DNA of 64,000 nt, from positions 1 through 64,000 of the forward strand of contig CACVBU010000024.1 in assembly GCA_902728285.1 (NCBI GenBank). Direction: 5' to 3'. Positions 1 through 64,000 of the stretch are shown here, piece by piece. The notes below the pieces were generated by a model. That model did not search any database. It was not told where the DNA came from and was given only the letters and a program-made list of their open reading frames with translations. The position numbers and the translations under genes are program-made. Position 1 is the stretch's first letter, and every line of letters starts with the position of its first letter. This DNA comes from Clytia hemisphaerica. Taxonomy: Eukaryota > Cnidaria > Hydrozoa > Leptothecata > Clytiidae.

Positions 1-3000
1 GAACAGAACAACGGTAGAATCACCGTCGTATATAATGGAAATAACCAATTGGGACATAATGGAGATGGCCCGCTTATTGGCTCGAGTGATGCTAAACTGC
101 TTGGTAGAAGTAAATCGTTTTCTAAATTGGACAACACTGTTTTCTGTCATAACCAACGCTTCAGTATCTCGTTCCTAGATGGTAATCATCTCTTGAATGG
201 TTTTGTATGTGGTATGGATAGAGTGTTTACGATGAGCGCCGATCTGTCTATTTATGTCACTCTGGAAACAGGTAATTATTATAATATTGTATTTTTGTTG
301 CTTCTCAGAGAGTTTGTATCAAAAGTACTTTACTTTGCTTTACTTTTTAAATATTTTCTTTTTTAGCACCTATTATAAGTCTTTACACCGTTCGAAAGAT
401 CTACTTTAGGCGTACAAACTTTTGCGAGCAGAAAGTTTTGCGATTTTCGCGAATTTTAGCCATTTTCACGAAAGCAAATGTCTTTGAAATTTTCCTTATT
501 GATGGTAACAAGGGTTAAGTTAGATATTATGCAAAAGTCCATCAAATGTGGTCAAACCCCTCCCTAGTACGAGGGTTAAGGCTTTTAAGCATAAAACATA
601 GCAAGATTAAAATCTAAGCGTAAACAAGATAGTTTGCAATAAAACAGAAGATAAAAGCTCGTACACACTCTGACTTGAAAGCTGTTATCGTGATTTCAGA
701 GAGTTTATTCCCTGGTAGGTATCTTTGTTTGATTTGCCATTATTTAACTAATACGGGAGAGAAGTTGTGCGTGATTTTCTAATTTTCTCAGTCTCTTAAT
801 CTTTCTCTTTCCATTAATTCTACCTTAGACCTTAGTAACCATAACCAGTACCCTTCTACTGCAATTTTTGATGTACAACAAGACAAACTTTGTGCAGACC
901 AACATGGTATGATATTTTACACGTTGACGAGCGATGATTACATTTTACAAAGAACCTTGACCTCCGATTGGCAATATTTAGATAAAATGGGGACGAAAAA
1001 ATGTTCAGTCATGAATTGTGATGAAACTGGTAACGTCTTTTGTACATCTTCAAATACAATTTACGTGTGGTCTGTGGAGACTTCTTCTTTCTGGACCCAT
1101 TTGTATGATCTTTGGGGTCAGCAATTCTTCAAACCTTTAAACAACAACAGAACTCAATTTTGCATAGTGGAGCAACTGCCGGGCAAGGAAGTAAATTATA
1201 CTGTCATTGCATATAAGCCAGGTAAAGATTGTTTCTATATGTGTACGAAAGAAGCTCTTATCTTTTAAACAAGATTTTTTTTTGAAATTTGTTTCTCCGT
1301 AGGTTGTATAGACTGGAGTCGTTTATAATGCGTGTAATACTAATAATAATAATAATAATATACGGGATTTAGTTTGTATAAACGACTGGAAGAATCCGGT
1401 GTTCCAGCCTTATAGATACAGGGGCTAGCTACGCAGAAACTTGCGTAGCGAGAAAACAATTTATCAAGCAACAACAAACTCTCAAAACGAAATCAACTCA
1501 AATGAAAAACTTTCAATACACAAATCCACACATATTTTTTTTCTCGAGAATTATTTTGAGCAGGAAAAAATTATAATTGCAATATTGACACTTTTCTTTT
1601 GATTGGAGTTAGTGCACAAAGGTTTCTAGACGACTAAAATTGTTCCATTTAATTTATTACTTTTTGCTTTATTTCTACTATGTATAAATTAGTCGTCTAG
1701 CTTGCTAGACTATAGGTTGTAGTAATTATCTTTTCAACGATGTATTACTTAGGAAATTAGTAAGGCATTCATTAAAGAAGTTTTTGATAAAAAGTAGACT
1801 TTGATATCATAAATTTGTTATAGTATTACGAAAAGAGTCTTTAGAATTTCATATTCATAACTTTTCTAAACGCTCTTATTTTCGATCGATTACAGTTCAG
1901 CGGAACTTGATACCCTTCCTCAGTAACGGAGTTGAATTTTCATCAACATTGAGCGACACCAAACATTTCTACGGCTTTGGATTCCAGCTCTCTTGGGACA
2001 CAATTGAAGGAAAAATCCATTTTGCAGTCAAAGAAAAACACCACTGGGTAAACGAGTTCGTATTTAATGATCAAGAGACATTCTCATTCTCGCATGACCC
2101 AGATGTGAACATGCAATACCAAGCCTTTTCTACTAAAGTCGCACACACCTCATCTGCCCATGAAGACTTAAAGGTGTCGACAAGACTTCCATGGTCAAAC
2201 GCTATTTATATTTTCGGTTATGGTTCTTCGGACGTCATTAAAGAATTGGTTTATTTCCCATCTTCTGCTGCTTTCAAGAGTAAGTCATTCCTTACTTACT
2301 TCACTTCTAAAAATTTATTTATCATATTAAATTCCTCCATAATTTCATAATCCCCCCTTGAAACTACTTTTCAGTCATATCAGAAATATCCCGCGCGCGT
2401 CCAATCGATTATGTCTGATGGAACAGTTTCTTTTTGTATTCAGGGACCATCGATAACTTGATTGTTTTTACTGAAGATTCAAGCTACCGAAAACTTCAGG
2501 TTCCACCTCAAGGGCTCGATTATCAAATCAACGGAATCACACTTCTACCAAACGGACAAGAGCACGCACCCATCATTTCAGGTGATAATAATTCTCAATG
2601 CATAATTCCATATTTTTGTATGGTTGCGCTTCTAGAGTCACAGCCGATTTCTTTAATGAATTATTCTGGGGTTAAAATAGACGACTTTTTTTCTTCAAAT
2701 CTCAAGAGGAACAATCCTTAAATTTATTGCGCGTAACCCATTTTCGGGTTTGGTTTTTACCCCTTTACTTCCAAGCTCAAAGGGCTATACTCGAGACTCG
2801 AGACTCCTGTATGGAAAATGAAGCCACTTAATTTCCCATCCAGAACGCCCGCGCGTGGTTTTTACACAAACGCCAGATTGAAAGTAAAGTCTATCGCTAG
2901 ATTTAAAAAAATGCTGTCCTCAAAAACAAAGGAACCACTGGATACAATCCGTTGTCATGATTGCGGCGCCTTCTAGGTGCGTTCTGGGTGGGAAATAAGT

Positions 3001-4102
3001 CGCTTCACTATTTCTTGCCTGAGAAAGGTTAGAGTTCTACTCTAGCCCTTCGGGCTTTAAACTCAATGGTTTTACCATGTAAAAGTAAAAGGCAATGACG
3101 TGCATGTAAAGATACAATTGCATTTTTACATGCATGGTTTTTAAAATTCGGCGTGTAAAATAGCACTTCACGAACGTGAAAAATTTACTCATTGTTTTAT
3201 CTTACGCACGCGCTTAAAGCCCTATTTATTTAAAATAGTCTTTTCACTCTTTGAAAAATTACATGCATGTAAAACAGCCATTTCATAGCCGAAACCTTTC
3301 AAAGATAAAAATCACATGCTTAAATAACAGATTTTGAAGATCTTTTTCATTAAAAGACCCCGAAGTTTAGACTTTGTCGCTCAACTAAGTAAACTAAAAT
3401 TCCCAATTTTGAAAAGGTCGGTCTCAATCTTTCCTGCTATAAGTTTGTCAACTTTCCGCAACTTCTCAATTACCCATTTACGCTTTCTTAATGGATAATT
3501 TGAAAATATTCCGGTGTTACAATATAGGTACCATTTAGCTATTTTTCTAGTGGCAAGGATCACGATTCTTTTGTTCATTGAAAAGACCAATAAAATTGCT
3601 TTTTCAGATACTGAGAGGTTAATGGATGACAACAAAGAGTACGTTTTTACACAATATGTATTTTATGGAGTAAATGGTCAAATTACAAGTCTAAATTTTC
3701 TGGCACAGCCTTACGCAATTTTAGAATTCAAAGACATTGAACTGGAATTCCAAACTTCGTCTTATCTATTGACTGAAATGAAAATCCAGAATGATTTGTA
3801 TGGTCAGATAGCAAACGGAGAGGCTTATTTGGCGAACACTTTGGTCGGTTTGATTGACCCTGATACTGAAACGTGTATACAAGATGTCAGCGAAAGCTGT
3901 TTACCAAAACTTGTTGAAGAAGTAAAACTTTTTAGTTATGCATTAGGAAAGATTCCAATCTTCGATTATCTGAAAAGAAAGCAACGGCTTGACAAAATGA
4001 GATTTTTATTGATCTTTCCAAAAGACAATAATGCAGCCGTCCTAACGACAGATGGTATGCATTGGATGAGACTCAAAGTGGCTTGTAAATTGAAAACTAA
4101 TA
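1..4102 (+). CDS. Gene A exons 1-5: unassigned N-terminal ectodomain, partly laminin-G-like
   Basis: These five exons (1-271, 829-1221, 1896-2279, 2444-2581, 3608-4102) encode residues 1-560 of the visible protein. Every junction is phase 1, the usual pattern for shuffled extracellular modules. The 1896-2279 exon and the short one after it read like a beta-sandwich of laminin-G or concanavalin type, with alternating hydrophobic strands and YGFGF, IHFAVK and NAIYIFGYG. The 3608-4102 exon carries a Cys pair (CIQD and ESCLP) and no family I recognise. The introns hold an (AAT)n run near 1338-1362 and an inverted pair, TCTAGACGACTAA near 1625 against TTAGTCGTCTAG near 1690. Coding is supported by phases and codon usage; the domain names are weak. 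Confidence 0.7.
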
Positions 4103-7100
4103 GTAAGTATATATTTTGTAAGAAAGGTGTTTTTTCAGGATTTCAAAGCGCAGACAATACTCTTACTCGTAGATTAAGCTTGTCAAACTGAACATAGCCC
4201 TTAAAAATACATTATGTTCTCATAACATGTGTGAATTTAAAAATTTCTTTTGATCATTGAAGTTTAAAGATTTCAGACGTTTTTCGCGTTCCTAACCTCA
4301 ACTTTCTATCATACTTTGTTTAAAAAATATAAGAATTGAACAGAATTGAAAACAATCAGCTAAGTTCTATATTGTGAGAGATCCTAGCCAGTCGGTTTAA
4401 TATTCCGACGAAAGCGTGAAACATTTTGATCTCATCCTCTGGCAAAAAAAAGTTTCTTAAAATATTTTTTACGTATAAGAAGTATAATCCACAGAGACCT
4501 GCGATTCAAACTAGATTAGGATAACGCTATCACTGTATCTCACTAACATTCTGCCGATTGATAGTGTGAGGGTTTTGAATCCCAAGCTTTTCCAGGCAGG
4601 GTGTTAGGGAAATAAGGTGATAGACTCTCTACCTTCGCTCACATGTCAAACTAAAAACATTCAAATTATTTTAGCGGAACACCTTGCGTTTTTCCCCACT
4701 CCTTTACAAATCGAAAAGAAATCACCATTGATTTTCACAACTCGTCCTATCGATCTACGAAATGGGAACGAACTGCTGATCTCTTCTATGCATGGTTGCT
4801 GTGGCACCTTAATCATCTCCGTCAAAGGCATAACACGACCAGTATTTATCAAAGAATTGAAAAAATCTGATGAAAACACACAGTATACTTTTAATTGCCA
4901 ATTAAATTATGCGGGTGCACATCAGGTAATAAAAACTTTATCCTTTTTGTTACCATATTTCGTTTCAAATTATCTTTTTAGAAAAAAGGCTGTACAGGGT
5001 GTCCCGAAAATCGAGCGCGAACATGATTCTGAGTTTCTGAGTAGAAGGTTGTTGCGTGTGTTTAACAAAATGTAAAAAAATATATACCAACACAATCATT
5101 GTTTTTATAAGAGTCATTATGATTAAAAAATTGACTTTCTTTACAATTTTCATGACATTAAAGTTATTGAGAATTGTTTTTTGTAAAAGTTATTCATAAA
5201 AGATGTCTCGTGACAATTAATATGACACAGAGAGAAACTTTGATAAACAGTGCAAATTTAGTGAAACACAAGAGCTTTTTTTCTATGGAAGTGGTACGAC
5301 TTAATACTTTTTTTTTCGAGACACCCTGTATGTACAAGCATGTTCATGGTATAAGTGACAAATATTTAAGAGGAAAAAAGAGATGTGGTTACGTCAAATC
5401 ATACGAGTTTTCAGAATTTGGACATCGGGTTGAAAAAGGGACTTTCCAGAAAATACATAATCCCGGGGGGGGGTACTAGGGTTGGCGAATGAGGGGTATG
5501 TGCGGACAGGACCTCCGAAAACTGACCCTTAGAGAGACTGATTTTTGCTGAAAAGGTGACTCTTAGAGACTTTTTGAATTTTTTTTTTCGATTTTTGAAA
5601 AAAGTCATACCCTTAGAGAGACTTTATTACAATTTTTTTTCGATTTTTGAAAAAAGTCATACCCTTAGAGAGACTTTATTACAATTTTTTTTGATTTTTG
5701 AAGAAAGTCATACCCTTAGTGAGACATTATTACAATCTTTTTCTCTGAAAATCAAAAAATTTCCTAGAAATCCTGAATTTTCCGACCCTTAGAGAGACTA
5801 ATTTAAAACTTTCTGATTTTTCCGACCCTTAGAGATACTTTGAAAGATGAAAAAACCGACCCTTACCGTCCGCACATACCCATCATCCATTTTTTGCCTA
5901 ATTACCCCCCCCCCCCCCCCGAGTACATAATGGCCTTTTTATCCTTACATGTTTAGCTTGTATTGGTTTATCTACCTACGAGTTTGGAAAGCTACCTTAT
6001 TGTCGACAAAATTATTACCAAGGGAACGACATACGGTCCTTCTTTAAGTAAGTACAACAAAGGCATTGATTCCCTTTTTATTGATACCCCTAGTTTCTGA
6101 ATTCAGCCATTTCTCAAATTAAAAAATATGTGAAAAATTTTCAAATGGAAAGAAGATCCCATACTTATGCGGGGCCCCCACTTATGCTAGTTCCTCCTTT
6201 CTGTTAGTCTACACAATAGACAGCTCCAGGCTTTTAGGCGTTACTAGTAGAGTAAGAGTTTTACGCTCGAAACGAAGGGAGATATGACGCAACCTACCTT
6301 TTGTTTATTGTTAAATTGGTGCTACATGGTGTTACTTTGATAGGATTAATTTTCGCGTGGATTCAATTTCGTAAACCAGCCAAAAATCAATGAAAAAAGG
6401 CCTGGAAAACGCCATTTTGAGCCTAAAATATGATCTTTATAATTTCGCGAGTCGTTAATCTCACACGATTTCGCGAGTTTTATTTTAACGAAAAAATAAA
6501 AAAATCACAAAAACACGAAATCAAATCTCCCGAAAATTAATCCAATTAGAGTATTATTTTATTATTCATTGTGTGAGATTGTCTACTAAGATTGATTTAT
6601 TTTTAATAGCTTCACTAACATGGTCTACTGAAATGGAGTTGTTGTCCTATCCGACGCCTGATATTATGAAAACAGCTTTTAGTATTTACGCAGACCCATC
6701 GAAAGATTTCGGTATTTATTGGTATTCAGTGAGTAATACTGGAACGATTAAAATTCCCGATCGTTATGGATTTCAAAATCGTGGTGAAAAGTTTTCACAA
6801 TCATCTTCTCATCCACATATACCGAAGATTAAAACAGTTTCAGACAAAATAGACTACACTATGTTTACAGTAATTGTAGATGTTAAAATTTCTCATGGTG
6901 AGTTTGGTGAGGAGTATCTCTTTCAATTCGGCAGAGAAGAATCAAACATCAACACGCATTTCACTGTCACCATTCAAAGTGGATTCATCATTTTCAAGTA
7001 AGCATCTGTTCTTTTTAGGAAGTACCTACCTAAAGCCTAACTCAGAAATTAGATCATAAATTTTTTCTTGTAGTCGGAAAATCACAAACTGATTTTCATA

Positions 7101-10100
7101 GCGAATATTTACAGTCAGCAACACTATATCAAATGGCAAGAACTTCCATCTAGGTATTATTTCCCGAACAAGAAGATGGTGTTATTGAAAAAGAACAACT
7201 TCCCCGATTTTTGCCCGTCTCGCGCCATGTTTGTGCTCCGTTCGGGAATTATGTGCCGAATAACGGAAAAATGGAATTAAAAGGCGCGTTAATAAAGATG
7301 ATGTCATTTATACATCTTTCTCAACAAAAGACATAAGTTTTTAACTTCAACGGCCATTTCCGGAATGCTCACTACTTTAGAAATCGGGAAACGGGATACT
7401 TTCTTCCTAATTCGGAAAATCATTTCTTGTCAAGGCAATACTACCGAGTAACTCACCAAAAAAACCCGGCATTTTTCATTCAGTTTCTTGGTAAGTTCCA
7501 CTTTGATGTTTTTTCTGAAAAAAAGAAGCCTTCTGGTACGCAAATTACTACAAGAGCTTCAAAAGTTAAGTGACGTCAAAAAATCGAATATATGGAGCCC
7601 AAAAACCTGGGCTCCAATAATTCGAAAAAGTCGCAAAGTGGAATAGTCATTACTGCGTTGAAAAAAAGCCGTGGCGATATTTTCCATTTGAGTGTTACCG
7701 ACTGACTTGTTGCGTTTGGCAATTGTTTTTGTAGAACACAAGAAGATATGACGAACACATCAGCACGTGTTTTGAATGACCAGTGGACAACCGTTGCTAT
7801 CAAAGGAGAGGCCGTGAATGGAACGCAACAATTGCAAATCTTTTTCGATTCTAAGGTAGGGACCACATCATCAACCATGGGTCCGTGCGAACCGTTTAAA
7901 GCGAGGGGGTAAAACTTTTGGGAAAATTGCCGCCCAACTTTATCTAAACGCAATATAAAATGCTTCTTAATTGGATGAAAACAGGCTTCTGACCACAGAT
8001 CTGTAAAGCCCGAAGGGCTAGATTTTCGGCCTTTATCGAAAAGTGAGACAGGTTTTGGTAGGATTTCCTACCAAAGAAATCACGTGACAACAAGCAATTT
8101 CACTGGTTTGAGAGATGCGAAATAGCGTTTGCCGCCTAATTTTTTTGATCTCGCGCTCTGAAAACAATTAAAATGCTAGATCCTATCCATCGGCACGAAA
8201 TTTAAAAAGTCAAATTTTTGCTTCACTTTTTTTTGCTGGAGAAAGCTTAAAGTTGCCTATCTAGCCCTTCGGGCTTTACAGATATCTGTGCTTCTGACTT
8301 CAATAAAGATTTGTTTGCAAAAAAAGTGAGGGGTCACGGCTTTCCGCTTTCCCCGTCCCGCATAAGGGGCCCACGATCACACAAATTGTAGAATCAATGA
8401 TAATTTATTAAGTAAATCTTTTGATTATAAACCCCTTATTTGTCCGAAAATTTCGGAACATTGCTGCGAATTCTGGGGGGGGGTACTTAGGCGAGTGAAG
8501 GGTACGGGTATGTACCGCCCTTAAGGGTGCCTTTTTTGGGACTTGAAAGGTCCCTGTAAGGGTTGGAAAGACCAGAAAATTAAATTTCAGTCCAAATAAG
8601 GGTCGGAAAAATACTACGTTTCAACTCTTTTTTCCTTTAAAGATTAGAATTTTGTCAAATTAGTCCCAATAAGGGTCGTAAAAATCGCAAAATTTTCCTA
8701 TTTTTTCCTTTTTAATCCCGCTAGGAGTCAAAAGTCGGGTGGTACCTATCCGTCAGCTCGCAATCCTAGTATCCCCCCTGGATATGAATTTAGCTGACAT
8801 TTTGCACCCTTGCTATATCTAGCTGAGTTCCTGGAGATCTTTTCTTTTTTTAAATGATTCTCGACCCTAAGAAGGATTTCTCACAATTCTTCAGTTAAAT
8901 AAAAATGCTGAATTTTACCCCAGTAGGCAAAACGCTCGTCTATCCATCCACCCATCCATTTTCAGGGTTGAATAAAAGAAGTTCATACATACTTTCACTA
9001 TTCTCTTTCAATAGCTTGCTTCGACACTAACCTTACCAAAAACAGTCCAGAGCTATACTAACGGATATGTAAGGCTTGCGCTTTACCATTTCAACGGATT
9101 CCTTTCATGCTTCCGATATTATGCAAGTGCTCTTGATGATAAATATGACTTAGTGAATGCACAACCTTGTTCTCATCTGTACGGTAAGCCTCCATCTACA
9201 CTCAAGACTTTTATCTTTCATCCTTAAGATAAGCTAAATGTCTACCTTACTTCAGCAAGATTTAGAAAACCAGGATCTTTCTAGTCTTATTAACTCGATC
9301 AGTAAACGTTCGACGTTATGAACAATTTGGAACTAATTTTCGCGGGAATTAATTTCAGCGTTTTTTGTGGTTTCTCCAAAAATTTGAATACAATTTTTTC
9401 CAATCTTATCGAAAAAATTTGAAAAACCGCTAGGAAAATGAAAGAAATTTGTCCGAAAAAGGGCAAAACCGCGAAAATTAAAAGCCGCGAAATGCAATTT
9501 TTCCAAATTTTTTTTTTCGACCGCGAATATTAGTTCCCGCGAAAATTAGTTCCAATAAGGTAAAATAGCTTGGCAAATAATTCGAGTTATTTAGACGTTT
9601 GACTTATGCGAGGTTTCTTCTAATGGTTATATCGGTTTCATATATCGGGATTTACCAACTTTGTTGTTTTCAGCATACACGGCAGCAAAGACAGACTGTC
9701 ATGCTAAATTTGAGACGTTCCAAGCACCGCAACTTTCATGTCAATTAACTTGGGAAAATTACATTAGAAGGTCCGACTTACAACTTTGTAAGTGTAATAG
9801 ATATTTTGCTAGTTTTTGACTTGCTCAACAATGACAGCATTTAACATAACTCCTACCATTCGCTTGAACAGCATTTTTTTCAACAAAAGAAAGAACAACT
9901 TGCCGTTCTTTTTGAAATTTGTCGTTCTTTTTTAATGTTGCGAAGTAGGCACTTTCTCCTCCTCCAAGACATTACCGAGTTTGTGCATGTGTGTTTTTCA
10001 GCGACGGAGACGGTAAAATTCGAATTTTCTACATCCTGACTGACTGAGGACGACGTTGAATCAGCACTTTTACCGTCCTCAGTTTTGCGGGTCAGAGCTG

Positions 10101-13100
10101 GGAGTTATTCCAAACCACTTCAAAGTGGAATTGACGTTAATTGCGTAGAAAAAACGTGGGTGACGTCTTGTATAGGCTACGAATGTTCAGAAATTACCAG
10201 TGGATACCCCTTAAAACCCACAATAAAAAGTGGTACCCTCTATCTCATTGTTTAGTTGGAGTGTAAGGCTGAAACTTTTTGTGTTGAAAGTACGTTGTCT
10301 ATGATTGTCTTCCCTAGCAGTGATGTTTTGTAGAAAACAGTTTTCAGTTTTTCACGAGGAAGTGAAAAAGTGCAGTTTTAGCTATTTACCCCTTAAAACC
10401 TACAAAATGGTTTTTCTCGAATAACTTTTTACAAAAAAGTTCTTTTGACCTCAAATTTTGAACAGTGATTCACTGTAAAGTTACTAATGTTATGAATATA
10501 CCATTAGTACCTAAATGATCTCAAAAATAAATGTGTTAAAATCAAATACCCCCTTAAAACCTACAAAAATAAGGCTAAAAACCACAAAGTCCGACCCTTG
10601 CTAACGGGATACTCAAGCTGATGGATACAAATTGTGGTGTTGCTGCTTTCGTGATTCAATGGTTCAAAGACTTGCTAGAAATTCATTCCCACAACAATAT
10701 TTTCATTTTTCAGGATTTTCATGCCCATAATGCAATTGTGGTGTGGTTTTTTTCGTTTTTTTCGTCAAAAACGGCTACGAAAGGCCAAAACCTTCATTCG
10801 CTTCATTTTTTGACCTATGGTTTCTAATGTTTTTTTCTAAATCTCCATCAAATTTGTGACATTTTTGGTATGCAACATGACCAAGTTTTGAGAAAGTCGA
10901 TTTTCAGATTTTATTGATCATCACCATAAAAGTGCTTTAAAAGTAGAATTTTAAGGGCCTGTCATTTTCGTTGGGGTCTATTCACGAAGATGAAAATGAT
11001 TTTTCATACCTACCATAAGTATAGGTATCTAAAAAGTATAGGTTTTATGACCTTAAATTCAATTGTGTAATTTCTAGGTCCAAAAAACCTGATTTTTTGA
11101 AGGGATTTTTGATAAAATTTTGAATAACTTCGAATTTTTAAGATACTTTAGCATCTTTAAAATCCTCAAAATTTGGTATTTTATGAAAGAACATTTATAA
11201 GAGGTTGTAAAAAAGTGAAACATACCACATAAAATTAAATCTGGTAGTTATGAAAGCCAAAAATGCAACATTGTGGGTTTTAAGGGGTATGTGGTTTTAA
11301 GGGGTATCCACTGGTAGAAATCACATAGTCACATTAATATTGTCTAAGGAACGACCATGCAAACGTGTCAAATGATTCAACTTCATATATATTTTTTGTT
11401 TTCTAATTACAGTGCATAATAACTTTCCTCCGTATGACGGTACAAGTCGTCTTGGTTATTTTATCAATCGAAATGTGAGCTCGTATGACTTGTTCACTAA
11501 TAACAATGACATGTCGATCGAAGAGGGAATTATTGATTTCGCGCTGTGTAACACAAAACATCAAAAATTGGATCACCAACTTTCCATGGAACCTTGTTTT
11601 GAAAGGCTTGAAGATTGTCAGGAGAAAATGTTCAGTTTAGGAATAGTATTTCGAATAACGAAATTAGGTACCAGTGAACAACAAATTGTTAGCATCGGTG
11701 GATATCGTTTGAGTATTTGGTGGAATAAGCAGAACCAAACTATTTGTAGCTTAAGCTGGAATTTGAACACAAAAGAAGCATTCAAAATAGAATTCATCTG
11801 TCCTTTCGAAGTATGGACCTTCATGGAATTTTTCATTTTCGAAGATCGCGTTGTTTATTATTTGAACAATGAAATGTACACTGTGGTCAATCTACAAGAA
11901 GCTGGTTATCATGAAGATTTTCAAGTCCAACTGGCTGATGAGGATCTAGACATTTGTTTTGACCAAGTTACCTACTTTCTTCCTTGGAGGGAACCCGAAA
12001 TATTTTCAAAATACAAAAGATATTATACGGTCTTCCGAAATTGTAAGTCGCCTTTTTTTGTGATTTTTAGTCTTACACGCCTTGTCATGTCTATTTTTTT
12101 CTAATAAACCAACGACCTAATAAAATAGATAGACCAGTATCCTATTGAAATGATCCGCGTAAGAATGATAAAAAATTTAATGATTTTTTGCATCATTAAA
12201 ATGTCATTCTGCGTGCAAAAGCATTTTTTTAAGATTAGCTATTGGTTGATATTGATCACATGACCTAAATTTTGTGAATATGTTCTTAATTTCAAGTCAA
12301 CCTTTTAGGCTTAAAAATTAGTAAATATTGTTAAAATTATAACATTTGTATTTGGATAGTGCTTGTCTTTTCTATCTTAAGAACGCACCATGAACGCACG
12401 TTTATTTTCTTAGTTAGAGTCTTTCAAAAATGTTTATGTTCTTAAAGAAAATGCGCTGAAAAGCGCAACAGTGTTGTCGAAAAATATTGAAAAATATCTT
12501 TTGAGAAAGATGATTAAAAATGCGATCTGACGTAAGCAAAAAAATTATGTTTATGGTCAGTAGAAATTCGATATAATTGATTTTACACCATTTAGAGATG
12601 CTTGTAAAAAGTCTAATTTCTTTGTAATATGACTTACGCGGGCGGCAGAAAGACGGCAAGATGAAAGAATACCAAATGAATAGAAAACAAAAGATTTTTT
12701 GAGAGCCATTGTATGAAGTTCTTGGTCTATCTATTTTATTAAGTCGTTGAATAAACTTACTTTATTCACTTATTGATTAAAATGGGCTTAAAATTAGCAT
12801 TTTTGGCAGTTCCTGTTTTAAAATTGTTCCTAAATTTTTGCCGAGATTGAGCCTCGTGTTCTTTCAAAATTATTCTCAGCGCAAATAGAAAAGGGGATAG
12901 ACTCCATCACTTCCGGCTCCACCGAAGGCAACCAGATGAATATACTACTGAGGTTAAGGCCCTTCTTATACCGCCCCTTATTGGCGTTATTTTTGGGCTC
13001 GTGTCATAATAAGGGCCGGCGTTAAAAAGGACTGGCCTTAAAAAGGACCGGCGTAAAAAGGGCCGATAAGGTATATGAAAAAAGCTTGTTTTCCTAGGAA

Positions 13101-16100
13101 AGAGATTTATGTTGAAGTGAATTTTCTTTGTCTCCAGATCTTGATTTTCAAATGAAATTACCAACAATGACGGTGGAAGTGATCTGTCACAATGTCACAT
13201 GGCACAACGACTTGCTCGATGATCGCACCTTCAAACAGCAAGCTATTTCAAAGATCATCATAGAAGCTGTAAGAGATTTTTTTGTCGTGGTTAGATTCTC
13301 AGAGCTGAATCAACTTGTGTACATTAAAGACACTTTGATTCATTTTCACAAACACCTAGACACATCGTACACTAAGGGATGTGACAGGGAAACATGCGGA
13401 CTCTATGCTTATCAAGTTAAGAAATAGGGGATGATTTCCATGACATCCATTCATTCAAAAAGTCTCCCAGCCTGGACTTCTCATCAACTTTTGGTTTATG
13501 TTGGGAAAGGGTTTTTTGTTCTGGTGCAACATTCTTTAATTTTTCTATTTTCTTCCAGTTAAGTGATTTGTATGAAATAACACTTTTGCCATCGTCTGCC
13601 AGCACTTTCAGGTAAGCTTAACACTTAGCTAAATTTTGATATTATATTTCAAAGCCGAGTCGAAATCACATTTTCACCTAAATCTTTTACCAGCCGATAT
13701 TTTCAGTACACAAAGTAGAAAAGCAACTCCAAAAATATATCCAAAAAGCTTTAAAGCTTGTTTCTAGATTGAAGCTTGTTTTTAGATTGAAACAATTTTT
13801 TTGTCCTAATGATGATTTAGCTAAGAATCGAAAATTTGACGTTTTTACATCACTTGTGTCATTCTTGTTAATGTTTTGAATTTCAAACCTACAAGATGTA
13901 TATTTTTGAAGTTGCTTTTTTTACTTTTTATTTTCACGTCTTCTTTTATTTCTTCCCTCCCACCTATAGCTTGTATGAATCAGAGAAAACCAAGGCATCC
14001 GTTGAGCTCCACTTTAGATATTTTTTGAGCAGATATCCTGCATCAATTCTTTACGAATCGTCACAAGACCACGTGTTTCAGATGCGACATTACACTGTCC
14101 TGCTCTCCACACAAACGACCAAATCAACCTGTAAGTTGCCAACATTTCCTTCTTAGGTTTATTAATATTCCATAAGACTTAATTACAATAATGATCCATT
14201 GAACCAACTTTAACCGTACAACTTTCGCGAGCAGAAACTTTCGCGAATCTTAGACCTTTTTCACGAAAGTAAATGTCTTTGAAAATTCTTAAAAGGATCA
14301 TTCGCGAAAGATTTATGGCACTTTTTAGCCTGTTAAAGCCTCATAAGTCAAAAGACAAAAGTTCATCAACCCGATTCAGGAGGTATTTGTCTCTCTAAGC
14401 CTTTCTTTTCGTCTGAAAATGTTAATTTTTATGTCTCGATTCGCCAAAGTTTATGCTGGCGAAAGATTTTTCGTAATGTCGTAAATTTCGTAATAATGTC
14501 GTAAATTTCGCGGTTTTTTGACCTTACGAAAGTTTCTGTTCGCTAAAGGTTTGTACGCCTAATAATGAGTGTTATGCTAGTTTGGGGAGTAGAAAACGTA
14601 TATTTCCGAAAGTGTTTAAACTCTCTTTCCTCATGCAAAAGCAAGGAGATCCTTAGATTCACTTCATCATACGAAATGTGGAGCAAATTTCAAGACACAG
14701 CTTTCTTTTGCCTGGGAAACATTTTTCTCTATCTAGTATTTCGCCTGTATCTCATTGCAAGTGATCACCGAACTCTAAAATAATGCCTGGAATGAACTTT
14801 TTTTGAAAACGTCAATTTCCATAGCTCAGGCTTAACAATGAAATCTTTTTGGACCTACCTCGGAGGTCCTATAAATTAACCGATGTCCGTCCGTTCGTTC
14901 GTTCGTCTGTTCGTTCGTCCGTCTGTTACCAGCTTTTCTCAGGATTGGCTCATTAGTTTTTTCTGATTTTTGGCACAATGATGCAAAATGGCAATGCCCA
15001 AAATGTGACGGAGCCCGATTTTCGAAAAAAAATCATTTCCGGCCGAAAATGCCGGAAATATGCCGGAAAAACCGGTTTTTTGGCATTTTCTCAAGATTTC
15101 ATCATTAGTTTTTTCTGATTTTTTGCACAAAGATGCGTATTAACAATTGCCCAAAACATGGCCGAGTCAGATTTTTGAAGAAAAATTTTTTTTTGGCCGA
15201 AAATGCCGGAAATATGCCGGAAATCGCCGTGTTTTTCTGGATTTTCATTGAACTTTTTTCCTTATAATTGGTTGTTTTTTCATTCAAAAACATTATTAAT
15301 AGCAATGCCCACCATCAAGCATGTTTTAATTTTCAATAAAATAGATTTTAAGCCGGAACTTTCTAAAATCACCGGAACAGCCGATTTTCGCCGGAAAAAA
15401 CGGTATTTCTTGAATTTCTTGAGCTGTACTTTATATTTTTTCATGAAATTTTGCACACTGATGCAAAATGTCAATACCTAAATGGGTGGCGGAGCCCCGA
15501 TTTTCGAAAAACATCTTTTTCCGGCCGAAAATGGCGGAAATATGCCGGAAAACTGGTTTTTCGCATTTTCTCGAGATTTCCATCATTAGTTTTTCTGATT
15601 TTTTGCTCAAAGATGCGTTACTAACAATGCCCAAAATGGCCTAGTCCGATTTTTGAGAAAATTTTTTTTTCCGGCCGGAAATGCCGGAAATATGCCGGAA
15701 TTGCCTTTTTCTGGATTTTCATTGAACTTTTCCTTATAATTGGTTGTTTTTTTCATTCAAAAACATTATTAATAGCAATGCCCACCATCAAGCATGTTTT
15801 AATTTTCAATAAAATAGATTTTTGAAGCCGGAACTTTCTAAAAATCACCGGAACAGCCGATTTTCGCCGGAAAAAACGGTATTTCTTGAATTTTTGAGCT
15901 GTACTTTATTTTTTTCATGAAATTTTGCACACTGATGCAAAATGTCAATACCTAAATTGTGACGAAGCCTGATTTTCGAAAACAATTCATTTCCGGCCGA
16001 AAATGCCGGAAATATGCCGGAAAAACTGTTTTTTTGGCATTTTCTCGAGATTTTCTCATTAGTTTTTTCTGATTTTTTGCTCAAAGAATCGTATTAACAA

Positions 16101-19100
16101 TGCCCAAAACATGACCTAGTCCGACTCTTTAGTTTACTTATATTTCTATGCTTTTCACACAAAAACATTACTCATAACAATGCTCATTATCAAGCATGAT
16201 TCAATTGTCAATAAAACTGATTTTTGCGACCAGAACTTCCTATTTATTATTTCCCTACAACCCTTCCCTCTCCCCCCATCAACAATCAATGATGAATTTA
16301 TTGTGTTGTGTATTTTCGCTAAACGCTATATTTTCTGACTGATTTTTTTCATTTTTCTTTTCGCATTGCTATCTAACTTTAATCATCAGGTAGGTCCATT
16401 CAGCATATTGCTTGTTTTTTTAATATCGACCATTTTAAAACACAGGCTGATTTCACTTTTAACAGAAATGCTATAACGATATACGTTCCAGTCTTCCTTT
16501 TAGATTTCGGTGATACCGTGTAGGTGTAATATCCAAAGTTCAAACACGCAAGGGAATGTAGGTTTGATTGTGTTATAGACAGGATCACTGAAGATGCCAG
16601 ATACCTTGTTCGATTTAAGGAGACATTTTAATTGCATTGTCGAGTTATGGAGACTCCACTGTATTAACACTAATAATTTAATTGTACATGCATGCACAGT
16701 GTCATAAATGAAGGGAAATATTTTCAACTGTCCATTTTTAAAACACCCAATGCTCGAGGTTTACATTAATAGACTAGTGCTCAAAGGCCTTAAATACACG
16801 GAGATGTACTTCCATGTCTTTCTGTGATTATAACACTTGTCTGTCCCTGAAGAAGGACCTTTGAATGTGGGTAAGAATTTTCCTCGCTATCTGTTTTCAG
16901 TGCCCTACAATACGAGGTTCAATTTCGAGGTTACTTACACTGAAGATCCCAAACCGAGTTACGTCATCCAAATTCTTGATGGACCTACTCTCAACCATCA
17001 GTACGAAAAAGGTTACTTCATAATTGCACGTAATGAAGATTTGGTTGAAAATTCTTTCGAGGAGCAAGTTTTGGTTGGTAGCGCAGAAATCTTTCATCTA
17101 CAAAGTGTTTATCTTTGTAAAGTTGAAGTTAGTTTTTGGGTACGAAGAATGACACATTTTGGATTTGGTCCATCAAGTTCAAAAGTCACTTTTCAAGGTG
17201 GAGAATCAGGTGAGACCCCAAACAATAAAACTGTTACTGTCACGCTCTCTGATTCGGCAACCATTCGATAGGCTCTTATTCGATGAAATTCGAAGATCGA
17301 ATTAGAAAGCGTCAACTGTATAAGTAAGAAAGTCTGCGACCTCAGTCGGAGGCTACCTGAAGGCTCCTCTTTCAATAGCTATCTACCCGAAGATAAGAAA
17401 GGCCACCACATTTTCTCCCTGAATTGCTCGACTTACCCTTGATCATACTCTTAATTGCTGAGCATCAAGCAGAGAGGCATCAAGCACCATTTTGGGAATT
17501 TTTGGTATGATTCGGCCGGGGGTTGAACCCACAACCTTGCGAACCGTAGCCGGATGCTCTACCACTGCACTACTGTCGTCGAAATATACTTATTTTTATA
17601 AAAGCCAGTTTACCGAATGAAATTATTTTTAAAAGTATTCGTTTTTCGTTTTAGGGAACGTCTACCCGACAAATATAACGGAGTTCCGCCAGCTCAACCA
17701 ATCAGCTATCAGTATTGCATGGCAGAAATATCCCGAGGACATAATGTGTGCGAACTTTCGTCTTTTTCGACTGCTAATCGAAGAAACTTTGAACTCTTCA
17801 AACGTTCAAACGTTTGAGTACGTGGAAAATGCTAACAACACAGTAGTGATCGATACTTTGAAGTCATACACAAGATATTCTTTATATTTGTACGCTGTGA
17901 ACGAAGTCAGTAAAGGAACACCAGCTATTGTCAACTTTCGGACAAATTCATCAGGTGTGGTGGTTTTCCCCATGTGATGAATTGTTATTTATAATTTACA
18001 CGTTTTTTATAAGAACATCGAAAACATCCAAAGTCTTCGGACGTTTTTAACCTTTTGAGTTTTAAGCCTAAAAATGTTCTTAACATGTTCTTATTTTCAC
18101 CATTTGTGAGTATTTTCTGTCTATTTTCCTAAGAAATCGGATGTTTTAGAGTCTGCAAAGCCTTAAAATGTTTTTAACTTGTTCTTAATATTTTGGCTAT
18201 CGAAGCCTTATGTTCTTATATAGATTGTTCTTATAAAAAAACGTGTATTTCTAGGAGTCCTTTCTGTTTTTTCGCAATGACATGACGTAGGCTTTCAGTC
18301 AAACAAAGCATTAAGGTTTACCTCGTTAGGTTTAAGTATTGTGTGCAATGAAACTTTTAGTTAGATACTTCTTGTTTTCGAATCAAAATGGCTAAACCTT
18401 ACGTTCTCAGGGGTGTTGGAAAATTTTGTAGGAGAACACAATTTTGTTACGAAGTAATTTTCTTATTGTTAGTATTATTACAGTTGACGTTCTCTAATTC
18501 GATCTTCAAGGGGAATTGGATTTTCATCGAATTAGGGAGCTCATCGATAAAGGGAGCGCCGTTTATGAGAGTTTCTTGTTGACGGGGACTTTAAATTTCA
18601 TCGAATAAGGGAGCCTATCGAATAGTAGAACGTCGAATTAGAGAGCGTCAACTGTATTAGTATCTTAGTGTTATAAATAGATAATTACTTTGTCATAAAG
18701 ATCTGCTTTCCTACACAAATTTACCGACACCCCTGAGAACTGCATTATTACTCCCACAAGGGGAATTTTTATCCCGGAACACGTAGGAACAGGCGCACAA
18801 CAGCCATGGCTATTAGCTAGTTAGTGGTTATAAAACTTCTTACTTTTCCGAAAACAACTAAAAACAACGCGTGATTTCTTACAGCACCTGACTTCTCTCC
18901 CAGTCTCCAAAATCTCACCTACAACAAAGAAACCGGAATTTTCGAAATTGAAATCTCACCTTATCCAGACGATAAAGAAATCTACAACGATTTAGACCGA
19001 CCAAATTTCTTCATTGATTTTCGATCACCAATAGATGAACAATGGACTTGGTTTGATATTTATGCTACTGAAATTAACGTGACTGATGCAACAAGTTTTT

Positions 19101-22100
19101 CTCTTGAATATGATGATGTTGGATTTGTGGTCTACAATGTTTCTTTAGGTGCAACAAACCAGTATGGAGATGCGCCAACTGAAGACTATTGTTATTTGTC
19201 GCCACAGGCCGGTAAGCAAATTTTATATTTTATCTTCTTATTTTGTTTCTGGCTATGTGGATGATGATTGAATCTTGTGAGTTCCTTTTCAAAATTTGGA
19301 GGAAAAGACTCGCGTAACTTAAGTACCGTAGCTTCGTATAATATCGACATACCTTATCTAATTCCGCCATAGCAACTATCTGGTCTGCAAAGTAGTTACA
19401 AGTATTTAGCATGATTTTTTAAACAGCTTATTCAGAAGGCTTATCTATAAACATTTTAAAGACCAGATAGCTGCCATGACGGAATTAGACAAGGTATATC
19501 GGCATTACACGAAGCTACGATAGGGAAAGGGGTTATAGTATTAGGGAATTTGGAAGAGCTTCCAAAAAAATAGCGCACATACTCCTTTTCCTTCATCTCC
19601 AAGTTGGCATAAGCACAATCACTTACCAATTTTTTTGAATTTTTCATAGACAAACCCATCTACTCCCTGTTCATCGAAAGTAAGGATCTTTCTGAGGAAA
19701 ACGATCAAAGTCCAAGTATCGAGCTCACTCTTGCTGGTAACGAAAATGCTCACGAAAACATGTTCGTAACAAGATACGTTGTTGATCTTCAGTTCGAGAG
19801 TGAAGAAAATGTTTTACAGTTAGAGATATCTCACACAAATGCAACGATTGAGTATTGGAATCAAGCAGATAGACTTATTGAATGTTCGAACGTTGGACCA
19901 ACTCCACGTGTAGCAAAACCAGTAACGAAAGAAATGCAGTTGAATCGTTACTATGTGAACTATACGTTGACGGTTATGATTTGCAAAGGAAATCAATGTA
20001 ACCTAGGGAGTTGGGATGTACCGAGTACCTTTCAAACTCCAGCTCATAAGCCAATGTGTATGGTTGAAAATCTTGAATTTGAGGTGATTGTGTTGCGCTT
20101 ATCCATGGTCTTTTATAGGCTGTTGTCTATTAGCTGTAGTTCTTGTTGAGGTCTGTGGTTGGGCTAGAAGTCTTGATTATATGCAGACGTTAGACGTTTT
20201 CGGGCCCCGGGTTTACACGTTTCTGTATTTAACAGAAACTCTTTCAAGGGTGTGCGCCGACTAATACATAAATGAAACCATATGTTAGAAAATTATTGGA
20301 AAGTTGTGATAGCTTAGCCCAAGACATGAAACGCGGAAAATGTGAATGGTTACTTAGAATAAGGAGATGTAAATCAATGGTGTGTTTGATCAGGTTGATC
20401 AGGACATTTTGATTCTTTTTTCACTGATTTTCATTTTTGTTTTCTAGGTGGTCAGCTCTACTTCATTAAAGTTAAGATACGATGCCATCCTACCCGAGTG
20501 CTTGAATGGAGAACTTGTCCACTATGAAATTTATCTATTCAAAATGAAATATCATAAAAAATTATTATCAAAACTCTTCGTGGACCATCCTGATGATTCC
20601 TGGTTAAGATTGAATCAATCACAACAGATCAACACCACAGACACTGAAGTGGTATTCGAAAACCTTAATGAGAATCGAAGATATCTTACAATCCTCAGAG
20701 TTGTCAATCATGTCGGCTATGGCAATTTTTCTCATATTTTGAATAGCACAACACTCGAAGATGGTAAGTGTTTTCCATAGAGATGGATTTCGTAAAACAA
20801 AACTTTCAATTTTAAGTATAATACAGTAACAAAATTATGCAAGCTGTAAACCTGGCAAGCCAAACGAGGGTTTTTCCAAAAAATGTTTACCTCAAAGGAA
20901 GTCACTTTTATTAAATCCTTTATTTAAAGTTTGAAAACGTGACAGGCGAGCATGTCGAAAATTCTCTCTCGAAATAGTAAGAAATCACAAGGAACTTTAA
21001 ATCCAGGAATTTTTTTTGAATGGAGGTCGCGATGAAAGAAATGCCGAGCTTTCAAAAACATTTCAATTTTCAAAACGAATCGTCAAATCAAAATAGCCCC
21101 GGCGTTACATCAGTTGATTGTTCGGTATATGTAAAAATATTTTCTTTCAGCGCCGTCTACTGCACCCGAATACGAGATTTCTGTCATTGGCAACGTGTTC
21201 GCTGTCATCGAATTATGGATACCACAAAAAGATCAAAATGGTATCATCACTGCGTACAGAATTCTTTTCAACGATACTGATAGTATGTTTATTTTCTTTC
21301 TTCTGAACTTTTCCTTGAGATTCGTTTTGCATTTTTTTTCAAAGAACCTCTTAGAAATCCTCTACGCAAAATTGATAATGTGAAATGGTACTCTCTAAAA
21401 AAGTAACTTTTCTTAAATTGTTGAATAACAATATGCTATTGCCAATTTCTATTCTTCTTGCGTCAGTCAATGGGCTGTTCCATTAGAAAACCATACAAGA
21501 CGACTCAGAGTCGAAAATTTCGCAAAGTATTTGATTAGTAGGGGCCACTATGTCGCGTAAAAGCTTCTCGTGTGCAGCAGCTTTTGCAAAGGGATTTTAT
21601 GATTGAATATTGTTCCTTGAATGTATAAGATCAAAATTGAGAGGTGGGGCCGGGTGTGACCACCCGCTGCCATGGAGACTGGCGTCATTGGTTACTATGG
21701 CAACCAAAGTAAAAAAGTCGTCAAACTTTTTTGTTTCATTCGTAAGAGCATGAAAAACTGATAAAGAAAAAGGTCACAGCTTGAAAATTCGTTGAAAAAA
21801 GTCTATTAGCCAAAATTGATATTTTCAATTTTTGCCTGTCGAAGGTTGGAGCTTGGGGGTTACGCCCAGCCAGCACATTACAGGCAAAATTTAAAAATAT
21901 CAATTTTGGCTAATAGACCTCTTAAAAAGGATTTTCTGACTTTTTCGTAATAATTTTTTGTGTTCACTGGAAGGTATTCTTTCCATAAAAACAAAAAACT
22001 TTGGCAAATCTTTATTTTTCGATGACGTCATCGTTTCATGACGTCATTTTGCCTTATTTCCTTAATATCTCATTTTCAGATATAGGTTGTGACCTTTTTC

Positions 22101-25100
22101 TTTATCAGTTTTTCATGCTCTTTCGAATGCAATAAAACTTTTTCAATTTTGATGACTTTTTACTTTGGTTGCCATAGTAACCAATGACGCCAGTCTCCAT
22201 GGCAAAGGGTGGTCACACCCGACCCCACCTCTCAAATTTTGATCTTTTTCATTCAATCATAAAATCCCTTTGCACAAGCTGCTGCACACGGGAAGACATA
22301 GTGGCCTCTACTATTATTCATAGATGAAATAATCATTAAACGACTGGGGCATACTAGGGTTGAAGAATGTCAATCGGACCTGAGAAAAACTGGCTCTAAC
22401 AGAAAATAAAGTTACCCTTACAGAGACAAGGCGAAAAAGTGGCTCTTAGAGCACATTTTCAAAAAATTTTCTAGCCTTCTAATAACCTTAAATGATTCAG
22501 AGACTTGGGAAGGTCAAAAACAGAACCTTAGCATCAGCACATACCTGGTACCTTTACCATTTATGCCGAAGTACCCCCCCCACCTTCACCATTAAAAGAA
22601 TGCAAAATAGAACGGGGCTAGAGCTTTATTGTCACCCAAATGGGAACTGTCCCAGTGTGGCCAAGTTACATATCAATATCATACCAATATCTTTGACTAT
22701 TTACAAAAATATTAAAATGTTTACACCTTGTAGATAAATCAAAAAACAATACAATTTCAAAAACTTTTAGTCATATAGATTGTTAACCTCTAATATATCT
22801 GTCCAATGCCAACGGTATATAACTTTCTACTTTAGCATGACTTGGTGCTGAGAATTTTAGGCAAAGTATCTACATACTTTTGAGCACAAATTTGGAAAAT
22901 TACATAAATATTTTAAATTTTATGGAAATTAATTTAAATTTTTGAGGCCAATTTTTTATCTGCAAAAATGTTTTACCTTAAAGCTACTGCTACTTTATTA
23001 CTGCTGTTACTTGCCTTGCATCCATATCATTGAGAGGTGGAGTTACATATTTTTTGAGAATTTATTGATTGACTAGTAGGAAATCGATTTCGGAGCAGGT
23101 CAATCAAATTTGATTGATTTCCATTTCTTTTTTTGATCAATAACCAATCAATTTGTTCCAATATTCGATGGGTAATGAAGCCCATTAGAAAATTTTGAGT
23201 ATTGATCATTGATTGGATTTGAATGATAGCATAACATCATCGAATACCTAACCTATCAATAGACCTTTTTTCAAAGAGGACGTCCTGTTGAATAATTATG
23301 TAGTCCAGTCATAAAAACAATGATAGAGGCCCGATAGAGGCATGCATAATTACTGTATCATATGCATATTGTAATAATCATGCATGGTTTTATCATTGTT
23401 TTTCTGCTGGACTACATAATTATTCAACAGGGTGGCCTCTTTGAAAAAAGGTCTATTACTGTAGGTTGGGCTAATGTCAACATCCCTCTTCTAATTTCAA
23501 CATCCTTCTTTAATGATAGGAATAATTGGAAGGTCAGAATCGCTGATGGAAACTAATTTTCTTTACTTAGCAATCAGAGAAGAAAATACCTTTTGTCTAT
23601 AAGTGATCCCAACCTTCCTATTATTCCTATCTCTAAAGAAGGGTGTCGGAATTAGAAGAGGGATCAGGGCCCACGCCATGAATTTGAAAGTGGGGGGCCA
23701 ATAAATATAGAGTCTAAGGAGGCGCAACCATGGTTGCTTTACTTTTCAAAAAAGTGGGCCCTTGGGATGTCGACATTAGACCAAGTTACGGTACCAGAAC
23801 CAATCGATATCCAGTCAATTGATTTGTTATCGATGTGTCACTGATAGGAAATGAATCAATTGTTTTGAGTGGGAGTCTGGCACTGTGTAAAAAAGTTTGT
23901 CTTTTGAGTTATATATCTGATCAATCAAAACTCAAATCCATTGTACAGTATTCAATCAAACTTGACAGTTACATCAAAATGCCAAAAATATTTTGTTCAA
24001 CCACCTTCACTTCAAGATAGGCCACCATAGAATGAAATAGGACGAACCATATTCATGTGGCTTTCAGCCTTGCACTCCATCACAGAGCCTATTTGAGATA
24101 TTTTACTAACTAGCCCAGAGAACAATTTTAAACCTTTATTATTTGAATGCATGCCTTTTTAATACTCAAATATAAAAAAATTTAAAATTTTTAACTTGGT
24201 CATTAGTCAAAAAAGTCATTAAAATTGATTAGCCTCTGCGATGGAGTGCAAGGCTGAAAGCCACATGAATATGGTTCATCTTATAAAAGTTCATTCTATA
24301 TATAGAAGTTCATTCTATGGTGGCCTATCTTGAAGTGAAGGTGGTTGAACAAAATGTTTTTGGCATATTGATGTAACTGCTTGATACAAATTTTACAGTA
24401 AGATTTTGATATAGACTTCAACAACAGTCTTGCCGTTTTCCCTCGCATCCATTTGGGTTGACCGGGTGAAGGCTCGTACACTTTCCAAGTGAACCGCCGT
24501 GAGTGGGAATCTTAAACTTTGACGCCTGCGTAGCAATCAAGGTAAATTTTTCCAACCGATGACTAATCGATAAGAAATCGATGGATTGGATATAGTTTGA
24601 TTTCGATAATTGATAGAAATCGATAATCTAGATTTTACGGGAAGCTCGATTGGCTATCAATTGTAATTGTGATCGATTTTTCATCGATTTATTCTAAAGA
24701 TGTTTGATTGATCACAATTGACAGCCAATTGAGTCCAATCGATTAAAAAACTAATCTATTATCAGTTAGAATAGTATCGATTATCGAAATCAATCGAAAT
24801 ATAATCAATCGGTTGGTTATCAATTAGTCATCGATTGACATTGAGCCTGGAAAATGACATTGGGCGCGATGTGATTAGCACATCGCGCGCGCACGCCTAC
24901 CTAGCTAGCAAAAGGTAACTTCTATCACTTATAGATTGACACCCCCTGCTATAAATTCTTCTGTGAAATAGTAAGTAAATGATAATCTGTCTTACAACAC
25001 AACTTAATCAAATATCAACAAATAATTCTACTTGTAAAAATGAAGATCATACCTGTCTGTGTTGTCTGTATTATTTATTGTTGTTGTGTGTAGTGATGTT

Positions 25101-28100
25101 TAATGAGCAACTCTAATTGTAAGATTCCTATCACTTTATTGGTGCATTTACTAACTACACAAACATAAAATACTATGCTAAAAGAAATATAAACTTCTTT
25201 AAGTACTCTAAAAACATCAAAAACATGATAAAAATACAAAAATCCAGAGCAAGTCTGACACCCGGGGGGGGGGTACTAGGGTTGGTAAATGAGGGGTATC
25301 GGGGTCTGACAGCATGATCGAATCCGCCATTTAAAAAACGAGCAATGTTTACGAATTCTTGGTTCCACCTACCTAGCACTTGCGGACTGGAATCATTAAA
25401 TTTTATTTTAGCGAGTGAGTCCATGTTTTAGAATCTTCGAGAATGTTCTAGAATTTCAACTACTTTCGTTTTCTAACTTTTTTTCCGAGGACACCGCAGA
25501 AAGCCTATTGCAATACTTTCGCTCTGCGAAATTAACAAGGGGGTGGACGAACCTTTTTTAGTCAAAAAAAATTATTGAAAATGTGTGGTTACCCCCTGGA
25601 AAATGGTAAAATTTCCAAAAATACTCTTGGAAAATTTCATTTAATACCTTTTAAGTGAGGGTGAACGAACTAAAATCAGTCCTTTATCCCCTGGAAATTT
25701 TAGAATAACTTCTTACCCCATTGGAAAAATGAAAAAAGACCCCCTTAAATTTTTCTCGCATTACCCTCTGGAAAAGTTCGTCCACCCCTCTGTATGGATA
25801 TAAAATGGAATGGCCCAATGCTCAATATTTTTCATAATAACATAACATCGATTCTCTTATTCTGTAGGAACAGTGACACAGCCGTTAGATGAAGAAGGGG
25901 TGTACCACCTTTCGTTCGAAGGGCTGACCCCCGTCACACAGTATAACCTTTCCATCAGCTTCTTGACGGCTGTCGGTGAAGGTCCTATGGTTAATATTTC
26001 CATAATGACCACAGCTGGAAGTAAGTCAAAGAATCTTTTACACGGCCCTGGAAGATGGTAAAATTTCATATTTGCTGAAAAAGGAAGTCTGATTCTGACT
26101 GTTTTAAACTCAAAATACATTTTGACGGTAAATTGTTGACTCGTGTTCCGAGTAGGTTCTTCTTATCAAAAGCTGTAATGAAACCATCAACTCTATCATT
26201 TCTGTTTTAGCAACGACGCTTAGTTTTAAATTATTGTCAATTCTTTTTTTTCAGGGCCTGAAGTTCCACCAAATGAAATTTCATCTCTTCCTTCCAACGA
26301 TTCCTTAATTTACACATGGGGTGTGCCTTATTTAGAACTAATCTACGGTGCTGCTTTAACGTACAATATTTCACACTGTGGTATTTTGCGGAATGGCTCA
26401 CAAACTTGTTGGTTTAAGCAAAACCAAAGTATACCAGCTATTTGTGAGAAAGTACGAGACCCTCACTCAATTTTCACGAATTGTACATTGAGAGTGGATG
26501 GTCTGTTACCTTCTACTTTCTATACTGTCAATATTTCTCATTGTGGCATAGAAGGTTGTACTAACTGGACCAGTTTTCAATCGAGTACTTCAGAAATGGG
26601 TAAGGCTTACGGTCAATATAGTTTGCACTCGACTGTAGTGACTCGGGAAAATCCCTCTAGAGTTTTGGTGGGAATTTGCTTGGTTTGATTCAGCTGTAAC
26701 CTAAAAATGCTGTGCACCGAGAAACACTTGTAAATTCATAACCTGTCCCCTAAAAAGTCGACATCGTATTTTATTGAAGAGTAAAATTTGTTTCCGCTCA
26801 TCTTTCTAGCAGCACTCTTCAGACAAGTTCGAGCACAATGTTGTCCTATAACTGTTAATATTCCTGGCAAATTTTAAGTATTTTCTAGATGCAGATTAAA
26901 AAATTGAAATCCCTTCTTTCTTTAAGCTCCATCCGGGCAGGTTCCTGGTGTAACCGTTTTCGGGTTAACCGAATCCATCAACGCTTATTGGTCTCTCATG
27001 GAGATAATGAAAAGACGTGGTGTCATCATTGCGTACAATATCTCCGCACGGTTCATCACACCTCTATGGTGGCCTGTCAATGAAAGTGCTGTTCCACAAA
27101 CATTGTATTTCAACTCTTCAACGTTAAGCTGTTTACTGTATGGTTTACAAAACGACTCACTTTATAATGTCTCGGTCACTGCTCTTACAAGTGTGGGCTC
27201 TGGTCCTTGGAGTGAGCCGGTACAAATTCACACTCTCCAAAATGGTAATAAACATCTGTAAAGTATAGCTTGAAACGTATTTCAAAATAAACTAGTCGAC
27301 TAGCCTCGAAATGACCATGTTAGCGACAAATGATTCACCTTATTTTATGAAATGTGACGTCACTGAATTGCTGTATTTCCTCAAGATATGAAAAGCACAA
27401 ACAATCTATCGGCATCAAATTTGCTTTTCCACGATATGCTATATCTGCTAATACCAAAAATCCTCCAGACTATAGCAGCGTTTCTAGAACGAAAATCTTT
27501 CTGCGAAAAATTGCTGTACTGGCTTTAGATTTTAACATAGACGGGGCTATTTTTTTTTTTTATGATGAGGAAACCACTAACCGAAATTTGCTGTTCTCTA
27601 AATAGCACCAATTGTTATTTCAGTTCCAACTGCCGCGCCTATCAATGTTTCTGCAGATGGCATTCGAACTGAAATTTCCGTCGATTGGATACCCATTGAC
27701 CGATTCTATCACCAAGGCATTCTTCTTGGCTATAATATTAGTTTCCAAGCTAGAGAACCATTCCCTGATCGAGGTGGTCGGTTACAAGGCTATGATTTAT
27801 CATTTCTACCTAACATCTCACACGTGGTGTATGGATTGAATCCTCTTACCACGTATGATATCCGAGTTTCTGGGTTCACTGAGATTGGATCAGGATTACG
27901 GAGTGAAGCGATTAATGCAACTACTGACCCTTTCAGTATGTGATTTTTCCTATTGAGTCATTGTAAATAATTTTCTAAGCTCTTCTTTTTTTGAAAAGGA
28001 CATCATTAACTGAGGTGTTGCAAGATATAATAAGACCTGTTTTGATTTAATATTTCTAGTTGATGGGAATTGGACGGTGTGGACACAGTGGGGGAATTGT

Positions 28101-31100
28101 GAAGTCAGTTGTGGTTTAGGTGTGTCGTCAAGACAACGCTGGTGTATCAACCCACCTCTGGAGAATGGAGGAGCTCAATGCGTGAACGAATCGAAAGAAT
28201 ACATAGAATGCAACGATTTCCCTTGTGATGGTAAGAAAAATACGAGAACAAATCACGTCGAAAAAAAATGGTTTTAAGATCCATTTATTGTTTAAGTAAG
28301 TCTGCGACCGCAGTCAGAGGCGACCCGAAGGCTCTTCTTTCGATAGCTAGCTACCCGAAGGTAGGGGAGGGCGCCACTCTTTCTCCCCGAATTGCTCTAC
28401 TTACCCTTGATCCGTTTCTTAATTGCCGAGCATCAAGCAGAGAGGCATCAAGTACAATTTTGGAAATCTTTTGTATGACCCGGCTGGGGGTTGAACCACA
28501 ACCTTGCGCACCGTAGCCGGATGCTCTACCACTGCACTACGGTCGCTTTTAAGTGATGGTATATTATGCAATGTCAATTACCTTCTTTTATTGTTTATAG
28601 GTTTTTACTTAGGTAAACCAGGCGAATCTTGCGATAAAACATGCATCAATTTAAGTTCAGAGTTTCTTTGTAACCCTTTAATGGAACTCGACAACTCGAC
28701 ATCACAATTCCTGGAAGCTCAAGACGCGTATAACTACAGAGAAAAGAATGCAAATGTGTCCTGTATATCCAATTCTGGAACTGACAAATACACACTACCC
28801 GAAGACCCACAATTTAATCCTTTAAATGATGTTTGTATTGGCTTTCGTAATTTACCGAACATAACAGACTGTTCGGCGTTGCCAAGTGAAAATAACAACA
28901 GAAGATTATGTCAGTGCCTGGATGAAAGTAAGTCAGAATTTTTTTACCCCTGGAGATATGGCAAAACGCTCTTTTTAAACCCCCTGGAAATTCTGCTTGA
29001 AAATGTTCGTCCACCCTCCTGTATGGATATTTTGTTGGGAAGTAAATGTTAGTATTTTTGATATTTTGAATAACAGAAAATGTTGGATACGGTGAATGGA
29101 CATCATGGAGTTTATGCGAAGTCTCTTGTGGTGGAGGTCGTGCAAGACGTTCTCGCGCATGCTCCATTCCTTTCGGTGGTTGTTCGGGTCCTTCAATGCA
29201 AGTGGGTGACTGCAACACTGACCCTTGTCCTAGTAAGTATTGCTTTCAAATTACAGATTTTAGGCTATGTCTACACTTTATGAAAAACTAGCATGTGACG
29301 TTTGATGGTTCTTTACTTGAAATTGAACTCATCCAATGCAAGTTAAAGGAAATGGTTTGTCTGGTTGTATGTCGCTCTTTTTTGTCGTTATTTTTCGTTT
29401 TTTGTCGTTATTTCTCAATGGGTATTGGGTCATTATCAGTTAGGGTCAGGATTGAACTCAAGAGTCACAATTTACGGGCACTCGTACCCAGTAACTAAAC
29501 CTAAATCCTCGTATTTTCTTTGTTCTTTCATGGTCTCTTTATGGTGGTCTGATTTTGGAGCTTACACTCCCTCTCAGGTATCAATGCATTGTAAACCTTA
29601 CCCTACAACTCTAAATTTCCTTAACTCGAACAAATTTGTGTTCCCCGCGTGCGTGTTCGTGTTATAGAGACTTTTCTATGTTCTCATTATGAATTCACTT
29701 TCTTACTTTTAGTCTATGGCAATTGGGGTCAATGGGGGGAATACAGTGAATGTACAAAGACATGTGGTTTTGGGGTGGAAAGAAGAATAAGAAAATGCGA
29801 TTCTCCAAAACCACAGTTCGGCGGAGAAGGATGTCCTGGCACCGATGTTGATGAAATTGAAGGATGCAATCCAATGCCATGCCCAGGTTTGATTTATACT
29901 TTCATCTTGAACAACTTTAAGTACTACCTACTAGTCGAGGGGTTATAATTATTACTCTCGGTGTGTTTGTACAAGCTCCAATCCCATCAACCTTTGCGTT
30001 AATCTCTTTTGCATGTTAATTGCATCATTTGACAAAAGATATCTAACAACTTATCTTTAATTGAGCCGCATTGAATTGTGGGATAGCAACTCGTACAAAT
30101 GACAAAAAAAGTGAAAAGTAATAATTGTGACGTATGCGTTGCGGAGCGCTATTGCAGTTTAACATCTTATACCTTTATTTTTCACATACAGTGCATGGCC
30201 AGTGGGGATCGTGGGGCGAGTTTGAAGAATGTCTAAAGCCCTGTGGTAACCAATCACTTCGCATTTCAAGAAGATATTGTGATAGTCCAAAACCTCTGTT
30301 TGACGGATTGGATTGTGTGGGGAATAACACAAAAAGCGAAAAGTGTGACTTTGGAAACATCACATGCGCAGGTAAGATCTTTGATTCTGCGACTCTGAGA
30401 AAAGTTTTAGCAAACAGTGGGGGAACTCGAACCCAGTCCCATAAATGTTTACTTGGGTATTCTGTGGAGTGTTCTGTGACTTTGCAGTAGCGTAGACAGG
30501 AGGGGCGTAACATTGTAAAAAGATAATCAGAGTGTCATAAAAATCTGCTCTTCTACACAAATTTTGCGCCCCTCCTGTCTACGCTGCTGCTTTTTTGACA
30601 ACGTTTTAATTTATTATTTATTATTTAGAAATCCCACTAAATTTGGTATTACGTTTCGTGGATGAAGAATGGCATTTCATGATGTATCGTCCCCAGGACC
30701 CTCGCATTGTTGATCTGAGAAGAAGAATCATGCAAAACGTACGTAAACCTCAATATTTCTTAAAGTTTGTCTCAATTTAATCTGCACCGGAGACTAAGAA
30801 GGTTGCAACTTTTTAATAGAATTCGATTAGCATAGCGGTTTTGAGCTTGTTGAAAATATACCTAGGAGTGGCATATTATCAAATAGAGAAATATCTAGAA
30901 AGCTTTGAAAAAGAAGATGAAAAAAAGCTTCTTGTAGACGACGGTTTCTTTCACTTCAAGGAAATTCTAAAGATTTCGAGTTTTTCCCTGACTATCTAGT
31001 AATACTAAGGACTTATTATGCACTGGATATACAAGTAACAGATTTTTGCTGATTTCTCGTGTACTAGATATGTCCGCAGTAATGATATTATTGTTCACTC

Positions 31101-34100
31101 TCCTTCCCTCATTAAATGATTTTTCGAAGCATTTTTATTGCATTTCTTATCGAAAATCACTCATCCAATTCCCAAAAGAGACTTAAAACTTTCCTGTGAG
31201 AGTCAGATTCTTCCACTTAATTGCTAATTATAAGTCGTTATGACGTTTCAAGCTGTGAGAAAGATGCAAAAGACGTGTTGTGTATAAGAAATTTAATGTT
31301 GACACCGGAAATTTTCAAACTTCAACCTAAAAAAAACCACTTTGCCACCACGTGCCTCCAAAGGATTTTCATACCACACTGGATCCAAGACACTCAAGTC
31401 TTATGTATGTTAATTTCAGCTCTTCTGGGGACAATCTTGGAAAGATATTTCCAATTGAAAATTTCGTGTCACATAAGCATTTTGTCTGAATTTCTTGTCT
31501 AATGATGTTTTTCTCACATTACATTTCACAAATCTATCCAGCTCGGAATGCTAGCCTTAATGTCAAACTTTTTTCTGCAAATGTACAAAAAGAAAAAGCT
31601 AGAGAACTTTTTTTTCAATAAGACTGATAAACATTTTTTTAAATCAGACATCTTCGAGCCGCCATGACAGTTGTCCTTTGCGGACAAAGCTAGAACATCA
31701 ATTGTTTTCTGAAACAATGAAAATACAATGATCGCTCTCCATCGTTTTATGAGTCGTTTATCCAGTGTATAATAAATCTTTGGTAATACTCAAATATTAT
31801 AAAATAGAGAAAATCTAAAATTTTGTATGCTCGTATGCTTTGTACCATGCTTGCCCGTAACGGAAATGAAGTTGTTCTATTGGTTGAAAGTGACCTATTG
31901 AGTGTATACCATAGAATGACTTCATTTCGTTTCGGAGCGAAACAGAACCGTAGCGTGTGAACGTGGTCTCATTCTTTATTATTGATGTTTCTCAGGTGAT
32001 GGCCTTTTACAGAGACAACAATATCGATACAGCTTTCGATTTGAATAATCTTCGAATCGATTTCCACGGTCAATGGTAAGTTTGTTTATGTTTTTTGGAC
32101 TTCGGTTTAATAACTATGGACTAATTATTTTCAAAAAATGTTAAGCTCCGGCACTGTCAGGATTTCTAACATGAGTTTTCGAGGGTTTCAGATTTACAAG
32201 ATGTATAACTCGAACATAACTCGAACCTATGCACGTAAATCTGTTCGAGTTAAGGAAATTTCAAGTTATAAAGTAAGCTTTTTATAGCCTTGTTAACTGG
32301 AAGAACCATAATACTTGTCCGAGTTAAGGAGACATCGGAGTTGTTGAGGTTTAAGTCAAATAGACTCAACTGTATTATAAAAAGAACATTCATTCGGACA
32401 TCATTCGTGATTCTTTTCATTACCGCTCAGGCTTATTTTCATTTCATTTTATGTTTTCAGGAAAGGAAGTGTAGTGATGAATTTCACAATCATTTACCCT
32501 GAGAATCCGTTCGTGGAAGTTTTCATGATGCAATCTGAGCTGGAGTCTGGCTCCTTAAAAAACCTGTCACTTGTCCCACAAAATATTACAAGCAATAAAT
32601 GTAATAATCCTTTTTCTTCTCCTCCCAACCACCGTCTTTTCTCCACCATGATCAAAGATTTTCATTTATGAAAAATCTTGAATTCCGGGGAAACCTGGTG
32701 AAATTTACTTTCTGATAAATGGCAATAAGAAATCCCTTAATCCGAGAAAAAACTGCAAAATCCGCCTTGAAAATTCTGAGAGTACCAAGAAAGCCCCAAA
32801 ATAATCCCAGTATCGTTCAATCTCGTGTATGGAGTTTTCTCAAAAAGGGTGTCTCAAAGGGACGAGAGGGAGTTTTTACAAGCTCTTATTTGATTTGGTT
32901 GGTCGTTAACCAGTAATAAAACAATTTTGTTATTTTTTCTTATTATTTTCCCATTATTAAAGTATCTTATAAAAACTTCACCTCATGTCTGGTCTCAAAG
33001 AAAAAATAAATATTAAAAAAAATTGCTTCAAACTTTTTTTCATTCTATTGCAGTACCACTGGCACCAGTCAACATCTCCTTATCATCACCACAACCCTTC
33101 ATTGTTAACCTTTCATGGAAAGAAAACCCTAGTAATAATTACACAGAGCCTAACAATGACCCTTTCTACTTATATTACGTCTTCTATGCGCAAATACACG
33201 ACGAAGCAAACTACAAAATCAACAAATGGATTAATTTCGGAAGTAAAAATACTTCGGTACAGTTACGTGATTTGGAATCAGGTAGTTTATATGCTGTTCG
33301 CATCCTAGCTTCAACTATCAAGACGATGGGTTTGAGCACGGAAACTCAAGTCATCCAAGTATATGAGGGACGTAAGTATTCTACTTACTCAGATGTGCAA
33401 TCATGGTCGAAATATTTTGAGATTTTAGTGTATTTTAACGTTTTTCAGAATTTAAAGTTCGGGCTGGAATTGCTAATTTAGCACTTCTACTTTCTTTAAA
33501 GGAATATTTCAATTTTGGAGGGGTTCAGTGGCTTCTAGGCTATATTCCAAGCCTTATTGGAGAAAATTTTAGCTTTTGAATCTTGAGATCCTAAGGTCCT
33601 AAAGTTTCAAGTTTAAACTCAGAGTTAAAAACTCTACTTTCCAACTATAGTTTAACGCGTTTAAAAATAATTTGAGGTGTTTAAAATTAATGTTTTTTAT
33701 TTTAGTAGTTGAATATCACAAGCTTTCTTACTTATTGTACTTATAAAGCTAAACTCTTGATTTTCTTTCTTTCCATAGCACCAAAATCGAAGCCTCAAAA
33801 CACAACTCATCAATTCATGGATCCACGTCAAATTTTCATCAGTTGGGACCACATCCCGAAATCGGAGGTACCGGGAAAATTGAGAGGTTACCGTATTATG
33901 TACAGAATATATCAAACCAATGAGAATGTGACACTTGAAGTATCTGGTAATATCAATCAGAAGTTCATCCCTGGCTTGAAACCCTACACGTGGTACTGGT
34001 TTGAAATATGGGGATTTACTAGAGGAGGTCCGGGTCCCATTCACGTCTTTATGGATCAAACTCCAATGGCTCGTAAGTTCATAAGCTCGTAAGGTCTCAG

Positions 34101-37100
34101 CGACCGTAGTGCATTGGTAGAGCATCCGGCTAGGGTTCGCAAGGTTGTGGGCTCAACCCCCAGCCGGGTCATACCAAAGATTTCCAAAATGGTACTTGAT
34201 GCCTCTCTGCTTGATGCTCAGCAATTAAGAGAAGGATCAAGGGTAAGTGGAGCAATCCAGGGAGAAAGAGTGGCGCCCTCCCCTACCTTCGGGTAAATAG
34301 CTATCGAAAGAGGAGCCTTCGGGTCGCCTCCGACTGCGGTCGCAGACTTACTTACTTACTAAGGTCTCAAAATGACCATTATTCTTATTTTTCTAACTGA
34401 AGATACCTCTGAATTACACAGCTGGTGATACATGGTGTACGTACATTCGGTATTAACTTTTGTTAACTGAAATAAAAATGTCCATATGAATAGTGGCATT
34501 TGGTAAAAGAATTAAGATTTTCGTCTAGGGAATACGAAACGCGCATCACTTGTGCTTTGATTCGGTGACGATGAAATGAAAAGATTTAAAGACTTCACTT
34601 TTATCTAGAATACTTCTTCTTTTTTTTCAGCTCCTGAGAGTGAACCAATGAACGTGACCATCCATGAAAAATATTCTATCGATCAACTTTTCATAACATG
34701 GAAACCAGTCCTTAAACATCTTCAAAATGGTCCACTGGATGGATACAAGATCGTCTATTATCCGAATCGGATTGGTGGAGAGATAGTCGGGAAACTGGAT
34801 GATCCGATGGAGCTGACTTTCGATAAATACACCTTCTCTTGGAATATCACTGATCTACAAAGTTACACTGAATATACAGTTGAGATATTTGCCTTCAATA
34901 AAGTTGGAACGGGCCCCAAAGTCACACTTCTTGCAAGTAAGATCCTTTTTTCTTGTATTTATGGCTTTGAATATGTTTCGCATTAATTTGATTTTGTTGA
35001 TGATTTGGATACTCACATATTAGTAAATTTTTTCATGTTTTCGTCGTTTTGTGTATGGTGCCATAGGTGGTTTCAGGCCCTGTCGAACTTATCAGAGGAA
35101 GAGATTTGCAATGAAATTTCATTGTCAATTAACGAGTGTTGCACTCCTTCGCATGTTTCCGACGTACTTGCTTTATTTTCTTAAATCTTCCAGTGCGGTG
35201 CATTGGTTTTCTTTATAAATTCCGACATTTTTCTTTCCATAGGAACATGCAACTGTCCTCGTTACATCTTGACCAACTTCATCGCAGCCGCACCGTATGT
35301 TGTCAAAAACACATCAACAATCTATCCAACGTACACTGGAGTTTTCCCTGTCATTCTGCAAAGAATTGTCGACACAATATGTTCTGATTGTATCAACGGT
35401 GGTTTGTCATTGCTTTCATATAATGTTTCACTGGACGGTCTTAGCAACGAGAAGGAAAGTATTTTAGATATGAAGAATGGAGTAAGTGAGGATGTCCAGG
35501 TCACTTTTCCGATGTTTGGCAAATTCGAGATGACCCGACACGCTGGTCAATATCCGTATATCGGTATGGTCAATTCTCAAGGTATTGCGGTATTGAAATA
35601 CCAACCACGTATTGTTGCTATTGGTTTGTGGAGATTGTTGACAGCTGTCATGGGAGCATGGCCTGTCATTATGGTGGCTGTGTTGATGTGCACGATCGTC
35701 GGTATATTGTTTTGGTTTACAGTAAGTTATAAGTAGAGTTCATTTTACGGTCTAGATATTATACTTCAATGGGATCAAATTTCGCGGGGATCAAATTTAT
35801 TGTGAATTTCGCGGATTCGGGTGTCATCTGCGAAATTAAGTCCCAATGGAAATTTGGAAAGGCCTTATCTGGGAAATATCTTTGAGCAAAACTCAAAAAA
35901 TGGCAAATTAACTATTTTTTAAATGTTTACAATGGCATCAAAGAAGCGCCAATAATGCGTATTTCAGCAAGAAAAATGTCTAATTTGGAAGTAAATGGCA
36001 CAAAATCGTGAAAATATTGTTAGTAAGTCCCCGCGAAATGTTAAAATTTCGCGGATGAAGTAATAGCGCACTGCGCTAATCTAAAAATAGATTTTAATTT
36101 TGACATAATCATTACTCTCGATGTGTTTGTACGAGTTCCAATCCCATCAACCTTTGCGTTAATCTCTTTTGCACGTAAATTGCATCGTTTGACAAAAGAT
36201 ATATAACAGCTTGCACGTATCTTTAATTGAGCCGCGTTGAATTGTGGGATTGCAACTCGTACAAATGTCAAAAAAAGTGAAAAGTAATAATTATGACGTA
36301 TGCATTGCGGAGCGCTATTGATAATCTCTTAAGTGAAAAATGTTAATGTTTGTAAAAGATTTACAATGATTGTGTAAAATCATGTCTTTCAGGAATTTGA
36401 TTCAGAACTAGAAGAAGTGAGCAAAGACTCGATGATTCGTGGTGCAATGGGTGGTTTATGGGTGGCTTTCATCACCATGACATCCGTTGGGTAAGCGAGA
36501 CAAAGATTTTTCATGGTTTTCATTTCTCTTTGAGGATTTTTTACTTAGTGATATCCACATTATCTTAGAGTTTGGAAATAATCCAGTTATCTAAAAAGAA
36601 ATCTTAATTTCACTCTTGCTCTTATCTAAAAAGCCTTTGAGAGTCAAGCATGCAAAAGGGGGACCTTGTACACAATACCATGTTTACTCTTGTAGCTATG
36701 GTGATATTACTCCTTCGACCAACAAATCTAAAGCTTTGATGGTGATTTGGGTTTTGGCTGGCTTCATTTTGTTGGGCATCATTTCTTCAGCCATCGCTTC
36801 AGGAATGTCTGTTGGTCAAATGAAAGATGGCTTCAAATTGTATGGCGCTAAGGTAGGTTTTTTGACTAAAGAGGGCATCTAAAAGAAAAGTATTTTAATT
36901 TTGAAGCGAACTCTAAATAATTGATAAGTCAATATCAAGTTAAACTGCTGTAAGGGCACTAGAGGTATGAATTTATCTTTCAGTTTAACTATATGAAGCT
37001 TAAATTGATTTAATATGAGAAATTGGCTGATTTTGAAACCCTTGATAGGCCCTTTTCTTTTATGAATTGACTTTTTTACATTTTTCCTGACTTTGAAAAT

Positions 37101-39316
37101 ACCGTAAATCCTCGAATAAGCGCCCGGGCGCTTATTTAATTTTTCAGACTCTAAGGGGGCCGCTTATTCAAGCGGGGCGCTTATTCGAGCGGGGCGCTTA
37201 TTTTTTTATTTCAGAAGTTTGTATACCAACAAATTGGAAATCTGCCTAAACTTAACTGTTTAAAAGGGTAAATTTTTCAATATCTTATTCAATCAATAAC
37301 AATATTTGAATAAGCGCCCCTACCTTTCCAGAGAAATAGTTTTGATGAATCATAATTTGATGAAATATTCCACTAATCTCTTTTTAGATTGGTGTTATAG
37401 AAGGCTCATACGAATATAATGTGGCAGTTCGTAGAAATGGGAAAGTAAACGAAAGCACCACTTATGCTGAATTAGATGATCTCATTGAGGCTGTAGGCGC
37501 AGAAGAAGTGGAAATCGGGCTAGTGGATTCCACAGAGCTTTTGGGCAAGGAGAAATATCTGGAAGAGAAATCCATCATGATAACCCGAATTTTGAATTAC
37601 AATACTGGTTATGGGTTTGTTTTATCCGGAGATCTTATCCGCCTGGAATCGGATTTCCGTGCATACATCACTGGCAATCAAGCATACTTGATTTGGTATA
37701 TCGAGAAAGTACTTGGCAGACTTAATGTAAGTGGAGCTTTAATGCTCATTTTCAAACCTTTCCCCGACATTCTACCTGTCAAATTATATAGCTTTTAAAG
37801 GTCTTTTGTAAGGAATTTCATCGGTTGAGACTGAGACCTATTTAGCAATAAACGGAATTTTGTACCACAGTCTCTTTAACTCGAATATCTCCTTAACCAG
37901 AACAACTTTTCTCATACCTTTAGTAATACCTTATAAACCTTACTCCATAACTCGTTCAAAATCTCCTTAAGGGCTCTGACCATAGTGAATTTTTAATATT
38001 TGCCACTTACAAAATATAAAATTCTACTTAATCTAGCCCACAAAACTGTGGCATGTTATAGATTTTCTGTTAGGTCAATTATCCTTGAATCTGAAAATTT
38101 AAGAATTGCAATGAAAAAATTTGATGAAGAAGAAAATGAAGACTTTTGCGAAGAAGAGTATTTCAGCTTTGAAGAGCTTAAAGTTTCGACGAAGTAAAGA
38201 CATTTTGAAAATTTTTTTGCGGTAGATTTTGTAGGTGATTTACAAAGGCATTCTTTGTTGAAAGTGTTAAAGAACCTAAAACATAACTTTTATGTTCAAT
38301 AATACTAACATCAATTTTCCGACTATGGTCAGAGCCCTTAAATCGAACAAATTTGTGTTCACTCTGTACGCGTTCGATATGGAGACTCAACTGTACTTGG
38401 CTACTATAAAATTTCAACCTCCTCTTTTTAGCCGACCATGATTGAAACATTGGAAGTGTTATTGATGCCCGAAGAAGCATCCACCATTCTCCTACAATTG
38501 TGTGGCATTTGGGCGGTGGCGGTTTTATTGGGCGCCTCATTCTCTTTCATCAGAGAAACATTATGTCAAGGAAAATCAAAAGTTCAACCGAGAGGTAATA
38601 AATGTTTTCTGAAGTCCGAAAAAAATGAGTTTGAAAGAAAAGAGACACTTCTGTGTCACAGACCCGCTGGATCCCCAGACCCCCAAAATTTCGTACCCGG
38701 TGGAAAAATACCCTGGATTTCAGCCCTACTGGGAAATTCACTTTGATTTCATCCCCACTCAAAATTCAATGTTTAAAAAATTGCACTCCAAAACCATCCC
38801 CACTGGATTTTTTAACCTTGGAACAATAAAATTTCTATCCCCATTGGGATTTCAATAGGAATATTTATCCCCATTGAGGAAAAAAGCCCCACCGGGGCTG
38901 TGAGACAGGGGTGTAAAGAGGTTCATGAAACACTAATATAAAGAGTGCTGAGTGTCGAGTGCTTATAGTCTGTTTATTGTTTAAATGGTTTTCATTTGAT
39001 AGGAACCCCTGAACAAAGATATGCTGATGTCAATACAAGCCTTACAAAAGAAGTGTCTTCCTTCCACCAGAAATTTACTGGCTCTGTTGAAGAAATTTCC
39101 AATCGACAAGACGATGAAAAGATTGAATTAGATCGATTACAACGCTGTTATAAATCCTGGAAATATCGAGATAATTTTCATAACATTTTCAAACTAGAAG
39201 CGGACTTAGAATTACACCGCACGAAGAAAAAAGAACGCGCGGCCGAACTGAAAACTAAGAAAGCAACAATGTACCAGAGAGAATTGGACTTCAAAAAGAG
39301 ACTGCACTATAATTGA
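1..39316 (+). CDS. Gene A: giant multidomain K+-filter glutamate-receptor-like channel (5' partial)
   Basis: The gene enters from the left edge. Exons: 1-271, 829-1221, 1896-2279, 2444-2581, 3608-4102, 4675-4925, 5957-6047, 6610-6997, 7735-7855, 9015-9183, 9674-9787, 11413-12042, 13138-13415, 13559-13611, 13970-14130, 16901-17209, 17655-17954, 18885-19211, 19650-20083, 20448-20763, 21151-21282, 25868-26020, 26255-26599, 26927-27244, 27624-27935, 28060-28230, 28601-28927, 29077-29232, 29713-29886, 30192-30371, 30629-30738, 31996-32075, 32461-32600, 33054-33371, 33779-34072, 34631-34936, 35243-35721, 36393-36490, 36696-36852, 37388-37726, 38432-38594, 39003-39316. The total is 10,689 nt, an exact multiple of three, with no internal stop; nearly all ectodomain junctions are phase 1. 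Predicted role: a plasma-membrane ion channel with GluR topology, a potassium filter and an adhesion-type ectodomain. Least certain: the end of the 13138 exon (13268 or 13415) and the 4675 acceptor. The start codon and signal peptide lie outside the window. Confidence 0.9.
4675..7855 (+). CDS. Gene A exons 6-9: laminin-G-like module(s)
   Basis: Exons 4675-4925, 5957-6047, 6610-6997 and 7735-7855 encode residues 561-844. The last two fit a laminin-G or concanavalin-like fold: a strand with EEYLFQFGREES, a strand FTVTIQSGFIIF, then the typical W-x-x-V-A-I-K-G segment (QWTTVAIKG) and a final LQIFFDSK. The strong acceptor for exon 6 is the pyrimidine-rich stretch ending at 4674, because the open frame further upstream contains a TAG at 4605. 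Junction phases run 1, 0, 1, 2, 0, so this part is less modular than the FN3 array. The intron 4926-5956 contains a G-tract mobile element. Confidence 0.7.
5464..5920. mobile_element. G-tract MITE with internal tandem repeats
   Basis: Left end is a G-tract then GTACTAGGGTTGG and GGGGTATGTGCGGAC; right end has GTCCGCACATACCC and a C-tract. Inside, a unit of about 51-55 bp (ACCCTTAGAGAGACTT... TTTTTGAAAAAAGTCAT) is repeated from about 5560 to 5760. Related copies are at 8475-8778, 22345-22583 and 25262-25312. Confidence 0.72.
8475..8778. mobile_element. G-tract MITE, second copy
   Basis: G-tract followed by GTACTTAGGCGAGTGAAGGG; ends with CTCGCAATCCTAGTATCCCCCC. The internal unit is AATAAGGGTCG-like rather than ACCCTTAGAGAG, its reverse complement with drift. 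In the gene A intron 7856-9014. Confidence 0.65.
9015..12042 (+). CDS. Gene A exons 10-12: laminin-G / concanavalin-like module
   Basis: Exons 9015-9183, 9674-9787 and 11413-12042 encode residues 845-1148. The large third exon has the strand order of a laminin-G sandwich: LGIVFRI, QIVSIGGYRLSIWW, a central Cys-containing strand, then FEVWTFMEFFIFEDRVVYYLN, matching the W-x-F-x-x-x-x..YLN signature of such folds. The first two exons contain four Cys (LSCFRYY, QPCSHLY, TDCHAK, LSCQLTW), probably forming disulfides. The intron 9788-11412 is largely occupied by a 1.1-kb inverted-repeat element. Assignment to LamG is from pattern only; a profile search would decide. Confidence 0.7.
10190..11320. 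mobile_element. 1.1-kb inverted-terminal-repeat element
   Basis: Left end TTACCAGTGGATACCCC followed by TTAAAACCCACAA; right end carries GTGGGTTTTAAGGGGTAT and GGGGTATCCACTGGTA. The short module 'cccttaaaacc' recurs four times inside. No transposase frame; the 68-codon frame at 10621 is low complexity. Occupies most of the intron before exon 11413 of gene A. Confidence 0.75.
12110..12749. mobile_element. 640-bp MITE with 27-bp terminal inverted repeats
   Basis: Left end CAACGACCTAATAAAATAGA, right end the inverse (TCTATTTTATTAAGTCGTTG). Lies in the intron between gene A exons 11413 and 13138. The interior is AT-rich with no gene. Confidence 0.72.
12952..13078. repeat. GGCCC-rich inverted repeat, copy 1
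   Basis: AAGGCCC and GGGCCGATAAGG ends with internal GGCGTTAAAAAGG units. Related stretches at 43997-44095 and 44770-44845 share CCTTATCGGCCC and GGCGTTATT. Confidence 0.55.
13138..14130 (+). CDS. Gene A exons 13-15: degenerate FN3-like linker domain(s)
   Basis: Exons 13138-13415, 13559-13611 and 13970-14130 encode residues 1149-1312. The short middle exon reads L-S-D-L-Y-E-I-T-L-L-P-S, the closing Tyr-corner pattern of a fibronectin III domain, which suggests the first two exons make one degenerate FN3. The third exon (HFRYFLSRYP to HYTVLLSTQT) may be half of another. The end of the first exon is ambiguous: GTAAGA after 13268 is the stronger donor, but the frame stays open with protein-like codons to 13415. 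Both choices are phase 0, so the downstream frame is unaffected. Confidence 0.6.
14213..14562. mobile_element. MITE with TTCGCGA-rich ends (GGCGTACAAAC type)
   Basis: Left end CGTACAACTTTCGCGAGCAG, right end ...GCTAAAGGTTTGTACGCC, with repeated CGCGAAA motifs. Homologous copies are at about 405-590 (one end, TTTAGGCGTACAAAC) and 48204-48502. Confidence 0.65.
14851..16397. mobile_element. TIR element with Gly/Cys-rich tandem repeats, copy 1
   Basis: Starts GGACCTACCTCGGAGGTCC and ends AGGTAGGTCC, followed internally by a (GTTC)n/(GTCC)n microsatellite at 14885-14930. The body is made of diverged ~200-500-bp tandem units containing GCCGGAAATATGCCGGAAA and 'catcattagttttttctga'. Short open frames on both strands here are products of the repeat. 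It fills the largest part of the intron before exon 16901 of gene A. Confidence 0.72.
16901..27935 (+). CDS. Gene A exons 16-25: array of about nine fibronectin III domains
   Basis: Ten exons encode residues 1313-2294, mostly one FN3 per exon: 16901-17209, 17655-17954, 18885-19211, 19650-20083, 20448-20763, a domain split over 21151-21282 and 25868-26020, then 26255-26599, 26927-27244 and 27624-27935. Signatures include the core Trp (IAWQKYP, YTWGVP, VDWIPID), the Tyr corner (LKSYTRYSLYL, LTPVTQYNLSI, LQNDSLYNVSV, LNPLTTYDIRV) and closing G-x-G-x strands (VGEGP, VGSGPW, IGSGL). Apart from the phase-0 junction between 20083 and 20448, borders are phase 1. Many NxS/T sequons point to an extracellular location. 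Some domains have extra Cys (26255 exon: SHCGI twice, TCWF, NCTL). The FN3 split across a 4.6-kb intron is the only one interrupted so far apart. Confidence 0.88.
17324..17582 (-). mobile_element. tRNA-derived SINE, third and most diverged copy
   Basis: Same family, minus strand, in the intron between exons 16901 and 17655 of gene A. Several substitutions relative to the other copies (for example GACCTCAGTCGGAGG in the body) suggest it is older. No clear flanking duplication. Confidence 0.8.
18404..18738. repeat. Inverted-repeat element with nested GCGTCAACTGTA repeat
   Basis: CTCAGGGGTGTTGG at the left mirrors CGACACCCCTGAG at the right. Inside is a stretch shared with 17270-17320 (CGAATTAGAAAGCGTCAACTG). 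Confidence 0.55.
19322..19518. repeat. ~195-bp inverted repeat
   Basis: CGTAGCTTCGTATAATATCG against its inverse near 19495-19518, with inner pair CTATCTGGTCT / AGACCAGATAG. In a gene A intron. Confidence 0.62.
21530..22318. mobile_element. Foldback element in the 4.6-kb gene A intron
   Basis: The left arm (about 21530-21870) and right arm (about 21880-22318) are near inverted copies; for example 'gccatggagactggcg' near 21670 and 'cgccagtctccatggc' near 22188. It contains ATGACGTCAT palindromes. It separates the two halves of one split FN3 domain. Confidence 0.78.
22345..22583. mobile_element. G-tract MITE, third copy, decayed
   Basis: Begins GGGGCATACTAGGGTTG and ends GCCGAAGTACCCCCCCC, with CTTAGAGC- and CTTACAGAGAC-like units inside. 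In the 4.6-kb gene A intron. Confidence 0.55.
23258..23458. mobile_element. ~200-bp MITE
   Basis: AATAGACCTTTTTTCAAAGA and TCTTTGAAAAAAGGTCTATT are inverted ends; the arms continue with GTTGAATAATTATGTAGTCC. In the 4.6-kb gene A intron. Confidence 0.72.
23964..24385. mobile_element. ~420-bp inverted-repeat element
   Basis: Arms share CTTCAAGATAGGCCACCATA and GTGGCTTTCAGCCTTGCACT and their inverses. In the 4.6-kb gene A intron. Confidence 0.7.
25262..25312. mobile_element. G-tract MITE, terminal fragment
   Basis: Only one end remains: G-tract, GTACTAGGGTTGG, TAAATGAGGGGTAT. The rest is missing or too diverged to see. Confidence 0.5.
28060..28230 (+). CDS. Gene A exon 26: thrombospondin type 1 repeat 1
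   Basis: One phase 1-1 exon encodes residues 2295-2351 with the full TSP1 pattern: a Trp ladder (NWTVWTQWGNC), CEVSCGLGVSSRQRWC, then NGGAQC and a final CNDFPC. TSP1 repeats bind glycosaminoglycans and matrix partners and often carry C-mannosyl-Trp and O-fucose. The matching exon of gene B (55357-55527) has the same 171-nt length. Confidence 0.92.
28295..28548 (-). mobile_element. tRNA-derived SINE, second copy
   Basis: Reverse complement of the same family: the (AAGT)-type tail is at the left and the tRNA-like head (B box near 28490, A box near 28525) at the right. TTTAAGT on the left and TTTTAAGT on the right look like the target duplication. It sits in the intron between TSP1 repeat 1 and the Cys-rich module of gene A. 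Confidence 0.82.
28601..28927 (+). CDS. Gene A exon 27: cysteine-rich module resembling the MGAT5 C-terminal region
   Basis: One phase 1-1 exon encodes residues 2352-2460. It begins GFYLGKPGESCDKTC and ends RRLCQCLDE, with Cys also in FLCNP, VSCIS, DVCIG and TDCSA. The spacing recalls, from memory, the C-terminal cysteine region of N-acetylglucosaminyltransferase V (GxxGxSCxxxC ... C ... RLCPC); this likeness is not verified. It lies between the first and second TSP1 repeats, and gene B has the same module at the same place (54874-55191), so it is a fixed part of the family rather than a chance insertion. The function here is unknown, and no glycosyltransferase catalytic domain is seen nearby. 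Confidence 0.75.
29077..30371 (+). CDS. Gene A exons 28-30: thrombospondin type 1 repeats 2-4
   Basis: Three phase 1-1 exons (29077-29232, 29713-29886, 30192-30371) encode residues 2461-2630. The repeats show GEWTSWSLCEVSCGGGRARRSRAC, GNWGQWGEYSECTKTCGFG and GQWGSWGEFEECLKPCGNQ, each closing with a Cys pair (CNTDPCP, CNPMPCP, CDFGNITC). Gene B has three TSP1 exons in the same order (150, 174, 174 nt). The intron before the last repeat contains one copy of a ~200-bp repeat that ends about 35 bp upstream of the acceptor. Confidence 0.92.
29944..30154 (+). repeat. ~210-bp interspersed repeat, copy 1
   Basis: Nearly identical to 36105-36320 in the same orientation, including ATTGAGCCGC and TTGCGGAGCGCTATTG. 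Copy 1 ends about 37 bp before the acceptor of a TSP1 exon. Confidence 0.75.
30489..30593. repeat. Short inverted-repeat MITE
   Basis: GCGTAGACAGGAGGGGCG and CGCCCCTCCTGTCTACGC, 105 bp in all, in the intron before the SEA exons of gene A. The interior (ATCTGCTCTTCTACACAAAT) resembles the right arm of the element at 18404-18738. Confidence 0.65.
30629..32600 (+). CDS. Gene A exons 31-33: SEA domain
   Basis: Exons 30629-30738, 31996-32075 and 32461-32600 encode residues 2631-2740. The pattern is that of a SEA (sperm protein, enterokinase, agrin) domain: first strand PLNLVLRFVDEEW, helix with RIVDLRRRIMQNVMAFY, then the central turn WKGSVVMNFTIIYP. GSVV matches the autoproteolysis site of mucin-type SEA domains, where cleavage is between Gly and Ser. 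Splice phases (1-0, 0-2, 2-1) and exon lengths (110, 80, 140 nt) closely match gene B (110, 77, 143). If cleaved, the N-terminal ectodomain would stay non-covalently attached to the channel part. Confidence 0.8.
30739..31995. other. Intron inside the SEA domain
   Basis: A 1.26-kb AT-rich intron between SEA exons of gene A. Short open frames on both strands (near 31221-31502 and 31526-31717) show no domain and no splice partner. Nothing else recognised. Confidence 0.5.
33054..34936 (+). CDS. Gene A exons 34-36: three membrane-proximal FN3 domains
   Basis: Exons 33054-33371, 33779-34072 and 34631-34936, all phase 1-1, encode residues 2741-3046, one FN3 each. Core motifs are VNLSWKENP, IFISWDHIP and LFITWKPV; Tyr corners are LESGSLYAVRI, LKPYTWYWFEI and LQSYTEYTVEIFA; the last two end with GGPGP and VGTGP. 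They sit between SEA and the ligand-binding core, in the place usually taken by the amino-terminal domain linker of glutamate receptors. Gene B has three counterparts with equal or nearly equal exon lengths (303, 297, 306 nt). A SINE lies in the second intron of this block. Confidence 0.92.
34091..34369 (+). mobile_element. tRNA-derived SINE with target-site duplication
   Basis: The 5' head has a tRNA-like A box region (TGCATTGGTAGAGCATCCGG) and a B box-like GGGCTCAACCCC. A ~170-bp body follows, and the 3' end is a short (ACTT)n run. A 9-bp duplication, AAGGTCTCA, flanks it at 34091-34099 and 34361-34369. It lies in the intron after exon 33779-34072 of gene A. Two more copies of the same family are present in reverse orientation. 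Confidence 0.88.
35243..38594 (+). CDS. Gene A exons 37-41: S1-TM1-pore-TM2-S2-TM3 core with TSVGYGD filter
   Basis: Residues 3047-3458. Exon 35243-35721: S1 half-domain (YPTYTGVFPVIL; YPYIGMVNSQGIAVL) followed by TM1 (VIMVAVLMCTIVGILFWF). Exon 36393-36490: acidic linker and pore helix ending AFITMTSVG. Exon 36696-36852: YGDITPSTNKS, then TM2 (MVIWVLAGFILLGIISSAIA). Exon 37388-37726: S2 with VAVRRNGK, GLVDST and NTGYGFVLSGD, matching the GYGI-P strand of glutamate receptors. Exon 38432-38594: TM3 (LQLCGIWAVAVLLGASFSFI). The order S1-TM1-P-TM2-S2-TM3 is that of ionotropic glutamate receptors, while TSVGYGD is the potassium-channel selectivity filter, as in cyanobacterial GluR0. The invariant S1 Arg is not clearly placed (an MTRHAG Arg is a candidate), so the ligand is unknown. 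Confidence 0.93.
36062..36321 (+). repeat. ~210-bp interspersed repeat, copy 2
   Basis: Copy of 29944-30154. Here an inverted end is visible: AATAGCGCACTGCGC at the left against GCGGAGCGCTATTG at the right, so the family is probably a MITE. Lies between the TM1 and pore exons of gene A. Confidence 0.72.
37100..37332. repeat. GAATAAGCGCCC repeat
   Basis: Repeated GGGCGCTTATTCGAG units with inverse GAATAAGCGCCC at both ends. In the gene A intron between TM2 and S2. Confidence 0.6.
39003..39316 (+). CDS. Gene A exon 42: cytosolic charged helical tail and stop codon
   Basis: The last exon encodes residues 3459-3562 and the TGA at 39314-39316. The sequence is rich in Glu, Lys and Arg with heptad-like hydrophobic spacing (EEISNRQDDEKIELDRLQRC; LELHRTKKKERAAELKTKK), consistent with a cytosolic coiled coil after TM3. 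Gene B ends with a tail of similar type and length (45901-46184), but identity is low outside the hydrophobic positions. It may assist tetramer assembly or cytoskeletal anchoring; that is inference. Confidence 0.88.
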
Positions 39317-39332
39317 AAAAGCTCTGGATTGA

Positions 39333-39338
39333 AATAAA
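39333..39338 (+). terminator. Polyadenylation signal of gene A
   Basis: AATAAA occurs 16 bp after the gene A stop codon, in the 268-bp gap before the convergent sulfatase-like gene ends. It is the only AATAAA close to this stop. Confidence 0.6.
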
Positions 39339-39583
39339 GACTGTCCAGTCTGGTAAAGATTGTATAAAAATGATGCAGCAATCACTGCAGCAATAATACA
39401 CGATAGTAGCTAAATATATTTATACAAAAAATTTCTTCTTATTAAATAATTATTAATCATATACTACTTGCAACCGAAATCTAATATATTAAGGATATTC
39501 TAACAGACTCCAATCTAGTGTCGTACTACTTAATTGTCCGTCTTATTTATCCAACAGCAGACAGCAGACAAGGGGAACACTTT

Positions 39584-42465
39584 CTATTCCATCCAAGATC
39601 TGCAATAACAAAATTTTGCGAGTTTTGGATACTTAAACTTGATGCAGGTGGGTTGTTTACCATACAAGTTTGTTCGGCTCATTTCCCCATCAACAATCAG
39701 TTCGTCATTATGTTTTCGTGTGACCCTAACATCAAATGTCGCGTTGCTAGGTGACACTTGTAGCATGATATTAAAAAGATCTGCATCTTCACCTGGGACT
39801 TTCCCCATCTCAAGGCTGATAATTTTTTTCAGTTCCAGCTTAATGCATATAGGTATAGCTTCTTTATATGACTCAATAATGTTGTTAATTTTATCGACCA
39901 CGGCATTTCCAATTTTGTGTGCAATTTTCGTGTTAGATGGCACAGCTTTCTTGTTTGTGCACACGCAATAACCTTTAGGAATGCCCGTTTGATTGCATGT
40001 CCGAGTCACTGGATTTATTTTGGTAAAAAGTGACTGTCCGTAGAGAAGGTTGACCGGTTTTTGTGGATACAATAAAATGTGTTGTAACGTTGCATGTACA
40101 TCAAAATGGGATGTCAGAACCTCCGTATTAGCTTTCATATTTAAATACAAGTCTTTGTGTCGGCGTTTAAAACCAGGGGGTAATATAATGGAATAGAAAG
40201 GTAAGAATTCTTCCATTCTGCCTTGTTTTGTGTTTCGGAAATCTCCCGTCACAACATTTCTGGAACCGTGGTCACCAAAAAGAAATAAGATGGTGTTTCG
40301 CCGACGCTTCTCATCTGCATAGAATTTGACCAAGTCTAAAAAATTTCATATAGAATGCACTAGTTAATGAGTAATCGTAGTAATCTGAAGGCTTTATAAA
40401 CCGAACAAGGTCTTTTTAGTCTAGGAAAAGGTTTTTAAATATGATTTTGAATGAAAAGTAACAGTTCAAAAATTAATACAAATTTACACAAAACACAAGT
40501 GTGGCAACCTGACATTTACATGGAATTCTTTGAAAATATCTTACTTAGAATTTCATCTTCAATCATATGCAGGTTATTCATATCATGATGAGCTTGATTG
40601 AACATCGTCACCGAAAACTTCAAAGATCCTTCACAAGTCTTCGTAAAACCTCTTGAATTCGCTTTAAGTCTTGACTTTCGCAGACACAAGGTTCTTTTCC
40701 ACATCCATTGTTATCCCTATGGGCGGCAATCCAATACGGGCGTGTATACCAATCAGTTGGGGCGTCTTTAAAGCCATTCATTCGATACTGAAATGTACCA
40801 CCCGTTACACCGTCTTCGTTTAACATGGTCGAGTAGCCAGCGTCAGAAAATTTCTTAAACAAAAGGTTTGGTATTTCGTCGCATGATTTATTGTTCGGAC
40901 GTTGCCATGGATTCTCCTTGGTTTCAGAATAATGGTAGCCTAAAAAAGGAAAGTAAATATAATATGGTAATGGATAGAGAAAGATTCTTCAGGTTTTTGT
41001 CATCACCATCGACGTTTTTCAATTGTAAAAATAGGACAGTGCAGGCTCTAGGAAATATAATTCCGAGTTTTCACAGTTTTTAATATATAGTTGGAATAAT
41101 ATATAGTTGGTATTAATTAGTATTTGATTATAACTATGTCAGACCCACGTTAAATAAATTGGAAAATAAAAAAATAAAATAATCTGAGGCTTATAAATAC
41201 AACTCACCAGCTAGTGTGGCCATCATTTGGCTCGTTGTTCCATCGCCATGGATACCATGTTTCTTGAAAAGCATCACGTCTTCGTTGTCATGCAACAAGC
41301 GCATTAAACGTGGCATCTGACGGTATAAGTTACTTCTCGATTGTGCGTCTAACATAACCATAGCAACGTTGTATTTCAATCCCGTGGATTGTCTTTTGAT
41401 CTTTTTCCGTGAACGGCAAACCTTTTGGGGATTGGAAATGAATGAATGAAACTCTTTGACGACTTGTATAGAAGTTTGATTTGAGTGTTTTACTAATAAT
41501 AATAAACTGACAAAGTCTTCGGTCAGTGGTTTCAAAACAAATTTCTCATCGGTAGAATTCAACTCAATCGGGTCTGTAAAATGTACATGGAAATCGTCAT
41601 TTAAGACATTAGAATATTTATATTGATGATGTATAATGATATCATCAGAAGGGAGTGTCCGATAATCAATCCGTCCGTCCGCAAACTTTTTTCGACCTCT
41701 TTTTATATATTGAGCTCTTACTGCAATAACTGCACCCTTTGGATTTTCAACAATTAAAGAACTTCCTTCGATTTTACCATATTTCTTGGTGGAGCACTCT
41801 TCTTTTTTATTGAATGTCCATGCCTTCAGAGCATTCGGATGGAATGGGTCAAACACAGGTGGTTGACAGGCCACTGTCAGATTTTTATTAGATCCCTCTC
41901 GCATGCGGCTAGCTTCCTCTTCATCATTTTTGAACAAAGTTTGCTGATATTCTTTTATCAAAACTTCCCTGTCTTTTTTCCAAGCTTCTTCATTTGTTGT
42001 ATTCATAAGATTCAGTTTTTTAACTTCAATAATTTCTTGAAGAAATTTACGACAATCTTCTTTTATCGCTTTCGTAATCTCTGGTGAAATAAATTTACCT
42101 TTCTTTTGTGTCCTTTTAGAAGTCTCAACTCGCTTACTCTTCGTTTGACCCTTTTTCATTTTCATTGTCGGCGACTTCTTTTGCTTAGGTTTGACCCGTT
42201 TTTCTCCAACAGAAGATTTTCCACTTATTGAAAATCTTCTTTTCTCATCACTCGGAATCATAGATTTCCGAAGTATCTCCTTGGAATTGCTCTTTTGAAA
42301 TGTAAGTTCCATCTTCGAATCTCTATAGTCATCAACTTTAGATGGTCTTCGAAAAATGGCGAACTCCATAGAAACAGTTTGACCTCCTTGCAAACATCGA
42401 ATCAGAATGTAAAATATTACAAACAAAACCAGGATCACAAAGAGCATTTGCTTTTGTTTCTTCAT
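39584..42465 (-). CDS. DUF229 sulfatase-like type II membrane protein (frame disrupted)
   Basis: Three exons on the minus strand: 42465-41208, 40939-40545 and 40335-39584, about 800 residues. The start ATG (42465) is followed by a short basic stretch and a membrane anchor (QMLFVILVLFVIFYILI, residues 7-23), then a Lys/Arg-rich stem (about residues 60-120), giving type II topology. The alkaline-phosphatase-superfamily DUF229 signature is visible: AMVMLDAQSRSNLYRQMPRL near the end of exon 1 (metal-ligand Asp region), HHDMNN in exon 2 and FLFGDHGSR in exon 3, followed by ILPPGF and SHFDVHATL. The substrate is unknown. Phases agree across exon 1/2, but exon 2 is one base short for its junction to exon 3 and shows an internal shift, so this may be a pseudogene, a polymorphism or an assembly error. 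It ends tail to tail with gene A. Confidence 0.85.
40545..40939 (-). pseudogene. Frame-disrupted middle exon of the sulfatase-like gene
   Basis: Reading from 40939, the frame encodes GYHYSETKENPW to KRIQEVLRRLVKDL and then meets TGA at 40622-40620. The next part of the conserved domain (TCEGSLKFSVTMFNQAHHDM) continues in the frame one base back, and only that frame joins exon 3. The shift lies between about 40655 and 40630. The exon is 395 nt; 394 or 397 (mod 3) would be needed to join both neighbours. Both halves keep domain-like sequence, so the lesion is recent, or it is a sequencing error. Confidence 0.75.
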
Positions 42466-42900
42466 GTTGAATTGATCTATTGGTAAAAGATGATAAAATT
42501 TACTAATTTATTTACGGCTGTTTAAAAGAAAATGCCAATCTTCCGTCGACTACACGTTTTTTTTTATTAGAACCCAGTTTTTTAGAACATTGAGGCTGAA
42601 ATTCGTCGAAAAATTAAGAACATGCCCAGCCTCAATTTGGAAAAAAATGACAAGAAAGTACAATTTTTTCCTCTTTTCAAGCAGTTTTAACCGAACTTAG
42701 GGATGGATTTTCTACAATCAAAAGTCAAATATTGTCCAAATTTTACCAACTTTAAGTGCTCTTTATTTTGCATGATAGTAGTGAAGTTACCGAATATTGC
42801 CCTAAAAAAACTTTTGTTGGAGGATGATGAGCAGAAGACTATCTTGCTTTGAAGAAAGGTTTGCCACAAATAATTTTAAAGGTATACTTTTTAATTAGAA

Positions 42901-43910
42901 CTAAAGTCTGTCCAGATATAATTGGCAGTGGAAACAAGAATGCCTGTAACTTTTGATAGTCAAATATAATTATGGAAATTTTTTTTCGCCTGTTTTGGAG
43001 AATCAAAAGCGCTATATTTGAATCTATTTTTGGTTGAAAAATTCGCGATTTTTAGCGGTTAAATTTGCGATTGCAAAAATTGAGCTTTTTTTCTACTTAT
43101 GCTATAACGTTCATTTTTACACCAGTGGTAGTTCAACCTTAGGTTGAGAAGTTTTTTAAATTTCAAGGCAAACAGAAAAGTCCTTCGGAAGATATGTGAC
43201 CCGAAATACCCCTTGGTAGCACTTTTCTGTGACATATCAAATCTCCAACTTATTACTAAAAACGGGGGTTATGTTATCTTTTTTGAACAGTGCAATTAAA
43301 AGTTGGAAAATGTTAAGTGTTGGTGCATTGGTATTATTGGTATCATTGATTATTTCGAAACGAAGTGAAATCACAGTATAATTGTTTTTATTGAAAAGAT
43401 AAGCATGAACTTTGTTATTTTTAAGTCATTAAAGAACTTTGCTAATTCCCAAAACACTAAACATAGTTTGGCTATGAGGTCATTAAAGATATCATAAAAT
43501 GTGTTATGATCGAAAAACTGTTTTATCAATCATATCACTACCCCCGTTTTTAGTATAAGTTAGAGATTTGATATTTCACAGAAAAGTGCTACCAAGGGGT
43601 ACTTCGGGTCACATATCTTCCGAAGGACTTTTCTGTTTGCCTTGAAATTTAAAAAACTTCACAACCTAAGGCTGAACTACCACTGGTGTAAAAATGAACG
43701 TTATAGCATAAGTAGAAAAAAAGCTCAATTTTTGCAATCGCAAATTTAACCGCTAAAAATCGCGAATTTTTCAACCAAAAATACATTCAACTATAGCGCT
43801 TTTGATTTTTTAAAACAAGCAAAAAAAAATTCCATAATTATATTTGACTATCAAAAGTTACAGGCATTCTTGTTTCCACTGCCAATTATATTTGGACAGA
43901 CTTTAGTAAA
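42901..43910. mobile_element. 1-kb foldback (long inverted repeat) element
   Basis: Two arms of roughly 400-450 bp are inverted copies. ACTAAAGTCTGTCCAGATAT at the left end mirrors the right end, and internal pairs include 'caaggggta' flanked blocks near 43195-43270 and 43545-43625. The arms differ by scattered substitutions. The centre (about 43300-43480) is AT-rich. No open frame of note. As RNA it would form a long hairpin. Confidence 0.8.
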
Positions 43911-44212
43911 ATTTTTTGCTGAGGGCAGGCTCGACCTCTGTTCTTAAATTTTGGCACTTTGAGCTTAATTTGTTCTTATCCTGTTGTTGTACCCAATTTT
44001 TACTACCTTATCGGCCCTTTTTACGCCGGCCCTTTTTGGCGTTATTCTTTGGACTCGTGACTAAAAGGGCCGTTGTTAAAAAGGCCGGGTGTAAAATTGG
44101 CTAAAATTTTGCAATTTTTATCTAAAAGCGCGTTGATTTTTGACCCTTTTTTCCTCAACTCAAAGGATTTTTGGCATGCTTAAAGGATGAAAACTATCCA
44201 TTTTTTACTCTA

Positions 44213-44367
44213 TTCATGATATGCACCACTGCAATGTCTTCTGACATTACATCACGGACCCAACAGCTGATTGGTTGTAAGTGACGTAAAATCAGTCAAT
44301 ACGTCACTTTCAACCAATCAGCTGTCGGGTTCCGTGGAAGACATTGCAATGGTGCATATCATGAATA
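44213..44367. repeat. 155-bp palindrome
   Basis: TCATGATATGCACCACTGCA and its near inverse; the centre pairs CAGCTGATTGGTTG with CAACCAATCAGCTG. Intergenic. Confidence 0.68.
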
Positions 44368-44452
44368 TCCAAAACTTCACGAAAATCAATGATTTTCAAT
44401 GGAATTTTCAACAGTTTAATACTGAAAGATGACACTTTAATGTAAATTTTGA

Positions 44453-44729
44453 TTAACCCTTAGAAGCCAGAATACGTATATATACGTTTTGAAAAGGCCA
44501 TTTTACCGATACACAGTCTTTTGGTCATAACTCCTGACCACTAGAGATTCAGAGAAAAAAAATCTGCTATTTTTTGTAGCTGAGAGAAAGAGCTTTCCAA
44601 CAATACCAAAGTTGATACCTGAATCGTTTGTCCTGGTCCAGAAATTGCCTTTGAAAGAATAAATTTCCAGAAAAAAATGATGAACTTTTTGGCCTTTTTC
44701 AAAAAAAAACAGCGGCTTCTAAAGGTTAA
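44453..44729. mobile_element. piggyBac-like MITE (TTAA target, 277 bp)
   Basis: Ends are TTAACCCTTAGAAGCC and GGCTTCTAAAGGTTAA, with one mismatch between the inverted ends. It resembles the 747-bp TTAA element in its first bases but has a different interior, so it is a separate subfamily. Intergenic, between the sulfatase-like gene and gene B. Confidence 0.7.
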
Positions 44730-45900
44730 TACTTACTGTTTTGAAGCCTGAATAGTGATTTTTACAAGTTTTGGCGTTATTTACGGCCCTAATCAGCGTA
44801 AGCCCACAATTAGGCTGTGGCGTTAAATTAGGGCCGATAAGGAACTTTGACCTGACTTTGATTGCTTGAAATTGAGTAATTACATGCTTAACATTGTTCT
44901 TGAATTGCTCTTATAAAATTTTTAAAACCTGATTCAAATTAACCAATAACCAAAAAGATACAGCACGGATTGACGACTGGTCGGAGGGAAAATGAAAATA
45001 TTCTTCTTTTACTCCCACAATTTCAAATGTTCAGATTCATGAATATAGTTATAACCCAAAAGAAAATGTACATGGAAAAAATACGCTCTGGTTCAAAAAT
45101 ACTTACAACAAAAAAACGATGTTTTCCGTAGAAGAACAAGCCACTAAACCGAAGAAGATAATTAAAAGCAACTAGCAGTTTAACGATGAGAAGCAAAACT
45201 TTTAATTACACTCTTAATGTACTTCCGTGGTGTTTTCCTCTCTTCTTTCATTAGTAATTAAACGACATTATGCCGACACTTAGACATGTCAAAGTAGATC
45301 TATTATACAACAAAATACTTTTGTTAATTGCCTAATAGACCTGTGGTTTTAGAAAATGAATTCACTGAAAAATTTTTTACCGTAGTTAACGCTAACAATC
45401 CAAAAGTCCGTTTAGAAAATGTGGTTTATTTGATAGACCTTTTCTTAAATTACGTCAAGAGCAACTCTTAACTCATTTTCAAAACATTGCTATTGTGATT
45501 GATTCCTATTGATTCCCAAAGGAGATCATAATAAGTCTACTCCATTTATAAAGTGACACTCGAGGACTCAGGGGGTTTAATCACCTCGGTAACTAATGAC
45601 TTCAAAACGAGGCAGTCGTTGCGCTCAAAATAATTTATGAAAAGACCTACTGTTGAGCGGACTTTTGGATTGTTAACGACAACTACGGTATTAAATGGCA
45701 TCCAATATTGATCAATTTTGTGAAACATTTTACAGATGTTTCCGTTTAAGGGCACAGAAATGTAAATTTCTTATTTATTATAAACCTGAGATTCATCTCA
45801 AGTGATGTCAGATATTTATTACGAACAAATAGTTGGATTAAAAACTAAATAAATTATCAAAAATAATTACAAAATAATGTGTAATTTCTCAAAAAAAAAG

Positions 45901-46184
45901 TTAATTGTTTTTGTCATACGTAGATTCAATGATCCTATCAAATTGTTTTTTACGGATAGCTCTGGCTAATTTTTTCTTGCTTTTCTTCTCGAATTCTTCG
46001 TGTTGTTTATACAAGTCTAATCTATTCATCAAACGTTTGTAATTCTGATGTAAAAAGTTCAGTTCAATCAACTCTTTCTGGTTTTTTGATGACATCTCTT
46101 CGATCGAAGCTTCAAATTTCGTACAGAAGTTCTCGCTGAATTTGACGAGTGATGTCATCTTCGCGAGTCGAGTTGATGATGTTT
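45901..46184 (-). CDS. Gene B exon 19: charged helical tail and stop codon
   Basis: Encodes the final 94 residues ending YDKNN and TAA at 45903-45901. Glu/Lys-rich with helical periodicity (FEASIEEMSSKNQKELIELN; EEFEKKSKKKLARAIRKKQF). Two minus-strand AATAAA motifs lie downstream (45820-45815 and 45779-45774) and are candidate polyadenylation signals. Confidence 0.88.
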
Positions 46185-49100
46185 CTGTGGGATAGAAGTG
46201 AGATGAATTATTAGAGCTGTACCGTGTTTCAATCCCAAATTATGGAAGATTTCCGAAAACTTTTAAAAACTCATTTTCAGTATTTTTGATTTTTACCACC
46301 TGTCACTTTTTTGTCCATAACTTTTTTCCCCATGACGAAAAAGTTGACTCTACCCCGCATAAATTATCTTTTCAACGGTATAAAGAGACCTTTTATAATT
46401 TTTTTTCTAGGTTGATTCAAAATTCTACTGGACTATTGTTTCAATTAAAGATTTAGAAATGGTAGAAAACTGGACTGGTGGACAACTCATAGAAAACACT
46501 TTTACGAGTTTGGTCAGCTTTTAAAAATCGGTGCATTCGAAATATTTGCGAAATCAACAAAATATATCATATGTGGCACTTTTTGATTTAAAACTTTATA
46601 AATTTGAAATTTAAAACTAAACGAGTGTCATTTTGGAAACTTCTTGTAACAGATGAAAGACAATGAATCTCTCTTTGGAGAAACGAGGGGTTTTTATCTA
46701 CCTATTTTAATCCGTTGTTTTAATGTTCATCAAAAGTTTTGTTGGTGAGGATAGGCGAGATTTCTCTTGATGTTTGAAAATAAAAAATAGCAACCCTCGT
46801 TATATTTTTACTATACAAGAAATTCTCACTGGACTTGAGTGAACTGCAAACCATTAACGAATACAACCCTCTTGGAAACCTTACCTTCTGGTTGAACTTG
46901 AATCTTCGTCTTGCGGCAGAAAAACCAATAAAGATAACCGACAAATACCAAAGCAAAGAAAACACCAGTCAGTGTAATGAAAGTGAAGTTTGCTTCCTCA
47001 GGAGTGAAAAGTAATTCTTCAACCTCGATTAGTGTTGGTTGTAAAAGACCAACTTCTTTTTCCATGAACCGTGAGATGTAAGCTTGATTCGATGTCGTAT
47101 AGCTTCGAACGTCAGATTCTAGCTTAGCCGCATCTCCTGCAAGAACCATCCCATATCCTGCATTATAATCCAATACCTTATAAATTCTCAAACTTTTTTC
47201 TTCCATTAAAGCTTCGTAGCCAAGAGCAAATGAAGCATCAATTAATCCGATCTGAACTTCGCCACTCTCTACCGCAGCCATAATATCCAATATACCCGTG
47301 TAATTTTTATTCGGGTCAATTTTTCCAAATAGTTGAATGGCTTTTCGATATTCAAAGGAATCTTTAATTGTTGCAACCTAAGATAGAGAAACAGGATGAA
47401 AATTCAAACGCAACCCAAGCCCTAATATTGCCATGGCCATGGTTAAATTAATTGAGCTTTACAGCTGCTCAAATAGGTAAAGCTAAAAAATCGACACGGT
47501 TTTTTAAACAAAGTGATAAGGAAAGACTGAGTTTCCAGTTCAAGCTACAATTAATAAAATGTCAAAATAGTGCTTTTTACTTTAAATGAATCAAAGTTTA
47601 AAAAAAGTCTGCTTTATTAAAAGGTATTTTGTAAGAACGTATAGGAACTCACTGTTGATCCGTATATTTTGATATCATCATTGAGTGCCACAACGCTGAG
47701 TCCTGAGGAAACTACGCCTCCAAATATACCGATCAGAACGAGGCCAGTCAAGGACCACACTGCCAACACAACTTTTGATAGTTCCGTGGTGGGTACAAAA
47801 TCACCATATCTAACGAGTAAAAGAAATTCAAAATCATATGCTATTGGAATGCAAGTGGAGTGTGCTCCCAGTGTGCTATCAAAAAAAAAGCTTCTGGCTT
47901 TATTGCTTCAGAGTAAAAGGAAAACATTTTACTACAGAAAGATTTCATTCGATATAAAAAATGTCTACTCGACAGCGTGTAGAGTTTTGATTGAATTTTA
48001 GGATAAAAGTATTCTTTGAAATCACTACTTACCCGACAGTTGTCATGGTAACAAAAGCTATCCAGAATCCTTCGCTTGCTCCTCGCAATGCATCTTGGAT
48101 AGTCATATCGCTGTTCGAAGAGCTTTGCTCCTAAAAGGGAGTACGAATGAAAGTATTGTTTGACTAGTCTCCAGGTCGATTTATTACAACTGATGTATTA
48201 CTTTAGGCAAAACTTTCGCGAATGAGGTATAATTTTAGTAGAAAATTTAAGTTTTCGGTGAATGAGACTATTGTTTTAATCGTTCAAATGTATTCAAACC
48301 ACAATTGATGGACTTTTGCATAAAATCTACACTAAATCTTATCCTTGTTATCATCAAAGAGGAAAATTTGAGTAAATTTTATTTTCAGTTTTTTTTCTCG
48401 CGAGTATAAACTTTCGCGAATTAACCTCACAACAAAAAGGCTAAAGGGCTAAAGTTCACGAAAATTGCGAAGTTTCTGCTCGCAAAAGTTTGTACGCCTA
48501 AAGTACACTGAAAGGTTTTTGTGTTTCGATTTTTAAGGTGGCGATACTTGTTTCAATAGACCTAAAATTCAATTTATATCTCGAATATATTAAGCTTTGG
48601 CAAGACGCTACTATAAGAAAAGAATCTAAAAGAAAGCTTACAGAGAACCAAAGGAACCAGCCAACAACACACATTAACAACATTGAAATCGCCAGAACTG
48701 ATTTGGCGTTTACCACAGCTGTGAAAATCCTCATAAATCCTACACTAACAATCTTTGGTTGGTGGACAATCATGGCTGTCCCTTGAGACTGGACAATTCC
48801 AACAAACGGGTACCCTGAATATGTCTTAATAAAAAGTTGACCAAAAATCGGAAAAGTAAAATGCGTGGTGTCATCGATGTTAGCGATTGCACTGTTGACG
48901 TCATCTTTAAGAGGTTCACGCCCATCCATGGATAAATTGTAGTAAGTTGTTGTGGGCGTGGCACACCCCGTACAAACAGAATCAACAATTTGTGAAAGAA
49001 GTTGGGGAAATAATCCAGTATATGTTTGTCGGATTTGGTCTGCTTGCATGAATGGATTCGAGTTGTAGTAATTGGTGAAGATAGCTTTCGGACATTTGCA

Positions 49101-52100
49101 AGTGGCTATTGAAAAAAAAGTTAAACTTAAACTGACAAAGCATTTGCAAAGGCAAAGATTATCGACACAAAGCACTGATGTTATGTACATAATTGTGTTA
49201 AACAGACATTCCATAGGTAAAGAATCAATTCTCAAACCGAAAAAAATAACTTCGGAATAGACTGTAAGGTTAGTTATTGAAATTGATAGATGTAGTGGAA
49301 TGATCAATTGTTCTGTGAAAAAAAAGTCCAATCATTATGGTAACTTACATCCTTTCAAAACGATTGGTGGACCATCACCATATCTGGAGTAAGCATACAA
49401 GTGAATCTCATATTCTGTATAACTTTCTAATCCACCAATCAAATAACTCATTGTAAACTTATCCACATCGATCAAAATCTTCGTTTGGCGGCCCGCCAAT
49501 TCAACGCCCGCTTGACGCACCATGAAGTAGAAAAACCGGTAACCGACCAGATCACCATTGTGATATTCAGGGGGTAATGCAGACCAAGAAATATTCAACT
49601 GATGTGTGGAAAATTGATCATTCACGAGGGCGTTGGGTGGCGGTGCCCCGGGTGCTAAAAAAAGTAAAAAATTGATTTATATGAAAGTTATAATCAAAAG
49701 TTAGAAAAAAGAATCAGAACATGTGAAATATATAAACTATTGTTTAAGGCTATTACAGTACTTACCACCCTCGGGCGTTCGGAATACAAAAGGTAGGCAT
49801 GGCGGTCCAATTCCGCCATTGGAGTATCCTGTAATTTCCACCCAGTACCATGTGAAAGCTTTGAATGCATTGATCGTCCTCTGTTCAGACTGTGCATCAA
49901 CATTAACAATAGTGGTGTCATTATTGGTGTATTGTTTGTATTTGATCTGGTAACCAAGGAAACGGCCCGGTACTTGAGATTGTGGGATAGCTGTCCAACT
50001 GAAGAAGATGGTATAGGAATCCAATGTTTGCATTTCACATGGATATGGCGAGACTGTAGGTGCTGAAAAATATAAATAATAATGAAAATATCTTAAAAAA
50101 TCAATACCTATAATATCTTGGCCAGGGAATAAAGATGATGAAAAATCACCAATTTCAACCAAATAGTTCTGTTCAAAGTCATTTCTCGAAAAGACAAACA
50201 TAAATGATTAACTAATTATGAAACTTACCTCCGGCAACAGTTCTAACTTCAATTTCTTTGGAAGCTAGGCCCATTCCCGCAGTGGATGAAACTAACACTC
50301 GAATGCCGTATAACGTCCCTGGTTTCAACCCAATGATTTGTGTCGAATTGTCTGGTGTTCCTTCATTATCCCATAGGGAATCATCATCGATATTCCGAAT
50401 GAAAATGTAATAAAGATAATGTTCTTCTACGTATCCCGATTGGTTCGTTTTGAATGAATGATCCCACGTGACATTAATAGTGGTGGATGTATACGATTTG
50501 CAAACGATATTGTTGGGTGGTTGGGAAGGTACTGGCAGAATAAGAAGATAAAAGAAAAGTTACAAGACGTAGGATGTCAACAGTTGGTATGTGATGCCTA
50601 GGAAAAATGACGAAGGATTCGTCAAGGATGTAAAAAAGAAGTTTTATGAATCAGAAACTTTGCTTGTACTAAAACAAGAAAATCTTTCTGAGAACTGGCA
50701 CCATTTAATGCAAGCTAACAAAAGAGCGTTGATTTAAAGTCCATACGTTTTACGTCTTACGTATAAACAAAATAACGTAAGATGAAAGCTGTATCGATGT
50801 CATGTGCAAACTGGGACCAAGCAAAAGTTATGTTACTTAAAACATCATGCTTAAAGGAATGATCAAATGGTTTCAGATATTTTACCTATTTTGTAAAAAA
50901 ATCTTGACAAATTTTTTACTTTTAGCGAGAAAACAATAGAATTTAAACTTAAGAACCGAGTAAGAACCCATATTTAAAGATTTCAATTTTTAAACATTCA
51001 GGCCAAAAGATTTGGATCTTTTACTCTGGATTATAGAAAGATTTTTAGGTTGAAAATCTCAAACCATCTGATTGCCCCTTTAATCCTTACCGTCCTCAGT
51101 GGTGATATTTTTCAATTCCACAGGCATTTCAGCTAAAAGACCATTATTATCGATCGCATCTTGAAGGATTAATGATTCGGCATAATGCACCATTTGGAAT
51201 GACACTGTGAAATTGGCCAAGACACTCCCTTTCCTAAAAGTTGTGAATGTATGTAAACGAGTACAGTGGAGTTTCCATAACTCGAACTCGCGCACAGGGA
51301 ACGAAAATTCGATCGAGTTAAAGAAATTTCGAGTTATGGAGTAAGGTTTATAAGGCATTGTTAAAAATGAAGGGACAACAAAATTTGTTCGAGTTAAGAA
51401 GACATTTAGATTTAACAGGAGAAGGAAATTAAGAAAAAGTGGTTTACTCAAAATTGTGAAAAGTGACGCCAACTTGATTGTCGATTTCCCCGTAGTCTGT
51501 GTTGTTTTGGAACACCAGTGAAATCTAAAATTGAAAACAAAATTGAATCATTTGTAAAGACAATAGCGACCTTGTGCATTCGAGATAAATCGAAGGAGAC
51601 GGTATAACGGAAAGTTGACATGTGACCAATATCACAGTCCACTTTGCCCGACGACGGTAAAAACACCGAAATGCCGTCGTCTGTTTAGGCGATAAAGGCG
51701 ATAAAAAGCCGTACAGTAACTATCGACTTTGTTTTGGGTCTACTAAACTTATCGTCGCCCTCGATATCCTCCGATACATAAACTCGCTAACAACAAATAA
51801 TAGGGATAGTTAAGCGCCAAGTCTAATATAAAAAACAAAATTCATAATTGTGAAACAATTCTTGTTAAAAAAATAGAAAAATACTTACATTTGATCTGAG
51901 ATTGTCCATCAACAAAAGAGTGTTGGGATCATCCATACGGTACATCATAAAATCCCAATGTTCGTCCACCAGTCGTACGTAATAATTCACATCCACACCT
52001 AATTAAACGAATATATTATGGTTCAAAAAAAAATTCTGTTTTGATGGCTGCGAAAAAGGGCCTTACTTCCTAGCTAGTCTTATAGGGAAACTGACATAGC

Positions 52101-55100
52101 AAAAATGAAAACTATTGTAGAGTTGCGAGTTTGAGTCTTGCCGGATCCGTTGGTTTTCCAACGGTTCTGGTGGCTGGTCAGAACACAACACGAGACTGCA
52201 CGAGAGTGACTGTATTTTCACTTCATTGTAATACAGAAGGCAAGAATTAAAACTACTGGAGTAGAGCATTTTGTCCAAGACAAATCTTTGAGCAAAAGCT
52301 TAATCTCAGAAGATCGTAAGGCTACTCTGCTTTGTACAACACCCCAAGCTCCAAACACTCTCAAATCTTTCCCTAGCTGTATCAGTAAAATTGTAATTAG
52401 TGCGAAAAGATTCTTTACTTTTACAAGGTGTTGATGAGCATGGAATATATCGTGTATCATTCCCAACACAATAATCTCCACCATATTTCGGTGCCGGCAA
52501 ATCACAAAAACGTCTTTTGATTGCATTTCGTGAATTCGAACATGGCTGCTTACATTGTTCAATCAAACCCCATGCGCTCCAATGACCGTGTACTGTATTT
52601 GAAAAAATTAAAAAGGATGATGATAAATAAATTTCATAATGGCAAGTGTAACTACTCCCTTAACCCTATTAGCCCCAAGCTTTTTTGACTTTGGTATCCC
52701 CAGGGGGGGGGGGGTAGAATCTACCACCCTCGATTATTTTGGATCTAGAAGAGCTATGGTCATGAAATTTGGTACAGATGTTCTCCATCATGAAACAAAT
52801 TTCCAGGAAGAAAAAAAAATTGATGACGTCATTCAAAAACCGATGACGTCATCACAAAATTTCCACTTGTCGGAAAAAAGCGCAAATATATGGTTTACTA
52901 AACTGTCTATTACAATCGAACCAATAAAGATATTAAGATTCTGTTTAAAGATTCAGAAAGATAAAAGGTTGTTCTTTAACATAATTGCCGGATTTGATAT
53001 TCCCGCGAAGACTTTTTCTTAAAATCTATGCTGAAGATGAGTAAAATTTCCAAAATTTGATGACGTCATCATTTTCAATTTTTTTTTTCAATTTTTCAAA
53101 TTTATATTGTCAATGCCTATCACGTGTCAAAATTTGAAAATGATTGAATAAATAGTTCAAAAGTTATCAGCACTTTAAAATTTTGAGTTTTAAGCGGTTT
53201 TAGCTGGGTTTTATGTCATGTTTCACAATGAAGCCATAAAACCTGATCTGAGTAACCTATGACCCTAAAACTTTGCACAGGTACTCTTAATAAGATTTTG
53301 TTAAAAGTCAGAAAGTTTCAAGTCGATTAAAAAATTTTTCTCAGAGATATTCACAAAAGAACTCCAGCGTGGTAGATTCTACCCCCCCTGGGGCTAATAG
53401 GGTTAAGAATCTCATTAAGTGTTGGGCCTTCAAAGTTTGTAGTAAAAAAGAATGTTGAAAAATGTTCAAGAGTCGTCTATTAGCTATACATGTAGGCTTC
53501 TTCTCATTCTCTAACGAAAAGATTTTATTATATAGGAAGTATATCTATAGAGGTCTGCGATTCAGACTAATATACATGCTATTTGTTCGAGTATTTGAAT
53601 TATTCAACTGAGGTTTATTCATGATAAAGTTTCACAGTACTTGACTTCGAATTCTCTCAATTCTACTTTATGACAAAAATAAGGGAGGACGTTCATACTT
53701 GGGCATGGCTGTGGGTTGCAACCACTAACAGAATCTTCGTTCACTCCAGCGCATTCTTTTCCACCGTACAATGCAACAGGAGAATCACATTTACGTGTCC
53801 GAATTCTCCGTCCGAAATCACACGTGGTTGTACAATCAGACCACTCGGTCCATTGTCCCCACGAGCCATCAACTAAAGACAAAGGTGAATGATATTGAAA
53901 GAGAAGTATTGAAATGGGGACCAGATACAAAAAACATAATTTTTCGTCAGAAAAAATAGCTCTCTCTATTAAGCTCATATAAATAAACCTTGAGGGGAGG
54001 CCTAGAGTAATAGTGATTGGATATTGCATCCACTGGCATCATATGAGATTGTTCATTTTTTCGGTCCTGTTTTGGAGTGCCGCGTTCCATACCACCCTAT
54101 TTTTTTACCCCGCCTGTTGGGCGTATACTCACATTTGAAATTAAAGAATTTAATTAAAATTTTAAATTACGGAATTCTACAAACTTTCTTTTGTTTTTTT
54201 TTCCGTCTCTTGTTAAAATGTTTTTCAGACAAGGGCATTCCACACGCATTAGCATTCATGAATGATGAAAGAAGTATCTATTACCAGGGCAAGGTTCCAC
54301 GTTGCAATCGTTGACATCAATATTTGATCCAGGGCAAGAAGACATCAAGCATCTACGATAACGCTGGTATCTTCCACCACCACATTCTTTGCTGCATACC
54401 CCCCAATTTGCCCACTCCGTGTACGACGCCGAGTCTATTGAAAATGGAAAAAAGAAACGAAAAAAAATTTCAATGATTTTTAGAAGAATATAGCAAAGTA
54501 AAGTTAACAAGAACATATAACCATCAAAAGTGTTGCATCTTTTTATTTATATTTGTACAACAAAGCTATAGAGAGGAAACTCTAAATTGGTGATGGTGAC
54601 GGGATAAGTAGCATTGAAATCAAGAACCAGAAGAGGCTGACAATTATTTTATGATTTTTCACATCAGTAAAAACAACAACAGGGATTGCATTTATATACA
54701 AATTATACTATTCAGATCGCTGGATATACCAACATTGATCTTGGATTCATGTTTCGAATGAAATTCGACAAGGGTCGAATGACTGGGTCAAGTTGCTGTA
54801 ACTGCGAGCCTGGTAAAACAATTACTTCAAACAAACTCCCTTTCTAGTAATTTTAAACAGGTTGCAAGTTTACCTTTATCGACGCATTTACAAAGTCTTC
54901 GATCTTGACTGCCACCAACTGCATGGCAATCGATCAAGGTTAAGTTTTTGTAACCACGACATCGATTGGCTGAAATCTCGTAACTTGGATCACTTGCTTT
55001 CTGGTAGTCATCAGTTTGAGGGTGTGGCGTGCAATCAATGTTTGAAAGTTGAGTGTAATCATTGGCATCAATGGCTTCGAAGAAAGGTTGTATGCGATCG

Positions 55101-58100
55101 TATGTGTTCAATAGACGTATACAGGCAAAATCGTTCCCCACCTCTGAACACAAGTCTGCACAGCTTTGACCAACTTTCGCCAAATAAAAACCTGGAAAAT
55201 CAAAAAAATATATATCAAAGCATTAATAACAAGTTCTATAACACTTAGAAAGTCAGCGTAAATAATGGAGACTGATTTTCAATTCGTCACCAATGATATG
55301 CGATTCTTGTTTTTAACCTAGAATTCGAACATCACAAGACGATATGAAGAGCCTACCTGGACATGGAATGTCATTACAGGGCAGTGTTTCCATGGTTTCA
55401 CCTTCACAATCATATCCGCCATACAGAGGTGGTGGATTGGTGCACCATCTTTGACGCATGGACACGCCCAAACCACAACTTTTGTCACAATTACCCCATT
55501 GGGTCCACTCTGTGAGATTTCCGTCATCTACAAAAATAAAAAGAGATTAATGAACTTTGATTAGTATGATGACTGGCGGTAAAACCTTCCTTTTCTTATA
55601 AGGCTTTTCAAAAAAGAAGAACGTCCTTGCACCGCCAAGAAAAACGTAGCTTGATAACTACAGTGAAATCTCTTTAACTTGAACCTCTAGAAATCGAATG
55701 TATCCTTAACTTGAACAAGTTTATAGTTCCCATCAGTGCAACAATGCCTCTTAATAAACCTTACTCCATAACTCGAACATATTTCAGTTCCCCGTGTCTT
55801 TACCAGTAGTTTAATCAATAATTTTTCTTCAAGGAAAGAAGAAGGCTGATTCTTTCCAACTTACAAAATATGCCAGTGCTAACAACAATAGTTGGTGACC
55901 AAGGCCCTTCACCAGTAATGGTATATCCAGCAATCTGAATAGTATAGTTTGTATACAAATGCAATCCCTGTATTTCCACCTCTGTAACATCCATTCCCTG
56001 TGTTTGAACCGTTCCATTCAATGAACCGCCTCTGAAACTGAATCCTTCCACTTCCACATATTGATATTTGATGATGTAACCGAGCAGGTTGCCTTGGTGG
56101 TATTCTCTAGGGACGGCATCCCATTTTATCAGGAGACTGGAACTACTTGTTTCTTGACCCTCAACTTCCAAGGGGTAAACAGACGGTACTAAAAGAAGAT
56201 GGCTATTGTATCATGATTCCAATAAATTTACTTGACAGTAAGGTAACGAAAAGGGTTTGTGATGCACTCAAATAAACAGCGTTCAAGCGTAGAAACTAGA
56301 AGACTGTCGCTGCTTATGATCCGTGCAAAATAGAGGTAACGGGTGTTAAATGGTTATACTATAATTGTGAAGAGATATTTTGAGTTTGTATAGTATAAGC
56401 TATCACAACGTCCTCTCGTCTCTTTGTTTTTCTTTTGTCTGTTTACAAGGGTATTTAGAGTTTGAAATTTGATGCTCAAATCAATGGTTTTTTTACAATC
56501 ACCTTCAAAAATTATGAGACATCTAATAAGCTCATTTGGGCCCCCAGAAGGAGGGGAACTCTCCAGTCTATTTGTAGGTGTATTTATCAAAACAATCTCT
56601 GTGCTATATATACGAAAAAAAGGAAGAAAACATACCATTCTCTTTGGTTCGAATTCGTACTAACTCACAAACTGGACCTTGTCCTTCCTTTGTGACACCT
56701 AACACTCTGATATCAAACAACGTATCATTTGGCATTGGATCAAGTGTAAAGGTCAGCTCTGGCGTATCAAAATAATACCATCGACCTTCATTCATGATGA
56801 CTTCTTCCCATTGGTGCGAATGACGGAACAATTCGATGACGTAATATGTGACGTTGCCACGGCGACTCAATGGTTCAATGGCCTCCCATTGGATGGTGAT
56901 AGTGGTGGCTGTACTTTCCGCCAGTAAGTTGTTTACTACTCCATTGGGTGCTATGGATTGAAATATTCGGTCATTTATTTTCCAAGAATCATACCTTATC
57001 GGCCAAAAGTCAACACTGACCTGTGACCTACGTTTTACACTAACCGTTCAAGTCGTCGTTACTGTTAACAAGTGTGTACGTCATTTTTAACATCTTTAAA
57101 TTCGAAAAGTTATGACAAGGGTTTAAAAAAAGCAATTTAGAATTATCTTATTATTTTTTTTAAACTGATAAAATATTGTCATTTTAACTGGACGCCATAT
57201 TTAATACGAGCGAAGCGAGAAAAATATCAACTTGCAGAGTCGTTTCGGACGACACTGGTACGGTATAATTCTAATAATGATGCTCTTTCTGATAATTTTT
57301 AACTTAAACAAAAAATTACGTCACAGGGACAGTATACAATCCAAATATGGTTAAAGGACACGGGGATGGCTAGAGTGAAACTTTGAAGAGATTTTTGTTC
57401 TTATTTGATTGTGCTTTTAAGCCAACTTTAGCGGGTGCATGTCACTAGTCCGACACTTTCTAGTCCGACAGTAGAATAGCCCAAATTTATAAAATAAATT
57501 CGGGTTTAAGGGCCCAACCTCAAAGTCGGAACTTTGGATTTTTATGAGCACGTGGTTGCTTATAAAAGACGTGCCTCCTCTTCGGCGATTCATATTTCGT
57601 TTCATATGTTTTTTTTGACTCGTTGTCGGACAAAATTGTTGTCGGAATACTCGAGGGGTAAATCACTTGAAAAAAGGTGTACGATACTTTTTGACTTTTT
57701 GAATTTTCATTTGACTTTTTGACTTTTTTTTGACTTTTATTTGATTTTTTGACTTTTTTTAACAAACTTTCATTTTGACTTTTTCCGACAAAAACGCCCA
57801 CCGCATTCGGGCGCCCAATATTTTCCGCCCAAATCTGTCCAAAAACGCAAACCGCCCATAAATTTTGCTCCAACCATCCGCCCATTCAAGAAACTTTTTG
57901 ACTTTTTCAAGACTTTTTTTTTACTTTTAATTGACTTTTTGACTTTATTATTGACTTTTTGACTTTTTCTTTGACTTTTTGACTTTTTTTTGACTTTTTT
58001 GACTTTTTTTTTGACTTTTTGTAGAGGTGTACGATAATTTTTCGAGTGATTTACCCCTCGGGAATACTGACGAATTCGTCAAATCCAACGTCGGGCATTT

Positions 58101-61100
58101 TTACTGTCGGATTAGAAAGTGTCGGACTACTGACAACCTCCCGCTATAGCATCCAAAGGACTTTTAGTACGTTCAGCTTACAGCTTAACCGGCGTGCGAC
58201 GCCGGTTACCGGCTAGTACTGTATTATTTAACCCCAGGCATCCTAAACTACAATTAAACCAAAATTCCAAATAAGGAAAAACCAACAGATTTTTCAAAAT
58301 CAGAGTATGTATATGCCTGCTATGAAATGGGAGTACTTTTTATGACACTAAAAAGCCATCAGTGTACAGGCTACAAGGAGGTACACGGTACCGAAAACTG
58401 ACCTCGACATTCTGTGTCCATGAGTTAATGACGTCATTATGGTGCAATATCGACAGTTAATATATTGTCCTTTCCCAACTGGCACACAACGTTGTTTCAA
58501 CATTCATCTAACGTTATATGGACGTTGTGAACGTTAGATAAACGTTGAAACAACGTTGTGTGCCAGCTGGGTTGCTGGTGCTGACATTAACAAGTTTCGT
58601 GTTTTTACAATAAATCGAAAGACAATTATTTTCCTCTCTCTCTCTTCAAATATTTTTTATCAACAGCTTAATTAAAATATAAGCTTAGTTGCCTTAGCAA
58701 CGACGATTAAATGTTTTGTTTGATTTGATTGAAAACAAAATCTGAGTTCCACTTTTTTCGCTGTTTCATCAAAACATTTATTTGATGAGCTTATTTTAAT
58801 ACAATGTGGTGGTGAGGAATGAGCAAAATTATACCAAAAGCCTTACGTAGAGTTTTAGGCTTAGTTTTAGGGTTTTTTTCTTCTTAATTTAAGCATTATT
58901 CGATATATTTTGGGGAGATTTTCTAAAAAATTGTATACTTTTGGGCCCAGCCCCTACAGAAGTGTTCTTAAATTGTTTTTAATTTACAGCCTTTTTTCTC
59001 ATAGAGAAAAAACCTACAGTAAAATCTGAGACGGAATGGACAGCCAAAATCCATCATCACGGCAAATCACTTTCAAAGTTCAATATGGTGAAAACCGCGA
59101 TACCGATTTAACATTTGTTGAGGATGAGGAGACGACGGTTCTCAGTATAAAATATCATTTAGTTTTGAAACTTGACTTACCAATAGAAAACCAATGTATC
59201 TTAAGAAAGGTAAATCAAGATTGGATTTATTTGAGGGACAATGAAACCCTGGTTTTCACTAGCGATATAGAGCATCCAACAGCCGAAACGGTTGCTGAGA
59301 TACAAATCGATTTGAAATGTCTCGCCATCAAAGAACATTTATCATTATTCCCTTTCACTGATGACAGGAAGAAATCTTTCGTATTTCCAAAAATTCGAGT
59401 TCTTCCGAAAAGATACACCATAGAAAACAATGTTATTGAAATAGGTTGGGACGAGTTTCAACGTCATCATGCGTTGTGTACACTTAAAGGATTTCAAGCA
59501 ATGATTTGTGACAAATTAAACACAGATCCGAATGAATCTTTACTACTTTATACAGAGAGCTTTAAAGAAAGATCTTTTCTCAAGAATACTGAACATTGGT
59601 TAGAAACTCTAAATGAATATGGGGTTCGTGAGCAGGTTTTAGACGTGTACATTGGAGTATTCAGTCAACCTTCAAATACAGTTCAACAACAGTCAAACAG
59701 TTCAAACATTCTACGCCTTCCATTCATTAAGATATGTAATACTCGAGATGAGGAGATTGCCAAATGGTATCCCGACAGCAAAAGCTGCGATACAGTGAAT
59801 CTAATGACATTCATTCAAAATGAATTGGAAATTCCTTTACAAAACCAAGTCCTTTATCACGCCGAAAAGAAGTTAACACGATCAACAAATCTGACATCAT
59901 TACTCATTACCAACGCGTATTCTATTGACATACATGTAGCTTACAAAACTTTCCCAAAAGCACCCGGAAAAGAGCTTTCAGAACGTTCAAGATCTCACTT
60001 TGAAGAGCTTAGATTACAAGAAGTGCGATCAATGACTATTAAAGATTTAGATACAAATTGGACAATTGTTGAAAACGCATTGGTTGTCATGTTAAACCCG
60101 TCAGCAGGATATGGAGAGATCGTACACGTTATCAGTGATAAACTTGGTGAAAATTTCATCTACGATTTGTCCAAATCTGGGAAAACCTTATACAGAGGAC
60201 TTGTTATCGAAGAATTGTTTTACAACGGCGGTGTATTCAGCGAGGATATTGAACTCAAATGTTCTTTGAATTACACGAAATCCAAGCCTGGCGAAGATCA
60301 AGACTGTGATAGGAGAATGTATGGTTTCAAGAAATTGGTCATCAAATCTTTAACGAAAGTCATAGAGCTTGATGTGTCAACTTTTAACACTTTAGACAAA
60401 TTGAGAAGATTTATTGAATCTGAATGGGAAATCTCTAAACGGTGTCAAGTTTACATGACAAAGGATCGAAAGATTGGACCAGATTCGAACGAGTCTCTGC
60501 TAATGCTTTACAAGCATACCACAACCGAAGAAGAACGAAAACAAAACGCCTTGTATTTCAACTTGATAACACTTGAGCCTAAAAACGTCACGGTATATCT
60601 CAATTGCGCTTACGGAGGGAGAATTGGGATGCCAGAAACCATCGACATTTTAGAAACATCTACAGTCAAAGACCTAGAAAACAGGTTATCGGAAATGATG
60701 AATATTCAAATATCCGTATTCCCAAGAAACCCACCACAAAAACATAACCACGACGAGTTCTCGCTGCCCAAAGATAGAGTTCATCTTTTCTCACTGATTA
60801 GTACAGATGTAACCGAATCTTTGTCTTTACGTGTGTTCCGAACTTTAAAGGCACTAGTTCATGTTAAATGTAGGAAATGTGGAAACGACGAGACTCTAGA
60901 AAAGCGGGTTACCGTTAAAGATAGATTAAACCTTATCCAGGACGTGTATACAATTCAAGATGCCATGGAATTTCTAACTCGGAAATTTCAAGAATACCGC
61001 TGTAGTTCTTATGGATTTTGCCAAAGACAGAACTTAAAGTTGTCGAAGAAAGACAATATCTTGAATCTGACCTCCAAGTCGACGCTTGCTGATTTGCCAG

Positions 61101-64000
61101 TAGATTATGTTTTGAATTTTAAAACATTTTGTAATTTAAGGAGTTTCATGAGAGGGGCATTCAAGAAAGAGCCGGAACCATGGACGTGTAGTTATACTAA
61201 TCGGTAATGCAAAGAAAGAAAGAAAGAAAGATAAAGAAAACCGAAGAACATTTTCAATATTAGGAGATTTGAGGTTTTACTTATCTACGGATTGTTGATA
61301 CTACACGTTTTTCTAAACGAACAGCCAAAATTTTTGAAGCCTTCCAATGTTCTTAACTTTTTGAGATTTAAGCCAAAAAATGTTCTTAACATGTTCCTAT
61401 TTTCAGCATCTTTTGAGTATTTTTGCCCATTTTCCTAAGAGTTAACAGGTGTTTTCATAGTATTGACCCCCCCTTTATAGGGGGGGATGGGTAATTTTCC
61501 AGTTAAAATGGGGGGTTTGAGCTTATAGGGGGGGGGGGGGTCAAATAAAATTGGGGGGGGGGGGGATTTTTTTGGTTAAAAAAGTCTTATTTCTTATTTT
61601 TCCTAGTTTTACTATTACTAGTTTACTGTTTATTTGCTAGTTTTGCTAGTTCATTGACTATTGGTACGAATTCACACTGAAAGCATTAAGCACCAACACG
61701 AAAAAATCTTCTCGTGTCCCCAAACCTTAATAATCCAAAGTTTTTATTTTTTATAGACATGAAAGGTGACGCCAATATAACATTTGATGTCTTTTATGGT
61801 TGCATTCTTGTCTTGTTTTGGCCATTTCTTCTGTCTGGTCTGTGTTTTTGTTCTCTGTTTTTGCATTTTTGGGATTTTCAGTGTTTTTGGACATTTTCAT
61901 TCAATAAATTTCAAATGGTGTATGTCAACTTTGCTTTATTCTGCATTTTTCATTTTTAAATTTTTGGTCTGTATTTTATACACAAGTTGATAAATATCAG
62001 TGCCATTCTCAGTTTTGCATTCATTACAAAAGGAGCACTTGAAGGGTGAACATCAACTTTCCAAATTTCAACTTTCAACATTTAATTTTCAATCAAGACT
62101 TAGTCACATTCAATTTCAACATGACTTAGTCTCATACTTTTCTCACAGTTTTCATACCCAGGCTAGCTGGTAAGTTTTGCTTTTTCCTTTCAGTGTTTGC
62201 TTTTTTTGCCTGCCATTTTGCCTGGGTGTTGCCTTTTTGCACTGCTTAGGACTTAGCCATTTCAACTTATATTTTTCTTCAACTTAAACTTTTTACATAG
62301 ATACTTCAATTATAATTTCAAATTCAATTTATTCTCAATGCAATTAGACATCCTTTTTCTTATATAAATTCCTCGCATTAATTAGGGAAAACTAGGTTCA
62401 AGCTACCTTATTACACGACAAGTGATACTTTTATGGACCTACCTAGTTATGTATTTAACAAATATACAATTGATATCTACGTGAGCGTGACCATTAAACA
62501 ATCATTCAGAACACAAATAGTGACGATCTATTAAAATCAGTCGTTTGTTTCTTATAAAAAAACGTTTAAAAACCAAAATTTCATGGTCTTGAAATATTCT
62601 TTCATATTCAAATATTTTATATTTCATATTCAAGACTTTGTGAGCAAAAAAACATCTATCTCATCAAAAAATTGAGTAATTTGACTAAGAACATTGATGT
62701 ATGCTTATCAATAGTGATTCTTTTAGATAAACATGCGTTTTTTGAGCCAACAAAATTTTTTTGAAAAAATCTACTTGAGCCATCTTTTACCTAAGATGGT
62801 ACCCTACTTTCATGCAAAAAATCAAAAAAAGTTAATGATTCAATTTTTCACAAAGTCCAAAAAACCCGTTCTTTAGCCGTTTTTTGGCCCAAATTTGCCG
62901 AAATCTTTTTTTTTGAAAGTCAGGCTCCGTCACATTCGAGGGTTTATAGTTATGCATCTTTGTGCAAAAAATCATAAAGAATCAAAGAGGCAATCTCGAG
63001 AAAAGCTAATACCTAGGTAATTGATAATGTGCTTATAAATAAATATCGAATTTGGCCAGTTTCTCTATAAAAACACGCCAAGCAACCGAAATTTCATGTC
63101 TAAACACACACATTCTTCAAAAGTAAGCCCTCATGAGCAAAAAAACATCTATCTCATTAAAAAATTGAGTAATTTAACTAAGAACATTCATGTATGCTTA
63201 TTAATAGTGATTCTTATAGATAAACATACGTTTTTTGAGCCAAAATTTTTTTTTTGAAAAAATCTGCTTGAGCCATCTTTTACCTATGATGGTACCCTAC
63301 TTTCATGCAAAAAATCAGAAAAAATTAACGATCCAATTTTTCACAAAGTCCAAAAAACCCGTTTTTTTAGCCGTTTTTTGGCCCAAATTTTTTTTCGAAA
63401 ATCGGGCTCCGTCACATTCGAGGTTTTATAGTTACACATCTTTGTGCAGAAAAAACAAATGAGCCAATCACGAGGAAAGCTAATAACGAACAAACGAACG
63501 AACGGACGAACGGACGGATTTATAGGACCTCCACACCTCCACCCCACCGAGGTAGGTCCAAAAATTACTAGGCAAGTATTCAACGTCCTTGAAATTTGCA
63601 CGATTTGAAATCAACACGAATTTTTCAGCTTTTCAAGGAAACAGCGGCGGCTGTTTTTAATTAAGGGGGCTTTTATTAGCACTAAATTTCTAAATTAGTG
63701 TTAATAAAATGACTAGTAATATTAGATTTTCGACTTCAAAAACATTACCCATTTCTTTGGTGAGGAAGGGAAGCACCAAGTCAGGTCCACAACCAACTCT
63801 GGTACAAGCTGCTACAAAGATTTCATAGTTCGTGAACGGATACAAAACGTTGTCTGAAGTGAACGTGTAATCACGTTGCGTCCCAAGTCCTTTCTCTGTC
63901 ACGTTATGTAACGTGTTGACGTGATGTGTTTCTCCATCGTGAAGTTGACCACGGATACTGACATTGTAATAAAACAACTGTCCAAACTTATATTGTTCAG
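45901..64000 (-). CDS. Gene B: paralogue of gene A, K+-filter glutamate-receptor-like channel (5' partial)
   Basis: Nineteen exons on the minus strand, in transcript order: 64000-63749, 56950-56636, 56188-55865, 55527-55357, 55191-54874, 54434-54285, 53872-53699, 52592-52419, 51998-51889, 51524-51448, 51233-51091, 50531-50229, 50062-49766, 49654-49349, 49105-48642, 48130-48033, 47809-47653, 47377-46885, 46184-45901. After a 2-nt partial codon at the edge, 4,608 nt read as 1,535 residues plus TAA (45903-45901) without interruption. Domain order is the same as the C-terminal half of gene A: FN3 x3, TSP1, Cys-rich, TSP1 x3, SEA, FN3 x3, S1-TM1-P-TM2-S2-TM3, charged tail. Splice positions match gene A except that S2 and TM3 share one exon here. 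The gene continues beyond the right edge. A plus-strand gene is nested in its 6.8-kb intron. Confidence 0.92.
46885..49105 (-). CDS. Gene B exons 15-18: S1-TM1-pore-TM2-S2-TM3 core with TTVGYGD filter
   Basis: Exon 49105-48642: S1 (TYTGLFPQLLSQIVD; YPFVGIVQSQGTAMI) and TM1 (VLAISMLLMCVVGWFLWFS). Exon 48130-48033 (98 nt, as in A): pore helix WIAFVTMTTVG. Exon 47809-47653 (157 nt, as in A): YGDFVPTTELSK and TM2 (VLAVWSLTGLVLIGIFGGVV). Exon 47377-46885: S2 (GLIDAS, NAGYGMVLAGD) and TM3 (FITLTGVFFALVFVGYLYWF) without the intron that separates them in gene A. The filter-flanking intron splits the first Gly codon of GYG in both genes. B lacks the Arg seen in A's MTRHAG (here IKTYSG), so the canonical amino-acid-carboxylate Arg is not evident. 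The Asp of GLIDAS aligns with the acidic ligand contact of S2 in glutamate receptors. Confidence 0.93.
48204..48502. mobile_element. MITE with TTCGCGA-rich ends, second copy
   Basis: Ends AGGCAAAACTTTCGCGAA and TTGTACGCCTAAAG. Its interior (TGATGGACTTTTGCATAAAA) matches in reverse the segment near 520-545, which places the first fragment at 405-590 in the same family. In the gene B intron before the pore exon. Confidence 0.65.
49349..50531 (-). CDS. Gene B exons 12-14: three membrane-proximal FN3 domains
   Basis: Exons 50531-50229, 50062-49766 and 49654-49349, phase 1-1. Signatures: INVTWDHSF with LKPGTLYGIRVLV; IFFSWTAIP with AFTWYWVEITGYSNGGIGPP; LNISWSALPPEY with LESYTEYEIHLYAYSRYGDGPP. 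They align one to one with gene A exons 34-36; the second in both genes has TWYW and GGxGP. Confidence 0.92.
51091..51998 (-). CDS. Gene B exons 9-11: SEA domain
   Basis: Exons 51998-51889, 51524-51448 and 51233-51091 encode residues 627-736. The pattern parallels gene A: VNYYVRLVDEHWDFMMYR, LDNLR-type helix (LLLMDNLRSN), QVGVTFHNF, then KGSVLANFTVSF. The autoproteolysis-type turn is GSVL rather than GSVV, so cleavage is less certain than in gene A. Splice phases (1-0, 0-2, 2-1) are identical to gene A. The intron 51234-51447 contains a repeat with 'actcgaac' and 'cgagtta' motifs found elsewhere in the window. Confidence 0.8.
52419..54434 (-). CDS. Gene B exons 6-8: thrombospondin type 1 repeats 2-4
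   Basis: Exons 54434-54285, 53872-53699 and 52592-52419, all phase 1-1. They read YTEWANWGVCSKECGGGRY, GSWGQWTEWSDCTTTCDFG and GHWSAWGLIEQCKQPCSNS, each with a terminal Cys pair (CNVEPCP, CNPQPCP, CSSTPCK). The intron between the last two holds a 747-bp piggyBac-like MITE. Confidence 0.9.
52660..53406. mobile_element. piggyBac-like MITE (TTAA target, 747 bp)
   Basis: Ends are TTAACCCTATTAGCCCC and its exact inverse GGGGCTAATAGGGTTAA. TTAA target sites with terminal CCC are the hallmark of piggyBac-family insertion. No transposase frame; the open frame near 52639-53022 is not conserved coding. Inside are several TGATGACGTCAT palindromes. It is in the intron between gene B TSP1 repeats 3 and 4. 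Confidence 0.75.
54874..55191 (-). CDS. Gene B exon 5: cysteine-rich module (MGAT5-C-terminus-like)
   Basis: A 318-nt phase 1-1 exon. It starts GFYLAKVGQSCADLC and ends RRLCKCVDKG, with Cys in FACIR, IDCTP, NRCRG and IDCHA. The Cys spacing parallels gene A exon 27 though the residues between have diverged, so the disulfide scaffold is conserved. The resemblance to the GlcNAc-transferase V C-terminal Cys region is from memory and unverified. Confidence 0.75.
55357..55527 (-). CDS. Gene B exon 4: thrombospondin type 1 repeat 1
   Basis: A 171-nt phase 1-1 exon, the same length as its gene A counterpart, reading GNLTEWTQWGNCDKSCGLG, then MRQRWC, YGGYDC and CNDIPCP. Confidence 0.92.
55865..64000 (-). 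CDS. Gene B visible exons 1-3: three FN3 domains
   Basis: Exons 64000-63749 (partial), 56950-56636 and 56188-55865 encode visible residues 1-297. FN3 signatures: LYPFTNYEIFVAACTRVGCGP; ITIQWEAIEP with PMPNDTLFDIRVLGVTKEGQGP; LLIKWDAVP with LHLYTNYTIQIAGYTITGEGPW. All junctions are phase 1. These correspond to gene A exons 23-25. The first intron, 56951-63748, is 6.8 kb and contains the nested ubiquitin-like gene and several repeats. Gene B presumably has more FN3 and laminin-G-like exons past the edge, as gene A does. Confidence 0.9.
57431..58144. mobile_element. 714-bp inverted-repeat element with GACTTTTT tandem core
   Basis: Ends read GTCACTAGTCCGACACTTTC and GAAAGTGTCGGACTACTGAC. A second, inner inverted pair (GGGGTAAATCACTTGAAAAA and CGAGTGATTTACCCC) suggests a nested insertion. 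The core is a run of GACTTTTT units. No gene. Confidence 0.7.
58474..58572. repeat. 99-bp palindromic element with ACAACGTTGTTTCAAC ends
   Basis: CCAACTGGCACACAACGTTG at the left mirrors CAACGTTGTGTGCCAGCTGG at the right, with a short spacer. Located ~460 bp upstream of the ubiquitin-like gene start. Confidence 0.7.
59036..61207 (+). CDS. Tandem ubiquitin-like-repeat protein, intronless, nested in gene B intron
   Basis: One uninterrupted frame of 723 residues. The ATG is preceded by an in-frame TGA at 59027-59029, so this is the first possible start; a pyrimidine-rich CATAG at about 58990-59004 could end a 5'-UTR intron. The protein looks like about seven degenerate ubiquitin-like repeats of 85-110 residues. 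The clearest is near residue 428: KKLVIKSLTKVIELDVSTF, then LDKLRRFIESEWEI, which matches ubiquitin's first two strands and helix (compare I-F-V-K-T-L-T-G-K). Other repeats start near residues 10, 115, 225, 330, 520 and 605. No C-terminal Gly-Gly is present, so conjugation is unlikely; a scaffold role is a guess. A CxxC pair (KCRKCG) occurs near residue 615. It lies antisense to gene B. After the stop there is a (GAAA)n run. Confidence 0.8.
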   Translation: MDSQNPSSRQITFKVQYGENRDTDLTFVEDEETTVLSIKYHLVLKLDLPIENQCILRKVNQDWIYLRDNETLVFTSDIEHPTAETVAEIQIDLKCLAIKEHLSLFPFTDDRKKSFVFPKIRVLPKRYTIENNVIEIGWDEFQRHHALCTLKGFQAMICDKLNTDPNESLLLYTESFKERSFLKNTEHWLETLNEYGVREQVLDVYIGVFSQPSNTVQQQSNSSNILRLPFIKICNTRDEEIAKWYPDSKSCDTVNLMTFIQNELEIPLQNQVLYHAEKKLTRSTNLTSLLITNAYSIDIHVAYKTFPKAPGKELSERSRSHFEELRLQEVRSMTIKDLDTNWTIVENALVVMLNPSAGYGEIVHVISDKLGENFIYDLSKSGKTLYRGLVIEELFYNGGVFSEDIELKCSLNYTKSKPGEDQDCDRRMYGFKKLVIKSLTKVIELDVSTFNTLDKLRRFIESEWEISKRCQVYMTKDRKIGPDSNESLLMLYKHTTTEEERKQNALYFNLITLEPKNVTVYLNCAYGGRIGMPETIDILETSTVKDLENRLSEMMNIQISVFPRNPPQKHNHDEFSLPKDRVHLFSLISTDVTESLSLRVFRTLKALVHVKCRKCGNDETLEKRVTVKDRLNLIQDVYTIQDAMEFLTRKFQEYRCSSYGFCQRQNLKLSKKDNILNLTSKSTLADLPVDYVLNFKTFCNLRSFMRGAFKKEPEPWTCSYTNR
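62435..63559. mobile_element. TIR element of the same family, copy 2, opposite orientation
   Basis: Left end GGACCTACCTAG; right end contains the (CGAA)n/(GGAC)n microsatellite at 63485-63520 followed by GAGGTCC-related sequence and AGGTAGGTCC. The microsatellite is at the right end here and at the left end in copy 1, so the copies are inverted relative to each other. Internal units contain 'gggctccgtcacattcgag', as in copy 1 ('gacggagcccg'). Lies in the large gene B intron. Confidence 0.7.

Follow-up and report, generated by a model that had tools for sequence, protein, structure and literature searches.

Two paralogous genes of Clytia hemisphaerica carry a K+ channel-type filter in a core of likely glutamate-receptor-like topology beneath an adhesion-type ectodomain

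We analysed a 64,000-nucleotide stretch of the hydrozoan Clytia hemisphaerica (contig CACVBU010000024.1 of assembly GCA_902728285.1), hereafter the window; its kinds of gene and its introns point to animal DNA. It contains two paralogous genes, A on the plus strand and B on the minus strand, and their exon structure, K+-type filter, three hydrophobic helices and ectodomain families can be read directly from the DNA. For gene A, a model built by hand extends from 26255 to 39317 and joins 20 exons with GT-AG borders into a single open frame of 1592 amino acids with one terminal stop. The encoded protein begins with FN3-like exons, followed by a thrombospondin type 1 (TSP1) repeat, a Cys-rich domain, three more TSP1 repeats, a SEA-like domain, three FN3 exons and the channel core.

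The first exon of the model (26255-26599) was recognised by eye as FN3-like and splices in frame; the true start may lie upstream, and this exon had no partner among the gene B ORFs in a tblastn of these ORFs against the gene A half. Further upstream, two fn3-type ORFs at 17633-17974 (just below the Pfam cut-off) and 20448-20777 (just above it) may also belong to gene A. The FN3 exon at 26927-27244 (Pfam fn3, 3.6e-08) pairs with 57047-56607 of gene B, and the FN3-like exon at 27624-27935, which splices in frame, pairs with 56210-55818. The TSP1 repeat at 28060-28230 (Pfam TSP_1, 6.2e-10) shares 62% identity with the gene B ORF at 55546-55316. Between this and the other TSP1 repeats lies the Cys-rich domain (28601-28927; partner 55222-54830, minus strand), for which no Pfam family was matched up to E 1. 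The remaining repeats are found at 29077-29232 (partner 54546-54259), 29713-29886 (Pfam TSP_1, 2.4e-11; partner 54038-53622) and 30192-30371 (partner 52659-52309), the first and last of these being among the four TSP_1 stretches of the spliced model.

The SEA-like domain (30629-32600) is assembled from three exons, 30629-30738, 31996-32075 and 32461-32600, of which the first and last pair with gene B and the middle one is without a partner. Its Pfam SEA match (E 0.01, 16.4 bits) is below the 26.4 cut-off and aligns nearly the full length, residues 5-90 of 110 to positions 4-87 of 106. The domain contains GSVVM, which we take to be the usual place of self-cleavage, with GSVLANF as the gene B counterpart; the gene A ectodomain may be cut here yet still attached. 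Three FN3 exons follow at 33054-33371, 33779-34072 and 34631-34936, the last adjoining the channel core. Pfam fn3 matched three stretches in an 822-amino-acid piece starting at the first of them, and the other two are also supported by pairing with gene B and by in-frame splicing.

The channel core of gene A starts with an exon (35243-35721) that encodes an S1-like segment, a pre-TM1 stretch and TM1, with 37% identity to the gene B exon and a TM1 hydropathy peak of 2.57. Spliced translation places the TM1-P linker, the pore helix and the first filter half (TMTSVG) at 36393-36490, and the second filter half (YGDITP) with TM2 (hydropathy peak 2.49) at 36696-36852. The S2-like segment (37388-37726) is 44% identical to the gene B exon and gives a marginal profile signal to binding proteins, described below. 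It is followed by TM3, which is M4-like (38432-38594; hydropathy peak 2.16), and by an exon joined by an in-frame splice that encodes a predicted cytosolic tail and the stop (39003-39317).

The original prediction had claimed a K+ filter, TSVGYGD, within 36393-36852, and this was borne out: the two exons lie exactly there, have GT-AG borders (36490/gtaagc, tag/36696) and splice in frame to AFITMTSVG/YGDITP, with ...LWVAFITMTSVGYGDITP... as the translation across the junction. The first exon ends with ...LWVAFITMTSVG plus two bases of a glycine codon, and the second finishes this codon before YGDITP. Because the 205-base intron splits the first glycine codon of GYG (GG/C), the motif is invisible in any single frame, and a scan of the unspliced sequence did not report it. 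In silico, retention of this intron gave a stop right after TSVG, skipping of either exon alone broke the frame with an early stop, and skipping of both kept the frame and deleted the pore. K+ channel filters follow the pattern TxxTxG(Y/F)G with a pore helix before it and a helix on each side, an arrangement found for both TMTSVGYGD in gene A and TMTTVGYGD in gene B. Gene A has serine in place of the fourth-position threonine, and serine at this innermost filter site has a precedent in hERG.

Gene B is encoded on the opposite strand, and its core (49105-45901) is 40% identical to that of gene A over 463 amino acids. Paralogue alignment located the S1-like segment and TM1 at 48642-49105, the pore helix with TMTTVG at 48033-48130 (also by splice analysis), YGDFVP with TM2 at 47653-47809, a single exon holding both the S2-like segment and TM3 at 46885-47377, and a predicted cytosolic tail with the stop at 45901-46184. 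The gene B filter reads TMTTVGYGDFVP, and its intron (48033/47809), which if retained gives TTVG and then a stop, interrupts the glycine codon at the base where gene A is also split. Since a paralogue on the opposite strand codes for such a filter with the codon split at the same phase, the gene A filter is more than a chance motif, and we regard a K+-type filter at this place in gene A as near certain. The filter introns of the two genes have common words of only 7-11 bases; therefore, the pair is no recent copy. Over the P-helix and filter, 13 of 20 residues are identical and dN is 0.22, the lowest of the eight regions compared between A and B (0.54-1.32 in the others; dS was incomputable in five of the eight).

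The ectodomain of gene B is represented by unspliced ORFs at 49338-57047 (minus strand), comprising FN3, TSP1, Cys-rich, three TSP1, SEA-like and three FN3 units. As these ORFs pair in order with the exons of gene A in tblastn against the gene A half, a near-complete receptor was duplicated, tail to tail. Gene B and the adhesion-type ectodomain had no place in the original prediction. A DUF229 (sulfatase-like) gene at 39584-42507 (minus strand) lies between the two genes. An FN3-like ORF at 63693-63998 (minus strand) may be part of gene B, and in that case an uninterrupted frame of 725 amino acids at 59030-61204 (plus strand) is antisense to gene B. Pfam gave this frame a weak ubiquitin match and none above the cut-off, and the PDB gave none up to E 1.

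For the identity of the pore, the Ion_trans_2 profile suggested as a check in the original prediction scored above its Pfam cut-off in both genes (4e-8 for A, 4.9e-11 for B), which supports a K+ channel-type pore. With phmmer, gene A matched 206 sequences of solved structures up to E 1; among the 60 of these 206 PDB matches listed, all were K+ channels by name but one, 'Lmo2059 protein', and they matched over the pore. The KcsA sequence aligned with both A and B from the P-helix through TM2, and in this alignment the Trp before the filter, T, T, VGYGD and the two TM2 glycines coincide. With the whole-core profile, hhalign gave a probability of 93.8% for KcsA vs 3.4% for the glutamate receptor GluA2.

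Hydropathy analysis identified three hydrophobic helices, TM1, TM2 and TM3, in both genes, in the order ectodomain-TM1-P-TM2-loop-TM3-tail. The original prediction had called the order of S1, S2 and three transmembrane helices intact; the helix order was supported in this way, and the reading of S1 and S2 as a glutamate-receptor ligand-binding domain was overstated, since neither Pfam nor the PDB gave a match for them. TM1 of gene A is preceded by 38 of the 41 NxS/T sites and by the TSP_1 and fn3 matches, and hydropathy showed no peak between the FN3 exons and S1. The R/K-rich flank after TM3 in both genes is in favour of the inverted channel proposed below, and the linker after TM1 speaks against it, having acidic rather than positive charge. 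With FN3, TSP1 and SEA-like domains before TM1, the N-terminus is of extracellular type, so that the pore loop would enter from the cytosol and S2 would lie outside, as in glutamate receptors. On balance, a glutamate-receptor-like topology of the core is likely.

One account of the origin of the core is a true ionotropic glutamate receptor lineage, similar to AvGluR1, whose binding domain drifted beyond recognition and whose amino-terminal domain was replaced by FN3, TSP1 and SEA domains; we consider it a serious possibility, at somewhat under an even chance. The order S1-TM1-P-TM2-S2-TM3 speaks for this account, including the last helix, which GluR0 lacks according to the excerpts of PMC6385376. 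The Lig_chan profile, which the original prediction had put forward as a check, gave E-values of 2.3e-5 for A and 2.6e-4 for B, but the bit scores fell below the 30.8 cut-off in both genes (24.7 and 25.7 for two constructs of A, 21.3 for B). The profile was also unspecific: among six bacterial control channels (KcsA and five others), one from Streptomyces reached 21.0 bits, near the value of gene B, and the other five gave no match. In a two-sequence BLAST search, A aligned with GluA2 from the end of S1 (SQGIAVLKYQP / SLGISIMIKKP) through TM2 with an E-value of 0.002, which also favours a receptor lineage. Against it, the motif SYTANLAAF was absent from the inner helix, where A reads LGIISSAIASGMSV and B reads IGIFGGVVSSGLSV; SYTANLAA is given as a glutamate receptor inner-helix motif in the excerpts of PMC3483616.

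The SBP_bac_3 profile, another of the suggested checks, failed to match the gene core, which again counts against a receptor lineage, though the control, the TM-S2-M4 part of GluA2, itself scored only 14.4 bits. With S1 and S2 joined, neither a Pfam family nor a PDB chain was matched up to E 10, and S2 with TM3 likewise matched no PDB chain. Given the limits that HMMER filters set on such searches and the low score of GluA2 itself, the absent S1/S2 match is weak evidence. The segments were further compared with 18 family-3 binding proteins chosen for diversity, namely seven from E. coli and 11 fetched from 40 listed of 2380 matching plasmid records. GluA2 and GluN1 served as controls, and GluK2 was used in a receptor-only profile and left out of the binding-protein tests. 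A search of viral contigs for further binding proteins yielded one near-copy, which was unused, and otherwise none.

Against the 18 binding proteins, S2 of A and B together scored 16; of 200 shuffles, 2 reached this score, and 2 of 200 did so again when GluA2 and GluN1 were added to the binding proteins. Taken singly, S2 of B was matched by 2 of 200 shuffles and S2 of A by 30 of 200, which is not significant. A separate low-threshold alignment of S2 to a 20-sequence profile covered 105 of 113 columns. S1 scored 20, reached twice by 1 of 200 shuffles, but the match spans 23 columns and its place is doubtful, with TYTGVFPVILQRIVD aligned to a region of the binding proteins that differs from the region predicted by receptor order. 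The controls GluA2 and GluN1 scored 42 and 38 for S2 (vs 16 here) and 76 and 74 for S1 (vs 20 here), and in each case none of 100 shuffles reached the value. With the three-sequence receptor-only profile, the two halves did no better than shuffles (43/200 and 76/200), and alignment of the whole S1+S2 profile gave a probability below 1%, twice. Other shuffle tests gave 3, 1 and 5 of 150 for S2, the 1 being an off-register alignment of 34 columns, and 2, 144 and 2 of 150 for S1. AlphaFold2 predictions of single exons had pLDDT values of 46 and 42 and pTM values of 0.25 and 0.26, with confidence in the membrane helices only.

Descent from receptors is favoured by the S2 signal and its register against binding proteins, and also by two short stretches, GLVDST/GLIDAS with its Asp and GYG(F/M)VL in A/B, at the places of which glutamate receptors have E/DS and YGI. 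It is disfavoured by S1, which had no match in a sensible register. Ionotropic glutamate receptors conserve an arginine in S1 that binds the ligand carboxylate; at the nearest place A has TRH and B has KTY in an insecure S1 alignment, and this difference would also argue against a receptor lineage. Taken as sequence comparisons, the resemblance of S2 to family-3 binding proteins is marginal and the short S1 match is doubtful. The core resembles an inverted K+ channel that has receptor topology, and its membership in the glutamate receptor family is the weaker claim.

Capture of an animal K+ channel pore by an adhesion-type receptor, with a convergent topology and with S1 and S2 of other origin, is a rather unlikely alternative origin. 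It would account for both genes scoring higher against KcsA than against GluA2 (40.0 vs 26.6 bits for A; 33.5 vs 21.9 bits for B, whose match to GluA2 lies outside the pore). The retained K+ channel glycines in TM2 and the unmatched S1 would fit such a fusion as well. Furthermore, two-pore-domain K+ channel genes typically have the codon for the first filter glycine interrupted by an intron, and the intron in this codon of A and B could mark the origin of the pore. However, yeast TOK1 was the sole two-pore-domain channel among the 60 of 206 PDB matches listed, an inverted pore arising by chance fusion requires a matching ectodomain, and the marginal S2 signal to binding proteins is also contrary to this account. 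Descent from receptors and fusion are competing accounts of origin, and each can be compatible with the inverted, K+-selective channel that we favour.

It is improbable that the pore has the ordinary K+ channel orientation, with the pre-TM1 stretch of gene A as an extra helix and S2 in the cytosol. This stretch is barely over the hydropathy threshold (1.63 vs 1.6) and, if it were a helix, the topology would flip; but gene B has N and K in the corresponding stretch and no such peak, a helical hairpin would have rather few residues, about 37, and TM3 would end outside with a long, charged tail. Non-functional or mis-modelled genes are very improbable: although the models come from genomic DNA alone with splice sites read by eye, twenty exons join into one frame that stays open to a single stop at its end, the gene B core is open too, and dN is lowest over the P-helix and filter.

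Overall, A and B are probably subunits of a K+-selective tetrameric channel with a glutamate-receptor-like inverted pore, a putative two-lobed gating domain formed by S1 and S2, and an adhesion-type ectodomain. Topology, tetrameric assembly and K+ selectivity are what we infer for this channel, and its two-lobed fold, ligand and gating are conjecture. In the proposed arrangement, an extracellular stalk of FN3, TSP1 and SEA-like domains would lead through the S1-like segment to TM1, and the TM1-P-TM2 pore would dip in from the cytosol, inverted relative to ordinary K+ channels. The S2-like segment would lie outside and be followed by TM3 and a cytosolic tail. Gating of the pore would most likely fall to a two-lobed, strongly diverged domain made of S1 and S2: when this domain binds something or the stalk pulls, the K+ pore of the tetramer would open and the cell would be hyperpolarised. 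We tentatively propose that the two genes may represent a new class of animal channel, an inhibitory adhesion-receptor K+ channel outside the named glutamate-receptor groups, in which an inverted pore is combined with an FN3/TSP1/SEA stalk and a clamshell directly gating K+ flow.

The predicted channel shares its topology and segment order with animal ionotropic glutamate receptors (AMPA, kainate, NMDA, epsilon and lambda), which differ in having another filter and SYTANLAAF in the inner helix. In addition, GluA2 and GluN1 have binding domains strongly similar to bacterial binding proteins, and the amino-terminal domain of animal ionotropic glutamate receptors differs from the ectodomain of A and B. 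With KcsA, TOK1 and other K+ channels, A and B have the filter, P-helix and TM2 in common, whereas they differ in their predicted opposite orientation, extracellular S1 and S2, third helix and adhesion-type ectodomain. Structures of the binding domains have reportedly been solved for AvGluR1 of the bdelloid rotifer Adineta vaga and for GluR0 of Synechocystis. As described in excerpts of PMC12332018, PMC11479355, PMC3483616 and PMC12226733, AvGluR1 resembles A and B in being an animal gene with receptor topology, including the last helix, and a K+-type TxVGYG filter. It differs in being activated by amino acids (excerpts of PMC12226733), while the binding domain in A and B is unrecognised and their ectodomain is FN3/TSP1/SEA-like. 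AvGluR1 is Na+-permeable according to the excerpts of PMC3483616 and K+-selective according to those of PMC11479355 and PMC12226733; because of this disagreement, a TxVGYG-type motif alone leaves K+ selectivity unsettled. GluR0 likewise has an inverted K+-type pore between S1 and S2, but is bacterial and is without the last helix and an N-terminal domain (excerpts of PMC6385376).

The same excerpts describe a presumed descent of glutamate receptors from an inverted K+ channel set into a bacterial binding protein, and in the literature passages covered, GluR0 and AvGluR1 are the natural forms that still have a K+ filter. Among animal glutamate receptors, AvGluR1 alone had a K+ filter in the passages covered of the open-licence literature; PMC6307864 did not contain 'potassium', 'GYG' or 'fibronectin'. 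Searches for relatives of the core gave 591 pattern matches in bacterial genomes and 28 in viral contigs, none of which was confirmed. On plasmids, tblastn returned 4 of 72,556 records (E 0.4-1), which were bacterial ion channels. The best reading of the channel encoded by A and B is a variant beside AvGluR1 and GluR0 with an unrelated-looking outside. If true, it would add a second case in animals, in the form of two diverged paralogues whose ectodomain is different, and would mean that animals kept or regained a K+-type pore in this topology repeatedly or more broadly than is known; A and B would then be two natural proteins with which to probe the coupling of ligand or adhesion to K+ flow.

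As for other elements of the window, Rfam gave no match at the gathering threshold. A tRNA-like short interspersed element occurs in three copies (17321-17578, 28293-28545 and 34101-34358) that are pairwise 85-94% alike. Patterns of repeats from the window gave 0 matches in viral contigs and in genome contigs. A repeat of about 210 bases is present as a pair at 29945-30154 and 36105-36320, 92-94% alike, and the latter copy lies in the gene A intron just before the pore exon.
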